Below are positions 1 through 58,310 of a DNA stretch of 58,310 bases, one piece after another. The translations under genes and the position numbers were made by a program. The notes below the pieces were generated by a model that saw only the letters and a list, made by a program, of their open reading frames with translations, had not been told where the DNA came from and did not search any database. The DNA is from Chrysophaeum taylorii (lineage: Eukaryota > Sar > Pelagophyceae > Pelagomonadales > Pelagomonadaceae), in NCBI GenBank assembly GCA_029834535.1, contig JAQMWT010000434.1:1-58310 (forward strand), in the 5' to 3' direction. Each line of letters begins with the position of its first letter. The first letter of the stretch is position 1.

Positions 1-3000
1 CCACCAGCACACTCACCTCATTGGATGCCACCCCCACCAACGATGCTGCATCGCATCTTTCACCTCGCTTCCCCATCCTCAACCAACCTTGAGTTCCTTC
101 CGAACCAACCTCCAATGCTCTCCCCAGTTCTCTGGGTATCATCACCACCTCCACGGATGCCCGGACCGGTTTCTCGTGGTTCAACACCACTCCGTCTCTC
201 TGTTCTCAACCCCCGCGCTAGGCCCCTCCTCCTCTGCCAAATCAGCTTTCGCCTATCCGGCACCCCGGAACCCGGCTTGCACCGCTCGCCTTCTCAGCCA
301 CCTGTTCATCCCAACTCGACCATGCGTCCGAGTTGCAGGGCGCATCAACATCGGCGACCGTACCTCTACCACCAGCGACGATCCACCGTGCAAAGTCCAC
401 CAACAAGACCACCAACATCAAAAGTCGACAAATTCGAATTATCAAAAGCAGACTTTGCCTGATGGTCATGCTCGCCATCATGCTGCCCAAAACATGCATT
501 GGAGCCTTTCTCTCTTCGGGCACAACGGCCAGGAGCTGTAGGAACACCAAGCCACCTCGTTCCCACTTTCGACAAGTCAAAGAACAAGACACCTCGGATG
601 TTTTCCGAGGTATTATGCCTATCGAGGCAGTAACCTCAAGGAGGACTGAGCCGCCGTACTCTATGCCCCCGGGCACAAGAGCCGCAGGCTACTGACAATA
701 TCCCCGCAGTTCAGCCCCTGGTATGATGCATAGCGAAGAAGCAAGACCCACTTCACTACCTCGAAGATGGTCTCCTCGACCATTCCAGATCAGCCGCCTG
801 ATCCTAGCACCATCAAGCCCCGCATTGCCGTATCACAAGGACAAGACACGCTTTGTCAACGGTGCCACGGTCAACATACTCGCAGGTGCGCCGCACCTGC
901 GGGTATCGCTCAGATTCACCAGGCACTCCGCCTTGTTCGATATCTCGCGATCAGCGGCGATCGGCGAAGCTGGTTCCACCTCGCCGCCTTCTCTCCCCGA
1001 AGACAGGCGCGCACTGCCGCTCACCGGCGCGCTGCTGCATCTACCATCCACCTTCTCGGCCGAATGCACTGGATGACGCTCAGCAGGCTGCATGGACCAT
1101 CTGCGATCACCATTTCGATTTGATGGACGTCTTCGCAAGTCAGTAGCAGCATACTGCTCTCTCGGTCAGAAGATGCACTCCTTTCGGCTGCCGATCCTTA
1201 TGTCTCACCGCGACCAAGCTTCTGGAAAGCGGCTTTATGGCTGCAGTAATAGACAAGACGAGGGTTTTGAACGACCTGATCCGCCGCAAACCATGCACGC
1301 ATTGCGATGCGGCGGTCCTTCGGCCATGTGTCCCCTTGCATAGCTTCTTCTGGACGCCACACGCTTGCGCTGCCCGGAAAATCGATTGCGCTCTCAGGAA
1401 ACGCTCCGCACTATCACACAGACTCAGCTACCTGAACCACCTGCCAGCACTTTCGCATCACTGGAATGTACGACAAACGTTCCTCGCCAGCTGCCGGCTC
1501 CACCACAAACATGCACCCAAGTCACGTACGTTGCCTCCCTCAAAAGCGTCTTATCGCTCAGCACGTCACTCCCCGTTTGAGGACGCATGTAGCATGCCCG
1601 CACCTTCGAAATGCTATACACGCCTATCAGGCAACCTGGTCACTACGGCACTCGCGGCTCTGGTCCCAACATCTCCGCCATTAAGGATGCACCTAGCATG
1701 GCTGGCCCTTCCATCGCCCTTGGTCCTACTGCACTCACGTACTATGACCCAAGCGAAATCACAATCTCCTTCGGTGATCCCCCTTTTCGAATTCCCGCAC
1801 TGCACCCCAAGCATTCCAAGCCGGATACTCACCACCACGGGATCTCAGCTCACGCGCCCATCTGCCCTACCTTGCAGACAGGTCAGCCGCGAGCCACACT
1901 CCTTCTGGCACTGACTTCGGACCACCCGCATCACGCGCTTTTGCTCTTGGAGCGTGACACGCTTTTCGATGCTCTCCGCGTCACCGCCTCCAACACCAAG
2001 ACACTCGTCATTTCCACCGACACTCCGCGCCGCAACGTATCTCACGACCTTCAGATCACCAACATAAGTCGCTCACGCCCGCACCACGTCGCGCACGCCT
2101 TACGAGGGCGTATCTCAATTGGTGACCTCACAGGTCTTTCGATGCATTTTCCGACGTCCGACTTTGAACTTACGAGTTACTTTATGGCAATCACCAATGC
2201 CAAGACGTCTGAAGCTGCGCAATCATGTCCCTGGAACTCCAAAGCCACAGAAACTGCCAGACAGCTCTCCACAGCTGCTCAACCGCTACTTATAGTCTCG
2301 TACATAGCAACGAGCACTATCTCGCAGTCTCCATTGGACGACAAGACGAAAGATAAGGCCACAACGGCCAGCTACACCAGCCAGTTCATTGATGTAGCAG
2401 ACGAGACAACGCAAACCAACTGCACAGCACGGTTCCAGACTATGCAGACGATGCTCAGGTCCAACGCTCAATTACTCGACCACGCACACGTTCTGTCACC
2501 TGACCTTGCACTGCTACTGGCTCCTGTCTCAATCATAGCTGATGCACCCCATCCGATGGACCAATCCTTAAGATATGTCCCGCTCGCAGAAGCACCACCA
2601 CAGGACACACAGGTACATCATGAAGATACAGGTAAGCGCACCACGATCACGCGCACAAGCTCGTTGCGCCTATCCGATCACGACGAGACGAAGCTACAGC
2701 TCTGCTTGTTCCCTTCGCCTCCGGAACACAAAGGCCACCTTTCAGCCTCCCAGGCATTTGACCCGTCCCTGTCGCTGCAATCCGCATTAGCACAGATGAT
2801 CTCACCTCCCTGCACGACTGCAGATCAGGCACAAGCCAATGTCAGCACTCTGGGGAGTTACGCGCACCCGCTGGAATCTCACCAGCACGGCTACCTCAGC
2901 CAGTCAGGTTACTGCACCACCTCGGTCTCCCCTGACACCAGGTCGACGCATCGCCCATTCGCGATCATCTCATGTCACCTATTGGACGACTATGATCTCG

Positions 3001-6000
3001 AGCATGAACTCATCGCAACGCTAGAATCATAACCGAGAAGGAATCCTACTTTGGAGTCACCTCGACCACTCCCACAGGAACTTTGGCCACCAGACGCCAC
3101 CCATGTGCTCGTGGTTTATCCATTGGTTTCCTCAAAAGCTTTTGACTGCAGCACAGACGAAATGCATCCTTCCCATGCGACTATACCCGCATCCTCGTTT
3201 GGGACACAAGCATTTACTTCATGTCATTTGTTTACGCTCATAGTACCGGGACACACGGCAACCAAGATAGAAGTGGACTGCGTTCCACCCTCCTCTCTGA
3301 GCGCTACCCCCGACATGCTGCTCCCGGCACTACTAGCCAGTCCCATCACGTCTGATTCAGCTCCCATCGCTTTGTATGACGTCATATGGCATATTCCGAT
3401 TGCAGCTCAGACACCGCACAGGCTCCTATGCACTCGCGCCGGCACGCTCACCGCCCCTCTCGGTTTAGAGTACGAACATTGCGCCATATCCATGGTACAC
3501 TCACAGTCAACTGAGACGCACGCTCGCTCGTCGCACAGTACGATGCCCGAACACCTTTTAATTCAAGATACGCAGAACACTGTTATCTCAGCCGCCGCAG
3601 AAGCGCCTCCTCCGACCGCCTCCCGGCTCTGCGCTCATTCCGCAACCATGGTCTCTCCGTCTCACCGGCAATTCGAAGATTTCACCCAGTTCGAATTACG
3701 AGGGCGCATTAGTTTTCCACCGACGACAAGGTTCGTTTCGATTCGCATCAGTCATGCCTCCTATGGCTACTCTATCGGAACTCACTTCGAGGCGTACCGA
3801 AGTCCCTCTTTCTAAGGACCTCTGTCACACGCCACGACCTGATGAGCATTCGTCGTTCCTCCCCGCTTCAACGCGACTTCCGACGACCAAATCCCCGACG
3901 ATTCGTGATGACACTGACTTCCGTCACCAATACAATTCAGAGCCTCCCACGCTCTTCCATCAGTCTCTTGCAGGTCACACCTCTCAAGTTTCAGCTCGCT
4001 CGATTTTATCCTGCATGCTGCCATATGCAAACGAAGTTCGGTCACGCCAAAACCAAACGTCGCAGTTATCGCCAGTCTCGCGCAATAAATTCCCGCCACC
4101 ACATGATAGCCGCACTCAGAGTCCTTTGCTCACCTCTTTTTTCACGTCCCTCCCAGCACCATGCTTGACGTTGAAGCTCTGCACCACAACGGTTCGGTTA
4201 CAACACAACTTCACGCGAAATCCTCGCCCAGTTCTAATCATATCTCGCATCTGTCGACATTACTATCAGAATCATGCTTCGGACACAGCTCAGACTACAC
4301 TCGCGTATTACGCTCTTATGACGCACCCGGTTCGCTCCTCTCCGTTCACAATGCAGATTCCATCTTGCAGAACTCTGAGCCCAACAGCCACCATTGCGAT
4401 TCGCACCCAGTCGACACTTTCCGTAGCACCCGCGCGGATAACCCCCAATCTCCACCGGTTGGGCACGCGCTCTGCCGCACACCGCTAGCCCCACCCAGCT
4501 GTGTTGCGAATCAAGGGAAATTAACTGCCTTGCCTATATACTTCCTCATTCCCACACACTCGCTGCTAGCCACAGTCTCGGATGACTCACTGTCGGACAG
4601 TTCGCGCATTATGGCCATTACCTCACATCGTGCTCATTCTTCGGACATCTCCCGTCCACAGATTAATCCTCTATTGAAACATACGCTCCCTACACGTTGT
4701 ATACTGTACAGCTCTCGCATATCGACAACACCCTCCTGTCGAATGTCTCCCCTTTCAGTCACTGCACGATTCACCAGGGATGCACCACGCTCCCTCGCGT
4801 CTGTACATCAAGGGAAGGGGAATTTTGATTCTGGTGAAAACGACTCCGGACATGAAATGAATACTGGATCAGTCGATTGTCACAGTTCATGATTACTTTG
4901 TCGAATAGAACACGAAAGATGCGACTTTGACCATACCTTCGAAGTCAAGTCTCCCCCTGGCACGGACACTATCTTCAAGCAGTCCATCGCCTTCAGGCAT
5001 TTTCTTCTGTTGCCCGACTCTTCTGCATGTTCTGCACAGGGCACTGACTCTTCAGCACAGGACACACGGCTGTATCCACCATCATACGCGATACACTCGC
5101 AAACCTCAGTCTCCGCCCAATCATCTTTCGATGATAGCCACTCGCGACTTACACGAGACTACAACCCCAAGTCTACCGCAAATTTAGAGTTTTCACATTT
5201 ATGGCCACCCCCAGACAGCTTTATCCCGATATCCTCATCGCGCTACGATTATCCGCATATTACTTTACACGTTCATAGCCTAGCTTCAGCTGTCTCACAC
5301 TACACTCAGGACGACAGCTTCGACACGTATGTGACAGGCAATCCTGGTAGTCTCATCTTCCAGGAACAGCTCCGCCTTACTCGCTATCATTACGACGATT
5401 ACCTTACCACGAAACCGATTTGGTTAAATGGTCATATCTCTTCATGGGATAACGCTGGCGCTCCGTCACATCGTGAAACCTTAATTAGCCCAACATTAGT
5501 CACAATAGGATCTCATCCCTACGGCCACTCTCACTATTCGCCTTTCGATCAGTCATTGGTCTGCTGCACAATTCCCGACTGCCTGACCCATGATCCCCAC
5601 TGTTGTTATCAATTCGACCACCCGTTCTATTACAAGGATCCCCCAGCCACTTAGGATTTATCCACCGGCACGCACCGTCCCCTATCACATCAGTCACTGA
5701 ACAAGATGATGATCTGATCTCTCGAACAGCATTCGCCATACTTCGCCATTAGCCTACCTAGCATTTTCCTCCACGTATCCTCTTAGCATCTTCCTCCACT
5801 TTTCTTCTTCCTTACGATCGATGCTTTTTCTTTTCCTTGATCATTCACCTCTTCTTGCAATATCCTTTTTATTTTGCTTCCCCTTTCAACCTATTCCACG
5901 TTCAACTTCGCGCTCTTTATCCTTTCTAACTCACAGTTACCTGCTATTCCACTCTACTATATCTCTCTCATGCACTTCGCACACTTTCCTTCCACGCCTC

Positions 6001-6091
6001 CTCACAACTCAACGTCCATTTGTCTCTGGCCAGACATTTGTTTTGTTTGTCCCTGATTTCGCTCATCACCGAGTTCAATCTGCGAGGGCGT
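1..6091. other. C-rich segment without recognisable gene
   Basis: This 6.1 kb stretch is markedly richer in C than G on the plus strand and contains few stops in any forward frame. The longest open frames share one frame on the plus strand: 1611-3032 (473 codons), 3051-3815, 4161-4892 and 5010-5654, separated by single stops or short gaps. Other forward frames also hold runs of over 220 codons (1237-1914, 3754-4488), so openness is at least partly a composition effect. The predicted peptides are rich in Ser, Thr, His and Pro and show no motif I recognise. A Cys/His cluster near 850-905 could be a decayed zinc knuckle, but that is weak. Because the 190 bp repeat at its right end recurs beside a gag-like ORF at 14 kb, this could be the 3' body of an unknown LTR element. 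That is inference only. Confidence 0.4.
1611..3032 (+). CDS. Long open frame, product unknown
   Basis: This is the longest open frame (473 codons) in the C-rich segment. The same frame resumes after a single TAA and runs on to 3815. The translation is rich in Ser, Thr, His and Ala and contains no recognised domain, signal peptide or membrane segment. A phrase around an Arg-Gly-Arg-Ile-Ser motif occurs near 2100 and again near 3700, hinting at an internal duplication. Long forward frames occur in the other two phases nearby, so the ORF may simply reflect a stop-poor, C-rich sequence. I give it as a possible coding region only. Confidence 0.2.
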   Translation: MLYTPIRQPGHYGTRGSGPNISAIKDAPSMAGPSIALGPTALTYYDPSEITISFGDPPFRIPALHPKHSKPDTHHHGISAHAPICPTLQTGQPRATLLLALTSDHPHHALLLLERDTLFDALRVTASNTKTLVISTDTPRRNVSHDLQITNISRSRPHHVAHALRGRISIGDLTGLSMHFPTSDFELTSYFMAITNAKTSEAAQSCPWNSKATETARQLSTAAQPLLIVSYIATSTISQSPLDDKTKDKATTASYTSQFIDVADETTQTNCTARFQTMQTMLRSNAQLLDHAHVLSPDLALLLAPVSIIADAPHPMDQSLRYVPLAEAPPQDTQVHHEDTGKRTTITRTSSLRLSDHDETKLQLCLFPSPPEHKGHLSASQAFDPSLSLQSALAQMISPPCTTADQAQANVSTLGSYAHPLESHQHGYLSQSGYCTTSVSPDTRSTHRPFAIISCHLLDDYDLEHELIATLES

Positions 6092-6287
6092 GGAGATAGA
6101 AAATTACATTCAGGGTTAGGACCCCCCCCCCCCCTTTAGTCCCACACTCCCACTAAAACACCCCAAATCGCTGTGTCGAACACCGTGCCGCTCTTTGTGT
6201 CGTAAGAGGACAGGACGAGAAGAGTGGCCTACCCTGCAACCATTCTCTACAAGAGGCACAGTGATTTTTACTGTTATCTAGCAGGTT
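6092..6287. repeat. 190 bp dispersed repeat, copy 1 (LTR-like)
   Basis: The segment matches 13855-14047 along its length. Shared landmarks are a GAGATAGAAA start, AGGGTTAG followed by a long C run, AAATCGCTGTGTCG, CTCTTTGTGTCGT, AGAGGACAGGACGA and CAGTGATTTTTACTGT near the end. Flanking sequences on both sides are unrelated between the two copies, which fits a mobile unit or an LTR. The last block forms a small CAGT/ACTG inverted repeat around a T-rich loop. Confidence 0.7.
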
Positions 6288-7076
6288 CCTACCCCATCTT
6301 GCATATACTCTAAGTTAGGGCTGGGGCACTGCTGCGGGGCACTGCTGGTCACCCGGCGCTTTTCGTCGGTGAACTTCCGGGTGAAGGCCCTTCTTCGGCT
6401 GAATGGCTAATTGGGGCTTCCTCCGGAGGCAAGCAAAGGGAATCATGCGTGCGAGTGAAATGGGAGCATACAAGTGCACCCAGGCATTTGATGGCAGACA
6501 TGCGAGGTTTTAGGATTGCCACATGCTCCAGAGGATTATGAAGTGCAGTGGGAAGAGAACTGAAGAACTATCCCGCCTCAACGCGTGAATCTGGCAGGTT
6601 AGAATTCAGGGAACTGGTTAGTTCCCCTAGCCTAGGCACACGACAGACGATACGTAGAACTGCACCTGGCTTTAACATGTAAAACTACGTGCCTACGGGG
6701 CGCGCTAATCTATGAAGATGAGCGTAAGCACGATCCATAGGTCGACTGCTAAGAGGTGCACTCGAGGGGCTTTTAAAGGTCGACTGCAAAGAGGCGGGGG
6801 GTGCTTGTGGGTGCTTGAAGGTCAATCGAGGGGTTATTGACAAGGGAGGAAGAAGGGCTGTAGGAGAGAGATGTCTTCTCAACGGACAGCGATGGGGTGG
6901 ACACGCGCAAGAAAGTCGCATGCGCAAGAATAAGAAAGATCGTCGCATGTCGCATGAGCAAGAAAGTGGGCTGCATGCGCAAGAATAGCACGTCGCAGCT
7001 TGTCTGAGTGGAAACTACCATGAACAGCGCCTTGCCCTCGGCGGGACACGGGTGGGTGTAGCATGGTTCTGAAGAG
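6288..7076. other. Intergenic, short repeats only
   Basis: No gene is visible. The part 6900-6990 contains imperfect direct repeats of GCATGCGCAAGAAT-like units. At 6720-6790 there are two copies of the GTCGACTGC(T/A)AAGAGG motif that recurs in the tandem arrays at 21.8 kb and 57.5 kb. Confidence 0.5.
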
Positions 7077-8930
7077 CTATTTGCCACGGCGGAGTTTCAC
7101 CTCGCGCTGTGGCTTGCGAATTGGCTTGCACTTGGGTTCCCAGCAGTTGTTTTGCTGGTCGCTTTCATCAACTCCCCGAGCGCGTGCAGCGCACCGTAGG
7201 TGAATAAACCACTGGCAGCGTGAACACGTGTGCTGCGATGGCAGCCCCTCGAAGCACCCAGCAACTGCGCGCTTCTGGCCTGGTTCTAAGCGCGACTGGG
7301 TAGTTTCCTGCACATGGGCGAATGGATGAGCCTGAAAGTCCCGAGCAATCGCCACCGGCAGTCGCACCTCGAGTGCCTTTCGAGGTCGGCTCACAGACAC
7401 CCGCGGCGGGTTGCTGTGACGCGCGGGGTTGCTGCAAATTCGGCGCTGCTTCCTCATCAGACGCCTCTTCGTCTCGAAAGCTTCGCTTGCGTTCCTTCAA
7501 AAAAAAATGGCGGCTTGTGCTTTCGCAGCCTTCTCCTCGGCCACGAGCACCTCGTCCTCGACAGGTGGCCACAGTTGGTCTCCAGCAGCGGATGGGGCAG
7601 CCAGCCACGGTTCGTCTCCAGCAGTGGCCGGGGTGTCAGAAGGCGGGCCATCTCGAGGAGCGTCGCGATCGTCTTCTTCGTCGTCAGTGAACACGTCGAC
7701 GTTGTCATATTCGTCGCCGTCGTCATCTTTGTCGCCGTCGTGCTCGTCAGCCAAAGGCCAGAAAAAGAGATTGTAGTGCTCTTTTTGCAGGATGCCAGCT
7801 TGACAATCCCGCCCAAGCAACCCGCTTTGGTGTGGGTGAAATCACCGAAGCTCACGTTCGAGCAGTCCGGTAGGAGCTCGTATGCGAATTGGAAGCATAC
7901 CGAGTAGCCGATGACGAATCGTGTGTCCTCGCCCAGATCGTCATACATTTGGAGAGGAACAGTCGTAGGATCGAACTTGGCCTTCTTCTTGATCAGCTTC
8001 CCTTTCATCAGGCGCTCCTGTTCCCGCCCGAATTTGAGCTTCTCGGCCTCGAGATGCATGGACTTCGCCGTCGCTGCGTTGACGCAGATAAATTCGAGGT
8101 GGATGCCAGCAGCAGCACATGCTTGCTCGATATGAGATATGGCCTTAACATCATCCTCTGGCTTCCCGTATATCACAGCCCGCGTGTGTTTCAGCAGCCG
8201 GTGCGCGAATTCGATGTCTACTTTCCGAGGAACAAACTCTTGTAAGATGGAAACCAATCCGCTCGGCGTTGCTTTGCGTTCTTGCTTCTTCTTCTTTTCG
8301 AGGTCGTGAAGCAAAGCGGATAGAATAACTGGAAGCAGCTGCAGCGCGGTGTAGGCGAGCTGCTTTCGATAGTCGTTCGAAGGCCCGCCATTCCGCGGCT
8401 GGCGTGACGAGACAGTCATCGACCGTTGATTTGAGTAATTGATATCATGATCCCGGGCATACTGGAGAATCCAACTCTCGCAGTCCGTGCGCGTCATGAT
8501 AACGAAAAAACTATCGCGCCTACCACAGCGCAAGCCTACTTCCGTTCTTCGTCGGCTTCATGTTAATGCCCGAGGCGAGCCTTTGAACCGGTGGGCCATT
8601 CGCGAGCAGGACCTTGCTGTCCCTCGCAGCCAATTCAGTCGCTTGAAGTTCTGCGTGGGCCCGAATCGGGTACACTTTGCCGACTTCGAGTTTCTCGTCG
8701 TGCGGGATTTGCGCCAGTTTTCGCGGCATCGGCTGGTTCAAGACCTCGTAGCGGGCATTCTCGGCTTTGATGGCCTCGGTCCTGGCCTTTCGACGCACCG
8801 CCTTGCGCTCCGTCGCCGAGACTCCTTCAGCGCCCCCGCCCCGCAGCGCATCCTCGGGCCCTCCATCCTCCTCGTCGTCGTCGGAAGCTGGGCGTTCAAT
8901 TTGAGTCGCGAAAACTTCTGCGTATTATCT
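7077..8930 (-). pseudogene. MULE-like DDE transposase, frame-disrupted
   Basis: Read from about 8930 downwards, several overlapping minus-strand frames (8798-8520, 8533-7457, 7820-7497, 7457-7077) join into one protein-like track. The middle part has a basic, helical region (around LLHDLEKKKKQERK). It then has NVSFGDFTHTKAG, which resembles the first catalytic Asp block of Mutator-type transposases. After a frame change it continues with LQKEHYNLFFWPLADEHDG, matching the block that normally follows. A long Asp/Glu-rich insert comes next. The C-terminal frame ends in a Cys/His cluster (CSRCQWFIHLRC, then a later CWEPKC), possibly a zinc ribbon or PHD-like finger. The family assignment rests on pattern recognition of the DDE region. 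The frame changes could be introns or decay, and I favour a broken gene. Confidence 0.45.
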
Positions 8931-9152
8931 GAATGTGTCCGAGATGTTCATTAGGCTATCGACGCTCTCCCGAGACGCCGACATCCTCACGAGAGTCTAC
9001 CGACCGTCCAAGATCCGGCGGGACCGGCACCTGCAGAAAGCGCGCGTCTCTCACTCACCCCCGTCTGCAGGACCGCTGGCAACGGTGCACTGATACGAAA
9101 CTGCCGGCGTAAGTCTGATTTGAGCTACGTTCCATCAACTGTTCTTTCTTGC

Positions 9153-9391
9153 TCACATCACTTGTACCGTTTTGTCTAATATGGGTCATATCACTCGTTA
9201 CTATAGACCTGTTCGGGACACATCACTGGTACCTGTGAGCCCGCGAGACGGGGAACGAGTGATGTGTCCCTAGGGTACGGGTGATGTGACCTAAGCATAA
9301 ATGGGGTACCAGTGATTTGCCTAGGGTGCGAGTGATGTGACCTCACTTTTTTGGGTACCAGTGATGTGACCTCAAGAACCAGTGATGTGAC
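9153..9391. repeat. Head-to-head array of GGTACCAGTGATGTGACC motif
   Basis: Nine imperfect copies of an 18 bp motif occur here. Three are in reverse orientation (9153-9168, 9185-9201, 9217-9233) and six forward (9253-9269, 9274-9291, 9305-9321, 9324-9342, 9354-9371, 9376-9391), so the array is symmetric about position 9243. The variants change the GGTACC half more than the GTGATGTGAC half. Such an arrangement suits clustered protein-binding sites, for example subterminal transposase sites of the adjacent MULE-like gene, but no function is shown. Confidence 0.75.
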
Positions 9392-9924
9392 ATTTATTTA
9401 CCCCTGATGTTATTACCCGGGCTCTAGAAAATTTTATTGAACGCCGCCGAATTCCCCATCAGCCCGCCATCGTGCCAGCCCCCCTGGCCCGTACGTTTCC
9501 TACGTTTTTACTACTGGATGCGTATATAGTGATAAAGCACACAACAAAGAACAATGATGATTATAGTGGAGTTGAGCTATTCGGCGCATTCATAGCCTGC
9601 CAAGGGGGAACCTGGCTTCCTGTCGCTTTCATCGACGCGGCAGAATGCGCGGGAGCTTTCTTTACCCGGTTCCAATGCTTTCCAATAGCGACCCTATTGC
9701 ATATATATTATATATGCGGTTCCAATGCTTTCCAATAGCAATAGGGTCGCTTTTCTTGCAGCGGCCACAGCGGCGACATACGGGGTTCGTGTGTGTGTTG
9801 GCCAGATTCTGGCCGGGCCGCCGGGGCACGGACAGACCATGTGTGGGAGCAGCGGGAGCAGCAGGCGGAGTAGGCTCAGGCTCATGTCGCAGCTGACTGC
9901 GGGCGACCTGAATGTCGGGCACGG
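9392..9924. other. Intergenic with a 14 bp inverted repeat
   Basis: No gene is supported. AGCGACCCTATTGC at 9687-9700 and its exact reverse complement at 9738-9751 enclose a TATATA-rich loop. A GGTTCCAATGCTTTCC direct repeat overlaps both arms. Small open frames here are shadows. Confidence 0.5.
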
Positions 9925-11144
9925 TAAGGCTTGGCGACAGCCGCATCCGAAGGGGGGGGTGGGACGCGAGAACAGCGTTTTGCTGGGCGAGGGGGTCGCC
10001 ACCCCCCAGCGCTAAAGTTTTGTGCCCGGGGGGGAGTCTGCGACCTCCCAGCACGAAAGTTTCGTGCTAGGGGGGTGTCTAACCACCGCGCACGCACTCT
10101 AGAAGAGGCCTCGAATGCCTGCCGAGCGCCCAGGTGGTCAGCAGAGCTATAGAACTACGGACGGCCACGGACTGGGTGCCGGCGACTCTGTCGGGAGGGA
10201 GCGCCTCTGCTAGCCTCGCGCTCTTCGCGGGAATAGGCGTTAAAAGAATCGGACAAGAGGAGGCGCGGCTGCAGGAAAATCACCGTGGCTTCGCCATATG
10301 CGCGACTCCGAACCGCAAAACTTGTCGGGATATTGTACGCGCCCTGTCCTCAAGACGACGATGATGACGACAACGAACCGCCCCCTGTAGTGGTTTTCTC
10401 CGATACCCGCCCCTCCTGGCCGGACCGGGGGCCTCAACAACCCTTTCTCCCTACCCGAACCACGGGTGAAACCACCACACGCCCGATCTCAGCGTAATAC
10501 CTCAAGCGTAATACCTCACGCCATCACGAAATCGGACAATCAAAAGAGGGTAATATCAAGAAGACAGCAAGAAAGCAATACAAATGCCCGGTACATTGGG
10601 TCCAGTGGAAGCGCAGGTGAAGGTGTCAAGATGACACCCCCCCATAAATGCAAGGTCAATACCAGGGCAACAATCAGGGTAAGTCAGGTGGCAGGCAGGC
10701 AAGTGGGGGAAATGGGCATTACTGCCACACCCCCCGCGAACATGGCGAGGTCAACGAGCCAGACTCCGTCGACGAGCCCGCCCTCGATGAGGAGGAGGAT
10801 GAGAGCCCAGCTCCAGAGGAGAACCTCCGCGACTACCTCATGGACCTCGGAGACGCCACATTCTACCATGAGGCCGCCACATTCCTTACGACCCATTCAG
10901 CGTCGCCAAAGACCCCCCTCGAAACCCAATTTCCCTGCCAAACTGTAGCCTACATTGTAGAGCCACTCAGGTGCTGCGGTGCCCGTCGTCCTAGGGGGGG
11001 TGGGGGACCGATCCCTCCGCGCTATAGGGGAGGCCTAGGGCAGGGGATACCGACCCCCCAGCGCCAAGCTTTCGTGCTGGGGGGGCGTTCTTTTCGTGTT
11101 CTCGCGCGCCCCCCCCCCCCGGATGCGGCTGTCGCCAAGCCTAA
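9925..11144. mobile_element. Candidate non-autonomous TIR element, 1.2 kb
   Basis: The two ends are inverted copies of each other over about 48 bp: AAGGCTTGGCGACAGCCGCA at the left (from 9925), its complement ending at 11144, then a G or C run and a CGCGAGAAC block. Just inside each end lie near-palindromes of the form CCCCCAGCRC...GTGCTGGGGG (10002-10034, 10044-10075, 11054-11086). The interior has an acidic open frame (10648-10930) without recognised domains. No clear target duplication was found, so the exact ends are uncertain. The right end abuts and probably truncates the exonuclease-containing gene. Confidence 0.55.
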
Positions 11145-13872
11145 TGCGACAGGAGGTTGGTAGCTTCGGAGGCACAACGGCGGCTTCTGTGGCAGTGGAC
11201 GTATCGGCATGCTCCTCGATGAACGGCGAATCCACATCATTCCTTGGCTCCGATCCGCCACGGGCCAATGGCAGTCGGGGTGCGTTATCTTGAAAGGCGG
11301 CGCTCGATTCACGTGAGGGATCACGTAGCTCGGCTTGGAGCCGGACATTCTCGTCACGCTCAGTGGACGTCGGCTTGTTCGGCGCAGGACCAGCGATTGT
11401 GCATGCAATATTCAAAACCCGCTGCCGCTCCTTGCCATATTTGCGCAAAAGGCCCGCGTTCTTCCGGAAAATCCCGCTCGAAAAGCCTCGGCGAGATTCG
11501 AGAGCCGTGACTTGATTCTCCCACCAGTCAGCAAACTCGGAGTAATGATAGCGTCGTGCACATTGGCACTTGAGGTATTGTTCATGAAACGCTGGTAGTT
11601 TTATTCGAACAGGTCTTTCTCCGCCGTTGTTGAAATCTGCGTAACCGGGATGACGTATCCCTCGGCTGTGCCCCACCAGCGCAATGCCTCAGGCCGCGTC
11701 GATCGCCACAAGACAACATCATCAGACTCGCAAATATCATCATCGTCATCACCGACGTCGACCTTCGCCTCGTCCTCGTTCGCATCGTCGCGAGAGTTGA
11801 CGACGTAGACTGCTCGTTTGTGGAAGCAAAATCCCGAGTTGAAACAAAGAATGGATGCGCCGGCCTGTCATACCACGAAGGTGTCGTCTCTTGAGTTTCC
11901 TCGATCAACCAATAATGATTGTAGAAGCCGCGGTACATCGGCGGCAGGTCACCGTTGTCCACAGCCATGTCGATGTTCCAGCGGTAGTTAATCCGCGAAC
12001 GAGGTTGATGCAGAAACGTGGCGAGTGCGACGCGAGTGCCACCAGATTTCGCAAGTGAAAATGGTATATTTCCAGCTGCGAAGTTCCACGAATAGTGCAG
12101 TAAACAGGACGCCCATCGCGAGTAATCTTGCAGACAAAATAGTAATTGAGCTCTGGGCGATCTGATAGACACCCACGTCGAACGTGTCCAATGGTGGCGC
12201 GATATTGCGCCGTGTATGATTGGGGAAGAGCTGCTTACCAGTTGCGGCGTCGACGCACTTCGCGAAAAGTTCGACGACCTTTGCCAGCTCGGCCTCCAGT
12301 ACATCCGGCGGTGGGACCGTGCGCCGCACCCTATGCGCAAAGTAGGAATAGTTTTCGCGATATCGACTCTCGACATACTCCTCCGCAAGACGCTCCAATT
12401 CAGCGTCGGACAAAGACGTTGACTTTCGCCGCCGTGCAATGTAGCGGCCTTTCAAGATGCTTCGGAGATTTCGAACATCCTCGTCGTTGACAATGAAGAG
12501 CGCATCTCGAAGCCTGCTAAGGAAATGGTCGTGTGCACCGTGTGACTTTCGAAGCGCCCGCTGCAATCGCATCATAGCATGAATGAGCTTTATGCGCACA
12601 GATAGCATGAATGAGCTTTATGCGCACAGAGCGCCAGTTTTCTTTCGCAGCCGAGCCTCCAAGACCAGGGCCGAATTCCACTGCTGGGACTTCGACATCA
12701 CAACCGCCATTATCGGTGTCATCTCCATCCAAGTCCCCGTACTGAACGTTCGCAGCCCCGTCCGGTAGCCGAATCTCGTCAAGCTCCTCTTCACGCACGG
12801 CGGCGTCGTCAGTTGACTCCATCGCGGGGCTGCTTCCTTCGTTGAATTCGTCATTTAGCCAACGAATGACTTCCTCGAGGCGGCTGAAATAGATCTCGCC
12901 ATCGTCGTCACCCTCGTCGGCAACATCAACATCAACATCGTCGTCGACGTCATCGCTAATCACGCCGCTTGTACTCAACTCGAAGACCCTCCTCACCATA
13001 AGAAAATCCGGTGACGTAGTATTCCACGTTTTCGATAGGGTCCGTCCAGGATTGTCCCAGCAGCTGGCTGTGTTCTGACGCAGACCAGTGCGGTGGTAGC
13101 AGACGCAGCCGCTGACGTTCCCAAAGTAACGTAGAGCCTATCTCGCAGCCTCCGAGTGTTCCTTCGCCCTCGTGCAGTCGGGTGGCTGGCACGAGAACTT
13201 GCACCAGCTGCACAGCAACATCGTCTTTGCGTCGAGCTGGAGCACTGTCGCAGGAGCCCGGGATCCGCACAATAGCAACGACGCGTCTGTTCCCACGGTT
13301 GTAGACGCGCAGAAGGGTCCCAAGAACAAGGCTCGTCTCACTCGGCATTCCCTCGGCATCCTCGCAGGTGGCATGGTGCTTGTACACTAGGGCGCTTGCA
13401 TAAGCGTCCACCAAGGCACACTTGGCCTGCTCGTCGGCAAGACTCGGTGAATCCCGTCTCGGCATTCGCGTTGAGCCTTTGCCAGTGAGAGCTCGGCCTT
13501 TGCCAGTGAGAGCTCGGGTCAGAAATTGGCGCACCAGCATGTCTAGGCTCACATTGACACGGGCAACGAAATTCTGTTCTTTGGCTCTGGCTCCGACGTC
13601 GATCACTTTTGCCACATCAATCTTGCGGCCAAGCGCTGGCCGTTTAACGTCGGGCCCAATATTGCGACCGACCTTTGCGACCGTCGGGTCAATCAGAAAA
13701 GTGATGAGTTCTCGCGGAGGGTCAGCAAGGATACAACGGGGAATAAGCTGGGCAGTCCCGTCTGCGGTGGCAATTTGCAGCGTGTCAATTGCGTAATCCA
13801 TTGGATGCCCCGGGATCCATTCGGCGTCGAGGGCAACGAAACGCAGCTTCCCTTCGTAGAGATAGAAACTTC
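11145..13872 (-). pseudogene. WRN-like 3'-5' exonuclease multidomain protein, broken
   Basis: The N-terminal part (13872-12956) is a DEDD-type 3'-5' exonuclease. Exo I is FVALDAEW, Exo II is KVGRNIGPDVKR and Exo III is ALVDAYASALVY. The expected Tyr two helical turns before the last Asp is not obvious. An acidic linker follows (around 12900). Next is a helical region (12530-12200) containing RRTVPPPDVLEAELAKVV and a track that moves through three frames between 12200 and 11900 to reach NYRWNIDMAVDNGDLPPMYR. From memory, this module order resembles large exonuclease-containing ORFs found in repeated families of basidiomycetes and some protists; their function is not known to me. The repeat at 13.86 kb appears to cut off the 5' end and the TIR element the 3' end. 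At least three frame changes mark it as inactive unless they are introns. Confidence 0.6.
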
Positions 13873-14047
13873 CATTTAGGGTTAGAAACACCCCCCCCCC
13901 CTTAACCTCACACTCACCTACAACCACTAAATCGCTGTGTCGCACACCGTGCTGCTCTTTGTGTCGTTAGAGGACAGGACGAAAGGCAGCACTACCACTG
14001 CCACCATTCTCTACCAGAGGCACAGTGATTTTTACTGTTCTCTAGGT
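13855..14047. repeat. 190 bp dispersed repeat, copy 2 (LTR-like)
   Basis: This is the second copy of the repeat at 6092-6287, with the same block order including the AGGGTTAG plus C-run and the final CAGTGATTTTTACTGT. It overlaps the first codons of the exonuclease frame, which therefore start inside the repeat. A gag-like ORF begins about 215 bp to its right, which would suit a 5' LTR. Confidence 0.7.
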
Positions 14048-14263
14048 TTGGACCCAGTCCGGTACTGGTAGAGAAACGTCCTCCGAAAGACATCGATCTC
14101 GATCGACGTCTCGGACAAAGGCTCAGGATTTCCAGAAAAGAGCAATCTCCTGAAGTTCCTGAAAGTTTTAAGACCGTAGACAAGTTTCATCGCTTGCTAC
14201 TGGTGAAAAAGTGTGAAAAAGTGTGAAGGCAACCAACAACGCGCAAAACGCAACCCGAAAACG

Positions 14264-15324
14264 ATGGCGACTCACGACCCACAAGTCACGAGTCTGGAAG
14301 TAGCGACGCAATTCGCTACACCACAAGCTCTCTGGCACCAGCTCCAAGCAAATATGCAACAGAGCAAAGCTAATTTCTTGGATCAACTCGCCGCTGATCA
14401 AGCTATTCTCAAAGCCAGAATCGCCGCTGATTACGCTGATCTCAGAGCCAAAATCACTGCCGCAATCGAAGCTCAAGACGAGGATCAAGACGTGCAACTC
14501 GATCAAGACGAGCAACTCGATCAAGACGAGCAACTCGATCAAGCCGAGCAGCTCGATCAAGACGAGCAACTCGATCAAGACGTGCAACTCGATCAAGACG
14601 AGCAACTTGAACAAGCTCCCCAACCAGCTGTTCTTCCGGCAACTCCCCTCAAGCACAAGCAAACTTCTCACGAAGTCGCGACCCAAGACCCGATCATCTC
14701 TATGGTCACCCCCCCTCCTACTGTTCAAAACGTTCTCGACCATGAACAGAACCCACCTCCTGCCGACAACCCCACCAGATGTCAAACACCCCACGGCAAA
14801 GTCTCAGACCCCACTGCCTTCCCTCCGGACCCAGGCATAGCCAAGGTTACTCCACAACCTGGCACACCCGACATTCACGAGGATACTCCACAAACTGGGA
14901 CACCTCACATTCACGAGGACACTCCACCTTGTTCGAATATCGCACCAGCAATATTGAACACTCCACCACCACCACCAATAAACACTACCCCCTTCACTCC
15001 GCCAACCCCACCGGAGCCACCACCTCCTTCACTGGAGCCTAACTCCCCACGGTCGGCGACTCCCGCTACACCACATATACAAGTTCCCCAACATCCTCAA
15101 CCCTCTCGCCGCACCACTCATCTTCTTGATGATCATGCCATATACGGCCATGACGGCCCCGGCACCTTCATCCCTGACCAAGCCCCCGCCGTGGCTCAAG
15201 CTCATGCCGCCCCACTGTCGGATTCCCTTGTCCGATATCCATCATCTTCCGCAAGTCACTCTCATCAGGACTTTCCTCTCCATCCACAAGACCATGCCGC
15301 CTACGGCCACGACGGCCCCGGCAC
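14264..15324 (+). CDS. Coiled-coil, Gln/Pro-rich ORF, truncated
   Basis: The ATG at 14264 opens a frame that runs to 15451, but the sequence from about 15325 belongs to Gypsy copy A, so the natural 3' end is lost. Residues 1-70 are helical, with Gln/Ala/Leu spacing typical of a coiled coil. Next come about seven copies of a 6-residue unit (DEQLDQ and variants; 18 bp period, 14490-14616), then a Pro-rich part with an 11-residue unit repeated twice (PDIHED/PHIHED, 14866-14930). YGHDGPGT occurs twice near the end. No enzyme domain is present. Its position just right of the 190 bp repeat suggests it could be the Gag of an uncharacterised LTR element, but a host low-complexity gene is equally possible. 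Confidence 0.4.
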
Positions 15325-16332
15325 GAGGTCGTCCTGCAGAAGCCGGCCCAATCAAAATCAAGGGGCATTGTCAGCAACTCCGAAGTCATTTTCAGATTCA
15401 GAGATCTGTAATCGGAACGGTGCGGTCATACACGAAGCGGGACACGCGTAACGGTATAAGCTGCGTCTGTCGCGGCTCGTGATGATCCTAAATTGTTCAT
15501 CTGAAGTAAATGTCGTTCGTCGGCGTAGCCACAAATAAATGTCGTCGTCGGCGTAGCCAAGCGCGGCGGCGAACTCTTGCTGCATATTCTTGCAAGTCTT
15601 TGGAACTGCGCGCAAATGGAGTGGATGGCTGGAAACCAACAATCGCACGCGACAGCTCATCAAACTGGGCGTTATGTCGTAAAAATTGACGACGTACACG
15701 TAAGGGTGCAAACGTGCAACGTAAGAAATAATCGGGGCCTCCTGCTCTATCAACCACATGAAGAAAACAGCCATCTTGCATAATTTCATCGTCCAGTGGG
15801 TAGCGGTGACTCCCTTACCAACATCTCTGGAAGTCAAGTTGCACAGAGCGGAGTGTACGCAGGGTGGCGACGCGATACACATCGACGACGACCATTCCGC
15901 GTAGGGTAAATAAGACTCAATCAACCGTAAAGTTGTAACATAGCAACCGCACAGTGTGTGCTGCACCACAGGAATATTCGGAAAGTTCTTGTGGTGGATC
16001 TGGTTGGCGGTGTCCGACGCATCGAGTGCTAGCACGACTCGAAACGACGTCCCACACATTTCGTTGGGTCGTTGGAGACCTAAAGTACTGCCTCCGGCTC
16101 CACTGAAAAGCATCACCACCTTGCGATAAGTGATTGGAAGCCATTGAACCTTTTCGTATCGGCGGCGGGTCTCCGCTTCGGTGATCTCGCGGCACTTCTT
16201 TCGTTTTCTTCCGACCTTCGAGCGAAATCGTCGTCGCCTTCGTGTCGTTCGAGGGTGGACTTGTCCGCAATAGCGGTCGTAGCGTCCTTCTGCGCCGTGC
16301 TCAGCAACATCGGCGGGGGAGACGCGTCGCAA
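15325..16332 (-). pseudogene. Cytosine-5 DNA methyltransferase domain, copy A (partial)
   Basis: This would transfer a methyl group from S-adenosylmethionine to cytosine C5 in DNA. Motif I is VVMLFSGAGG, motif II includes LALDASD, motif IV is ASPPCVHSA with the catalytic Cys, and motif VI is probably WLIEQEA. Motif VIII is the SCRVR block. A duplicated stretch near 15500-15560 shifts the frame relative to copy C. The codon corresponding to the TGA of copy C is GGA here. The domain is cut at the element junction just after LLTMPLDFDWAGF, so motif X is absent. The protease lies directly upstream in another frame (one frame change near 16200-16330). Confidence 0.8.
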
Positions 16333-17582
16333 TGCGTCAAATGACTAGCGACGCATACGGTGAAAGAAAGGTTCCCCTTGTCGTATCCTTCTTCACATTC
16401 TTTCGTAAGTTCGTTGATCGTAGAAACGTTCAACTCATCTTCATACCGAACGACATCGCCAATCGCGAGAACCTCGCCTTGAGTGACGACCGTCGGCGCT
16501 TCTTCCGCGGCAGTAACCGCAACCCGAGCAGCGGACCGGTCGTGCTCTTCGCATGAAGAACACATTCCTTCGACAACTCCCACCTGCTCGTTTTCAGCAA
16601 ACGTAGCGAAAACCTGTCCCATAGGTTTCGACAAAATAACCCGTAGATTGTAAGTTCGACCGGGCTCGATTTGAAGCGTGCGCGCAGCGTAAGCCACGAC
16701 GTTTCGCGCGGCTTCTCCCGGAGCTGGGGAGAATTTGGTCGTAGCATGTCCCCGCGAAGCCAAGGCTACCGTTCGTTCCGGCGGCGGGCTGCGGATGTCT
16801 TTAATCGTGCTCAAACGAGCGTAAACTCGAGTCTTGCCTAGGTCGAGACTCTTCCGAAAGGCATCGTGTTGATGATTGTAAATCGGCACGGTTATCGGGC
16901 CTCGATCGTAAATAGATCGAAAGGTCACGATGGGTGCATCGACTCGTTCATCCATGACTTTAATCTTCTTGCGCCCGCAGACGACTTGGGTTCGATACAA
17001 ACAGATCCGATCGTGGGGGTAGTCCACGACGGCTCCTAAAACTCGGATATCGCGCCCTCCCAACAGGAACAGATAGTTCGTATCGGCCACAATAGCGACA
17101 ATGGGGGCGGCGATGTTGTCGGCGAGAGCGACCCGGATCGCGATCCAACGATAGATCGTCGTCGTATTCAACCCCGATCCGTACAGCTTGCGCTTAATCG
17201 GAAGCTCGCCTTCATCGAAAATCAACTTATCTTTGGCCAACTTTCTGACCATTTCGCGGCAAATATAATAAACATCTGCCATTCCATCGACACCGATTGT
17301 CGTCGATAATTTCGGTCCGTCACGATTCCTGTAGATGTGACAGGCCATAAACGTAAGAGTACCCGTATCCAAACAAGTCGGGGTAACCAAATCATCTTGG
17401 ATCGTCTTGCCATCTCGCGGCGTCAGCGCAGTGTGAGCACATTGGGCTCTGACTCGCTCATCGCCGGGGTTGGGCATCGACACCGCGGCTTGAGCTTTCG
17501 TATCATCTAATGTCGGCGTAATCGACGCAGCGCTCGCGGCAGCCTTTTTTATCTGGCGGCTTCCGCTCTTCCTCCATGACAA
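16113..17582 (-). CDS. Retroviral-type aspartic protease region, copy A
   Basis: This 489-codon frame overlaps the end of the Gag frame by about 80 bases, in the +1 phase relative to Gag. Around residues 95-105 IGVDGMADV is a divergent form of the Asp-Thr-Gly-Ala active site. LLGGRDIRVLG some 80 residues later is the usual second conserved strand (ILGxD type). The remaining 250 residues are conserved among the three copies but unrecognised, with a Cys pair (CSSCEEHD) near residue 345. It leads into the methyltransferase, which in copy A needs a frame change but in copy C is in the same frame. Protease identity is an inference from the two motifs and the position after Gag. Confidence 0.65.
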   Translation of the reverse strand: MSWRKSGSRQIKKAAASAASITPTLDDTKAQAAVSMPNPGDERVRAQCAHTALTPRDGKTIQDDLVTPTCLDTGTLTFMACHIYRNRDGPKLSTTIGVDGMADVYYICREMVRKLAKDKLIFDEGELPIKRKLYGSGLNTTTIYRWIAIRVALADNIAAPIVAIVADTNYLFLLGGRDIRVLGAVVDYPHDRICLYRTQVVCGRKKIKVMDERVDAPIVTFRSIYDRGPITVPIYNHQHDAFRKSLDLGKTRVYARLSTIKDIRSPPPERTVALASRGHATTKFSPAPGEAARNVVAYAARTLQIEPGRTYNLRVILSKPMGQVFATFAENEQVGVVEGMCSSCEEHDRSAARVAVTAAEEAPTVVTQGEVLAIGDVVRYEDELNVSTINELTKECEEGYDKGNLSFTVCVASHLTHCDASPPPMLLSTAQKDATTAIADKSTLERHEGDDDFARRSEENERSAARSPKRRPAADTKRFNGFQSLIARW

Positions 17583-19586
17583 TCTCGGAGGGAATCAGTG
17601 CTGGTAGGGGATCCCGATCTTCGTCATTCTCGGAAGCAAAGGACCTCTCCCATAACTCATTCATTTCGTCGTTCCAGAATGCATCCGTAGATTCGTTCGT
17701 CATCGGTTGATCATAACCATCATCGGCGATCGGTTCCGTGTCGGCTGCGGCTTCGAGTCCGTAGCTGAGCGGTTGTTGTGGTGGCTTCTTTAGCAAGAAG
17801 GTCCGAGTTCTCGTCCACCAATCCAGCAGGTTCCACGTCGGCTCGTCTTCGTCCCAATCCAGAACGCGGCTAATCTTCTTCTTAAATCTATCCTTTTCTT
17901 CCGGCGGCGTATCCGTGGCTCGATCCGTAGTAACCGAAACCGTTTCGGGGGGGTCCGCAGGAAAAGATGGCGTCGTCTCCGACGTCAACATCTATATCGT
18001 AAGATCGTCGTCTGCATCACTCGTGATGGTCATCGTCTCGTCCGTCGAATGATCATCCGTGCTATCACTGCAGAAATCCATGTCTGGCTCACAGCCAGTC
18101 CGGTCGCTAAAGGTCGTCTCTGGAGGGTCCAAAGATAAGCCGATAGCGTCGAGGGCTTCCTCGTCAAAAACAGTCAAAAACAAACGGTGGGTCGTCCGTG
18201 GACGACTCGTCAAGTAACGTAATCGCAGACACTGGTTCACAAGGTGTAGCTTCTTCGTCTTCCGAGTCTGAATCGCCTTCCCAGTATCGTGGAGCTTCGA
18301 GTTCATTGCTCGACATCTCCTCATAAATCTGTGCCAATGACCGACGATCGTCAGCACTTCGTTGGGTAGCTCGTCCGTCAGCGGGCGAGCACGATCGTCG
18401 AATGCGGCCGCGGCAAGAGCGTCGGCTGCGTCGTCGTGGCGGGTGTCCGTGTTCGGGTACACCATCACTCCTAATGGTAACTGTTGACCGCAAGGGGTCG
18501 TAAACGCGAAATTATATTGGTGTCGGCCTACGTCGTATTCGTCGTCGCGCGACCGGCGTCGTCTGTGCCGGCGCGAACTTCGACTGGGGCTCTTGTTATC
18601 TTTGTCTCTCTCTGGCGTCAGTTCGGCAGGTCCTAGTACCTCTGGATCGTCCCTGTAGGCGACTGGTGCTCCCAAGCCTATCCGAACTGTCTCAATCGTC
18701 TCGTCTATCGAAACATCGACACATGCGTCGTCTTCTTGCCAAAACTCCGACCAAACGCAAATTAACTCTCCGTCGGCGAATAAATCCATGCCTCGGGGTC
18801 GGAATTGCACTTCTTTCCGCTCTGGCGGTTTCTTCCTCAGGAAACAGTGAGCTCGAATCCATATCGTCGGTACGCTCATCTTCCTCGTATCCATGCTGCT
18901 CGTCCCATCCAAATTCGATTCCGGGCGGCAGCTATACTCATCCCTTATAGTATGTTCGGGATCTTTCTTTATCACATAGCCATCATCATATGCAGGCTGA
19001 AAATCTTTGAACTCTTCGCTCGTGAGTAATACGCCAGGGCTTTCACAGAGCTCCAAAGGCAGTTCATGCGTTATAAGATTCTTCACCTCTTCCGCTTTCG
19101 TATTCATTTTCTCGGCCGTTTCACTCGGCCTATCATCCACTCCATCGCTTAGAATATCGGCAATCGCCTCGTCACTAAAAATGTCGGCACACGAAATGTC
19201 TGCCATCGTCAAAAGGAACAAAACATCTGCAAAAACGTCTGCAAAAACGTCTGCAATCGGTTCGTCGGGGGGCCCTGCAAAAGAAGAAGGTGTCGTCCCC
19301 GACGTCATATCTGTCAAGAAATGGCCACCAAAGGGCACGTGACGTTCGATGGGCGTGTACCCAGGTGCGCGCTTATCCTTCGAGGTAATCCTCTGCAACG
19401 CATCGTCGATCGATCGTGGAGACGAAGTGTCATCCAGTTGAATGCCGGAGGTAGACTCATAGCATCGGGCGTAGCAGCGGCGGGTCCCTTCCTTTGGGCG
19501 TCATCGGCTGCACGGGGCTCGTAAATCGGATTCACACACAACTCCGGCGCGTGGTCAAAACCAAGGGTTGTGTCAGCTGACGACAA
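17503..19586 (-). pseudogene. Gag, central and C-terminal part, copy A
   Basis: Frames 19586-19314, 19398-17992 and 17991-17503 together encode an acidic, mostly non-globular protein. It contains a short Arg/Ser-rich block (SRSSRRHRRRRSRD) and the conserved C-terminal sequence beginning PCGQQLPLGVMVYPN found in all copies. The part upstream of the Arg/Ser block matches copy C but not copy B, which has a capsid-like region there. A TAG at 17992 interrupts the frame through a small insertion relative to copy C. The upstream edge begins right after an in-frame TGA that is also present in copy C. Confidence 0.65.
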
Positions 19587-19642
19587 ATCATATCATGCCA
19601 CCAACGGTGATACCGGGTCAGAAGCGGTTGTTGGCTTCGGCT

Positions 19643-20195
19643 CTATAGCGGTATAAAAGTGTGTATGGGCGGCTTCTCCGGATTGCTGTAGTAACCGCCA
19701 CAGGCGCCCGTGCCCCCCCCTTCTTATTAGCCTATTTGGACCATACACTTCTCGCTACACAAAGCTGTAGTAACCGCCACAGGCGCCCGTGCCCCCCCCT
19801 TCTTATTAGCCTATTTGGACCATACACTTCTCGCTACACAAAGCTGTAGTAACCGCCACAGGCGCCCCCCCCCTTTTTAAGAAAGGACGCCGACCCCGGC
19901 GGCATTCTCAGATTCGATCGCTCGCCACAGGCGCTACCATGGCGCCGCCTCGGCGTAAATTTGGAGGCTATTTTCGTCCCGGACGTTTTCGTCAACGCTT
20001 GACGGTCTGGACACGGGGGAACAGTAAGAAAATCGAAACGTATAAGTCAGTGGTAGATTTGAACCAGGGACCATGCATTCGGTCGCGAATCCTCCGCCAT
20101 CTATAGCGGTTTAAAATTGTGTATGGGCGGCTTCTCCGGCCTAGCCTGTTTAGACCATACACTACTCGCTACATAAAGCTGTAGTAACCGCCACA
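19643..20195. mobile_element. Small terminal-repeat element nested in copy A
   Basis: Copy C is uninterrupted at this place, which shows the insertion directly. Both ends carry TCTATAGCGG followed by a TATA-like box and TATGGGCGGCTTCTCCGG, and both close with GTAACCGCCACA. The right-hand repeat is about 96 bp (20100-20195). The left-hand repeat contains an expanded tandem array of 79 bp units (19685-19763, 19764-19842 and a partial third). The core on the minus strand has a GGTTCAAATC B-box-like sequence near 20060-20080. GGC at both junctions may be a 3 bp target duplication. It resembles a TRIM-like miniature retroelement without coding capacity. Confidence 0.6.
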
Positions 20196-20251
20196 GGCCC
20201 GTAGTTTAACGACGTTTCGGTCAGATTCTCCGATCCTGTTGGGATTTTGGT

Positions 20252-20899
20252 TTAGGTGAGCTCCTTCGACTTGGTTTGCTCTTGCTCGTAGTTTAACGAC
20301 GTTTCGGTCATCTCGGACGACTCGTCGTCGTCGTCGCGCGGCTTTCTAACTTTCGACCGCGTTCGCATGGGCGGCGGTATCTCCGAGGGTCGGAATTCTC
20401 CCTCAAGACTGCTCGCTCGCCTCGAGCGACTCGGTGTACGCAATTCCTCCCTCTCGCGGTTCAACCATCGTACTTGCTCGTGTGTCTTATCTAATCGAGC
20501 GTGTTCGTGCCGCAGTTGCTCTTGCATTATTTCTATCTTCTTCTGGTGTAGCCATTCACGCCGTATCTCTTCTTCTTCTATCAGCTGGATGAGGATTTCT
20601 TGCGCGCGCTTATTTTCTCGGCGTATCTCGCGTAAATGGGCTTTGTAAATCTCTACAACGTTCGGTGGTTCGTCATCTCGCGCACGTTCTGGATAGGCTG
20701 CCGGTTGTCTCGCCGGCGGCGCCCTCGGCGGTTCATCGCCGTTGTAGTTCAGCTCTTCTTCCTCCTCATCATCATCAGTATCATCATCATCAATATCATG
20801 CCGTTCGTTCGTCCCCTCGGGACGACTTGAAGGTCCAGGTTCTCGTATCTGCTCGTCAGCAGCGTCATCGTCCTCCATGTCGGCTTCGGCTCGCTCCAA
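20252..20899 (-). CDS. Gag N-terminal coiled-coil region, copy A
   Basis: This 215-codon frame begins with an acidic segment (runs of Asp and Glu). It continues with a long charged helix of heptad character (EIYKAHLREIRRENKRAQ through RWLNREREELRTPSRSRR). A matching helix occurs in copies B and C (reading RDELRTPS), so it is the conserved N-terminal part of Gag. Homology continues across the insertion at 19643-20195 into the frame ending with the shared TGA. The start codon is uncertain because related frames extend upstream towards the LTR. Confidence 0.65.
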   Translation of the reverse strand: MERAEADMEDDDAADEQIREPGPSSRPEGTNERHDIDDDDTDDDEEEEELNYNGDEPPRAPPARQPAAYPERARDDEPPNVVEIYKAHLREIRRENKRAQEILIQLIEEEEIRREWLHQKKIEIMQEQLRHEHARLDKTHEQVRWLNREREELRTPSRSRRASSLEGEFRPSEIPPPMRTRSKVRKPRDDDDESSEMTETSLNYEQEQTKSKELT

Positions 20900-21316
20900 T
20901 CGGCCAAAGTCTGAACGGGTCCAAAATGGTTGAGTCGTCGTCGTTCTCGTGTTCCTTCGACTCTGGGACTTCTACTCGTCCACGACACGCGTAATATCGT
21001 CGTCGCGTGCGTCTTCCACCGACCGATCTATCAGTCCGGTGGGCGGCAGAATTCGTCTCTGCCCGGCAATCAATGCCCCAGTGAGTTGCGATCTCACTCC
21101 GCTCGCCTGCAGCAGCGGTACCCGGGTTGCGCGTCGGCTAGAACCGAATCGCGCGTCGTCACCTCCGACGGCTAACGTATCCGGCCGGGGAACTTTCCCA
21201 AGGCGATGGTCCTTCTGGAACTCTTCGTCGGCGCGCTTGATCAGGGCGCGCACGGCTCGTCCGGACCGTGTAGAGAATGCACGATGCACTCGTCCGCTGC
21301 GACCGATATGGTCGCT

Positions 21317-21338
21317 CGAATCTCGTATTCCTCCACCA
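21317..21338 (-). promoter_or_regulatory. Primer binding site, copy A
   Basis: On the plus strand the sequence just left of the LTR reads as a tRNA 3' end: a T-loop-like CTCGAATC, then TATTCCTCCACCA, leaving 2 bases before the LTR. The minus strand would therefore pair with such a tRNA. The same segment is present in copy C (47568-47588) and, with small changes, in copy B. The tRNA identity is not known to me. Confidence 0.55.
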
Positions 21339-21340
21339 CC

Positions 21341-21654
21341 TGTGGCGTTAGGAGAATTTAGGCCTACCTGGCGTGCCTTCGAATCCTGGCTCGCCGCTCG
21401 CGTCCGTGCCCTTGATGGAGTCACTGGACGAGGATGGCCGTTCTCTCGCCACACAACCACAAACAACTTCCGTGCCTGGTCCTCACAACTTGAGGATCGG
21501 CTGTTGCTTTATGATTAAGAACACTTGAATCGCAGAAATCAGGGAAGATGATGTCATAAAGAAAACTGACATCATCAGAACGGAGTAGGGTGCCCCTGAT
21601 AAGGGGGGGGCCTAGAAGAGGGGTAAGGCTTAGGAGGCGGGAGTTGCCGCCACA
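21341..21654 (-). repeat. 5' LTR of Gypsy copy A
   Basis: The LTR runs (minus strand) from TGTGGCGGCAACTCCCG to TCCTAACGCCACA, with TGTGGCG/CGCCACA inverted termini. It matches LTRs at 26897, 36751, 37755 and 47591. The minus-strand segment immediately inside is the primer binding site. Confidence 0.9.
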
Positions 21655-22029
21655 TTGGCGATCCCCCACTCACGGTAGATGCGGCGAGTTTGGGCCACCT
21701 TTGCCTCTGTGAAGTTGGCGCAGCCGCTTTCCACCCAGGTTCGCGCAGCGATGCGCTCTGCGCATGTTTGGGCGAGGGCGTGTTGTTTGTCTTTAAAGGT
21801 CGACTGCTAAGAGGGGTGTGTGTGTGTTGTGCACGAAGGGTGTGTGTGGTTTCGTTTGTCTTTAAAGGTCGACTGCTAAGAGGGGGGTGTGTGGGGGGGG
21901 GCATGACGGATGTGGGTGGTTTTGCGTGGTTTCGTTTGTCTTTAAATGTCGACTGCTAAGAGGGGGGTGTGTGTGGGGGGCATGAAGGATGTGGGTGGGT
22001 TTCGTTTGTCCCCCGAACAGGGTAAGGCT
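21655..22029 (+). repeat. R1 repeat with GTTTGTCTTTAAA tandem units
   Basis: Three full units and one partial unit start at 21785, 21854, 21934 and 22004 (spacing 69-80 bp). Each begins GTTTGTCTTTAAAGGTCGAC and continues with TGCTAAGAGG, a G/T run and, in later units, CATGAAGGATGTGGG. The 21655-21780 part also occurs inverted at 51.78-51.86 kb, followed there by reversed unit remnants. The array directly precedes the Helitron-type helicase fragment. Confidence 0.75.
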
Positions 22030-22665
22030 CAGGTATGCACGCGAGCCAAACATTGATCCTCCAAGCCGTCTACGGCGACCTCGCAGACTATTTCCACGAC
22101 CCGCGGCGGCGGCTCTTTCAGCGCACCATTCTCACGCCCCGTCGAAACGATGTTGTCGATGCTGACAACGCGCGCATGACCGCGGCCTTTCCCGGAGACG
22201 AGGCGTAGGAGTTCTTTTCAGCCAACTAGCTTGGGTCGGAAGACGACGCCTCGCTCTTTACAGTCGAGTTTTCAACTCCCTGACAACCAACGGTATGCTG
22301 ACTTTGAGCGCGAGCTTAAGGTCTTCGTAACCTCGACCCGTCGCACGGCCACTGCAACGGTACCAGATTCATGATCGATCGTGTCGTGTCACCGAGGCTC
22401 CTCGAACCAGCATCCCTTAAGGCCCGCCGACGCGAAACGATCAACAAGAGCCAGGGGCAGACGCCCCGCAAGGTCGGCGTCCTCTTGCCCAATCCCGTCT
22501 TCTGTCACGTCGAGCTCTACGTGGCTCTCTGTCGATCGGCAACCCCGAGGATATCCTCTTCTGGGTCGACGACTCCACCCTACCCCACACGTTTTGCGCA
22601 ATACCGATAAGCCCCCTCCCGGCGTCTACACGCGCACTGTAGGTGAACTAACTGGGACCAGGTGA
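22030..22665 (+). pseudogene. Helitron-type PIF1-like helicase, C-terminal fragment
   Basis: The translated track shows the C-terminal blocks of Helitron Rep/Hel proteins in order. They are LFQRTILTPRRNDVVDADN, a remnant of the VEFSTP block, LRNLDPSHGHCNGTRF, INKSQGQTPRKVGV and VFCHVELYVALCR, ending near VYTRTV. The helicase motif with Gly-Gln (SQGQT) and the final ALSR-like motif are visible. Stops at about 22207 and 22228 and at least two frame changes show that it is inactive. The Rep nuclease and the Walker A part are missing, so only the last third of the helicase is present. A second copy on the opposite strand lies at 57961-58310. Confidence 0.8.
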
Positions 22666-22986
22666 ACTTACTTGGACCAGGTGAACTTACTGGAGTTAGA
22701 GATTGGGACTAGGTGAACTTAGTGACCAGGTGAACTTACTGGGGCCATGTGAACTTACTGAGGGTTTTAGAGTAAACTCAAAGGTTAGCGGCGTGCTCGT
22801 ATCAAAGCAGCTTATATTGGCGGGGGTGAGAGCGACGAGCTCAAAGGAGAGTGGGGGTGAGTGGTTGTGGGTTTACGCCGAACTTACTGGGGTTAGAGAT
22901 TGGGACTAGGTGAACTTACTGACCAGGTGAACTTAACGAGAACAGGTGAACTTACTGGGGTTAGACTAGGTGAACTTACTGGCCTG
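22637..22986 (+). repeat. GGTGAACTTACTGG repeat array
   Basis: About ten copies of ACCAGGTGAACTTACTGG or shortened forms lie directly downstream of the helicase fragment, mixed with TTAGAGATTGGGACTAGGTG blocks. The same array, inverted, follows the helicase copy at the right end (57626-57959). In both places the shared sequence ends with ACTGGCCTGCACTTGT, which probably marks the element's 3' terminus. Confidence 0.8.
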
Positions 22987-23019
22987 CACTTGTTATAACC
23001 TAGCGCTGTCACCGCTGAT

Positions 23020-24255
23020 ATGAACAAGTGGCAAATGGATGACGACGAGTTGGTGCGGGAGTCGCTGCTGTTCCGCAAGGCGCGGAGCGAGGAGAAGTGG
23101 TGGCGGCAGAGCAGCGCGCAGAGCTGGTGGGTGGACGTCCGGTTGATGCGGAGCGGGCGGCTTGAGTGGGTCGACCCGAGCTGGCCCGAGAAGGTGCAGG
23201 TGAGGCTCCAGCTGGAAGAGTTCGAGTTCGAGATGAGAAGAGCCGGATTCGCGCTGCGACGCCGCGGGGAGTCCGAGGTCCTGGTGTTCTTCGGAGCCGC
23301 CGACGGCCGATGGCGCCGCGCGCTCGAGGCGACGGCGAGGCCGCGTCTCGCGGCCGTGCCGGGATGTCTGCTGCGACTCGCGCCCGCGACCTCGGCCGTC
23401 GTAATGGCTAAGCTCTTCGGGGACCGCGCGGCGCGGCGCCTCATGGTTATCGACGGCGACTGGGTGACGGTGCGCTTCCACCCGCGCAAGGCGCTGATGA
23501 CCGACCAGCCAGAAGCGATATTCGCGCTTCGACAGCTCTTCGTCCATGTCACCAGGAAAACGGTCGTCCTGCGCCACAAGACGCGCCCACGGCTCCACGC
23601 GACGCTGACCTTTTGTCCCGACGACCGCGACAAGTTCGCCGCGTTGCTGGCCGCGGCGACCGTTCCCACGGCAAAGCAAGTAGACGAGGAAGAAGACGAC
23701 GAAGGAGAAAACAATATCCCGCCGCCGCCTGATACCGAGTATCCCGACGAAAACTTCGAAGAGGAGCCTTCGTGGGCCGACTTCTTCGACAAGGACAACA
23801 AACGCGACGAGAAGCGCGACTTCTCCAACTTTGTCCAGATCGTCCCCTGGCGTCGCGACGACGACGACGACGTGGACTCCTCTGAGCTCACCCCGAACGA
23901 CGAGGACCTCGCGTCACCCCCCAAACACCGCCCCGCCGGCGAGTCCAAGACCCCGCCCACGGAACTCGAGTACTACGACCAGACCCCTCAGCGACGCCTC
24001 TTGGACATTCACGCCAAGCTCCATGCGCGCGACGGCATGCAGGAGCTCAGGACCCCCACCAACGTCTCGCCGATGACGGCCAGCCGCCGCCTCCTCGACG
24101 TGTACGCTAACCTCCACCGGCGCGACGATGACTGCGGCGGCGACGGTCACTACTGCGACGTGGAACCTGCGGAGCCCCTCGTGGAGCGGCGCACCGACCC
24201 TTCCCCGAAGACGGCCAAGCGCCGGCTACAGGACACTTCCAAGAGTCTCCACTGA
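23020..24255 (+). CDS. Putative PH-like domain protein with C-terminal repeats
   Basis: This is the only intact, intron-free gene that does not look mobile; it has 411 codons from ATG to TGA. Residues about 10-112 have alternating hydrophobic strands and end in an amphipathic helix (GRWRRALEAT). Residues 127-214 repeat this logic and end with DKFAALLAAAT. Both are compatible with pleckstrin-homology-like folds, which often bind phosphoinositides or proteins at membranes. Residues 219-300 are acidic and disordered. The C-terminus has three copies of a short motif: QRRLLDIHAKLHARD (324-338), SRRLLDVYANLHRRD (355-369) and KRRLQDTSKSLH (400-411). No signal peptide or membrane segment is seen. The start lies only about 35 bases after the repeat array, so its promoter would fall inside repeat DNA. 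Domain assignment is by eye. Confidence 0.6.
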   Translation: MNKWQMDDDELVRESLLFRKARSEEKWWRQSSAQSWWVDVRLMRSGRLEWVDPSWPEKVQVRLQLEEFEFEMRRAGFALRRRGESEVLVFFGAADGRWRRALEATARPRLAAVPGCLLRLAPATSAVVMAKLFGDRAARRLMVIDGDWVTVRFHPRKALMTDQPEAIFALRQLFVHVTRKTVVLRHKTRPRLHATLTFCPDDRDKFAALLAAATVPTAKQVDEEEDDEGENNIPPPPDTEYPDENFEEEPSWADFFDKDNKRDEKRDFSNFVQIVPWRRDDDDDVDSSELTPNDEDLASPPKHRPAGESKTPPTELEYYDQTPQRRLLDIHAKLHARDGMQELRTPTNVSPMTASRRLLDVYANLHRRDDDCGGDGHYCDVEPAEPLVERRTDPSPKTAKRRLQDTSKSLH

Positions 24256-25803
24256 GGATAATGATCGCTTCTTGTTTACTTTTCTTTTTATTTACAAGTG
24301 ATGATGATGATGATATCGTCGACCAAGAGCGACGACAAAGACTTTGAGAGGCAAACTCTTGATCTGTAGCCGCTGCGGTACCTTCCTGCACCGCGGGCCG
24401 GGAAACGCGGCGAGAACAAAAATGTGGCGATGGTGTGCCTTTCTACCTAAGTACCAAAAACTGCGTCGAAACAAAAAAAAATCGTGTTGACTGAAATATG
24501 GTCTCGTCTTCTTCAAAATCGTCTACGTGATGATTGCTTGCTAGAGGCCGTCGTCATCCAACAACACGGATCGCTGAATGGCTCGCAGCTTCGGAAACGA
24601 CGCCGCCCCCACCGCCACCGCCGCTGGCAGAGACGACCACCAAGTGAGTCACACTGTTTCCTGTCGCGTTGGACATCTCGCTATTACTGGCTGTGCTTCG
24701 TAACTCTTTAGTGGCGCGAAGGTTGGGACGCTAACGTCAGCACACGACCACGTAATCAGTGTTGAATCTGGGATCTGTGCAGCCCCTAGGTCTGAAACTA
24801 GGCCCTAACTTTGAAGTTCTGACTCGGTTCCCGACGAGAGTCACTCAAAAGCTTAAGTGTACAAGTTCAGTATATATCCTGTTGATGGAATCAACAGGTA
24901 CGAATCGAATAATCCGTCCGTCCGTGCACCCAACATATAGAAAAATTAAGTAGTCATCCGTCCGACCCACAGGGGTATATATAGCCCCGGGCACTCGCAT
25001 TGGCACGACCTCGCACAAGACCGCGCGCAGTGGCGGTCCGCCATCCATGCACTTTCATCCCAAGCTTCTACCCCAACTGTGTGATTTTTTTGCTCTGTGA
25101 TCCTGGACCGGCTACTACCGGCCCAGCCTGGCTCCCATGCCCGGGAGAGGTCCGAAGTTAGTTAGTTAGTTACTCGCATTGGTTATGGGCCCTTAAAGCG
25201 CTCGAGGTGGTTCGCGCGTTCGAATCCGCCCCACCGCTGCGCCGCAAGGAGTGTGTGAGTGCCCTCGAAGCAGTTGCCGTCGGCAACTGCTGGAGCCCCA
25301 TCTTCTAGCACACACACTAGACCCCCCTCATCTGGGCGCTTTCACTTACCAGGACCGGATGTTCATCTCCGACGCAGATGTTCATCTTAAGCAGATGGCG
25401 TCGTCGTCTGCTGGGTCCCCACCGTCTCGCATACATGCTTGACTCGCCCCAGATGTTCACGTTTCACTATGATGGGGAAGCACAGGGGTATATATAGCCC
25501 CGGGCACTCGCACACACCAGGACCGGCATTCCTACCCTCACCTTTTGCGACCACCCAACATATAGATGTTGTCCTCCTACCCCACAAACCCACCCACATC
25601 CTTCATGCCCCCCACACACACCCCCTGTGGCGGTAACCCTCACACCGCCATCCTTACCCCTTAGTTCTATCGAGTTCTCTACCCCACTTCCCGTTTACTG
25701 GACTCTACTTCAACCCCTGACGCACGTATTACAACGCCACCAGGCGTTTCCCTTTTTCAAATCGACTAATCTCAACCATAAATCATTTCACGAGTCTTCG
25801 GAT
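24256..25803. other. Intergenic with duplicated TATA-box block
   Basis: No coding gene is supported. The block CACAGGGGTATATATAGCCC with CCGGGCACTCGCA occurs at 24969-24999 and again at 25481-25512, looking like a duplicated core promoter. A 51 bp segment at 25124-25174 (AGCCTGGCTCCCATGC through the GTTAG repeats) is found inverted at 51201-51250. 25590-25625 holds a reversed fragment of the R1 repeat, and 24298-24315 a GAT microsatellite. Confidence 0.55.
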
Positions 25804-25936
25804 TGAAGCTCGTGGGCAGTTTGAAGGTTGATCGACAGGAAGGAAGCGCTCCTCAACCCGCTCGGCACCCTCGAGACGTCGAGGGCACAGTCGAAGCAGG
25901 GTAAGAAGTCGGCGCGCATAATCCTTTCCTGCCGCA
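25804..25936 (+). repeat. MULE 5'-end repeat, copy 1
   Basis: 133 bp from TGAAGCTCGTGGGCAGTTTG to CATAATCCTTTCCTGCCGCA are nearly identical to 47925-48059, which sits just upstream of the Mutator-like transposase gene. This copy has no transposase after it and runs into a reversed R1 remnant at 25938-25965. Confidence 0.7.
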
Positions 25937-26197
25937 CCCCCCTCTTAGCAGTCGACATTTAAAGACCCAACATATAGAACTTGCGTGCTTGCCCCGAAGA
26001 AATGATGGCGACGCCTCCTGGGACGAGCCGCGGCGTCTCGTGCCTAAAGAGCGCCGCGACACCGAGGGACGCACGCGGCTTGCGCGGCACCGCCCGAACG
26101 AAGCTGATAAGCAGCAGAAGCAGCAGAAGCACCGCGACCTCGACACGGACCATGACCGACATCGCGTGGGAGCGTACGGCAAGACTAGGAAAAGGAG

Positions 26198-26620
26198 CGC
26201 GACCGAGCGCGAGAGCCTCGTGCTACCGCGCGGCCGCAACACGAGGAAGAGCAACGCGACCGACCGCGAGAGCGTCGTGCTACCGGGCAGCCGCAACGGT
26301 AGGAAAAGGACCGCGAGCCGCGCGACAGCGTCGTGCTACCGCGCGGCCCCAACACGCTTGAAATGGAACCTTCCACCGTCCGTCTACTATTGTCGGAGTA
26401 TGAAATGGAACGTTCCACATTCGTCTAGTATTCCTCCATAGGAAGTAGAACCGACGGAAAGCGCCGAAGAGAAATGATGCCGACCCCCGAGCCCACCATC
26501 CGCACCCGCCACCCCCCCCAAGCGACCGTCCGTCTGTCCGTCCGTCCGTCCGACAGCCTCGTGCTACCCCGCGGCCGCAACACTATTGAAAGCTACCGCG
26601 CGGCCGCAACACTCTTGAAA
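26198..26620. repeat. GC-rich minisatellite
   Basis: Units of 55-57 bp contain CGTGCTACCGCGCGGCCGCAAC; starts are seen near 26217, 26274 and 26329, with shortened units near 26560 and 26590. TTGTCGGAGTATGAAATGG followed by ACGTTCCAC is dispersed at 26394, 26650 and 37315. Open frames across it are repeat-derived. Confidence 0.6.
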
Positions 26621-26699
26621 TGGGACGTTCCACCGTCCGTCTACTATTGTCGGAGTATGAAAAGGAACGTTCCACGTTTGAGCAAAGGTGGAAAAATTG

Positions 26700-26896
26700 T
26701 AAGATACTATGGAATGCCGCGAAGAACCGTCGTGGCGCCTCACAGTACAACCGATGGAAAGCCCCGAAAAAAAAGTGCGGAACCCCCCCCCCCCCACACA
26801 GGCATATCGCACACGTTGGTGTACGGCTACAATCCCGACAAGACGTACTGGGCCCTCAAAGCCGAAAAAGAGCCCACCATCCGCACCCTTCTCGAA
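26700..26896 (+). pseudogene. Unknown ORF interrupted by Gypsy copy B
   Basis: A plus-strand frame reading through YGYNPDKTYWALKAEKEP reaches IRTLLE at the left edge of copy B. If the 10.2 kb element and one TCGAA duplicate are removed, the frame continues without interruption into HAGIFLAKTNIQPIS at 37091-37136 before a stop. This suggests that copy B inserted into a then-open frame. I do not recognise the product, and upstream low-complexity sequence makes the start unclear. Confidence 0.35.
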
Positions 26897-27232
26897 TGTG
26901 GCGTAAGGAGAATTTAGGCCTACCTGGCGTGCCTTCGAATCCTGGCTCGCCGCTCGCGTCCGTGCCCTTGATGGAGTCACTGGACGAGGATGGCCGTTCT
27001 CCCGCCACACAACCACAAACAACTTCCGTGCCTGGTCCTCACAACTTGAGGATCGGCTGTTGCTTTATGATCAAGATATTATCGAAAAACAGAAATCAGG
27101 GTGACACATGTCACGGAAAAGGAAGATGATGTCATAAAGAAAACTGACATCATCATGACGGAGTAGGGTGCCCCTGATCAGGGGGTGGCCTAGAAGAGGG
27201 GTAAGCCGTAGGAGGCGGGAGTTGCCGCCACA
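26897..27232 (-). repeat. 3' LTR of Gypsy copy B
   Basis: The LTR has TGTGGCG...CGCCACA termini on the minus strand. Directly upstream in element orientation is a purine-rich CCAGGGGAGTCC (27233-27244) that fits the polypurine tract. Confidence 0.9.
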
Positions 27233-27314
27233 GGACTCCCCTGGTAAGAATTCGAGCTGCCCCAGCGAGGTGCTAGCCCCAGCGAGGTGCTAGCGCGAGG
27301 AGCGCGGCCTCGCC

Positions 27315-28559
27315 TTACGAGCATCTCGTGAACGAATCTTCTGGTAAACGCGGGTGATGACCGGCCGGTTCAGGAACTCGGCCACTGCGCAAAGTAAACT
27401 TGGGGATCAACACATCAATCTCGTGCGGAGCGAAATCCGTGACACAAGGAGTTGTGTTGGAGGAAATTCTGGACTTGTCGGTGAAACTTCGACCTTCAAC
27501 GTCCTTGAACTCGGGTTTGAGCTTGCGGTGCGAAAGTTGAGAGGTCGGTTTGAAATAAGCGACATCATCGTTCGGACCCAAATCGGAGTAGAAATGTAGA
27601 GCAGCACGATCATTTTGGTAATCGTAAGGCTCGTAAACTTCAGCAACATAAATCTTCTTGCGCCAATCAGAACGCTTCCGGTCAGGAATCCGGAAAACAA
27701 CAAACTTACCGTGCTGATAATCATCACGGAAGGTTTCTTCGGGTTTGCGGATGGTTTGATCAACGATCGGAGGTACCATTACAGGCGTGATCTGACTAAC
27801 ATGAACACGTCGTTCTTCGGGCGGAGAGTCGAGAGACTCAATCCTATAGGTGACCGGGAAAAGGCGTTCCTTGATAATAAACGGTCCTCGCCATTCCGGT
27901 CGAAGTTTGTTCTGAAGGAAAGGAATGTAGAGCAAAACGTGCGATCCTTCCTTGTATTCAACATCAACATGATCAGCATTGTAAGCCAATCGTTGTTTCT
28001 TCAAAGCTTTATCACGAGCCTCGCGGACGATCTTCGTATAATACTTCAATCGTTCACGAGTTTCGGCGACTGCATCAGAGCGAGTCTTCGGCAACAATCG
28101 CGTATCAAAATCCATAGGCGTGTAGTCAGTAGGTAACATCGGCTGACGGTTCAGGCGCAGCATAAAGGGAGAAATCTGCGTGCCTGGAATAAACTTGCGG
28201 CTATAACAAAGCGCAATATAATGGGCAAAGTCGGGCCAATCCGTGATGTTCCGGCCCTGAAGGCAAGCACGGAGGAAGGCCTTGATAAGTCGGTTAACAC
28301 GCTCAGCCGGGTTCGACTGGGCATGATAAGGAATCGTAGCTTGGTATCGTGTATTGAAGAGATGGCAAAACTCGCGCATCAACTTGTTCACGAACTCTTT
28401 ACCGTTGTCGGTACGAATCATCTGCGGCAAGTAGCCCTTGAGGAGGATGTTAATGACAAAAGACTCGAGGACAGACTCGGCAGTCTTGTCGTTCAAAACA
28501 TCCAGAATCAAGAAATGCGAGAAGGGATCAAAAAATACTAGAAGATACGTCTGGGCCAC
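27315..28559 (-). CDS. Integrase region, copy B (N-terminus deleted)
   Basis: This 414-codon frame starts inside the catalytic core of a Ty3/Gypsy integrase, which joins retrotransposon cDNA to host DNA. It has IRTDNGKEF for the second catalytic Asp and NPAERVNR for the Glu. Comparison with copy C shows that about 130 bases are missing, covering the C-terminal half of the zinc-binding domain and the first catalytic Asp (MDLFGPL). The C-terminal half includes the GPF block (EWRGPFIIKERL) and an additional conserved part with GKFVVFRIPDRKRSDW. No ATG starts the frame. The product would be catalytically dead. Confidence 0.85.
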   Translation of the reverse strand: MAQTYLLVFFDPFSHFLILDVLNDKTAESVLESFVINILLKGYLPQMIRTDNGKEFVNKLMREFCHLFNTRYQATIPYHAQSNPAERVNRLIKAFLRACLQGRNITDWPDFAHYIALCYSRKFIPGTQISPFMLRLNRQPMLPTDYTPMDFDTRLLPKTRSDAVAETRERLKYYTKIVREARDKALKKQRLAYNADHVDVEYKEGSHVLLYIPFLQNKLRPEWRGPFIIKERLFPVTYRIESLDSPPEERRVHVSQITPVMVPPIVDQTIRKPEETFRDDYQHGKFVVFRIPDRKRSDWRKKIYVAEVYEPYDYQNDRAALHFYSDLGPNDDVAYFKPTSQLSHRKLKPEFKDVEGRSFTDKSRISSNTTPCVTDFAPHEIDVLIPKFTLRSGRVPEPAGHHPRLPEDSFTRCS

Positions 28560-30837
28560 TAAAATCGTTCTTGGATAGCCTGGACGGTACTGTGACGTCC
28601 CATATGACCACCGTTAACCGGAGTGTCATGGTAGAGTCGAATAATGCGCTTGCGCAACGTAGCAGGTGCAACAATCATCGGGTGCAAATCAGCAGAAATG
28701 CGGCAAAGAACGTCTTTAACGACTTCGAATCGTTCGTTCGCTCGGGAACGTCGCGGCGTCTGACCTTGGGCCATTCGGTAGCGAATATCCTCGCAAGTAG
28801 CATCAGATTCTTGCTCACGTGCGATCTCAGCGAGCGTCATATTATCGGGTATCTTATCGATATAATCTTTGTAAGCGGCTGCGTCCTTGAAGATCTGTGG
28901 CTCATCGCGCGCACGGTTCTTCCGACGTTGTCTCGTAGCGTGAGACGTAGCCAGTTTCATCGGATCCTTTTCAGGGTCTTCGTCTTCGTCTTCCGGCAGT
29001 TCGGTCGTAACAAACGACATTATGAAGTGGCAGCCGGAAGCGGGAATTCCTCGGTCATCAACAGGTCGGGGAAGCTCTTGGAACACCAGATAAGCGTGGT
29101 TCAAAGGCTCTCCAAATTCGTCAGTCTCGATGACATGATCTATCGGATTGCGGGAGAGACAGTCAGGGATACTCATTCCCGGTGACTTTCCCGGTTTGTA
29201 ACCAAGTTCAGGGTCAAAATTGGCGAGGCGCATCGCCCAACGAGCAAGCTGCCCAGACGAGTGCGTCGCCTTACGTAAAAACGTCAAATTTCGGTGATCG
29301 GTCTCCAAACAGTCCGGTGCCCTTCGATGTAGGCTCGAAAGTGCTCTAGAGCAGTATAACTGCCGCAGCTCTAGCCGACGGGGCTCGTAATTGCGCATCC
29401 TTCGGCGCTCGGCTCCATATTCAATCACTCGTTCTTCTCGAGTCACTCTTCCGGCATCGTCCTTGACTTCGACAATCTGAGAGATGCTCCAAGTCCATCC
29501 TTGAAGCATCGGATCGGATCTGAAAAGGCGATCATAATCGGGGTGGTAGACTCCACGGGAATCAACCAAAGCTTCAATAATCGTATCCCGCTTGACACTC
29601 GGGCGTCCACTGAACTTTACACCTTCGAGGCATAATCGTCTCAGCGGTTCCACGATCTTCGAGCGCCCTTCGCTATCGCCGGCAAAACACCATGCCGATG
29701 AGAGCGTATCTGGGTCTTCGAAGTATTCGGCAAAGTACCTGGAATCGGCATCTTCTGCAGTGCTTCCAGCGTCTTCGGATTCGGCTTCAAGCCTTCTGGG
29801 GTCGAAATGTGTCCCAGAAATTCTATATCATCCTTGAGAAGGTGGAACTTCGCGGTTCGACCGCTGTACCCTCTCTGTGCCAAATGACACATCACTTCGA
29901 TCAAAACTTGTAAATGTCGATGAAGATCGTCGGATCCCATCATAATATCGTCAACAAACGCAACCAAGTCTCGATACATCCATTTCGAAAGGTCGCTCGC
30001 CATTTGCTTGCAGAAGAGCCCGGCCGTCTTCACACCTAGAGGTAATCGCAAGAAACTATGAGCGCCAAGTGGGCTAACCATCGTGACAGCGTCTTGCGCT
30101 GCCGGATCCAGACGAAGGTTGTGGTATCCCCATCTAATATCAATGCATGTCCGCCATCGTCGCATAGCGAGAAAAGCCATCATCTTGTCGAATGTTCGGC
30201 CAACTGTCATTGACCAATTGATCGTTGAGCTGACGTAAGTCAACTGCAGCACGGCGCGCGTTTGACGTTCCAATCTCAGCTCCTTTCTTCGGAAGCATCA
30301 ACACAGGAAAGCCCAAGGTGAGTTGGCCGGACGAATGACTCCATCCCGGCACCACTCGCTGATCTGCTTGCGGAGACAATCGAGCTTCGCAGGCGTCAAT
30401 CGGTAGGGCGTCATCTTAATCGGTCGCGGATTCGCGTCTTTGAATCGTAGAGACACAGGAGGTGAGTCCACGGTCTCATAATCGGGTCGAAAAAGGCCCA
30501 AGAATATTGCACACAGTGACGGAGCATCAGTTTCGCCTCGTCATCTAAGTGCGGATTGTCAGGAATTCCCTAGCTCCTGAACAACCTTGTCAACTTCTGC
30601 CTTTGTAGGTATTTGGACTTTCATTGCTTCGTTGTCCTTGACATGCTCAGGAGTTTGCGGCAGCGGTGCACCCTCAGCATCGCGCGGCGCATCTTTCCAT
30701 GGCACATCAAGCCTTTTCTCATATTTTAGTCTCACTTCCGGGTGGCTTTTGTTGATCCTCTCGCCTTTGACACGAACACTCGGCTCGCTCTTAATCTTCG
30801 GTTCCCGATCTCGCTCAGGATCTGGCGGAACGTCCAA
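28559..30837 (-). pseudogene. Reverse transcriptase and RNase H region, copy B
   Basis: Minus-strand frames 30837-30559, 30501-30298, 30379-30140, 30273-29641 and 29653-28559 align piecewise with the continuous RT/RNase H of copy C. AVDLRQLNDQLV, the catalytic DIRWGYHNL and FVDDIMMGS are present for RT. The RNase H part is recognisable at the TDHRNLTFL block but has lost residues in the DAS-containing block. At least four small indels break it. The frame ends in TAG right after QERF, exactly as in copy C, where a Tyr is expected in related integrases. Confidence 0.85.
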
Positions 30838-32111
30838 ATTTGGTTGTCGGGGGCAGCAGAAGAAGCATGAGACGTCCCCGGCTCATCTGTTGCAGGCGGA
30901 ATCAACGGTACCTCTGGAGGTTCCATTTGGTGCGATCTTGGAGATCATCAGTCGATACCCATCTTACGACACGCGTGCGCGTGTTTAACAGCGGAACTTG
31001 TACGTGACGAAGGGTGGTTTCATCAATTTGCAAAAATAATCAAACGGTCGGTCTGCAGGACTCAACGCCGACGGCGCTTCGCCGCTCAGGTGAAAATCCT
31101 TGGTCACAGAGTTGTGCAGATCGAGTACTCATAAGGTCATCGTGTCTGGTGGCACGACGGACGCCAAGTGTTTCAACGAGGTCGTCCTGAGAAGCCGGCC
31201 CAATCAAAATCAAGGGGCATTGTCAGCAACCTGAAGTCATTTTCAGATTCAGCCATCCGTAATCGGAACGGTGCGGTCCTACGCGAAGCGGGACACGCGT
31301 AACGGGTAAGCTGCGTCTGTCGCGGCTCGTGATGATCCTAAATTGTTCATCTGAAGAAATGTCGTTCGTCGGCGTAGCCGCTGCGGCGAACTCTGCTGCA
31401 TATTCTTAAGTCTTTGGAACTGCGCGCAAATGGAGCGGATGGCTGGAAACCAACAATCGCACGCTACAGCTCATCAAACTGGGCGTTATGTCGTAAAATT
31501 GACGACGCGCACGTAGGGTGCAAACGTGCAACGTAAGAAATAATCGGGCCTCCTGCTCTATCAACCACATGAAGAAACCAGCCATCTTGCATAATTTCAT
31601 CGTCCGTAGCGGTGACTCCTTCCCAACATCTCTGGAAGTCAAGTTGCACAGAGCGGAGTGTACGCAGGGTGGCGACGCGACACATCGACGACGACCATTC
31701 CGCGTAGGGTGTAATAAGATTCGATCAACCGTAAGGTTGTAACATAGCGACCACGCGTGTGCTGCACCACAGGAATATTCGGAAACTTATGGTGGATCTG
31801 GTTGGCGGTGTCCGACGCATCGAGTGCTAGCACGACTCGAAACGACGCCCACACATTTCGTTGGCTCGTTTGAGACCAAAGTACTGCCTCCGGCTCCACT
31901 GAACAGCATCACCACCTTGCGATAAGTGATTGGACGAACCGTATCGGCGGCGGATCTCCGCTTCGGTGATCTCGCGGCACTTTTTCATCTTCCGACCTTC
32001 GAGCAAAATCGTCGTCGCCTTCGGGTCGTTTGAGGGCGACTTGTCCGCCATAGCGGTCGTAGCGTCCTTCTGCGCCGTGCTCAGCAACATCGGCGGGGAG
32101 ACGCGTCGCAA
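30732..32111 (-). pseudogene. Cytosine-5 DNA methyltransferase region, copy B
   Basis: The same domain as in copies A and C is present but cut by many 1-5 base deletions into short frames (32111-31827, 31899-31639, 31685-31464, 31642-31406). The reading ASxPxCV around motif IV and the LLVSSHPLHL block after motif VIII are identifiable. The codon corresponding to the copy C TGA is GGA. The final segment (30926-30732) is open and in the same phase relation to the RT frame as in copy C, with the RT frame in the -1 phase. Confidence 0.75.
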
Positions 32112-32123
32112 TGCGTCAAATGA

Positions 32124-33197
32124 CTAGCGACGGAAACGGTGAAAGGCTGTTCCCTTGTCGTATCCTTCTTCACATTCTTTCGTAAGTTCGTTGATCGTAG
32201 AGACGTTCAACTCATCTTCGTACCTAACGATATCGCCAATCGCAAGGACTTCGCCTTGAGTGACGACCGTCGGCACTTCTTCCGCGGCAGTAACCGCAAC
32301 CCGAGCAGCGGATCGGTCGTGCTCTTCGCAAGAAGAACACATTCCTTCGACAACTCCCAACTGCTCGTTTTCAGCAAACGTAGCGACGAAAACCTGTCCC
32401 ATTTCCATAGGTTTCGACAAAATAACCGGTAGACATGTTCGACCGGGCTCGATTTGAAGCGTGCGCGCGTATGCCACTACTTCGCGCGCCTTCTCCGGAC
32501 CTGGGGAGAATTTGGTCGTAGCATGTCCCCGAGTAACCAAGGCTACCGTTCGTTCCGGCGGCGGGCTTCGGAGATCTTTAATCGTGCTCAAACGAGCGTA
32601 AACTCGAGTCTTGACCAGGTCGAGGCTCTTCCGAAAGGCATCGTGATGATTGTAAATCGTCACGGTTATCGGATCTCGATCGTAAATAGATCGAAAGGTC
32701 ACGATTGGTGCATCTATCCGTTCATCCTCGAACTTAATCTTCTTGCGCCCGTAGACGACTTGGGTTCGATAAAAACAGATTCGATCTTGGGGTAGTCCAC
32801 GACGGCTCCTAAAACTCGTATATCGCGCCCTCCCAACAGGAACAGATAGTTCGTATCGGCCACAATAGCGACAATGGGGGCGGCGATGTTGTCGGCGAGG
32901 GCGACCCGAATCGCGATCCAACGAAAGATCGTCGTCGTATTCAACCCTGATCCGTACAGCTTGCGCTTAATCGGAAGTTCGCCTTCATCGAAAATCAACT
33001 GATCTTTGGCCAACTTTCTGACCATTTCGGCAAATATAAGAAACATCCGCCATTCCATCGACACCGATGGTCGTCGAGAATTTCGGTCCGTCACGATTCC
33101 TGTAGATGTGACAGGCCATAAACGTAAGAGTACCCGTATCTAAACAACGGAGGGTAACCAAATCATCTTCGATCGTCTTGCCATCTCGCGGCGTCAA
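32124..33197 (-). pseudogene. Protease region, copy B
   Basis: Frames 33197-32985, 33094-32714 and 32921-32124 cover the protease region. IGVDGMADVSYI (divergent Asp-Thr-Gly site) and LLGGRDIRVLG are conserved. Two deletions break the frame near 33030 and 32790. The C-terminal part with CSSCEEHD continues to the start of the methyltransferase. Confidence 0.65.
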
Positions 33198-33777
33198 CGA
33201 AGTGTGAGCACACCGGCTCTGACTCGCTCATCTCCGGGTTGGGCATCGATACCGCGGCTTGAGCTCGTATCATCTGTTGTTGGCGTCATCGACGTAACGC
33301 TCGCGGCAGCCTTTATCTGGCGGCTTCCGCTCTTCCTCCAAGACAATCTCGAGGGAATCAGTGCTGGTAGGGATCCCGATCTTTGCTACTCTCGGAAGCG
33401 AAGGACCTCTCCCATAACTCATTCATTTCGTCTTTCCAGAATGCATCCGTAGATTCATTCGTCGTTGGTTGATCATCACCATCATCGGCGATCGGTTCCG
33501 TGTCGGCTGCGGCTTCGAGTCCGTAGCTGAGCGGTTGTTCTGGTGGCTTCTTTAGCAAGAAGTTCCGAGTTCTCGTCCACCAATCCTGCAGGTTCCACGT
33601 CGGCTCGTCTTCGTCCCAATTCAGAACGCTGCTAATCTTCTTCTTTAATCAATCCTTCTCTTCCGGCGGCGTGTCCATGGCTCGATCCGTCGTGACCGAA
33701 ACCACTTCGGGGGGGGGGCCGCAGGAAAAGATGGCGTCGTCCCCGACGTCAACTCTATCGTAAGATCGTCGTCTGCG

Positions 33778-35940
33778 TCACTCGCTCGCGATGGTCATCG
33801 TCTCGTCCGTCGAATGATCATCCGAGCTATCACTGCAGAAATCCATGTCTGGCTCACAGACAGTTCGGTCGCTAAAGGTCGTCCCTGGAGGGTCCAAAGA
33901 TAAGCCGATAGCGTCGAGGGCTTCCTCGTCAAAAACAAACGGTGCGTCGTCCGTGGACGACTCGTCAAGTAACGTTATCGCGGACACTGGTTCACAAGGT
34001 GTAGCTTCTTCATCTTCCGAATCTGAATCGCCTTCCCAGTATCGTGGAGCTTCGAGGTCCTCGCTCGAATCTTCGAGTTCATCGCTCGACATCTCTTCAT
34101 AAATCTGTGCCAAAGACCGACGATCGGTCAGCACATCGTTGGGTGGCTCGTCCATCGGCGGGCGAGCAAGATCTTCGAATGCGGCCGCGGCAAGGGCGTC
34201 GGCTGCATCGTCGGTGCGGGTGTCCGTGTTTGGGTACACCATCACTCCTAATGGTAACTGTTGACCGCAAGGGTTCGTAAACGCGAACGTTGCAGACGAA
34301 TGTCCCGAGTCTTCCCGGTAACGACCATCGTCCGAATTTCGATCGCGAGATCTTCGTCGCCGGCGGCGCCGGGAATGTCTGCTAGAGCTCCGGCTGTCTT
34401 TCCGTCGGCGCGGGCGCGAGCTGCTACGGCTCTTGTCGCGGCGTCGGGGGCTCCGGCTATCTCGACGGCCCGGTCGTGTCGAAGACGATCGGCCGTGTCC
34501 ATCTTTCAAGTGCTTCACGGAATCCATAACCGTGGTCAGCTGCGTGCCCATATCGTTGAGTCTGCTCTGAATGTCGTGAGCGGCGCTCGAACCGAGGGTG
34601 GCATTGGAACTGCCGTCGTCACGCGAATGACCATCTTTCTTGTGTCGGCTTTCCCATCGTCCTCGAGAGATGGGCTTTTTGCCGTCTTCGATGTACTTAC
34701 ACATCGCAACATAATAGTCGTCGGGCTCGCGGTTGCAAATGACCCGGTTCCCGCGTTCATCCTTGTCGTGGGTCGTTAAGAAAAACCCACACTCCTTGCA
34801 TGTGCTCTCGAACCACTTCTTCGGATTATCTTCGAGACGCAATGCTTCATATTTCGTCGTTTTATCTTTCGTTCCCGAGGCGAGCGCCCGTCCTCCGCGT
34901 CCAGACGGTGGCTTCTGCGGCTTCGCGCCCGACGGATTCGTTGAATTTCGGCTGTTCTTCTCCGCCATTGCGGTTGCGAAATCGTTCTCGAGCCGCGTAA
35001 TCAATGACAACGTAGACGTAAACGTTTTATACGTCGTCGGGTGCCCGCTGCGCATGGTTCGCACGCGGGATTTCAAATCGCTGGACTCCAGTCCACGTAT
35101 CAAGTAAGAGATGATCTCCACATCGTTGAGATCTCGGTTGGCCACAGAACAGTACGCCATGGCCTCTTTCTGAAATTTGATGCAATACGTATGTACGTGG
35201 CGTTCCCCAGAGCGTTTCGGAACGGTCGCTTGGGTCGTGCATTGCAATTTTCGTAGCGATTCCTCTGCCGTCACCGGCAGTGGGCAACTCTCTCGGAAAT
35301 ATTTAAAAATCTTGAGGCAGTACTTCTCGTTCAGTCGTCGTAATCGTCGTACCACTGAACCGTACTCCTCATCGTCGATATCCCGACGTAAATAAAAAGA
35401 CGCTGGGTGATCGAGATCTTTACACAGGTCTTCGTACTTCTTCAAGTGTTCTCGAAAAATTGGTGCGACTGTGTCGCGCAAACTCGCGGGCAACAGGTAC
35501 CGCAGTTTCTCCATGCTAAAATGGTCTTCGGCTAACGTACTCATCACTGCGCCCGCATCTAAATCGAACTGGCCCTGGTCGCGTCTATCAAGAACCAGTT
35601 TAAAAGTTTCGGTCTTTAATCCGGAGGTCGATCGCCGCTCCTTGTTGCGATCGTGTTTACCTAACGCGCTGGCGAACCGATCCGTGAAGCCCATCAAGAA
35701 CTCTTGGGTGTCGATCCTTCCGTCGCCACGCGTCTCCTCCTTTTCTTCGTCATCGTCGTCTTCATAGCGCGGCTTCCTAGCCTTCGCGCGTGATCGTGTA
35801 GTTGGCGGCTCTTCCTCAGCTCGGGACCCCGGACTGCTCGCTCGCCTCGATTGACTCGGCGTACGTAGCTCGTCCCTTTCTCGGGTTAGATAATTTACTT
35901 GATCCTGGAGGTCGTCTGCTCGAGCGTTGGCCCTCCGCAC
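33778..35940 (-). CDS. Gag with capsid-like, Cys/His and SR-rich regions, copy B
   Basis: This 720-codon frame forms the best preserved Gag. In order it has: a coiled-coil end (DLQDQVNYLTRERDELRTPS); an acidic linker; a helical capsid-like region at about residues 120-340 with the retrotransposon Gag signature around NDVEIISYLIRGL; and a Cys/His cluster near residue 400 (CKECGFF, then H and C). A strongly Arg/Ser-rich domain near residues 500-565 (DSRSSSRHSRRRRRRRSRD) and an acidic C-terminus shared with copies A and C follow. Gag would form the particle and bind RNA. The SR-rich block may replace the usual CCHC knuckle as RNA binder. The upstream frame 36502-35816 overlaps and carries the N-terminus, so one frame break lies near 35900-36000. 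Confidence 0.75.
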   Translation of the reverse strand: MRRANARADDLQDQVNYLTRERDELRTPSQSRRASSPGSRAEEEPPTTRSRAKARKPRYEDDDDEEKEETRGDGRIDTQEFLMGFTDRFASALGKHDRNKERRSTSGLKTETFKLVLDRRDQGQFDLDAGAVMSTLAEDHFSMEKLRYLLPASLRDTVAPIFREHLKKYEDLCKDLDHPASFYLRRDIDDEEYGSVVRRLRRLNEKYCLKIFKYFRESCPLPVTAEESLRKLQCTTQATVPKRSGERHVHTYCIKFQKEAMAYCSVANRDLNDVEIISYLIRGLESSDLKSRVRTMRSGHPTTYKTFTSTLSLITRLENDFATAMAEKNSRNSTNPSGAKPQKPPSGRGGRALASGTKDKTTKYEALRLEDNPKKWFESTCKECGFFLTTHDKDERGNRVICNREPDDYYVAMCKYIEDGKKPISRGRWESRHKKDGHSRDDGSSNATLGSSAAHDIQSRLNDMGTQLTTVMDSVKHLKDGHGRSSSTRPGRRDSRSPRRRDKSRSSSRPRRRKDSRSSSRHSRRRRRRRSRDRNSDDGRYREDSGHSSATFAFTNPCGQQLPLGVMVYPNTDTRTDDAADALAAAAFEDLARPPMDEPPNDVLTDRRSLAQIYEEMSSDELEDSSEDLEAPRYWEGDSDSEDEEATPCEPVSAITLLDESSTDDAPFVFDEEALDAIGLSLDPPGTTFSDRTVCEPDMDFCSDSSDDHSTDETMTIASE

Positions 35941-36750
35941 TTGCTCTCTTAATTCTTCGGCCTCCTTCCGTTGTAGCCGCTCCTTTCGATCGTTTTCTTC
36001 CGCCGCCTTGTTGCCTTTTCCTGCGAACGTTCGTTTTCTTCACGTAACGCCCGCAAATGAGCCTCGCAACCCGTTCATTTTCGTTGCGTCCGGGGGTCGT
36101 GCCCGCGTTGACGGCTGTCGGTCGTCCTCCTGACGGTCTCTCCGTCGGTTCGCCGGTGTTGTAGTCTCGCTCTTCTTCCTCGTTGTCAACTTTCAGTGTC
36201 GTGCTCTCTTCATCATCATCATCATCATCATCGTCATTCCTCTCGCTCGTCTCATCCTGTCGGCGTGGCGGTTCGTCGTATCGCGTCTGCTCGTCGGCAG
36301 CATCATCGTCTTCCATATCGGCACTGGCTCGTTCTAGTCGGCCGAGATCAGAGCGGGTCCAGAATGGTTGTCGTCGTCGTTCTTGTGCTCCTTCGACTGG
36401 ACTTCTACTCGTCCACGACGCGTAATATCGTCGTCGCGCGTCTTCCACCGACCGATCTATCAGTCCGGTGGGCGGCAGAATCTGTCTCTGCCCGGCAATC
36501 AATCCTCGTGAGTTGCGATCTCACTCCGCTCGCCTGCGGCAGCGGTGCCCGGGTTGCGCGTCGGCTAGAACCGAATCGCGCGTCGTCACCTGACGATCAA
36601 CGTATCCGGCCGGAAACTTTCCCACGGCGTGGTCCCAATTCTTGTCGCGCGCTTGATCAGGCGCGCACGGCTTGTCCGCACCGTGCGCGAGGATGCACGA
36701 TACTGTCCGCTGCGACCGATATGGTCGCTCGAACTCGTATTCCTTCCACC

Positions 36751-37085
36751 TGTGGCGTTAGGAGAATTTTGCGCCTACCTGGCGTGCCTTCAACCTGGCT
36801 CGCCGCTTGCGTCCGTGCCCTTGATGGATCACTGGACGAGGATGGCCGTTCTCCCGCCACACAACCACAAACAACCGTGCCTGGTCCTCACAACTTGAGG
36901 ATCGGCTGTTGCTTTTATGATCAAGATATTATCGAACAACGCAGAAATCAGGGGCACGTCACGAAAAGGAAAGATCTTCATGTCATAGCCAAAAACCGCA
37001 TATCACGCTACGGAGTAGGGTGCCCCTGATAAGGGGGGGGGGGTAGAAGAGGGGTAAGCCTTAGGAGGCGGGAGTTGCCGCCACA
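36751..37085 (-). repeat. 5' LTR of Gypsy copy B
   Basis: The 335 bp LTR has TGTGGCGG...CGCCACA termini. It is followed on the plus strand by the TCGAA duplicate (37086-37090). It differs from its partner at 26897 by numerous small indels. The primer-site segment lies at 36729-36748. Confidence 0.9.
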
Positions 37086-37754
37086 TCGAACACGCCGGAA
37101 TCTTCCTCGCAAAAACCAACATCCAGCCCATCTCCTAACCACCATCATCCCCCATCAATGCCCCTCTCGAACACAAACCTTCTTCCAACACCTTCGCAAA
37201 ACCCTCATCGCATTCATTACAACCCCCAGCATTTGCCCTACGTCACGTCATTCGCAACGCACTTAATACACGGAAAGCCCCCATCAACAGTCCCAGCGTT
37301 AGCCCTTCTTGATTGTCGGAGTATGAAATGGGACGTGCCACCATTCGTTTCGTGTTCCTCCATTCGTCAATATATGTCCATGCGTTTATATTACAAAAAT
37401 TAGAATTATTCTTTTATATGTGCCCTTTAAGAGGTGCAAATTGTTATATGTGATTTTAAAAATAAAATTGGTATATGTAAACCGCTTAACCCTATATTGT
37501 TTATAAGTGTCATTTAGATACATGTAATTGTTAAAAGTGTCACTACTATAACGAAATTGGTGTAGAGGCCGCTATTGTAAAATATTGTAATAAGTGTCAC
37601 AGCCTTTTGTACAATTGTTATAAGCGTCATTTTTTTTCTGGTAAAATATTTTTTAGCGTCACACTTTTTTTAAAATTGTATTGTAAATAAGTGTCACAAG
37701 TTTGAGTTGCTTCACATTGCTTTCCTTACCCCTGGTGGTTACCCCCTTCGGTAC
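37086..37754. other. AT-rich spacer with TTATAAGTGTCAC repeats
   Basis: Up to 37136 it continues the interrupted ORF. From 37380 to 37735 the DNA becomes AT-rich with at least six degenerate copies of TTATAAGTGTCA at 30-50 base spacing. The inverted form of this motif recurs at 51.1-51.2 kb and 51.55-51.76 kb. No gene is seen. Confidence 0.6.
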
Positions 37755-38090
37755 TGTGGCGTAAGGAGAATTTAGTGGCTACCTGGCGTGCCTTCGAATC
37801 GTGGCTCGCCGCTCGCGTCCGTGCCCTCGGTGGAGTCACTGGACGAGGATGGCCGTTCTCCCGCCACACAACCACAAACAACTTCCGTGCCTGGTCCTCG
37901 CAACTTGAGGATCGGCGGTTGCTTTATGATCAAGATATTGCCGAAACACAGAAATCAGGGTGACACATGTCACGGAAAAGGAAGATGATGTCACAAAGAA
38001 AACTGACATCATCAGAACGGAGTATGGTGCCCCTGATAAGGGGGGCCCTAGAAGAGGGGTAAGCCTTAGGAAGCGGGAGTTGCCGCCACA
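37755..38090 (-). repeat. 3' LTR of Gypsy copy C
   Basis: 336 bp with the family termini. The polypurine tract CCAGGGGAGTCC lies at 38091-38102, immediately before the LTR in element orientation. Confidence 0.9.
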
Positions 38091-38130
38091 GGACTCCCCT
38101 GGTAAGAATTCGAGCTGCCCCAGCGAGGTG

Positions 38131-39552
38131 CTAGCGCGAGGAGCGCGGCTTCGCCTTACGAGCATCTCGTGAACGAATCTTCTGGTAAACGCGGGTGATG
38201 ACCGGTTCAGGAACTCGGCCACTGCGCAAAGTAAACTTGGGAATCAACACATCAATCTCGTGCGGAGCGAAATCCGTGACACAAGGAGTTGTGTTGGAGG
38301 AAATTCTGGACTTGTCGGTGAAACTTCGACCTTCAACGTCCTTGAACTCGGGTTTGAGCTTGCGGTGCGAAAGGTGAGAGGTCGGCTTGAAATAAGCGAC
38401 ATCATCGTTCGGACCCAAATCGGAGTAGAAATGTAGAGCAACACGATCATTTTGGTAATCGCAAGGCCCATAAACTTCAGCAACATAAATCTTCTTGCGC
38501 CAATCAGAGCGCTTCCGGTCAGGAATCCGGAAAACAACAAACTTACCGTGCTGATAATCATCACGGAAGGTTTCTTCGGGTTTGCGGATGGCTTGATCAA
38601 CGATCGGAGGTACCATCACAGGCGTGATCTGACTTACATGAACACGTCGTTCTTCGGGCGGAGAGTCGAGAGACTCAATCCTATAGGTGACCGGGGAAAG
38701 GCGTTCCTTGATAATAAACGGCCCTCGCCATTCCGGTCGAAGTTTGTTCTGATGGAAAGGAATGTAGAGCAAAACGTGTGATCCTTCCTTGTATTCAACA
38801 TCAACATGATCGGCATTGTAGGCCAATCTTTGTTTCTTCAAAGCTTTATCACGAGCCTCGTGGACGATCTTCGTATAATACTTCAATCGTTCACGAGTTT
38901 CGGCGACTGCATCAGAGCGAGTCTTCGGCAATAATCGCGTATCAAGGTCCATAAGCGTGTAGTCAGTCGGCAGCATCGGCTGACGGTTCAGGCGCAGCAT
39001 AAAGGGAGAAATCTGCGTGCCTGGAATAAACTTGCGGTTATAACAAAACGCAATATAATGGGCAAAGTCGGGCCAATCCGTGATGTTCCGGCCCTGAAGG
39101 CAAGCACGGAGGAAGGCCTTGATAAATCGGTTAACACGCTCAGCCGGGTTCGACTGGGCATGATAAGGAATCGTAGTTTGGTATCGTGTATTGAAGAGAT
39201 GGCAAAACTCGCGCATCAACTTGTTCACGAACTCTTTACCGTTGTCGGTACGAATCATCTGGGGCAAGTAGCCCTTGAGGAGGATGTTAATGACAAAAGA
39301 CTCGAGGACAGACTCGGCAGTCTTGTCGTTCAAAACATCCAGAATCAAGAAATGCGAGAACGGATCAAAAAATACTAGAAGATACGTCTCGGGACCAGCG
39401 CTGGGCAAGGGTCCAAATAAATCCATGCAAAGAACAGCACCATCACCATCGTAGACGGGCTGCTGCAAGAGTCCAGCTCGTTTCGGCTCCGGCGTACGAG
39501 CTTTCTGGCAAACTAAAAACTCGGCAATGAAGACTCCAACTTCGTTCGACAT
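38131..39552 (-). CDS. Integrase, copy C
   Basis: The 473-codon frame begins with ATG two codons after the TAG that ends the RNase H frame and lies in the same phase. It covers the rear of the zinc-binding domain, where LVCQKAR has the second Cys but Phe in place of the first. The catalytic core has D44 (MDLFGPL), D103 (RTDNGKEF) and E138 (NPAERVNR). The C-terminal part has a GPF motif (EWRGPFIIKERL). After that, residues about 300-390 (GKFVVFRIPDRKRSDW and VALHFYSDLGPNDD) form an extra conserved module of SH3/chromo-barrel character. Such modules can target integration in some Gypsy elements, but this is inference. The core residues are intact; the N-terminal domain is compromised. Confidence 0.88.
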   Translation of the reverse strand: MSNEVGVFIAEFLVCQKARTPEPKRAGLLQQPVYDGDGAVLCMDLFGPLPSAGPETYLLVFFDPFSHFLILDVLNDKTAESVLESFVINILLKGYLPQMIRTDNGKEFVNKLMREFCHLFNTRYQTTIPYHAQSNPAERVNRFIKAFLRACLQGRNITDWPDFAHYIAFCYNRKFIPGTQISPFMLRLNRQPMLPTDYTLMDLDTRLLPKTRSDAVAETRERLKYYTKIVHEARDKALKKQRLAYNADHVDVEYKEGSHVLLYIPFHQNKLRPEWRGPFIIKERLSPVTYRIESLDSPPEERRVHVSQITPVMVPPIVDQAIRKPEETFRDDYQHGKFVVFRIPDRKRSDWRKKIYVAEVYGPCDYQNDRVALHFYSDLGPNDDVAYFKPTSHLSHRKLKPEFKDVEGRSFTDKSRISSNTTPCVTDFAPHEIDVLIPKFTLRSGRVPEPVITRVYQKIRSRDARKAKPRSSR

Positions 39553-39561
39553 GTGAGGCCA

Positions 39562-41871
39562 CTAAAATCGTTCTTGGATAGCCTGGACGGTGCTGTGACG
39601 TCCCATATGACCACCGTTAACCGGAGTGTCATGGTAGAGTCGAATAATGCGCTTGCGCAACGTAGCAGGTGCAACAATCATCGGGTGCAAATCAGCAGAA
39701 ATGCGGTAAAGAACGTCTTTAACGACTTCGAATCGTTCGTTCGCTCGGGAACGTCGCGGCGTCTGACCTTGGGCCATTCGGTAGCGAATATCCTCGCAAG
39801 TAGCATCCGATTCTTGCTCACGTGCGATCTCAGCGAGCGTCATATTATCGGGTATCTTATCGATATAATCTTTGTAAGCGGCTGCGTCCTTGAAGATCTG
39901 TGGCTCATCGCGCGCACGGTTCTTCCGACGTTGTCTCGTAGCGTGAGACGTAGCCAATTTCATCGGATCCTTTCAGGGTCTTCGTCTTCGTCTTCCGGCA
40001 GTTCGGTCGTAACAAACGACATTATGAAGTGGCAGCCGGAAGCGGGAATTCCTCGGTCATCAACAGGTCGGGGAAGCTCTTGGAACACCAGATAAGCGTG
40101 GTTCAAAGGTTCTCCAAACTCGTCAGTCTCGATGACATGATCTATCGGATTGCGGGAGAGACAGTCAGGGATACTCATTCCCGGTGACTTTCCCGGCTTG
40201 TAACCAAGTTCAGGGTCAAAATTGGCGAGGCGCATCGCCCAACGAGCAAGCTGCCCAGACGAGTGCGTCGCCTTACGTAAAACCGTCAAATTTCGGCGAT
40301 CGGTCTCCAAAACAGTACGGTGCCCTTCGATGTAGGCTCGAAAGTGCTCTAGAGAAAGTATAACTGCCAGCAGCTCTAACCGACGGGGCTCATAATTGCG
40401 CATCTCCTTCGGCACAGCTCGGCTCCAATATTCAATCACTCGTTCTTCTCGAGTCACTCTTCCGGCATCGTCCTTGACTTCGACAATCTGGAAGAGATAT
40501 GCTCCAAGTCCATCCTTGGAAGCATCGGATCGGATCTGGCAAGCCAGATCATAATCGGGGTGGTAGACTCCACGGGAATCAACCAAAGCTTCAATAATCG
40601 TATCCCAAGCTTTCTGACACTCGGGCGTCCACTCGAACTTTACACCTTCGAGGCATAATCGTCTCAGCGGTTCCACGATCTTCGAGTAGCCCTTCACATA
40701 TCGCCGGCAATAATTACTCATGCCGATGAAAGAGCGTATCTGGGTCTTCGGGGAAGTATTCGGCCTGGAATCGGCATCTTCTGCAGTGCTTCCAGCGTCT
40801 TCGGATTCGGCTTCAAGCCTTCTGGGGTAGAAATGTGTCCCAGAAATTCTATATCATCCTTGAGAAGGTGGAACTTCGCGGTTCGACCGCTGTACCCTCT
40901 CTGTGCCAAATGACACATCACTTCGATCAAAACTTGTAAATGTCGATGAAGATCGTCGGATCCCATCATAATATCGTCAACAAACGCAACCAAGTCTCGA
41001 TACATCCATTTCGAAAGGTCGCTCGCCATTTGCTTGCAGAAAGAGCTCCGGCCGTCTTCACACCTAGAGCCAATCGCAAGAAACTATGAGCGCCAAGTGG
41101 GCTGACCATCGTGACAGCGTCTTGCGCTGCCGGGTCTAGACGAAGGTTGTGGTATCCCCATCTAACATCGAGGCATGTCCGCCATCGTCGCATGGCGAGA
41201 AAAGCTAAAGCATCATCTTGTCGAATGTTCGGCCAACTGTCATTGACCAATTGATCGTTGAGCTGACGTAAGTCAACTGCAGCACGGAACGCGTTTGACG
41301 TTCCAATCTCAGCTCCTTTCTTCGGAAGCATCAACACAGGAAAGCCCCAAGGTGAGTTGGCCGGACGAATGACTCCATCCCGGCACCACTCGCTGATCTG
41401 CTTGCGGAGACAATCGAGCTTCGCAGGCGTCAATCGGTAGGGCGTCATCTTAATCGGTCGCGGATTCGCGTCTTTGAATCGTAGAGACACAGGAGGTGAG
41501 TCCACAGGCCTCATAATCGGGTCGAAAAAGGCCCAAGAATACTGCACACAGTGACGGAGCATCAGTTTCGCCTCGTCATCTAAGTGCGGATTGTCAGGAA
41601 TTCCCAGCTCCTGAACAACCTTGTCAACTTCTTCCTTCGTAGGAACTTGAACTTTCATAGCTTCATTATCCTTGACATGCTCGGGAGTTTGCGGCAGCGG
41701 TGCACCCTCAGCATCGCGCGGCGCATCTTTCCATGGCACATCGAAATTTTTCTCATATCTTAGTCTCACTTCCGGGTGGCTTTTGTTGATCCTCTCGCCT
41801 TTGACACGAACACTCGGCTCGCTCTTAATCTTCGGTTCCCGATCTCGCTCAGGATCTGGCGGAACATCCAA
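39562..41871 (-). pseudogene. Reverse transcriptase and RNase H, copy C
   Basis: Frames 41871-40966, 41029-40718, 40721-39960 and 39963-39562 make up RT, RNase H and the linker to integrase. RT blocks: VIRPANSPWGFPVLMLPKK, AAVDLRQLND, catalytic LDVRWGYHNL and FVDDIMMGS. RNase H blocks: RSDASKDGLGAYL, LELLAVILSLEHFRAYI and LETDRRNLTVL. The linker ends with the HDTPVNGGHMGRH half of the integrase zinc domain and TAG after QERF. Single-base differences from copy B near 41040, 40720 and 39965 break the frame. The 5' end overlaps the methyltransferase frame in the -1 phase near a C run at 41883-41894. Confidence 0.88.
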
Positions 41872-42386
41872 ATTTGGTTGTCGGGGGGGGGGGGAGCAAA
41901 AGAAGCGTGAGACGTCCCCGGCTCATCTGTTGCAGGCGGAATCAACGGTACCTCTGGAGGTTTCCATTTGGTGCGATCTTGGAGATCATCAGTCGACACC
42001 CATCTTACGACACGTGTGCGCGTGTTTAACAGCGGAACTTGTACGTGACGAAGGGTGGTTTCATCAATTTGCAAATAATAATCAAACGGTCGGTCTGCAG
42101 GACTCAACGCGGACGGCAAAGCTTCGCCGCTCAGGTGAAAATCCTTGGTCACGGAGTTGTGCAGATCGAGTACTAATAAGGTCATCGTGTCTGGTGGCAC
42201 GACGGACGCCAAGTGTTTCAACGAGGTCGTCCTGGAGAAGCCGGCCCAATCAAAATCAAGGGGCATCGTCAGCAACTCCGAAGTCATTTTCAGATTCAAA
42301 GATCTGTAATCGGAACGGTGCGGTCCTACGCGAAGCGGGACACGCGTAACGGTATAAGCTGCGTCTGTCGCGGCTCGTGATGATCA
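41766..42386 (-). CDS. Methyltransferase C-terminal part and linker, copy C
   Basis: This segment continues the 692-codon frame after its TGA, in the same phase, up to 41766. It contains LNLKMTSELLTMPLDFDW, which fits motif IX, and LASVVPPDTMTLLVLD, which fits motif X, the final SAM-pocket block of cytosine-5 methyltransferases. Copies A and B have GGA where copy C has TGA, so the stop at 42384-42386 looks like a copy-specific mutation (one base) and the native domain extends across it. The rest is a linker (residues with FHLSGEALPS and LQDRTKWKPPEVP) leading to the -1 phase RT frame. Confidence 0.65.
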
Positions 42387-44462
42387 TAAATTGTTCATCT
42401 GAAGTAAATGTCGTTCGTCGGCGTAGCCAAGTGCTGCGGCGAACTCTTGCTGCATATTCTTGCAGGTCTTCGGAACTGCGCGCAAATGGAGCGGATGGCT
42501 GGAAACCAACAATCGCACGCGACAGCTCATCAAACTGGGCGTTATGTCGTAAAAATTGACGACGTACACGTAAGGGTGCAAACGTGCAACGTAAGAAATA
42601 ATCGAAGCCTCCTGCTCTATCAACCACATGAAGAAACCAGCCATCTTGCATAATTTCATCGTCCAGTGGGTAGCGGTGACTCCCTTGCCAACATCTCTGG
42701 AAGTCAAGTTGCACAGAGCGGAGTGTACGCAGGGTGGCGACGCGACACACATCGACGACGACCATTCCGCGTAGGGTAAATAAGATTCGATGAACCGTAA
42801 GGTTGTAACATAGCGACCACACAGTGTGTGCTGCACCACTGGAATGTTCGGAAAATTCTTATGGTGGATCTGGTTGGCGGTGTCCGACGCATCGAGTGCT
42901 AGCACGATTCGAAACGACGTCCCACACAATTCGTTGGCTCTTTTGAGACCTAAAGTACAGCCTCCGGCTCCACTGAACAGCATCACCACCTTGCGATAAG
43001 TGATTGGAAGCCATTGAACCTTTTCGTATCGGCGGCGGATCTCCGCTTCGGTGATCTCGCGGCACTTCTTTTCATCTTCTTCCGACCTTCGAGCGAAATC
43101 GTCGCTGCCTTCGGGTCGTTTGAGGGTGGACTTGTCCGCCATTGCGGTCGTGGCGTCCTTCTGCGCCGTGCTCAACAACATCGGCGGGGGAGATGCGTCG
43201 CAATGCGTCAAATTATTAGCGACGGAAACGGTGAAAGAAAGGTTCCCCTTGTCGTATCCTTCTTCACATTCTTTCCTAAGTTCGTTGATCGTAGAGACGG
43301 TCAACTCATCTTCGTACCTAACGATATCGCCAATCGCAAGGACTTCGCCTTGAGTGACGACCGTCGGCACTTCTTCCGCGGCAGTAACCGCAACCCGAGC
43401 AGCGGATCGGTCGTGCTCTTCGCAAGAAAAACACATTCCTTCGACAACACCCAACTGCTCGTTTTCAGCAAACGTAGCGACGAAAACATGTCCCAGTTCC
43501 ATAGGTTTCGACAAAATAACCGGTAGATTGTAAGTTCGACCGGGCTCGATTTGAAGCGTGCGCGCAGCGTATGCCACTACTTCTCGCGCGCCTTCTCCCG
43601 GAGCTGGGGACAATTTGGTCGTAGCATGTCCCCGCGTGGCCAGGGCTACCGTTCGTTCCGGCGGCGGGCTTCGGAGATCTTTAATCGTGCTCAAACGAGC
43701 GTAAACTCGAGTCTTGACCAGGTCGAGACTCTTCCGAAAGGCATCGTGTTGATGATTGTAAATCGTCACGGTTATCGGATCTCGATCGTAAATAGATCGA
43801 AAGGTCACGATTGGTGCATCAATTCGTTCATCCTCGAACTTAATCTTTTTGCGCCCGTAGACGACTTGGGTTCGATAAAAACAGATCCGATCGTGGGGGT
43901 GGTCCACGACGGCCCCTAAAACTCGTATATCGCGCCCTCCCAACAGGAACAGATAGTTCGTATCGGCCACAATAGCGACAATGGGGGCAGCGATGTTGTC
44001 GGCGAGGGCGACCCGAATCGCGATCCAACGAAAGATCGTCGTCGTATTCAACCCTGATCCGTACAGCTTGCGCTTAATCGGAAGTTCGCCTTCATCGAAA
44101 ATCAACTGATCTTTGGCCAACTTTCTGACCATCTCTCGGCAAATATAAGAAACATCCGCCATTCCATCGACACCGATGGTCGTCGAGAATTTCGGTCCGT
44201 CACGATTCCTGTAGATGTGACAGGCCATAAACGTAAGAGTACCCGTATCTAAACAACGGAGGGTGACCAAATCATCTTCGATCGTCTTGCCATCTCGCGG
44301 CGTCAACGAAGTGTGAGCACATCGGGCTCTGACTCGCTCATCTCCAGGGTTGGGCATCGATACCGCGGCTTGAGCTCTCGTATCATCTGTTGTTGGCGTC
44401 ATCGACGTAACGCTCGCGGCAGCCTCTTTATCTGGCGGCTTTCCGCTCTTCCTCCAAGACAA
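42384..44462 (-). CDS. Protease-DNA cytosine methyltransferase polyprotein, copy C
   Basis: The 692 codons fuse two enzymes. Residues 96-180 carry the protease-like motifs IGVDGMADV and LLGGRDI. Residues 490-660 are the catalytic core of a cytosine-5 DNA methyltransferase. Motif I is LFSGAGG (495-501), which binds SAM, and motif II is ALDASD (522-527). Motif IV is ASPPCVHSA (574-582) with nucleophile Cys578, the motif VI candidate is WLIEQEA (613-619), and the motif VIII-like block SCRVRLLVSS starts at 646. The part between (200-480) is conserved in all copies but unrecognised; no BAH or replication-foci domain is evident. The frame overlaps Gag in the +1 phase and precedes RT in the -1 phase. 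This domain could methylate element cDNA or host DNA. Precedents exist in dinoflagellate and charophyte retrotransposons. Confidence 0.85.
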   Translation of the reverse strand: MSWRKSGKPPDKEAAASVTSMTPTTDDTRAQAAVSMPNPGDERVRARCAHTSLTPRDGKTIEDDLVTLRCLDTGTLTFMACHIYRNRDGPKFSTTIGVDGMADVSYICREMVRKLAKDQLIFDEGELPIKRKLYGSGLNTTTIFRWIAIRVALADNIAAPIVAIVADTNYLFLLGGRDIRVLGAVVDHPHDRICFYRTQVVYGRKKIKFEDERIDAPIVTFRSIYDRDPITVTIYNHQHDAFRKSLDLVKTRVYARLSTIKDLRSPPPERTVALATRGHATTKLSPAPGEGAREVVAYAARTLQIEPGRTYNLPVILSKPMELGHVFVATFAENEQLGVVEGMCFSCEEHDRSAARVAVTAAEEVPTVVTQGEVLAIGDIVRYEDELTVSTINELRKECEEGYDKGNLSFTVSVANNLTHCDASPPPMLLSTAQKDATTAMADKSTLKRPEGSDDFARRSEEDEKKCREITEAEIRRRYEKVQWLPITYRKVVMLFSGAGGCTLGLKRANELCGTSFRIVLALDASDTANQIHHKNFPNIPVVQHTLCGRYVTTLRFIESYLPYAEWSSSMCVASPPCVHSALCNLTSRDVGKGVTATHWTMKLCKMAGFFMWLIEQEASIISYVARLHPYVYVVNFYDITPSLMSCRVRLLVSSHPLHLRAVPKTCKNMQQEFAAALGYADERHLLQMNNL

Positions 44463-44474
44463 TCTCGGAGGGAA

Positions 44475-46748
44475 TCAGTGCTGGTAGGGGATCCCGATCT
44501 TCGCTATTCTCGGAAGCAAAGGACCTCCCCATAACTCATTCATTTCGTCTTTCCAGAATGCATCTGTAAATTCATTCGTCATCGGTTGATCATCACCATC
44601 ATCGGCGATCGGTTCCGTGTCGGCTGCGGCTTCGAGTCCGTAGCTGAGCGGTTGTTCTGGTGGCTTCTTTAGCAAGAAGTTCCGAGTTCTCGTCCACCAA
44701 TCCTGCAGGTTCCACGTCGGCTTGTCTTCGTCCCACTCGAGAACGCTGCTAATCTTATTCTCAAATCTACCCTTTTCTTCCGGCGGCGTGTCCGTGGCTC
44801 GATCCATCGAAACCGTTTCGGGGGGGTCCGCAGGAAAAGATGGCGTCGTCCCCGACGTCAACTCTATCGTAAGATCGTCGTCTGCATCACTCGCGGTGGT
44901 CATCGTCTCGTCAGTCCAATGAGCGCACGAGCCATCACTGCAGAAATCCATGTCTGGCTCACAGCCAGTTCGGTCGCCAAACGTCGTCCCTGGAGGTTCC
45001 AAGGATAAGCCGATGGCGTCGAGGGCTTCCTCGTCAAAAATAAACGGTGGGTCGTCCGTGGACGACTCGTCAAATAACGTTATCGCGGACACTGGTTCAC
45101 AAGGTGTAGCTTCTTCATCTTCCGAATCTGAATCGCCTTCCCAGTACCGAGGAGCTTCGAGTTCATCGCTCGAATCTTCGAGTTCATCGCTCGGCATCTG
45201 CTCATAAATCTGTGCCAAAGACCGACGATCGGTCAGCACGTCGCTGGGTGGCTCGTCCATCGGCGGGCGAGCAAGATCTTCGAATGCGGCCGCGGCAAGG
45301 GCGTCGGCTGCGTCGTCGGTGCTGGTGGCCGTGTTCGGGTACACCATCACTCCTAATGGTAACTGTTGACCGCAAGGGGTCGTAAACGCGAGCGTTGCGC
45401 TCAAAAAACCCAATTTATATTGGTGTCGGCCTCCGTCGTATTCGTCGTCGCGCGATCGGCGTCGTCTGTGCCGGCGCGAACTTCGACTGGGGCTCTTGTT
45501 ATCTTTGTCTCTCTCTGGCGTCAGTTCGGCAGGTCCTATTACCTCTGGATCGTCCCTGTAGGCGACTGGTGCTCCAAAGCCTATCCGAACTGTCTCAATC
45601 GTCTCGTCTATCGAAACATCGACACATGCGTCGTCTTCTTGCCAAAACTCCGACCAAACGTAAATTCAATCTCCGTTGGCGAATAAATCCATGCCCCGGG
45701 GTCGGAATTGCACTTCTTTCCGCTCTGGCGGTTTCTTTCTCAGGAAACAGTGAGCTCGTATCCATATCGTCGGTACGCTCATCTTCCTCTTATCCATGCT
45801 GATCGTCCCATCCAAATTCGATTCCGGGCGGCAGCTATACTCATCCCTCATGGTATGTTCGGGATCGTTCTTTATCACATAGCCAGCATCATATGCAGGC
45901 TGAAAATCTTTGAACTCTTCGTTCGTGAGTAATACGCCAGGGCTTTCACTGAGTTCCAAGGGCAGTTCATGCGTTATAAGATTCTTCACCTCTTCCGCTT
46001 TCGTATTCATTTTCTCGGCCGTTTCACCCGGCCTATCATCCACGCCATCGCTTAGAATATCGGCAATCGCCTCGTCACTAAAAATGTCGGCACACGAAAT
46101 GTCTGCCATCGTCAAAGGGAACAAAACATCTGCAAAACCGTCTGCAATCGGTTCGTCGGGGGGCCCTGTAAAAGAGGAAGGCGTCGCCCCCGACGTCATA
46201 TCTGTCAAAAAATGGCCACAAAAGGGCACGTGACGTTCGATGGGCGTGTACACAGGTGTGCGCTTATCATTCGAGGTAATCCTCTGCGACGCATCGTTGA
46301 TCGATCGTGGAGACGAAGTGCCATCCACTTGAATGTCCGGAGGTAGACTCATAGCATCGAGCGTAGCAGCGGCGGGTCCATTCCTTTGGGCGTCATCGGC
46401 TGCACGGGGCTCGTAAATCGGATTCACACATAACTCCGGCGCGTCGTCAAAACCGAGGGTTGTGTCAGCTGACGACAAATCATATCATGCCACCAACGGT
46501 GACACCGGGTCAGAAGCGGCTGTCGGCTTCGGCCCGTAGTTTAACGACGTTTCGGTCAGATTCTCCGATTCTGTGTCTTCTCCCTCAAGACTGCTCGCTC
46601 GCCTCGGGCGACTCGGCGTACGCAATTCATCCCTCTCGCGGGTCAACCATCGTACTTGCTCGTGTATTTTATCTAATCGAGCGTGTTCGTGCCGCATTTG
46701 CTCTTGCATTATTTTTATCTTCTTCCGGTGTAGCGATTCACGCCGCAT
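44475..46748 (-). pseudogene. Gag, copy C
   Basis: Three frames belong together. 46748-46485 is the coiled-coil end (RWLTRERDELRTPSRPRR) closing with TGA. 46478-45666 follows in the same phase without an ATG and starts SSADTTLGFDDAPELC. 45413-44475 has the conserved PCGQQLPLGVMVYPN and acidic C-terminus. An Arg/Ser block lies between the last two, around 45450-45500. As in copy A there is no capsid-like region of the copy B type. A one-base loss near 44526 shifts the end of the frame away from the phase that overlaps protease in copy A. Confidence 0.7.
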
Positions 46749-47219
46749 CTCCTCTTCTATCAGCTGGATGAGGATTTCTTGTGCGCGCTTATTTTCTCGG
46801 CGTATCTCGCGTAAATGGGCTTTGTAAATCTTTGCAACATGGATGAGGATTTCTTGTGCGCGCTTATTTTCTCGGCGTATCTCACGTAAGTGGGCTTTGT
46901 AAATCTTTGCAACATTCGGTGGTTCATCACCTCGCGCACGTTCTGGACGGGCTGCCGGCTGTCTCGCCGGCGGCGCCCTCGGCAGTTCATCGCCGTTGTA
47001 GTTCAGCTCTTCTTCCTCATCATCATAATCATTATCATGATCATCGTTCCCCTCGCTCGTCTCATCCTGGCGGCTTGGCGGTTCGTCATATCATAGCTGC
47101 TCGACGGCAGCCTCATCGTCTTCCATATCGGCTCTGGCTCGTTCTAGTCGGCCGAGATCAGAGCGGGTCCAGAATGATTGAGTCGTCGTCGTTCTCGTGT
47201 TCCTTCGACTCTGGGACTT

Positions 47220-47717
47220 CTACTCGTCCACGACACGCGTAATATCGTCGTTGCGTGCGTCTTCCACCGACAAATCTATCAGTCCGGTGGGCGGCAGAAT
47301 TCGTCCCTGCCCGGCAGTCAATGCCTTATCAGTGAGTTGCGATCTCACTCCGCTCGCCTGCGGCAGCGGTACCCGGGTTGCGCGTCGGCTAGCACCGAAT
47401 CGCGCGTCCTCACTTCCGACGACAAACGTAACGGCCGGGGAACTTTCCCACGGCAGTGGTCCTTCTGGAATTCCTTGTCGGCGCGCTTGATCAGGGCGCG
47501 CACGGCTTGTCCAGACCGTGTAGAGAATGCAAGATGCACTCGTTCGCTGCGACCGATATAGTCGCTCGAATCTCGTATTCCTCCACCACCTGTGGCGTAA
47601 GGAGAATTTAGGGGCTACCTGGCGTGCCTTCGAATCGTGGCTCGCCGCTCGCGTCCGTGCCCTTGGTGGAGTCACTGGACGAGGATGGCCGTTCTCCCGC
47701 CACACAACCACAAACAA
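47220..47717 (-). other. Leader ORF starting in the 5' LTR, copy C
   Basis: A 165-codon frame begins inside the LTR (FVVVWRENGHPRPVTP), crosses the primer site and ends after DLSVEDARNDDITRVVDE. A closely related frame exists in copy A (21466-20972). In copy B the corresponding frame runs on into the Gag N-terminus (36502-35816). It may simply be the open 5' leader, or the true N-terminus of Gag with frame damage. Confidence 0.35.
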
Positions 47718-47922
47718 CTTCCGTGCCTGGCCTCACAACTTGAGGATCGGCTGTTGCTTTATGATTAAGATATTATCGAAACACAGAAATCAGGGTGACA
47801 CATGTCACGGAAAAGGAAGATTATGTCATAAAGAAAACTGACATCATCAGAACGGAGTAGGGTGCCCCTGATAAGGGGGGCAGAAGAGGGGTAAGCCTTA
47901 GGAAGCGGGAGTTGCCGCCACA
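47591..47922 (-). repeat. 5' LTR of Gypsy copy C
   Basis: 332 bp with TGTGGCGG...CGCCACA termini. About ten substitutions and two small indels separate it from its partner at 37755. The primer-site segment lies at 47568-47588. Confidence 0.9.
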
Positions 47923-47924
47923 GG

Positions 47925-48059
47925 TATGAAGCTCGTGGGCAGTTTGAAGGTTGGACGACAGGAAGGAAGCGCTCCTCAACCCGCTCGGCACCCTCGAGAA
48001 GTCAAAGGCACGGTCGAAGCAAGGTAAGAAGTTAGCGCGCATAATCATTTCCTGCCGCA
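47925..48059 (+). repeat. MULE 5'-end repeat, copy 2
   Basis: This second copy of the repeat at 25804-25936 lies between Gypsy copy C and the Mutator-like transposase reading frame. It is probably the 5' terminal part of that element, left intact on this side of the Gypsy insertion. Confidence 0.6.
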
Positions 48060-48121
48060 GCAGCGCGCTCCAATCTCCGGAGTTGTTGCCAAGCTAGAGG
48101 AGAGCGTGCTGCAGACAGAAA

Positions 48122-50562
48122 GTGCCGCCGATGACATCAGTGCCGCCGACGATGGCTCCTGTGTCGCAGAACTTAGCAGCGGTGGCAATCGCGCTCGGCG
48201 AGTCGTCGTCGGAGGAGACTTTTGGGGAGGAAGAGATTGAGCAGGAGGCCGCGGCACTCGTGCGGCGCGCGGCTTTGACGGAGTCCGAGAAGAAGGCCAA
48301 TAAGGCCAAGGCTGATAAGGAGCGCAAGGCACGGATCGCGGCGGAGGACGAGGAGCAGTCCCGGCGCGCTCCGCGCTCGCTGAGGGAGCTCAGTACGGTC
48401 GACTGGGATAACGAACTGCGCGCCAAGGAGTTGTTACGCGCGTGCGCCGTGCTGAACTCGTACAACGGCGAGAAGGAAGAGTCGGTGACGAGCTGGAAAT
48501 CCAAACGGGGGCGCTGGTGACGGCGGTGGAGTACACCGAGGCCTCGGGTGCGTCGTTCCTTACTTTCCTCGACACGGCCCATCCGCGCTCCAAAGTCAAG
48601 CCCGTCAACAACCGTACGCAGCTGCGAACGGTCTGTACGCAGCCGACGTGCTCCCATTTATTCGACGCCCGCCGCCGCGAGGTCTCAGGCGTCGCGTCCT
48701 GGAAGCTTGTAAACTTAAAGCGACACGACCCGGATTGCGGGATGCTCTCGGTCGATGGGCGTCGTGATAGACGAGACGCCGACTCGCACCCGCACCGCGA
48801 TCGTAGGATGGCTTACTCGGCGGAAGTCTTGGCTCAAGCCGCCGTGCAGTCCCAAAGGGGAAACCGCATGTCCGTGCCCCGCTTAGGAGTCAAGGCGGTA
48901 CTCGCACCCATTTGTCTTGTGACCCCTTCCGAAGACCTAGTAACGCGTGTGACGTCGATGGCTGCCCTGCAGCTCCGTGGGAAGCCGAGCGACAACCTGA
49001 AGAAGATCAAGCCTTACATCCAAGCGCTACAAGACGCGAGCTGGCACGCCAAGTTGCTCACTGCCACCGCCGATCAAATGAACGCTATCGTCGTAGCACG
49101 CGCCAAGGCGGACCTCGAGCACTTGAATAAGGGCCAGCCCCGTGAGAAGCAGGTCGCCCTAGACGAGGCAACGTTGCCGCGGGCCGATCCGGACAAGGTC
49201 TATTACTGGGGCTGGGTCGTCGCTCCGCCCACGACCTGGAGGATGCTCCAGGGCAACTCGATCAAGCGAGTGTTTGCGGCTGATTTCGCCAGGGCCAAGC
49301 ATGTCGACGGCGGTAATTTCGGCGCCGTGACGGGCTACGACCCGAACTACCACATCACTCCCCTCGTCTTCATGCACACCACCGACAACGAGTCCACGGA
49401 GAGCTGGTCCCGACTGTTCCGCGAGGGTAAGGAGTACTATGGCGCGGAAAAGATCGACACTGCCATCACCGTGTTCATCGTCGACGGCGATAAGGGCGGT
49501 GCTGCCGCTATTGAGAATGAAATTCATCGTGGACGCATGTTTCTGTGCAAGGAGCACAGAGGAACCTTGCTCGCCGGCAATTCCGGCACCAAGGGAGCCA
49601 AGGATCGGTACTTCAACTTCGTATTCTTCCGAGTCTCGCAATGTCGCCTTTTGTCACTCTCAATGTTGTCAATCTCGTGTTAGCGACAGACGTTTCACAG
49701 GTGTAGGCGACGAGCGAGCACGCACAGCAGGTTGCGTACGAGAAGCTCTCGCCGAAAGAAAATCGTTCATGGACAAGTTCCCACGAGATGTTCAGTGCGC
49801 GCTGCAGATTGCGGGTCTCCTCCACAAGAAGCACACCTCAAACCAGGTCGAGTCGCTCTGGTCTCTGCTAAAGGAGGTCCGGGAAATCGAGGACCCGGCT
49901 ACTGCACTCGTTCGCTTCGTCGAGATGAGCGAGGAGAAGATTGACAAGTATGCCAGAGCAGCATGTCGACATTTGCGACGACAAAAGCGATCGGCAAGCT
50001 CGCCGAGGTCGAAGTGGCCGCGAGGGATCAAGTGACGCGCATCGCCTGGTCTGGCGGGGGGGGGGGCAGGCGCGCGCCTTGCAGTCGACACATCTTCCAC
50101 GTGAATATCCACCATGACTGCCCAACCTGCGATTGTGGCGGACCCCAAGTCAACGAGTTTCCGCGCATTCACGTTGCCGCTGTTATCAATGAGTGCGCGG
50201 GCAAGGCGCTGCAGGAGTGCGTCTCGCGCCTCGACACGACGGCCCTGATGAAGTCTCAGTATCTTGCCGCCGGCCAGTTGCCGGTGCTGGACTTTGGCTC
50301 GGTGGTCCCGGCCGAGACGGCCCTTACCAAGCCGCTCGCCGTCCCACGGCCTCGCGGAAGGCCCAAAATGAAGCGCGGCGGTGGGCGCAACGACGCCGTC
50401 AAGGCCGCTGCGAAGAGGATGAGAGCGGAGCGGAATCACCAACGGATGGACGACAGTGGCGACGACGAACCCCACCGTCATCTTCGCCAGACAGCCGCTC
50501 GGGCAGCCCATGCCAGCGCTGAGGCTTCTCGCCAGCTCCCGGGTAACAACGCCGTTCTCTAA
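48122..50562 (+). pseudogene. Mutator-like (MULE) transposase, frame changes
   Basis: Four overlapping plus-strand frames (48122-48520, 48442-49683, 49439-50035, 49963-50562) give one complete MULE transposase track. An N-terminal charged helix comes first, followed by a zinc finger (VCTQPTCSHLF, then HDPDC) typical for DNA binding in this family. The DDE core has VFAADFARAKHVDGGNFGAVTG with the first catalytic Asp and VFIVDGDKG with the second. CKEHRGTLL is the C..H helix. TSNQVESLWSLLKEVRE is the conserved helical block with Glu. The C-terminal SWIM finger is CPTCDCGG...FPRIHV, followed by a PRGRPKMKR AT-hook-like stretch. GT...AG intervals (for example 49643-49700) could be short introns, so the gene may be functional if spliced. 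Otherwise it is a pseudogene. Confidence 0.7.
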
Positions 50563-51780
50563 ACTGGCTCCACTCGCTCCCCACCATCACAGTCATTTCA
50601 ATATCGACATCTTGGACCTCGTCAGCGTCATCATCTTCTTAAGATGATTATCATCACCGAAGCAGCTCGGCTCCTCCTACCTCCCTACGTCCCTCCCTCC
50701 TGTGTCGCACCTAGCGACTCCAGACAAGTCCGCACAACAACACACCATCGTCACCTGAATCTCAGACTGACGATTCTTCGCTCAACACAAACGATGTAAA
50801 GCGCAAAATTAAAAAAGAGCCCGCGAGCTGCTTTGAATGCATGGCAGGTAGTGCTGGTAAAGCGACGCGCGAGAAAATAACGGAGCGGCGAGCCGTGCTG
50901 TGTCGTGTCGTCCCGTCTTGTGACGTGATGTCGCCATCGCCGTTGGAGAGAAGATGATAAGATGGAAGAGCGCGTGCCCGCGCGCCGCAGCAGGCACCCG
51001 CGCCGCCTGCTGCGGCGCGCTGCGTTGAGGTGCATCACCTGCTGCGGCGCGCTGCGTTGAGGTGCATCACCTGCTGCGGCGTGCTGTGTTGAGTCATCTT
51101 ATCACGTGACAATAGTGTAGCACTGATAGCAATTATTACACGATACACGACACTTACACGAAGAGCGTCAAAAAAAAAGTGACACTGATAAGAGTTTACA
51201 AGTAACTAACTAACTAACTTCAGACCTCTCCCGAGCATGGGAGCCAGGCCGGACCGACAGGCGCCAGTCCGGAATCACGGGCCTGTAGACGAGGAGCGCC
51301 GAAAGGTCGGTCGGCGGAGAGTGACCATCAAGCTTGTCGCCATGAGACGAGGAGACCGCGATGTGACTGACAACCAACTCGTCGATAACCTTCCGTCTGC
51401 GCCCCCCGGCCATACCCCGTCCCACTGCGAACGTTCCGGCTGCCAACCGGCCCGCCCGGGAGGCGAATAGGTGCCAACCTACGCCGGGAGGGCGGATGCC
51501 CTCGCAAGGCTCAGGATTCATGAGGCACCGTCCTCCATCGCAACCGCAGTCGGCGATTAGGGTAAGCGATATTATAAGTAAGTTGCGACAATACTTAAAT
51601 TTAAGCGCAAGAGTTGTGACATTTACAACAATTAATTCAAAAAGAGTGACTTATAACAAAATTAAAAAAATTAGGACGTGACACTTATAACATTAAGATA
51701 CAATTTGTGACGCATAATGCAATTTACATAAAAAAGTGACACTTAAAACATTTTATCCTTACTAATAATCGACAGATGTT
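50563..51780. repeat. Repeat-rich spacer: 32 bp tandem units and AT-rich motif
   Basis: A 32 bp unit containing CCTGCTGCGGCGCGCTGCG is repeated 2.7 times (51006-51037, 51038-51069, 51070-51093). 51201-51250 is the inverted partner of 25124-25174. GTGACACTTATAAC-type motifs occur at 51110-51190 and 51550-51760, the reverse of those at 37.4-37.7 kb. No gene is supported. Confidence 0.6.
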
Positions 51781-52156
51781 GCGGCTGCGCCAACTTCACA
51801 GAGGCAAAGGCGGCCCAAACTCGCCGCATCTACCGTGAGTGGGGGATCGCGAACGCATTAGGCCGGGCTCGCTGTGCCCTCACCGCCCTCACCCATGTCG
51901 CCGCCTCGGGGAACCCCACCCAGGCCGCCCGATCCCAGCAGGACGTCACCCTTCGTCGCACATACGTCCGGCGGCAGCATGCGTACGACCTACGGGCGGG
52001 GCCCGTCCTCTTTTCGCCTGCCCCACGCCTCGGCGATGACCCCGACTAGGTCCCGCGTACTTATCTCCGCCCGTCAGGCACATCCCTCATACCCCACAAA
52101 CCCACCCACATCCTTCATGCTCCCCACACACACCCCCCTCTTAGCAATCGACAGAT
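51781..52156 (-). repeat. R1 repeat, inverted copy
   Basis: The sequence GCGGCTGCGCCAACTTCACA onward is the reverse complement of 21655-21735, and CCCCTCTTAGCAATCGACAG at 52135-52155 is the reverse of the R1 unit core. It ends at the Copia insertion. The interior (51860-52070) is GC-rich and holds only short open frames. Confidence 0.65.
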
Positions 52157-52161
52157 GTTTG

Positions 52162-52284
52162 CACCAGCCTGTCCCAGTGACACGCCACTGACACACCACG
52201 CACGCGCCACGCACGCGCCACGTCGCCTGTCCTGACACTAGGTCACATGCCACGTTCACTTCACACACACATGACACTCATGCG
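52162..52284 (+). repeat. 5' LTR of Copia element
   Basis: It runs from CACCAGCCTGTCCCAGTG to CACTCATGCG and is almost identical to 57377-57499. It contains many CACTGACAC/CACGCACGC-type short repeats. Confidence 0.8.
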
Positions 52285-52297
52285 GTTATGAGGCCCA
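52284..52297 (+). promoter_or_regulatory. Candidate half-tRNA primer binding site
   Basis: GGTTATGAGGCCCA directly follows the 5' LTR. It resembles the complement of the anticodon loop and stem of initiator tRNA-Met (CUCAUAACC), with one extra G. That internal tRNA region primes Drosophila copia and yeast Ty5, whereas most Copia elements use the tRNA 3' end. Confidence 0.45.
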
Positions 52298-52343
52298 TGT
52301 TGTTCGTGTTCTAGCACGACGCTACCACTTGCGCGCGAGTGTC

Positions 52344-54149
52344 ATGTCGGCCACCGAGCTCAAGGACGCACGGAAGCGCCTGCCGGAAATCGTCAGCCAG
52401 CTCCGCACTTTCAACCACGACGGTGATGCGGTGGAGGACGCGACGCACCTGCGACACCTCGAACAGGACGTCGTGGACTACGCCCAGTTCCTGGCTGACG
52501 CCACCGGCTCCATCTGGCTCCCGCCGTTGACGCCCGAAGCCGACCTGTTCCTGCTCTGCCTCCTGCGCCGCGGCACCGCGGCGGAGGCGCAGCGCATTGT
52601 CGACCGCTGCCAGACTGGTGCCGACGCTTTGGACCGCCTACGCCAGCGCTTCGCCTTCAACAGCAAGACCGAACTCCGCCAGCATCTGCACGATCTGTCC
52701 TTCGTCTCGTTCGGCACGCCCGACCTTTACCTCGCGGCCTTCGAACGTAACATCACGGCCCTTGAGGCACTGGGCGACACATTCACCGACACGGATGCTC
52801 TTCTACCTCGGAGGCCTCAAGGGGCCCAAAGGGGGGATGACCTGGCGGAGGCCCACCGTCTCCTCGCGATTGAGTCCGCCCGGACAGGCGCCTCGTACGA
52901 CACCTTCATTAAGGTCTTCACCACGTACTGCCGCAACGCCGATATCAGCCGCGGCGGCTCTTGCGCACGCGCCCGCCAGACCGCCGCGCAGCCTGCTGCC
53001 CCGCCCGGCCGCACCACGCTCAACTACGACTTCCGTGCGGACTGGACCCCAGTCCCGTTCTGCAGCAAGTGCTACGGGCTCTTGCACACCGCCCGCATAT
53101 GCTCTGCCGACATCACGAGCCGTGTGCCGTGCGGAATCTGCCGCTTCCCCACCCACACCACCGACAACTGCGCGCTCAAGACTCCCGGCTGGCAGCCCGG
53201 AGACGTCCTCTCGATCCGCGACCTCCGCAAGTTGAGGACTTTCCGCTCCCGGGACTTGCCACCCGCCCGCCCGGCCGCGCCGCCCCATCAGGCGCCCCCG
53301 CCGGCCCCGCAGGCACCTGAGCCTGCGCCGACCGCTGCCGCGGCCGCCCGCCGCACCACCGACGCCTGTCGGACCGGTTACACCATCGGCGCGCGCGCCT
53401 TTATGGCGCGCGGCATCGAGCCACCGTTGGTCTCTCTCAGCGCCCTTCACCTGACGTTGACGTTGCTCTTCGTGGCCGCCGGGGCTATGCTCGGTCTCTG
53501 CCTCGACGGCCGTGTTGCGCTGCCCGCTCTCCTCCTCGTCCCCGGCCTTGCATGCGTCCTCCGCACTGTCTCATTCCCGCTCCTGTGCAGCACCACGGCG
53601 CGGGCAGCCCGTGCCCGCGCGGCGCCACCAGACGACTACGAGGAGTGGCTCGTCGACTCCGCCTGCGACAACCACACGCGGCCCGAGTACAGCACGGTGG
53701 TCTCCTACACGAAGACGTGGCTGTCCTGGCTCCCGGGCGGCTTCTTCGACGGTGGACGCCACAGCCACGCTGTCAGTGGACACGTCATCGAGAACGTCAC
53801 GCTCCAGACTACGGACGGACACATCGACGTCACCATCGCTGCAGCCATTACGCCCTCGCTCCCGCGGCTCTTCTCGGTCGACCAGTTCGACAAGAGCGGG
53901 GGGCGCTTCATCAGCGGGTCGCGCCCTCGCCTCGAGACGAGCGACGGCAAGATCATCCCCCTCATCAAGCGAGGAAAGGACTACGTGCTCATCACCCGGC
54001 GCACGGGGACCGAACCGGCGACGGCCGGCACTGCGGCCGTCACCGCCGCGGCCCCCGCCGCCCCCCGCACGGGGACCGAACCGGCGACGGCCGGCACTGC
54101 GGCCGTCACCGCCGCGGCCCCCGCCGCGGCCCCCGCCGCCGCCGCCGTA

Positions 54150-54181
<32 letters not shown>

Positions 54182-57100
54182 TGCCGGTCGCCGGCTCGCG
54201 CCGCGCGCTGTCTATGGCTCGGCTTTCGTCTCCTCCCTCGTCGCGACCGCGGTCTTGGCCGGCGCTATGGCTGCTGTGGCGTCGAGCCATGCCGTTGGGG
54301 CGGCAATGCTGCAGCACCCGAGCGCACGGCCGGTCGACCCGGTCCTCATGCCGGGCCTCCGCCTCGACGACGTCAGCGCCCATCAGATGCTCGGCCACGC
54401 CAGCGATGATCGCCGGGACGCCGCCCTGAAGCGGCTCGGCCTTCCCGCTGTCGGGGAAAGCCGGCACCCCATCTGCTGCACCCTCGGCCGCTTACGCAAG
54501 GCGCCCACGCATTCCACGACGACGAGCGCGACCACGGCACCCGACGGGGCCGTCGTTGAGGTCGACTTGCAAGGCCCCTTCAACCCGCCGACACTCGGAG
54601 GGGCGCGATATGGCCTCGACTTCGCCTTTCGGCGCCCGGCTCGCCTGGCGAGCTCGCTCATTGCCAAGAAAAGCGACGCGGCGGGGGAGCTCCCCGTGCT
54701 CCTCGCGTCCGCGCGCGCGGCTGGGCTGCACCCAACTACCCTCCGCGCGGACTTGGGGGGCGAGCTCGACAACCCGCACTTCCGTTCTACGGCCGCCGCC
54801 TCCGGCCTCGCCGTCGAGTACGTCGTCCCCGAACGCCACGTCAACGCCGCCGAGAACGCCCACATCCGGATTCTGGACGTGGCGCGCGCCAACGACGTCT
54901 TGGTCCGGAACGTGCTCCATCCCAAATTCTGGGGCTATTCCTACCTCTACGCCGTCCGTCAGGTGAACGTCGTCGGCGGCTACATCGGCGAGCACGAGGA
55001 CATTAGCGGCATGGCGCCCTACGGCTCGCTCGTTGCCTACCGCGTCGACGCCGCGAAGAACACCGCACGCGCATTGATCGGGATATACCTAGGATGTCGG
55101 CCCGAGGCCGGTCCCGGGGCCGTCTACGTTGTTCCAGCGCCGCGATCGGGCTGCGTCCAGGACGACCTTCGCCTCGTGCGCACGACCGCGACCGTCCGCT
55201 TCCTCGCCGCACCGGGCACGCCTGTTACGACCGACTTGCTCCGCACCACTCTCGACAGCTTGCGTGCAGCGGCCACAGCCCCGCTCGCGGACGCCGGCGC
55301 CCCGACGCCGCCACCGCCCCCACCCCCTACCTTGACCCAAGCCTGCAAGATTGCGCAGGCGTACGCGACCGCGACGTCGGCGGGCGAACCCGCCCCCGAC
55401 CACGCCCCGCTACCGGGCCCGGGCTTGTTCGACGACGATCAGGACCCTGCCCTTTGGCACGAGACGCCGCCCTCGACCTTCGTCTTCGACTACGGACCCC
55501 CCGACCCGACGGCTCCCCGATCCCTTCGGGAGGCCCGTGGCCGCCCGGACGCGCCTGGCTGGACGGCGGCCGTCCTCAAGGAACACGGCGCCTTCTTCCA
55601 ATTCGAGGCCATCCGCGTTGTAGCCGCCCGTGACGTCTCTGATGACGCCGTGGTCGTCGGCTGCATTACCGCCCTCGCCGTCAAGCGCGATGGCACGCAG
55701 AAGGTTCGCTTCTGCTACGACGGGGCTCAAGCCAAACGGACCGAGACTGCGCATGCGCTCGCCGTCCCGGAGGACCACGACGATGCGCCTTGTACCGTCA
55801 CTGCGGTTTCACCCTCGTACGCGTCGCCATGCGCTGACAACAATGCCGTGCTCGTCTTCGTGGCCGTCTGCAACCGCTACGGCTATGTCGCCTGCGCTGG
55901 GGACGCTCGGTGCGCCTACCTCCAATCTCACCCACTCCTGCCTCATGAGCGCCGCTACATGCGCCCGCCTCGCCACATCGGCGACTACATGGCAGACCTT
56001 CCTCCGGACCAACGATACGACCCGGCTCGGTCGCTGTGGCTCACGCTCAAGCCTGTCTACGGCCAGCCCCATGCGGGCCGCAAGTGGTATGAGACGTTCG
56101 TCGAGTACCTCGGCCTTCTTGGCTTCCTCGAATCGCCGTACCACCCCTGCTTCTTCTACCGCTATGAAGATACTGGGCCGCCGACGGTACTCATCAGCGT
56201 TGTCGACAACATTCCGCTCGCGGGCCAACCGGACGCCGTGGCTGAAGTACGCGCTGCGCTCAGCGACCGTTTTGTCATGACGTGGGAAGACGTCGCTCAC
56301 GACATCTGCGGCATCACCCTCGACTACCGTGCCGATGGCTCTGTCTTCGCCCACCAGCGCCCGTACATCGACAAGGTCCTCGGTCACCTCGGCTACGGCT
56401 CGATCACGGTCGGGCCTGCCACACCGATGCACCTGGACTTCAACGTCGACCCCCACGTACCCGACAAGACGGCCGACAGCGGCGACGTCCGTGCCGCGCT
56501 CGCCATCAACCCACGCGAGGCCCTTGGTCTGCTCATGTTCACGCGGGCGACGTTGCCCACCTTCGCGCGCACGGTTCACGTCCTGGCCACCGCCGTAAAC
56601 GTGTGGTCCGAGCGCCACGCTCGGGCCCTCGACCGTGCCCTGCGCTGGCTCGCGGCTCACCGGGACCTTGGCATCCTGTTTTCTGCTGCCTACCGAGGCG
56701 CCTTCCACCTCTCTGCTTATGCGGACGAGAGTCTTGGCTGTGAGCTCGCTCGCGGTGCGCACGGCTCTGCCCTCTCGCGCCTCGGTGGTGCCGTTCTCCT
56801 CCAGGGGGCCTGCGTCTCCGGGGCCAGTCGGCGCGTCTCTGCGACATGCCACAGCACGCCTGAGATTGCCATCTTAGCCCTGTCTCACACTGTCCGTCGC
56901 CTTCTTGGCGTGCGCCACCTCAGCCAGACCCTCGAGGGGGTCCGGCCGCCTCGCACCACGGTATGGTGTGATAACCAACCGGCACTGAAGATCGTCCGTC
57001 GCCGTCTTCTGTCGCCTAACTTGCGCCATCTGCGTATCGCCCTCAGTGCCCTCATTTGCGCAGTTGATACGTACGACTGTGCCTACAAGTACGTCAAGAC

Positions 57101-57203
57101 CAAGCTAAATTACGCCAACGTCTTCGTTTCCAACGAGGACGCTGACCTCTTCGACCGCGATACTGCCTTCCTCACCGGTCATGTCACCCCTGACCTCTCC
57201 TAG
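52344..57203 (+). CDS. Copia Gag-Pol polyprotein
   Basis: The 1619-codon frame from ATG 52344 encodes all functions. Gag has two tandem CX2CX4HX4C zinc knuckles (residues 240-253 and 263-276). A hydrophobic stretch follows (about 364-412). The protease site is WLVDSACDN (Asp438), lacking the usual Gly. A 22-residue unit (66 bp) is duplicated in tandem before an Ala run (about 553-615). HQMLGH and CCTLGR are the remains of the integrase zinc domain. The integrase core is D741, D803, E837. RT has Asp1187 (AGDARCAYLQ) but VVDN at 1286-1289 in place of YVDD. RNase H has D1461, E1507, D1543. The frame is closed by TAG. The Asn1289 change predicts poor or no RT activity in this copy. An Asp-to-Asn change by one base after integration is the simplest explanation. 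Confidence 0.92.
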
Positions 57204-57376
57204 ACTCCTGGGGGGGTCCTACCTCGCTCTACTCTTGTTCTTTCTTTTTCGCCCTTCCGCTGCGCTTCGCTCCTTTCACGTGCCTCCTGCAGCCCTCTCT
57301 TCGCACCTGATCGCTTCGCTGGATCTTCGCACCTGATCGCTTCGCTCGCACCTGATCGCTTCGCTGGATGGGGAGG

Positions 57377-57499
57377 CACCAGCCTGTCCCAGTGACACGC
57401 CACTGACACACCACGCGCGCGCCACGCACGCGCCTCGTCGCCTGTCCTGACACTAGGTCACATGCCACGTTCACTTCACACACACATGACACTCATGCG
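57377..57499 (+). repeat. 3' LTR of Copia element
   Basis: Direct repeat of 52162-52284, preceded by the purine tract and followed by GTTTG. Confidence 0.8.
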
Positions 57500-57504
57500 G
57501 TTTG

Positions 57505-57625
57505 TTTGTTTGTCTTTAAATGTCGACTGCTAAGAGGGGGGTGTGTGTGTGTCGAAGGAACGTTCGTTTGTTTGTTTGTTTGTCTGTCTGTCTGTTCGTT
57601 TGTTTGTCTTTAAATGTCGACAAGT
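57505..57625 (+). repeat. R1-type units right of Copia
   Basis: Two GTTTGTCTTTAAATGTCGAC units (57509 and 57602) lie in forward orientation with GTTT/GTCT microsatellite expansion between them. Together with the reversed R1 left of the element, they place Copia between inverted R1 copies. Confidence 0.65.
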
Positions 57626-57959
57626 GCAGGCCAGTAAGTTCACCTAGTCCCAATCTCTAACCCCAGTAAGTTCACCTTGTCCCAGTAAGTTCACCTGGTC
57701 AGTAAGTTCACCTAGTCCAAATCTCTAACCCCAGTAAGTTCGGCGTAAACCACTCGTGCTCACGCCACTCCTTTGAGCTCGTCGCCTCTAACCCCCGCCA
57801 ATCCAAGCTGCTTTGATCCGCACGCGCCGCCAACCTTGAGTTTACTCTAAAAACCCCAGTAAGTTCACCTGGTCCCAGTAAGTTCACCTGGTCACTCAGT
57901 TCACCTAGTCCCAATCTCAAACCCCAGTAAGTTCACCTGGTCCCAGTAAGTTCACTTAC
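57626..57959 (-). repeat. GGTGAACTTACTGG array, inverted copy
   Basis: About ten copies read CCAGTAAGTTCACC on the plus strand, the reverse of the 22637-22986 array. The GGCGTAAAC/CACTC block and the TCTAACCCC spacer also match. Shared sequence ends at ACAAGTGCAGGCCAGTAAG, adjoining an R1 unit. Confidence 0.8.
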
Positions 57960-58310
57960 AGTGCGCGTGTAGACGCCGGGAGGGGGCTTATCGGTATTGC
58001 GCAGCACGTGTGGGGTAGGGTGGAGTCGTCGACTCAGAAGAGCATATCCTCGGGGTTGCCGATCGAAAGAGAGCCACGTAGAGCTGGACGTGACAGAAGA
58101 CGGGCTTGGGCAAGAGGACGCCGACCTCGCGGGGCGTCTGGCCCTGGCTCTTGTTGATCGTTTGGCGTCGGCGGGCTTAAGGGATACAGGTTGGAGGAGC
58201 CTCGGTGACACGACACGATCGATCATGTATCTGGTACCGTTCCAGTGGCCGTGCGACGGGTCGAGGTTGCGAAGACTTTAAGCTCGCGATCAAAGTCAGC
58301 ATGCCGTTGG
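57960..58310 (-). pseudogene. Helitron-type helicase C-terminal fragment, second copy
   Basis: On the minus strand the track shows the same final helicase blocks as the 22 kb copy: a degenerate NLDPSHGH region near 58265, then the INKSQG-like and final ALSR-like blocks, and VYTRTV near the array. Frames are broken near 58100-58200. The fragment runs off the right end of the window, so more of the gene may lie outside. Confidence 0.75.

Follow-up and report, generated by a model that had tools for sequence, protein, structure and literature searches.

A divergent cytosine-5 methyltransferase domain in the Gag-Pol of a Ty3/Gypsy retrotransposon family of Chrysophaeum taylorii

The closest described counterpart of the element reported here is KnitGypsy-Dnmt3 of Klebsormidium nitens, which according to PMC5890265 carries a DNMT in the Pol ORF of a Gypsy element, is multicopy and is under purifying selection; its enzyme is of the Dnmt3 type, its host belongs to the plant lineage and its repeats have a DIRS-like arrangement. 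In dinoflagellates, cytosine DNMTs are borne by multicopy retrotransposons of two classes, DIRS and LINE, as SymbioDIRS-Dnmt3 and SymbioLINE-Dnmt; the same text describes the SymbioDIRS-Dnmt3 enzymes as acting de novo on CG and carries the proposal that they methylate the element's own cDNA (PMC5890265).

The family described here, from the pelagophyte Chrysophaeum taylorii, is likewise an LTR Gypsy element with the DNMT domain in its Pol ORF, and has the three marks of a DNMT-encoding retrotransposon given in that text: a DNMT in an element ORF, multiple copies and purifying selection. It differs from KnitGypsy-Dnmt3 in its ordinary LTRs and 5-bp duplications, in the ASPPC of motif IV and in a host with DNMT5 and a red-type rbcL; a Gypsy-borne DNMT in Pol is already known, and the enzyme type here is, judged from its motifs, a different one. 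With the dinoflagellate carriers, compared by description only, it shares the presence of two element classes per host, here Ty3/Gypsy and Ty1/Copia. Among the matches listed in a literature search there was no report of this family or its host.

Architecture of the element and its copies

The window analysed, a stretch of 58,310 nucleotides (contig JAQMWT010000434.1), holds three copies of the family, all on the minus strand. Copy C (37754-47924) is a Ty3/Gypsy element of about 10.2 kb with LTRs of 335-339 bp: self-blastn of the window aligned the 3' LTR (37754-38092), which has TG...CA ends, with the 5' LTR (47590-47924) at 95.9% identity (K2P 0.031). Copy B (26897-37085) has LTRs at 26897-27234 and 36750-37085, and copy A (15323-21654), truncated near the end of the methyltransferase domain, has one at 21341-21654. 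The termini are those of Ty3/Gypsy LTRs, the TG...CA ends being accompanied by a short target-site duplication, exact over 5 bp in copy B (TCGAA) and alike at four of five positions in copy C (GGTAC/GGTAT). A PBS-like stretch starting TGG lies beside the 5' LTR of copy C (47565-47588), as does another beside the LTR of copy A (21315-21338).

The gag-like N-terminal polyprotein region (44475-47090) is broken into three ORFs in copy C; in L039, the C5 copy, it belongs to one uninterrupted frame of 3063 aa. The ORF of 692 aa that follows in copy C (42384-44462) holds both a retropepsin-like protease region (43839-44321; CLDTGT, VDGMADVSYI and LLGGRDIRVLGAVVDH, picked out by eye) and the methyltransferase motifs LFSGAGG, LALDASD and ASPPC, so that the two are in frame, as the preliminary description had claimed. 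By position, and again by eye, the D-[ST]-G active site of the protease would correspond to VDGMAD, and a standard DTG (CLDTGT) stands upstream in the same region; VDGMADVSYI is kept at each position in 29-30 of 30 copies, and the corresponding piece of L039 gave no Pfam match. A "long conserved 250-residue region" had also been remarked before the domain: by eye it reads as protease plus protease-RT spacer, and dN/dS there, at 0.28-0.31, exceeds the 0.23 of the methyltransferase.

Beyond the domain, spacer and RT start (40966-41922) are in a different frame from the methyltransferase ORF and gave no Pfam match in copy C; the stretch corresponds to RVT_1 of L039 (residues 1997-2161, E 7.2e-12). 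The RNase H part of pol (39960-40853; RT_RNaseH, E 8e-24, on 39960-40721) and the integrase with the C-terminal part of pol (38131-39561; rve, E 1.6e-12; Integrase_p58_C, 2e-6) complete the element. In L039, over the 2890 residues read, the Pfam order is PF00145 (1443-1498), RVT_1, RNase H, H2C2, rve; RT, Gypsy-type RT_RNaseH and integrase succeed one another as in Ty3/Gypsy.

Motifs and profile matches of the methyltransferase domain

Between protease and RT, positions 42084-43013 are confirmed as a predicted, divergent cytosine-5 methyltransferase domain with motifs I-X by PF00145, PHROG and viral C5-methyltransferase profiles, motif spacing and translation. Motif scan and translation of copy C place motif I, LFSGAGG (SAM binding), at 42960-42980, the motif II-like LALDASD at 42882-42902 and motif IV, ASPPC, which includes the catalytic Cys, at 42729-42743; the motif VI Glu (42615-42617), the motif VIII-like R-V-R (42513-42521) and the motif X-like VVPP (42192-42203) follow. 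PPC, the Glu, R-V-R and VVPP do not vary among the 30 copies compared, and each residue of FSGAGG is kept in 29-30. Motif VI reads EQE, without the Asn and Val of ENV, and its Glu, 38 residues past the Cys, is near the expected spacing: the distances motif I-Cys-Glu-R are 82/38/32 here, 65/41/41 in host Dnmt2, 78/41/37 in host DNMT5 and 75/40/42 in the Copia methyltransferase. The target-recognition region is short and unrecognised.

Motifs I, II and IV had been reported in this order in three copies, and so they are found: in one frame in copy A (16090-16110, 16012-16032, 15859-15873) and in two in copy B (31886-31906, 31810-31830, 31664-31678), whose methyltransferase is therefore frameshifted. 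The continuation claimed for copy C is present as motif VIII-, IX- and X-like blocks, but not as an open frame: a stop codon in frame, the TGA at 42384-42386, interrupts the domain after motif VIII and before motif IX, and the frame changes later, so this copy is broken.

The profile check that had been proposed succeeded on the family and fell short on the ORF of the window. In alignment A1, PF00145 found a match in every one of the 22 copies (best E 1.1e-6; the matched stretch, where shown, is motif I only), but the window ORF alone scored 20.2 bits, below the cut-off of 22; in the two copies tested, Pfam recognised nothing past motif I. PHROG DNA methyltransferase profiles (PHROG 363, 116) matched motif I in two other copies (E 1.3e-6 to 1.5e-6). 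With a viral C5-methyltransferase profile that we built from 36 viral ORFs, ASPPC being demanded by the scan pattern, the domain reached 27.0 bits in two ordered blocks (motifs I-IV and IX-X), the best of 2000 shuffles reaching 3.5, and the 22 copies ranged from 14.4 to 28.5 bits. Residues 120-330, which leave out motifs I-IV, scored 12.0 bits with this profile (best of 5000 shuffles, 2.5); this score and the aligned IX-X block place motifs VIII-X after motif VI. PF16334 (DUF4964) also appeared in 21 of the 22 copies (best E 0.0027) and was taken as chance, the one row shown scoring 15.5 against a cut-off of 30.7.

Protein database searches gave no match among the candidates scored, which numbered 8000 for the 692-aa ORF, 8000 for the 22-row domain alignment (up to E 10) and 4638 for the long ORF over residues 1000-1930; a PDB profile search gave nothing meaningful (best E 0.12, an unrelated protein), and viral contigs scanned with two short peptide patterns only held no relative. 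An AlphaFold2 model, built on an alignment of 2 rows only, had a mean pLDDT of 29.4 and is of no value for judging the SAM-dependent Rossmann fold.

The family, its selection and its kin

A genome-wide survey, as had been suggested, revealed a large family: the genome (70.8 Mb) contains at least 69 matches to the Gypsy methyltransferase. In two of these the reading frame stays open, over 3063 and 3067 aa. RT matches on contigs unlisted for the methyltransferase had hinted at sister elements lacking the domain, an idea that was dropped: the one contig checked, C331, has it, and match counts are therefore read as lower bounds. Many copies are near-identical at RT, and the family was therefore recently active. 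Median dN/dS is 0.233 in the methyltransferase (433 of 435 copy pairs), 0.172 in RT (367 pairs) and 0.544 at the gag end (370 pairs), with pooled pN/pS of 0.243, 0.265 and 0.583 respectively. Selection has kept the methyltransferase domain in this family.

Dnmt3 enzymes have PCN as motif IV; the Gypsy family has ASPPCVHSA. Nor does it have the SCVDYS-type motif IV of DNMT5, ASPPCV standing against GTSCVDYS in the host enzyme (L002). The best profile matches are viral/bacterial-type C5 methyltransferases (PHROG 363, 116), which have in common with it ASPPC, demanded by the scan pattern, and EQ variants of motif VI: in the alignment of 27 viral enzymes, EQV frequently stands where ENV is expected. 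Roughly aligned, these 27, out of the 36, show 13-23% identity to the domain, and here the enzyme is fused into a retroelement polyprotein. A tree of 30 rows, comprising 26 of the 36 viral enzymes (10 were dropped by hand before the build) with Dnmt2, DNMT5, Copia and Gypsy, set the Gypsy methyltransferase beside DNMT5 with support 39 and the Copia enzyme elsewhere with support 19. The independent capture suggested in the preliminary description is favoured by ASPPC in place of PCN and by the absence of a relative among the candidates scored, but the tree, with its supports of 39 and 19, speaks neither for nor against it.

The Ty1/Copia family of the same genome carries a different methyltransferase, directly behind its protease. 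A 245-aa piece cut around it had no match in a PDB search, and viral contigs scanned with six short peptide patterns held no relative.

Proposed role and the methylation genes of the host

The main claim of the preliminary description, a C5-methyltransferase inside Ty3/Gypsy pol between protease and RT, holds, now with a large family under purifying selection. Domain, position, catalytic residues, near-identity of many copies and selection together make it close to certain that a Ty3/Gypsy element captured such an enzyme and encodes it in Gag-Pol. Retrotransposons carrying the enzyme class that usually silences them present a paradox. The preliminary description had suggested the element's own cDNA or nearby chromatin as targets; methylation of the cDNA is the likeliest role, for which we judge the prospects evenly balanced. 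The protease would cut the Gag-Pol polyprotein, and the methyltransferase would travel with RT in the particle and methylate the double-stranded cDNA prior to integration; new insertions would arrive pre-methylated, for the host DNMT5/SRA machinery to copy the mark. The cDNA might in this way go unnoticed where unmethylated DNA is sensed, or the new copy might have its chromatin state set. We lean slightly towards the whole, captured enzyme and cDNA-methylating role together, as the best explanation.

That the fold acts instead on RNA (genomic RNA, tRNA primer or RNA:DNA hybrid), as Dnmt2 does, appears improbable. Relatives of Dnmt2 with a solved structure bear the name tRNA (cytosine(38)-C(5))-methyltransferase, SymbioLINE-Dnmt gave no DNA methylation in yeast (PMC5890265), and the better of two host-DNMT profile comparisons was with Dnmt2 (46 columns, 33% identity, E 0.0019, probability 14%); but this match, of low probability, spans motif I only, and the domain is recognised by a profile built on viral proteins of the DNA-methyltransferase kind. 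We think it just as improbable that the domain is non-catalytic and kept for SAM or nucleic-acid binding or for polyprotein structure: EQE in place of ENV and the strong divergence outside the motifs could be so read, but the invariance of Cys, Glu and R-x-R and the frequency of EQV in viral enzymes speak against it. A shade less credible again is methylation as restraint, proposed in PMC5890265, by which the element would silence the new copies that it makes, or the host would gain, damage being limited and the family staying viable; the family is indeed numerous, but its many near-identical RT copies bespeak recent activity. Chance motifs in a retroelement spacer, to which the sub-threshold Pfam score of the window ORF and the uninformative AlphaFold2 model might point, are very improbable because PF00145 matches 22 of 22 copies and the viral profile scores far above shuffles, and are contradicted also by tile controls, purifying selection and matches in three profile libraries.

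The host gene set includes Dnmt2, DNMT5 (E 3e-143 to PDB 7r76) and one SRA protein, and no de novo DNMT was recognised in it. In Cryptococcus, DNMT5 acts in maintenance only. If the host here has a maintenance enzyme only, marks written by the element and copied by the host become a directly testable idea. It is conceivable, though unlikely, that new DNA methylation in this alga comes mainly or solely from mobile elements, Gypsy and Copia, by separate captures of different methyltransferases behind the protease, laying first marks that host DNMT5 and SRA protein copy. The host lineage is apparently the third, the enzyme is of a different type, and a single genome has two LTR superfamilies so equipped; together these suggest a strategy that recurs rather than a two-lineage oddity.

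Copy C shows no CpG depletion (CpG o/e 1.28), and CpG transitions over 30 copies are barely raised (0.0261, vs 0.0242 for CHG and 0.0224 for CHH); the copies thus bear no trace of heavy methylation, which counts against the proposed role. Two gene products mark the host as probably an ochrophyte alga. Adjoining the host Dnmt2 gene is one for a light-harvesting protein, which matches chlorophyll a/c-type proteins, among others. For the host rbcL protein (L044), the PDB entries that match best are 7yk5, 5mz2, 5n9z and 5oya, red-type enzymes of diatoms.

The methyltransferase within the Gypsy pol frame

The genome (70.8 Mb, 697 contigs) carries the methyltransferase element on the minus strand of the window, a contig of 58,310 bases, as copies A, B and C of a Ty3/Gypsy family. 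The preliminary description had placed the same three methyltransferase motifs in order in all of them, and the motif positions in the window bear this out (3 of 3 copies): the motifs share a single frame in A and C, and there is a frameshift in B. The two LTRs of copy C (37754-47924, minus strand) lie at 37754-38092 and 47590-47924 and share 95.9% identity (K2P 0.031); the 5-bp sequences flanking the element read GGTAC and GGTAT. In copy B (26897-37085, minus strand) the 5-bp duplication TCGAA is exact, and K2P is 0.078. A stretch starting TGG that adjoins the 5' LTR of copy C, with a second example beside an LTR of copy A, looks like a primer-binding site.

Copy C is damaged, by a TGA within its methyltransferase domain (42084-43013, minus strand) and by a frame change ahead of reverse transcriptase (RT); close to the latter, in the methyltransferase-RT spacer, is a run of 12 G (41883-41894) that could be a genuine slip or an assembly error. 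A copy elsewhere in the genome, L039, has a single open frame of 3063 residues, 2890 of which were taken into a Pfam search. The order found, PF00145 (1443-1498; 18.6 bits, below the whole-protein cut-off of 22), RVT_1 (1997-2161), RT_RNaseH, Integrase_H2C2 and rve, is that of Ty3/Gypsy elements.

Pfam detected no protease upstream of the methyltransferase; by eye, a protease region is read at 43839-44321 (minus strand) from CLDTGT, VDGMADVSYI and LLGGRDIRVLGAVVDH. The distance to LLGGRD would make VDGMAD the active site in place of D-[ST]-G; VDGMAD is retained in 29-30 of 30 copies, and a standard DTG (CLDTGT) lies about 30 residues upstream of it.

Assignment to the cytosine-5 methyltransferases

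The proposed identity of the domain was upheld by the PF00145 profile, which matches all 22 copies in our alignment of Gypsy methyltransferase domains (of the 30 retrieved, any that contained a stop or matched incompletely were set aside) with a best E of 1.1e-6, the stretches displayed being motif I only. In two copies, PHROG 116/363 match at E 1.3e-6 to 1.5e-6; in two, NCBIfam dcm matches at E 0.0016-0.0017 (18 bits vs a cut-off of 100.65). With motif I deleted, Pfam saw no methyltransferase in the two copies tested, and because of this blindness we built a viral profile of our own from 36 methyltransferase ORFs, taken from at least 80 viral loci found by DNA pattern scan; the scan pattern required ASPPCQ-type codons, so agreement in motif IV is in part built in.

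Against this profile the Gypsy domain reaches 27.0 bits, in two blocks that follow in order, one over motifs I-IV and one over IX-X, where the top score among 2000 shuffles is 3.5; residues 120-330, which exclude motifs I-IV, score 12.0 bits vs 2.5 for the top of 5000 shuffles. Scores across the 22 aligned copies run from 14.4 to 28.5. When the methyltransferase ORF was divided into 24 tiles, the five substantially overlapping the domain gave 10.6-26.9 and 16 gave 0.6 or less; the other three, like the reversed domain, yielded no row. The order of motifs IV, VIII and X arose in 0 of 20000 shuffles, for a pattern composed after the sequence was seen. Motif spacings are close to those in the host's own enzymes, and motif VI reads EQE, a change from ENV to EQV being frequent among 27 aligned viral enzymes. 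Fold prediction from a two-row alignment gave no usable model (mean pLDDT 29.4).

Family size, selection and methylation footprint

The genome-wide survey advised in the preliminary description returned at least 69 matches to the 692-residue ORF of copy C (42384-44462, minus strand), about 64 places by hand count since some rows are fragments of one copy. Full coverage (start at 7 or before, end at 691 or beyond) was reached by 40 rows, 30 of them stop-free by hand count, and two matches sit inside open frames of 3063 and 3067 residues. An RT/RNase H query (421 residues) gave 99 scored matches at 93-100% identity.

Thirty copies, L009-L038 with that of the window among them, were compared in pairs, which are non-independent. 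Median pairwise dN/dS is 0.544 at the gag end, 0.572 before the protease, 0.281 in the protease, 0.312 in the spacer, 0.233 in the methyltransferase, 0.221 after it and 0.172 in RT; with pairs pooled, pN/pS comes to 0.243 in the methyltransferase and 0.265 in RT. The Cys, Glu, R-x-R and VVPP are unchanged in all 30. In the likeliest mechanism the enzyme would be produced within Gag-Pol, freed from the polyprotein by the protease, travel with RT and act on the cDNA ahead of integration. The sole step demonstrated here is the first: the enzyme has an in-frame coding sequence that selection maintains.

Base composition and substitutions speak against a methylation footprint: CpG is not depleted across copy C (o/e 1.28), and the 30 copies show hardly any excess of CpG transitions (0.0261, with CHG 0.0242 and CHH 0.0224). 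One of three explanations would account for this: sparse methylation of the copies, repair of deaminated sites, or a family too recent to show the effect.

Host enzymes and a second, Copia family

Among the best 123 of 474 candidates, PF00145 marks 57 places: the host Dnmt2 (L001), the host DNMT5 (L002) and 55 others, of which 29 coincide with matches of a second family, a further 24, by table reading, with a divergent branch of it, and two (C216:62478 and C589:13495) with neither. No further non-element DNMT was recognised in these candidates, read in six frames without introns; as the search is intron-blind and limited to them, a gene may have been missed. Host DNMT5 matches PDB 7r76, labelled Rad8 there and presumably Cryptococcus Dnmt5, at E 3e-143, and Dnmt2 matches 1g55 at E 3.9e-39. 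The sole SRA-domain match in the host (L056, G000:C594:64137-64520; 909-residue open frame, E 1.1e-13) is a candidate DNMT5 partner. Excerpts of PMC9246332 give Cryptococcus DNMT5 maintenance but no de novo activity, and state preferences outside Cryptococcus as undetermined. The Dnmt2 gene (plus strand, from 1498) and a gene for a light-harvesting protein (minus strand, from 1455; L001 1455-1498) are divergently oriented, with 42 bases separating the assumed start codons.

The second family is represented by L045 (G000:C314:150500-158500, 201-5807, minus strand), read by Pfam and by eye: protease-like DGGAS, methyltransferase (TLPCQ and ENV; PF00145 E 5e-7), an integrase-like region (by eye) and RVT_2 (E 9.5e-28), a succession that, as read from these domains, is Ty1/Copia order. 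A query from the divergent branch gave 130 match rows, and median dN/dS in the Copia methyltransferase region is 0.179 (119 pairs of 17 loci, L004 and L046 being one copy). The enzyme sits behind the protease and ahead of the next pol enzyme in both families; profile comparison of the Gypsy and Copia methyltransferases found no similarity, and the data are read most simply as two separate captures.

KnitGypsy-Dnmt3, in the extract of PMC5890265, is likewise a Gypsy element with a DNMT in Pol, so the principle is not new; for streptophytes and dinoflagellates, an extract of PMC12344493 mentions DNMT3 members carried by LTR Copia and DIRS elements. None of the literature matches listed reports an enzyme of this type, this lineage as host, or captures by Gypsy and by Copia together in one genome.

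Elsewhere in the window, a separate element (52161-57502, plus strand) has 127-bp LTR-like repeats, 98.4% identical, and one ORF of 1624 residues, in which the sole Pfam match is to RVT_2, weak at E 4.2e-5 and under the cut-off. Short degenerate repeats of the type CAGTAAGTTCACC occupy 57591-57934.
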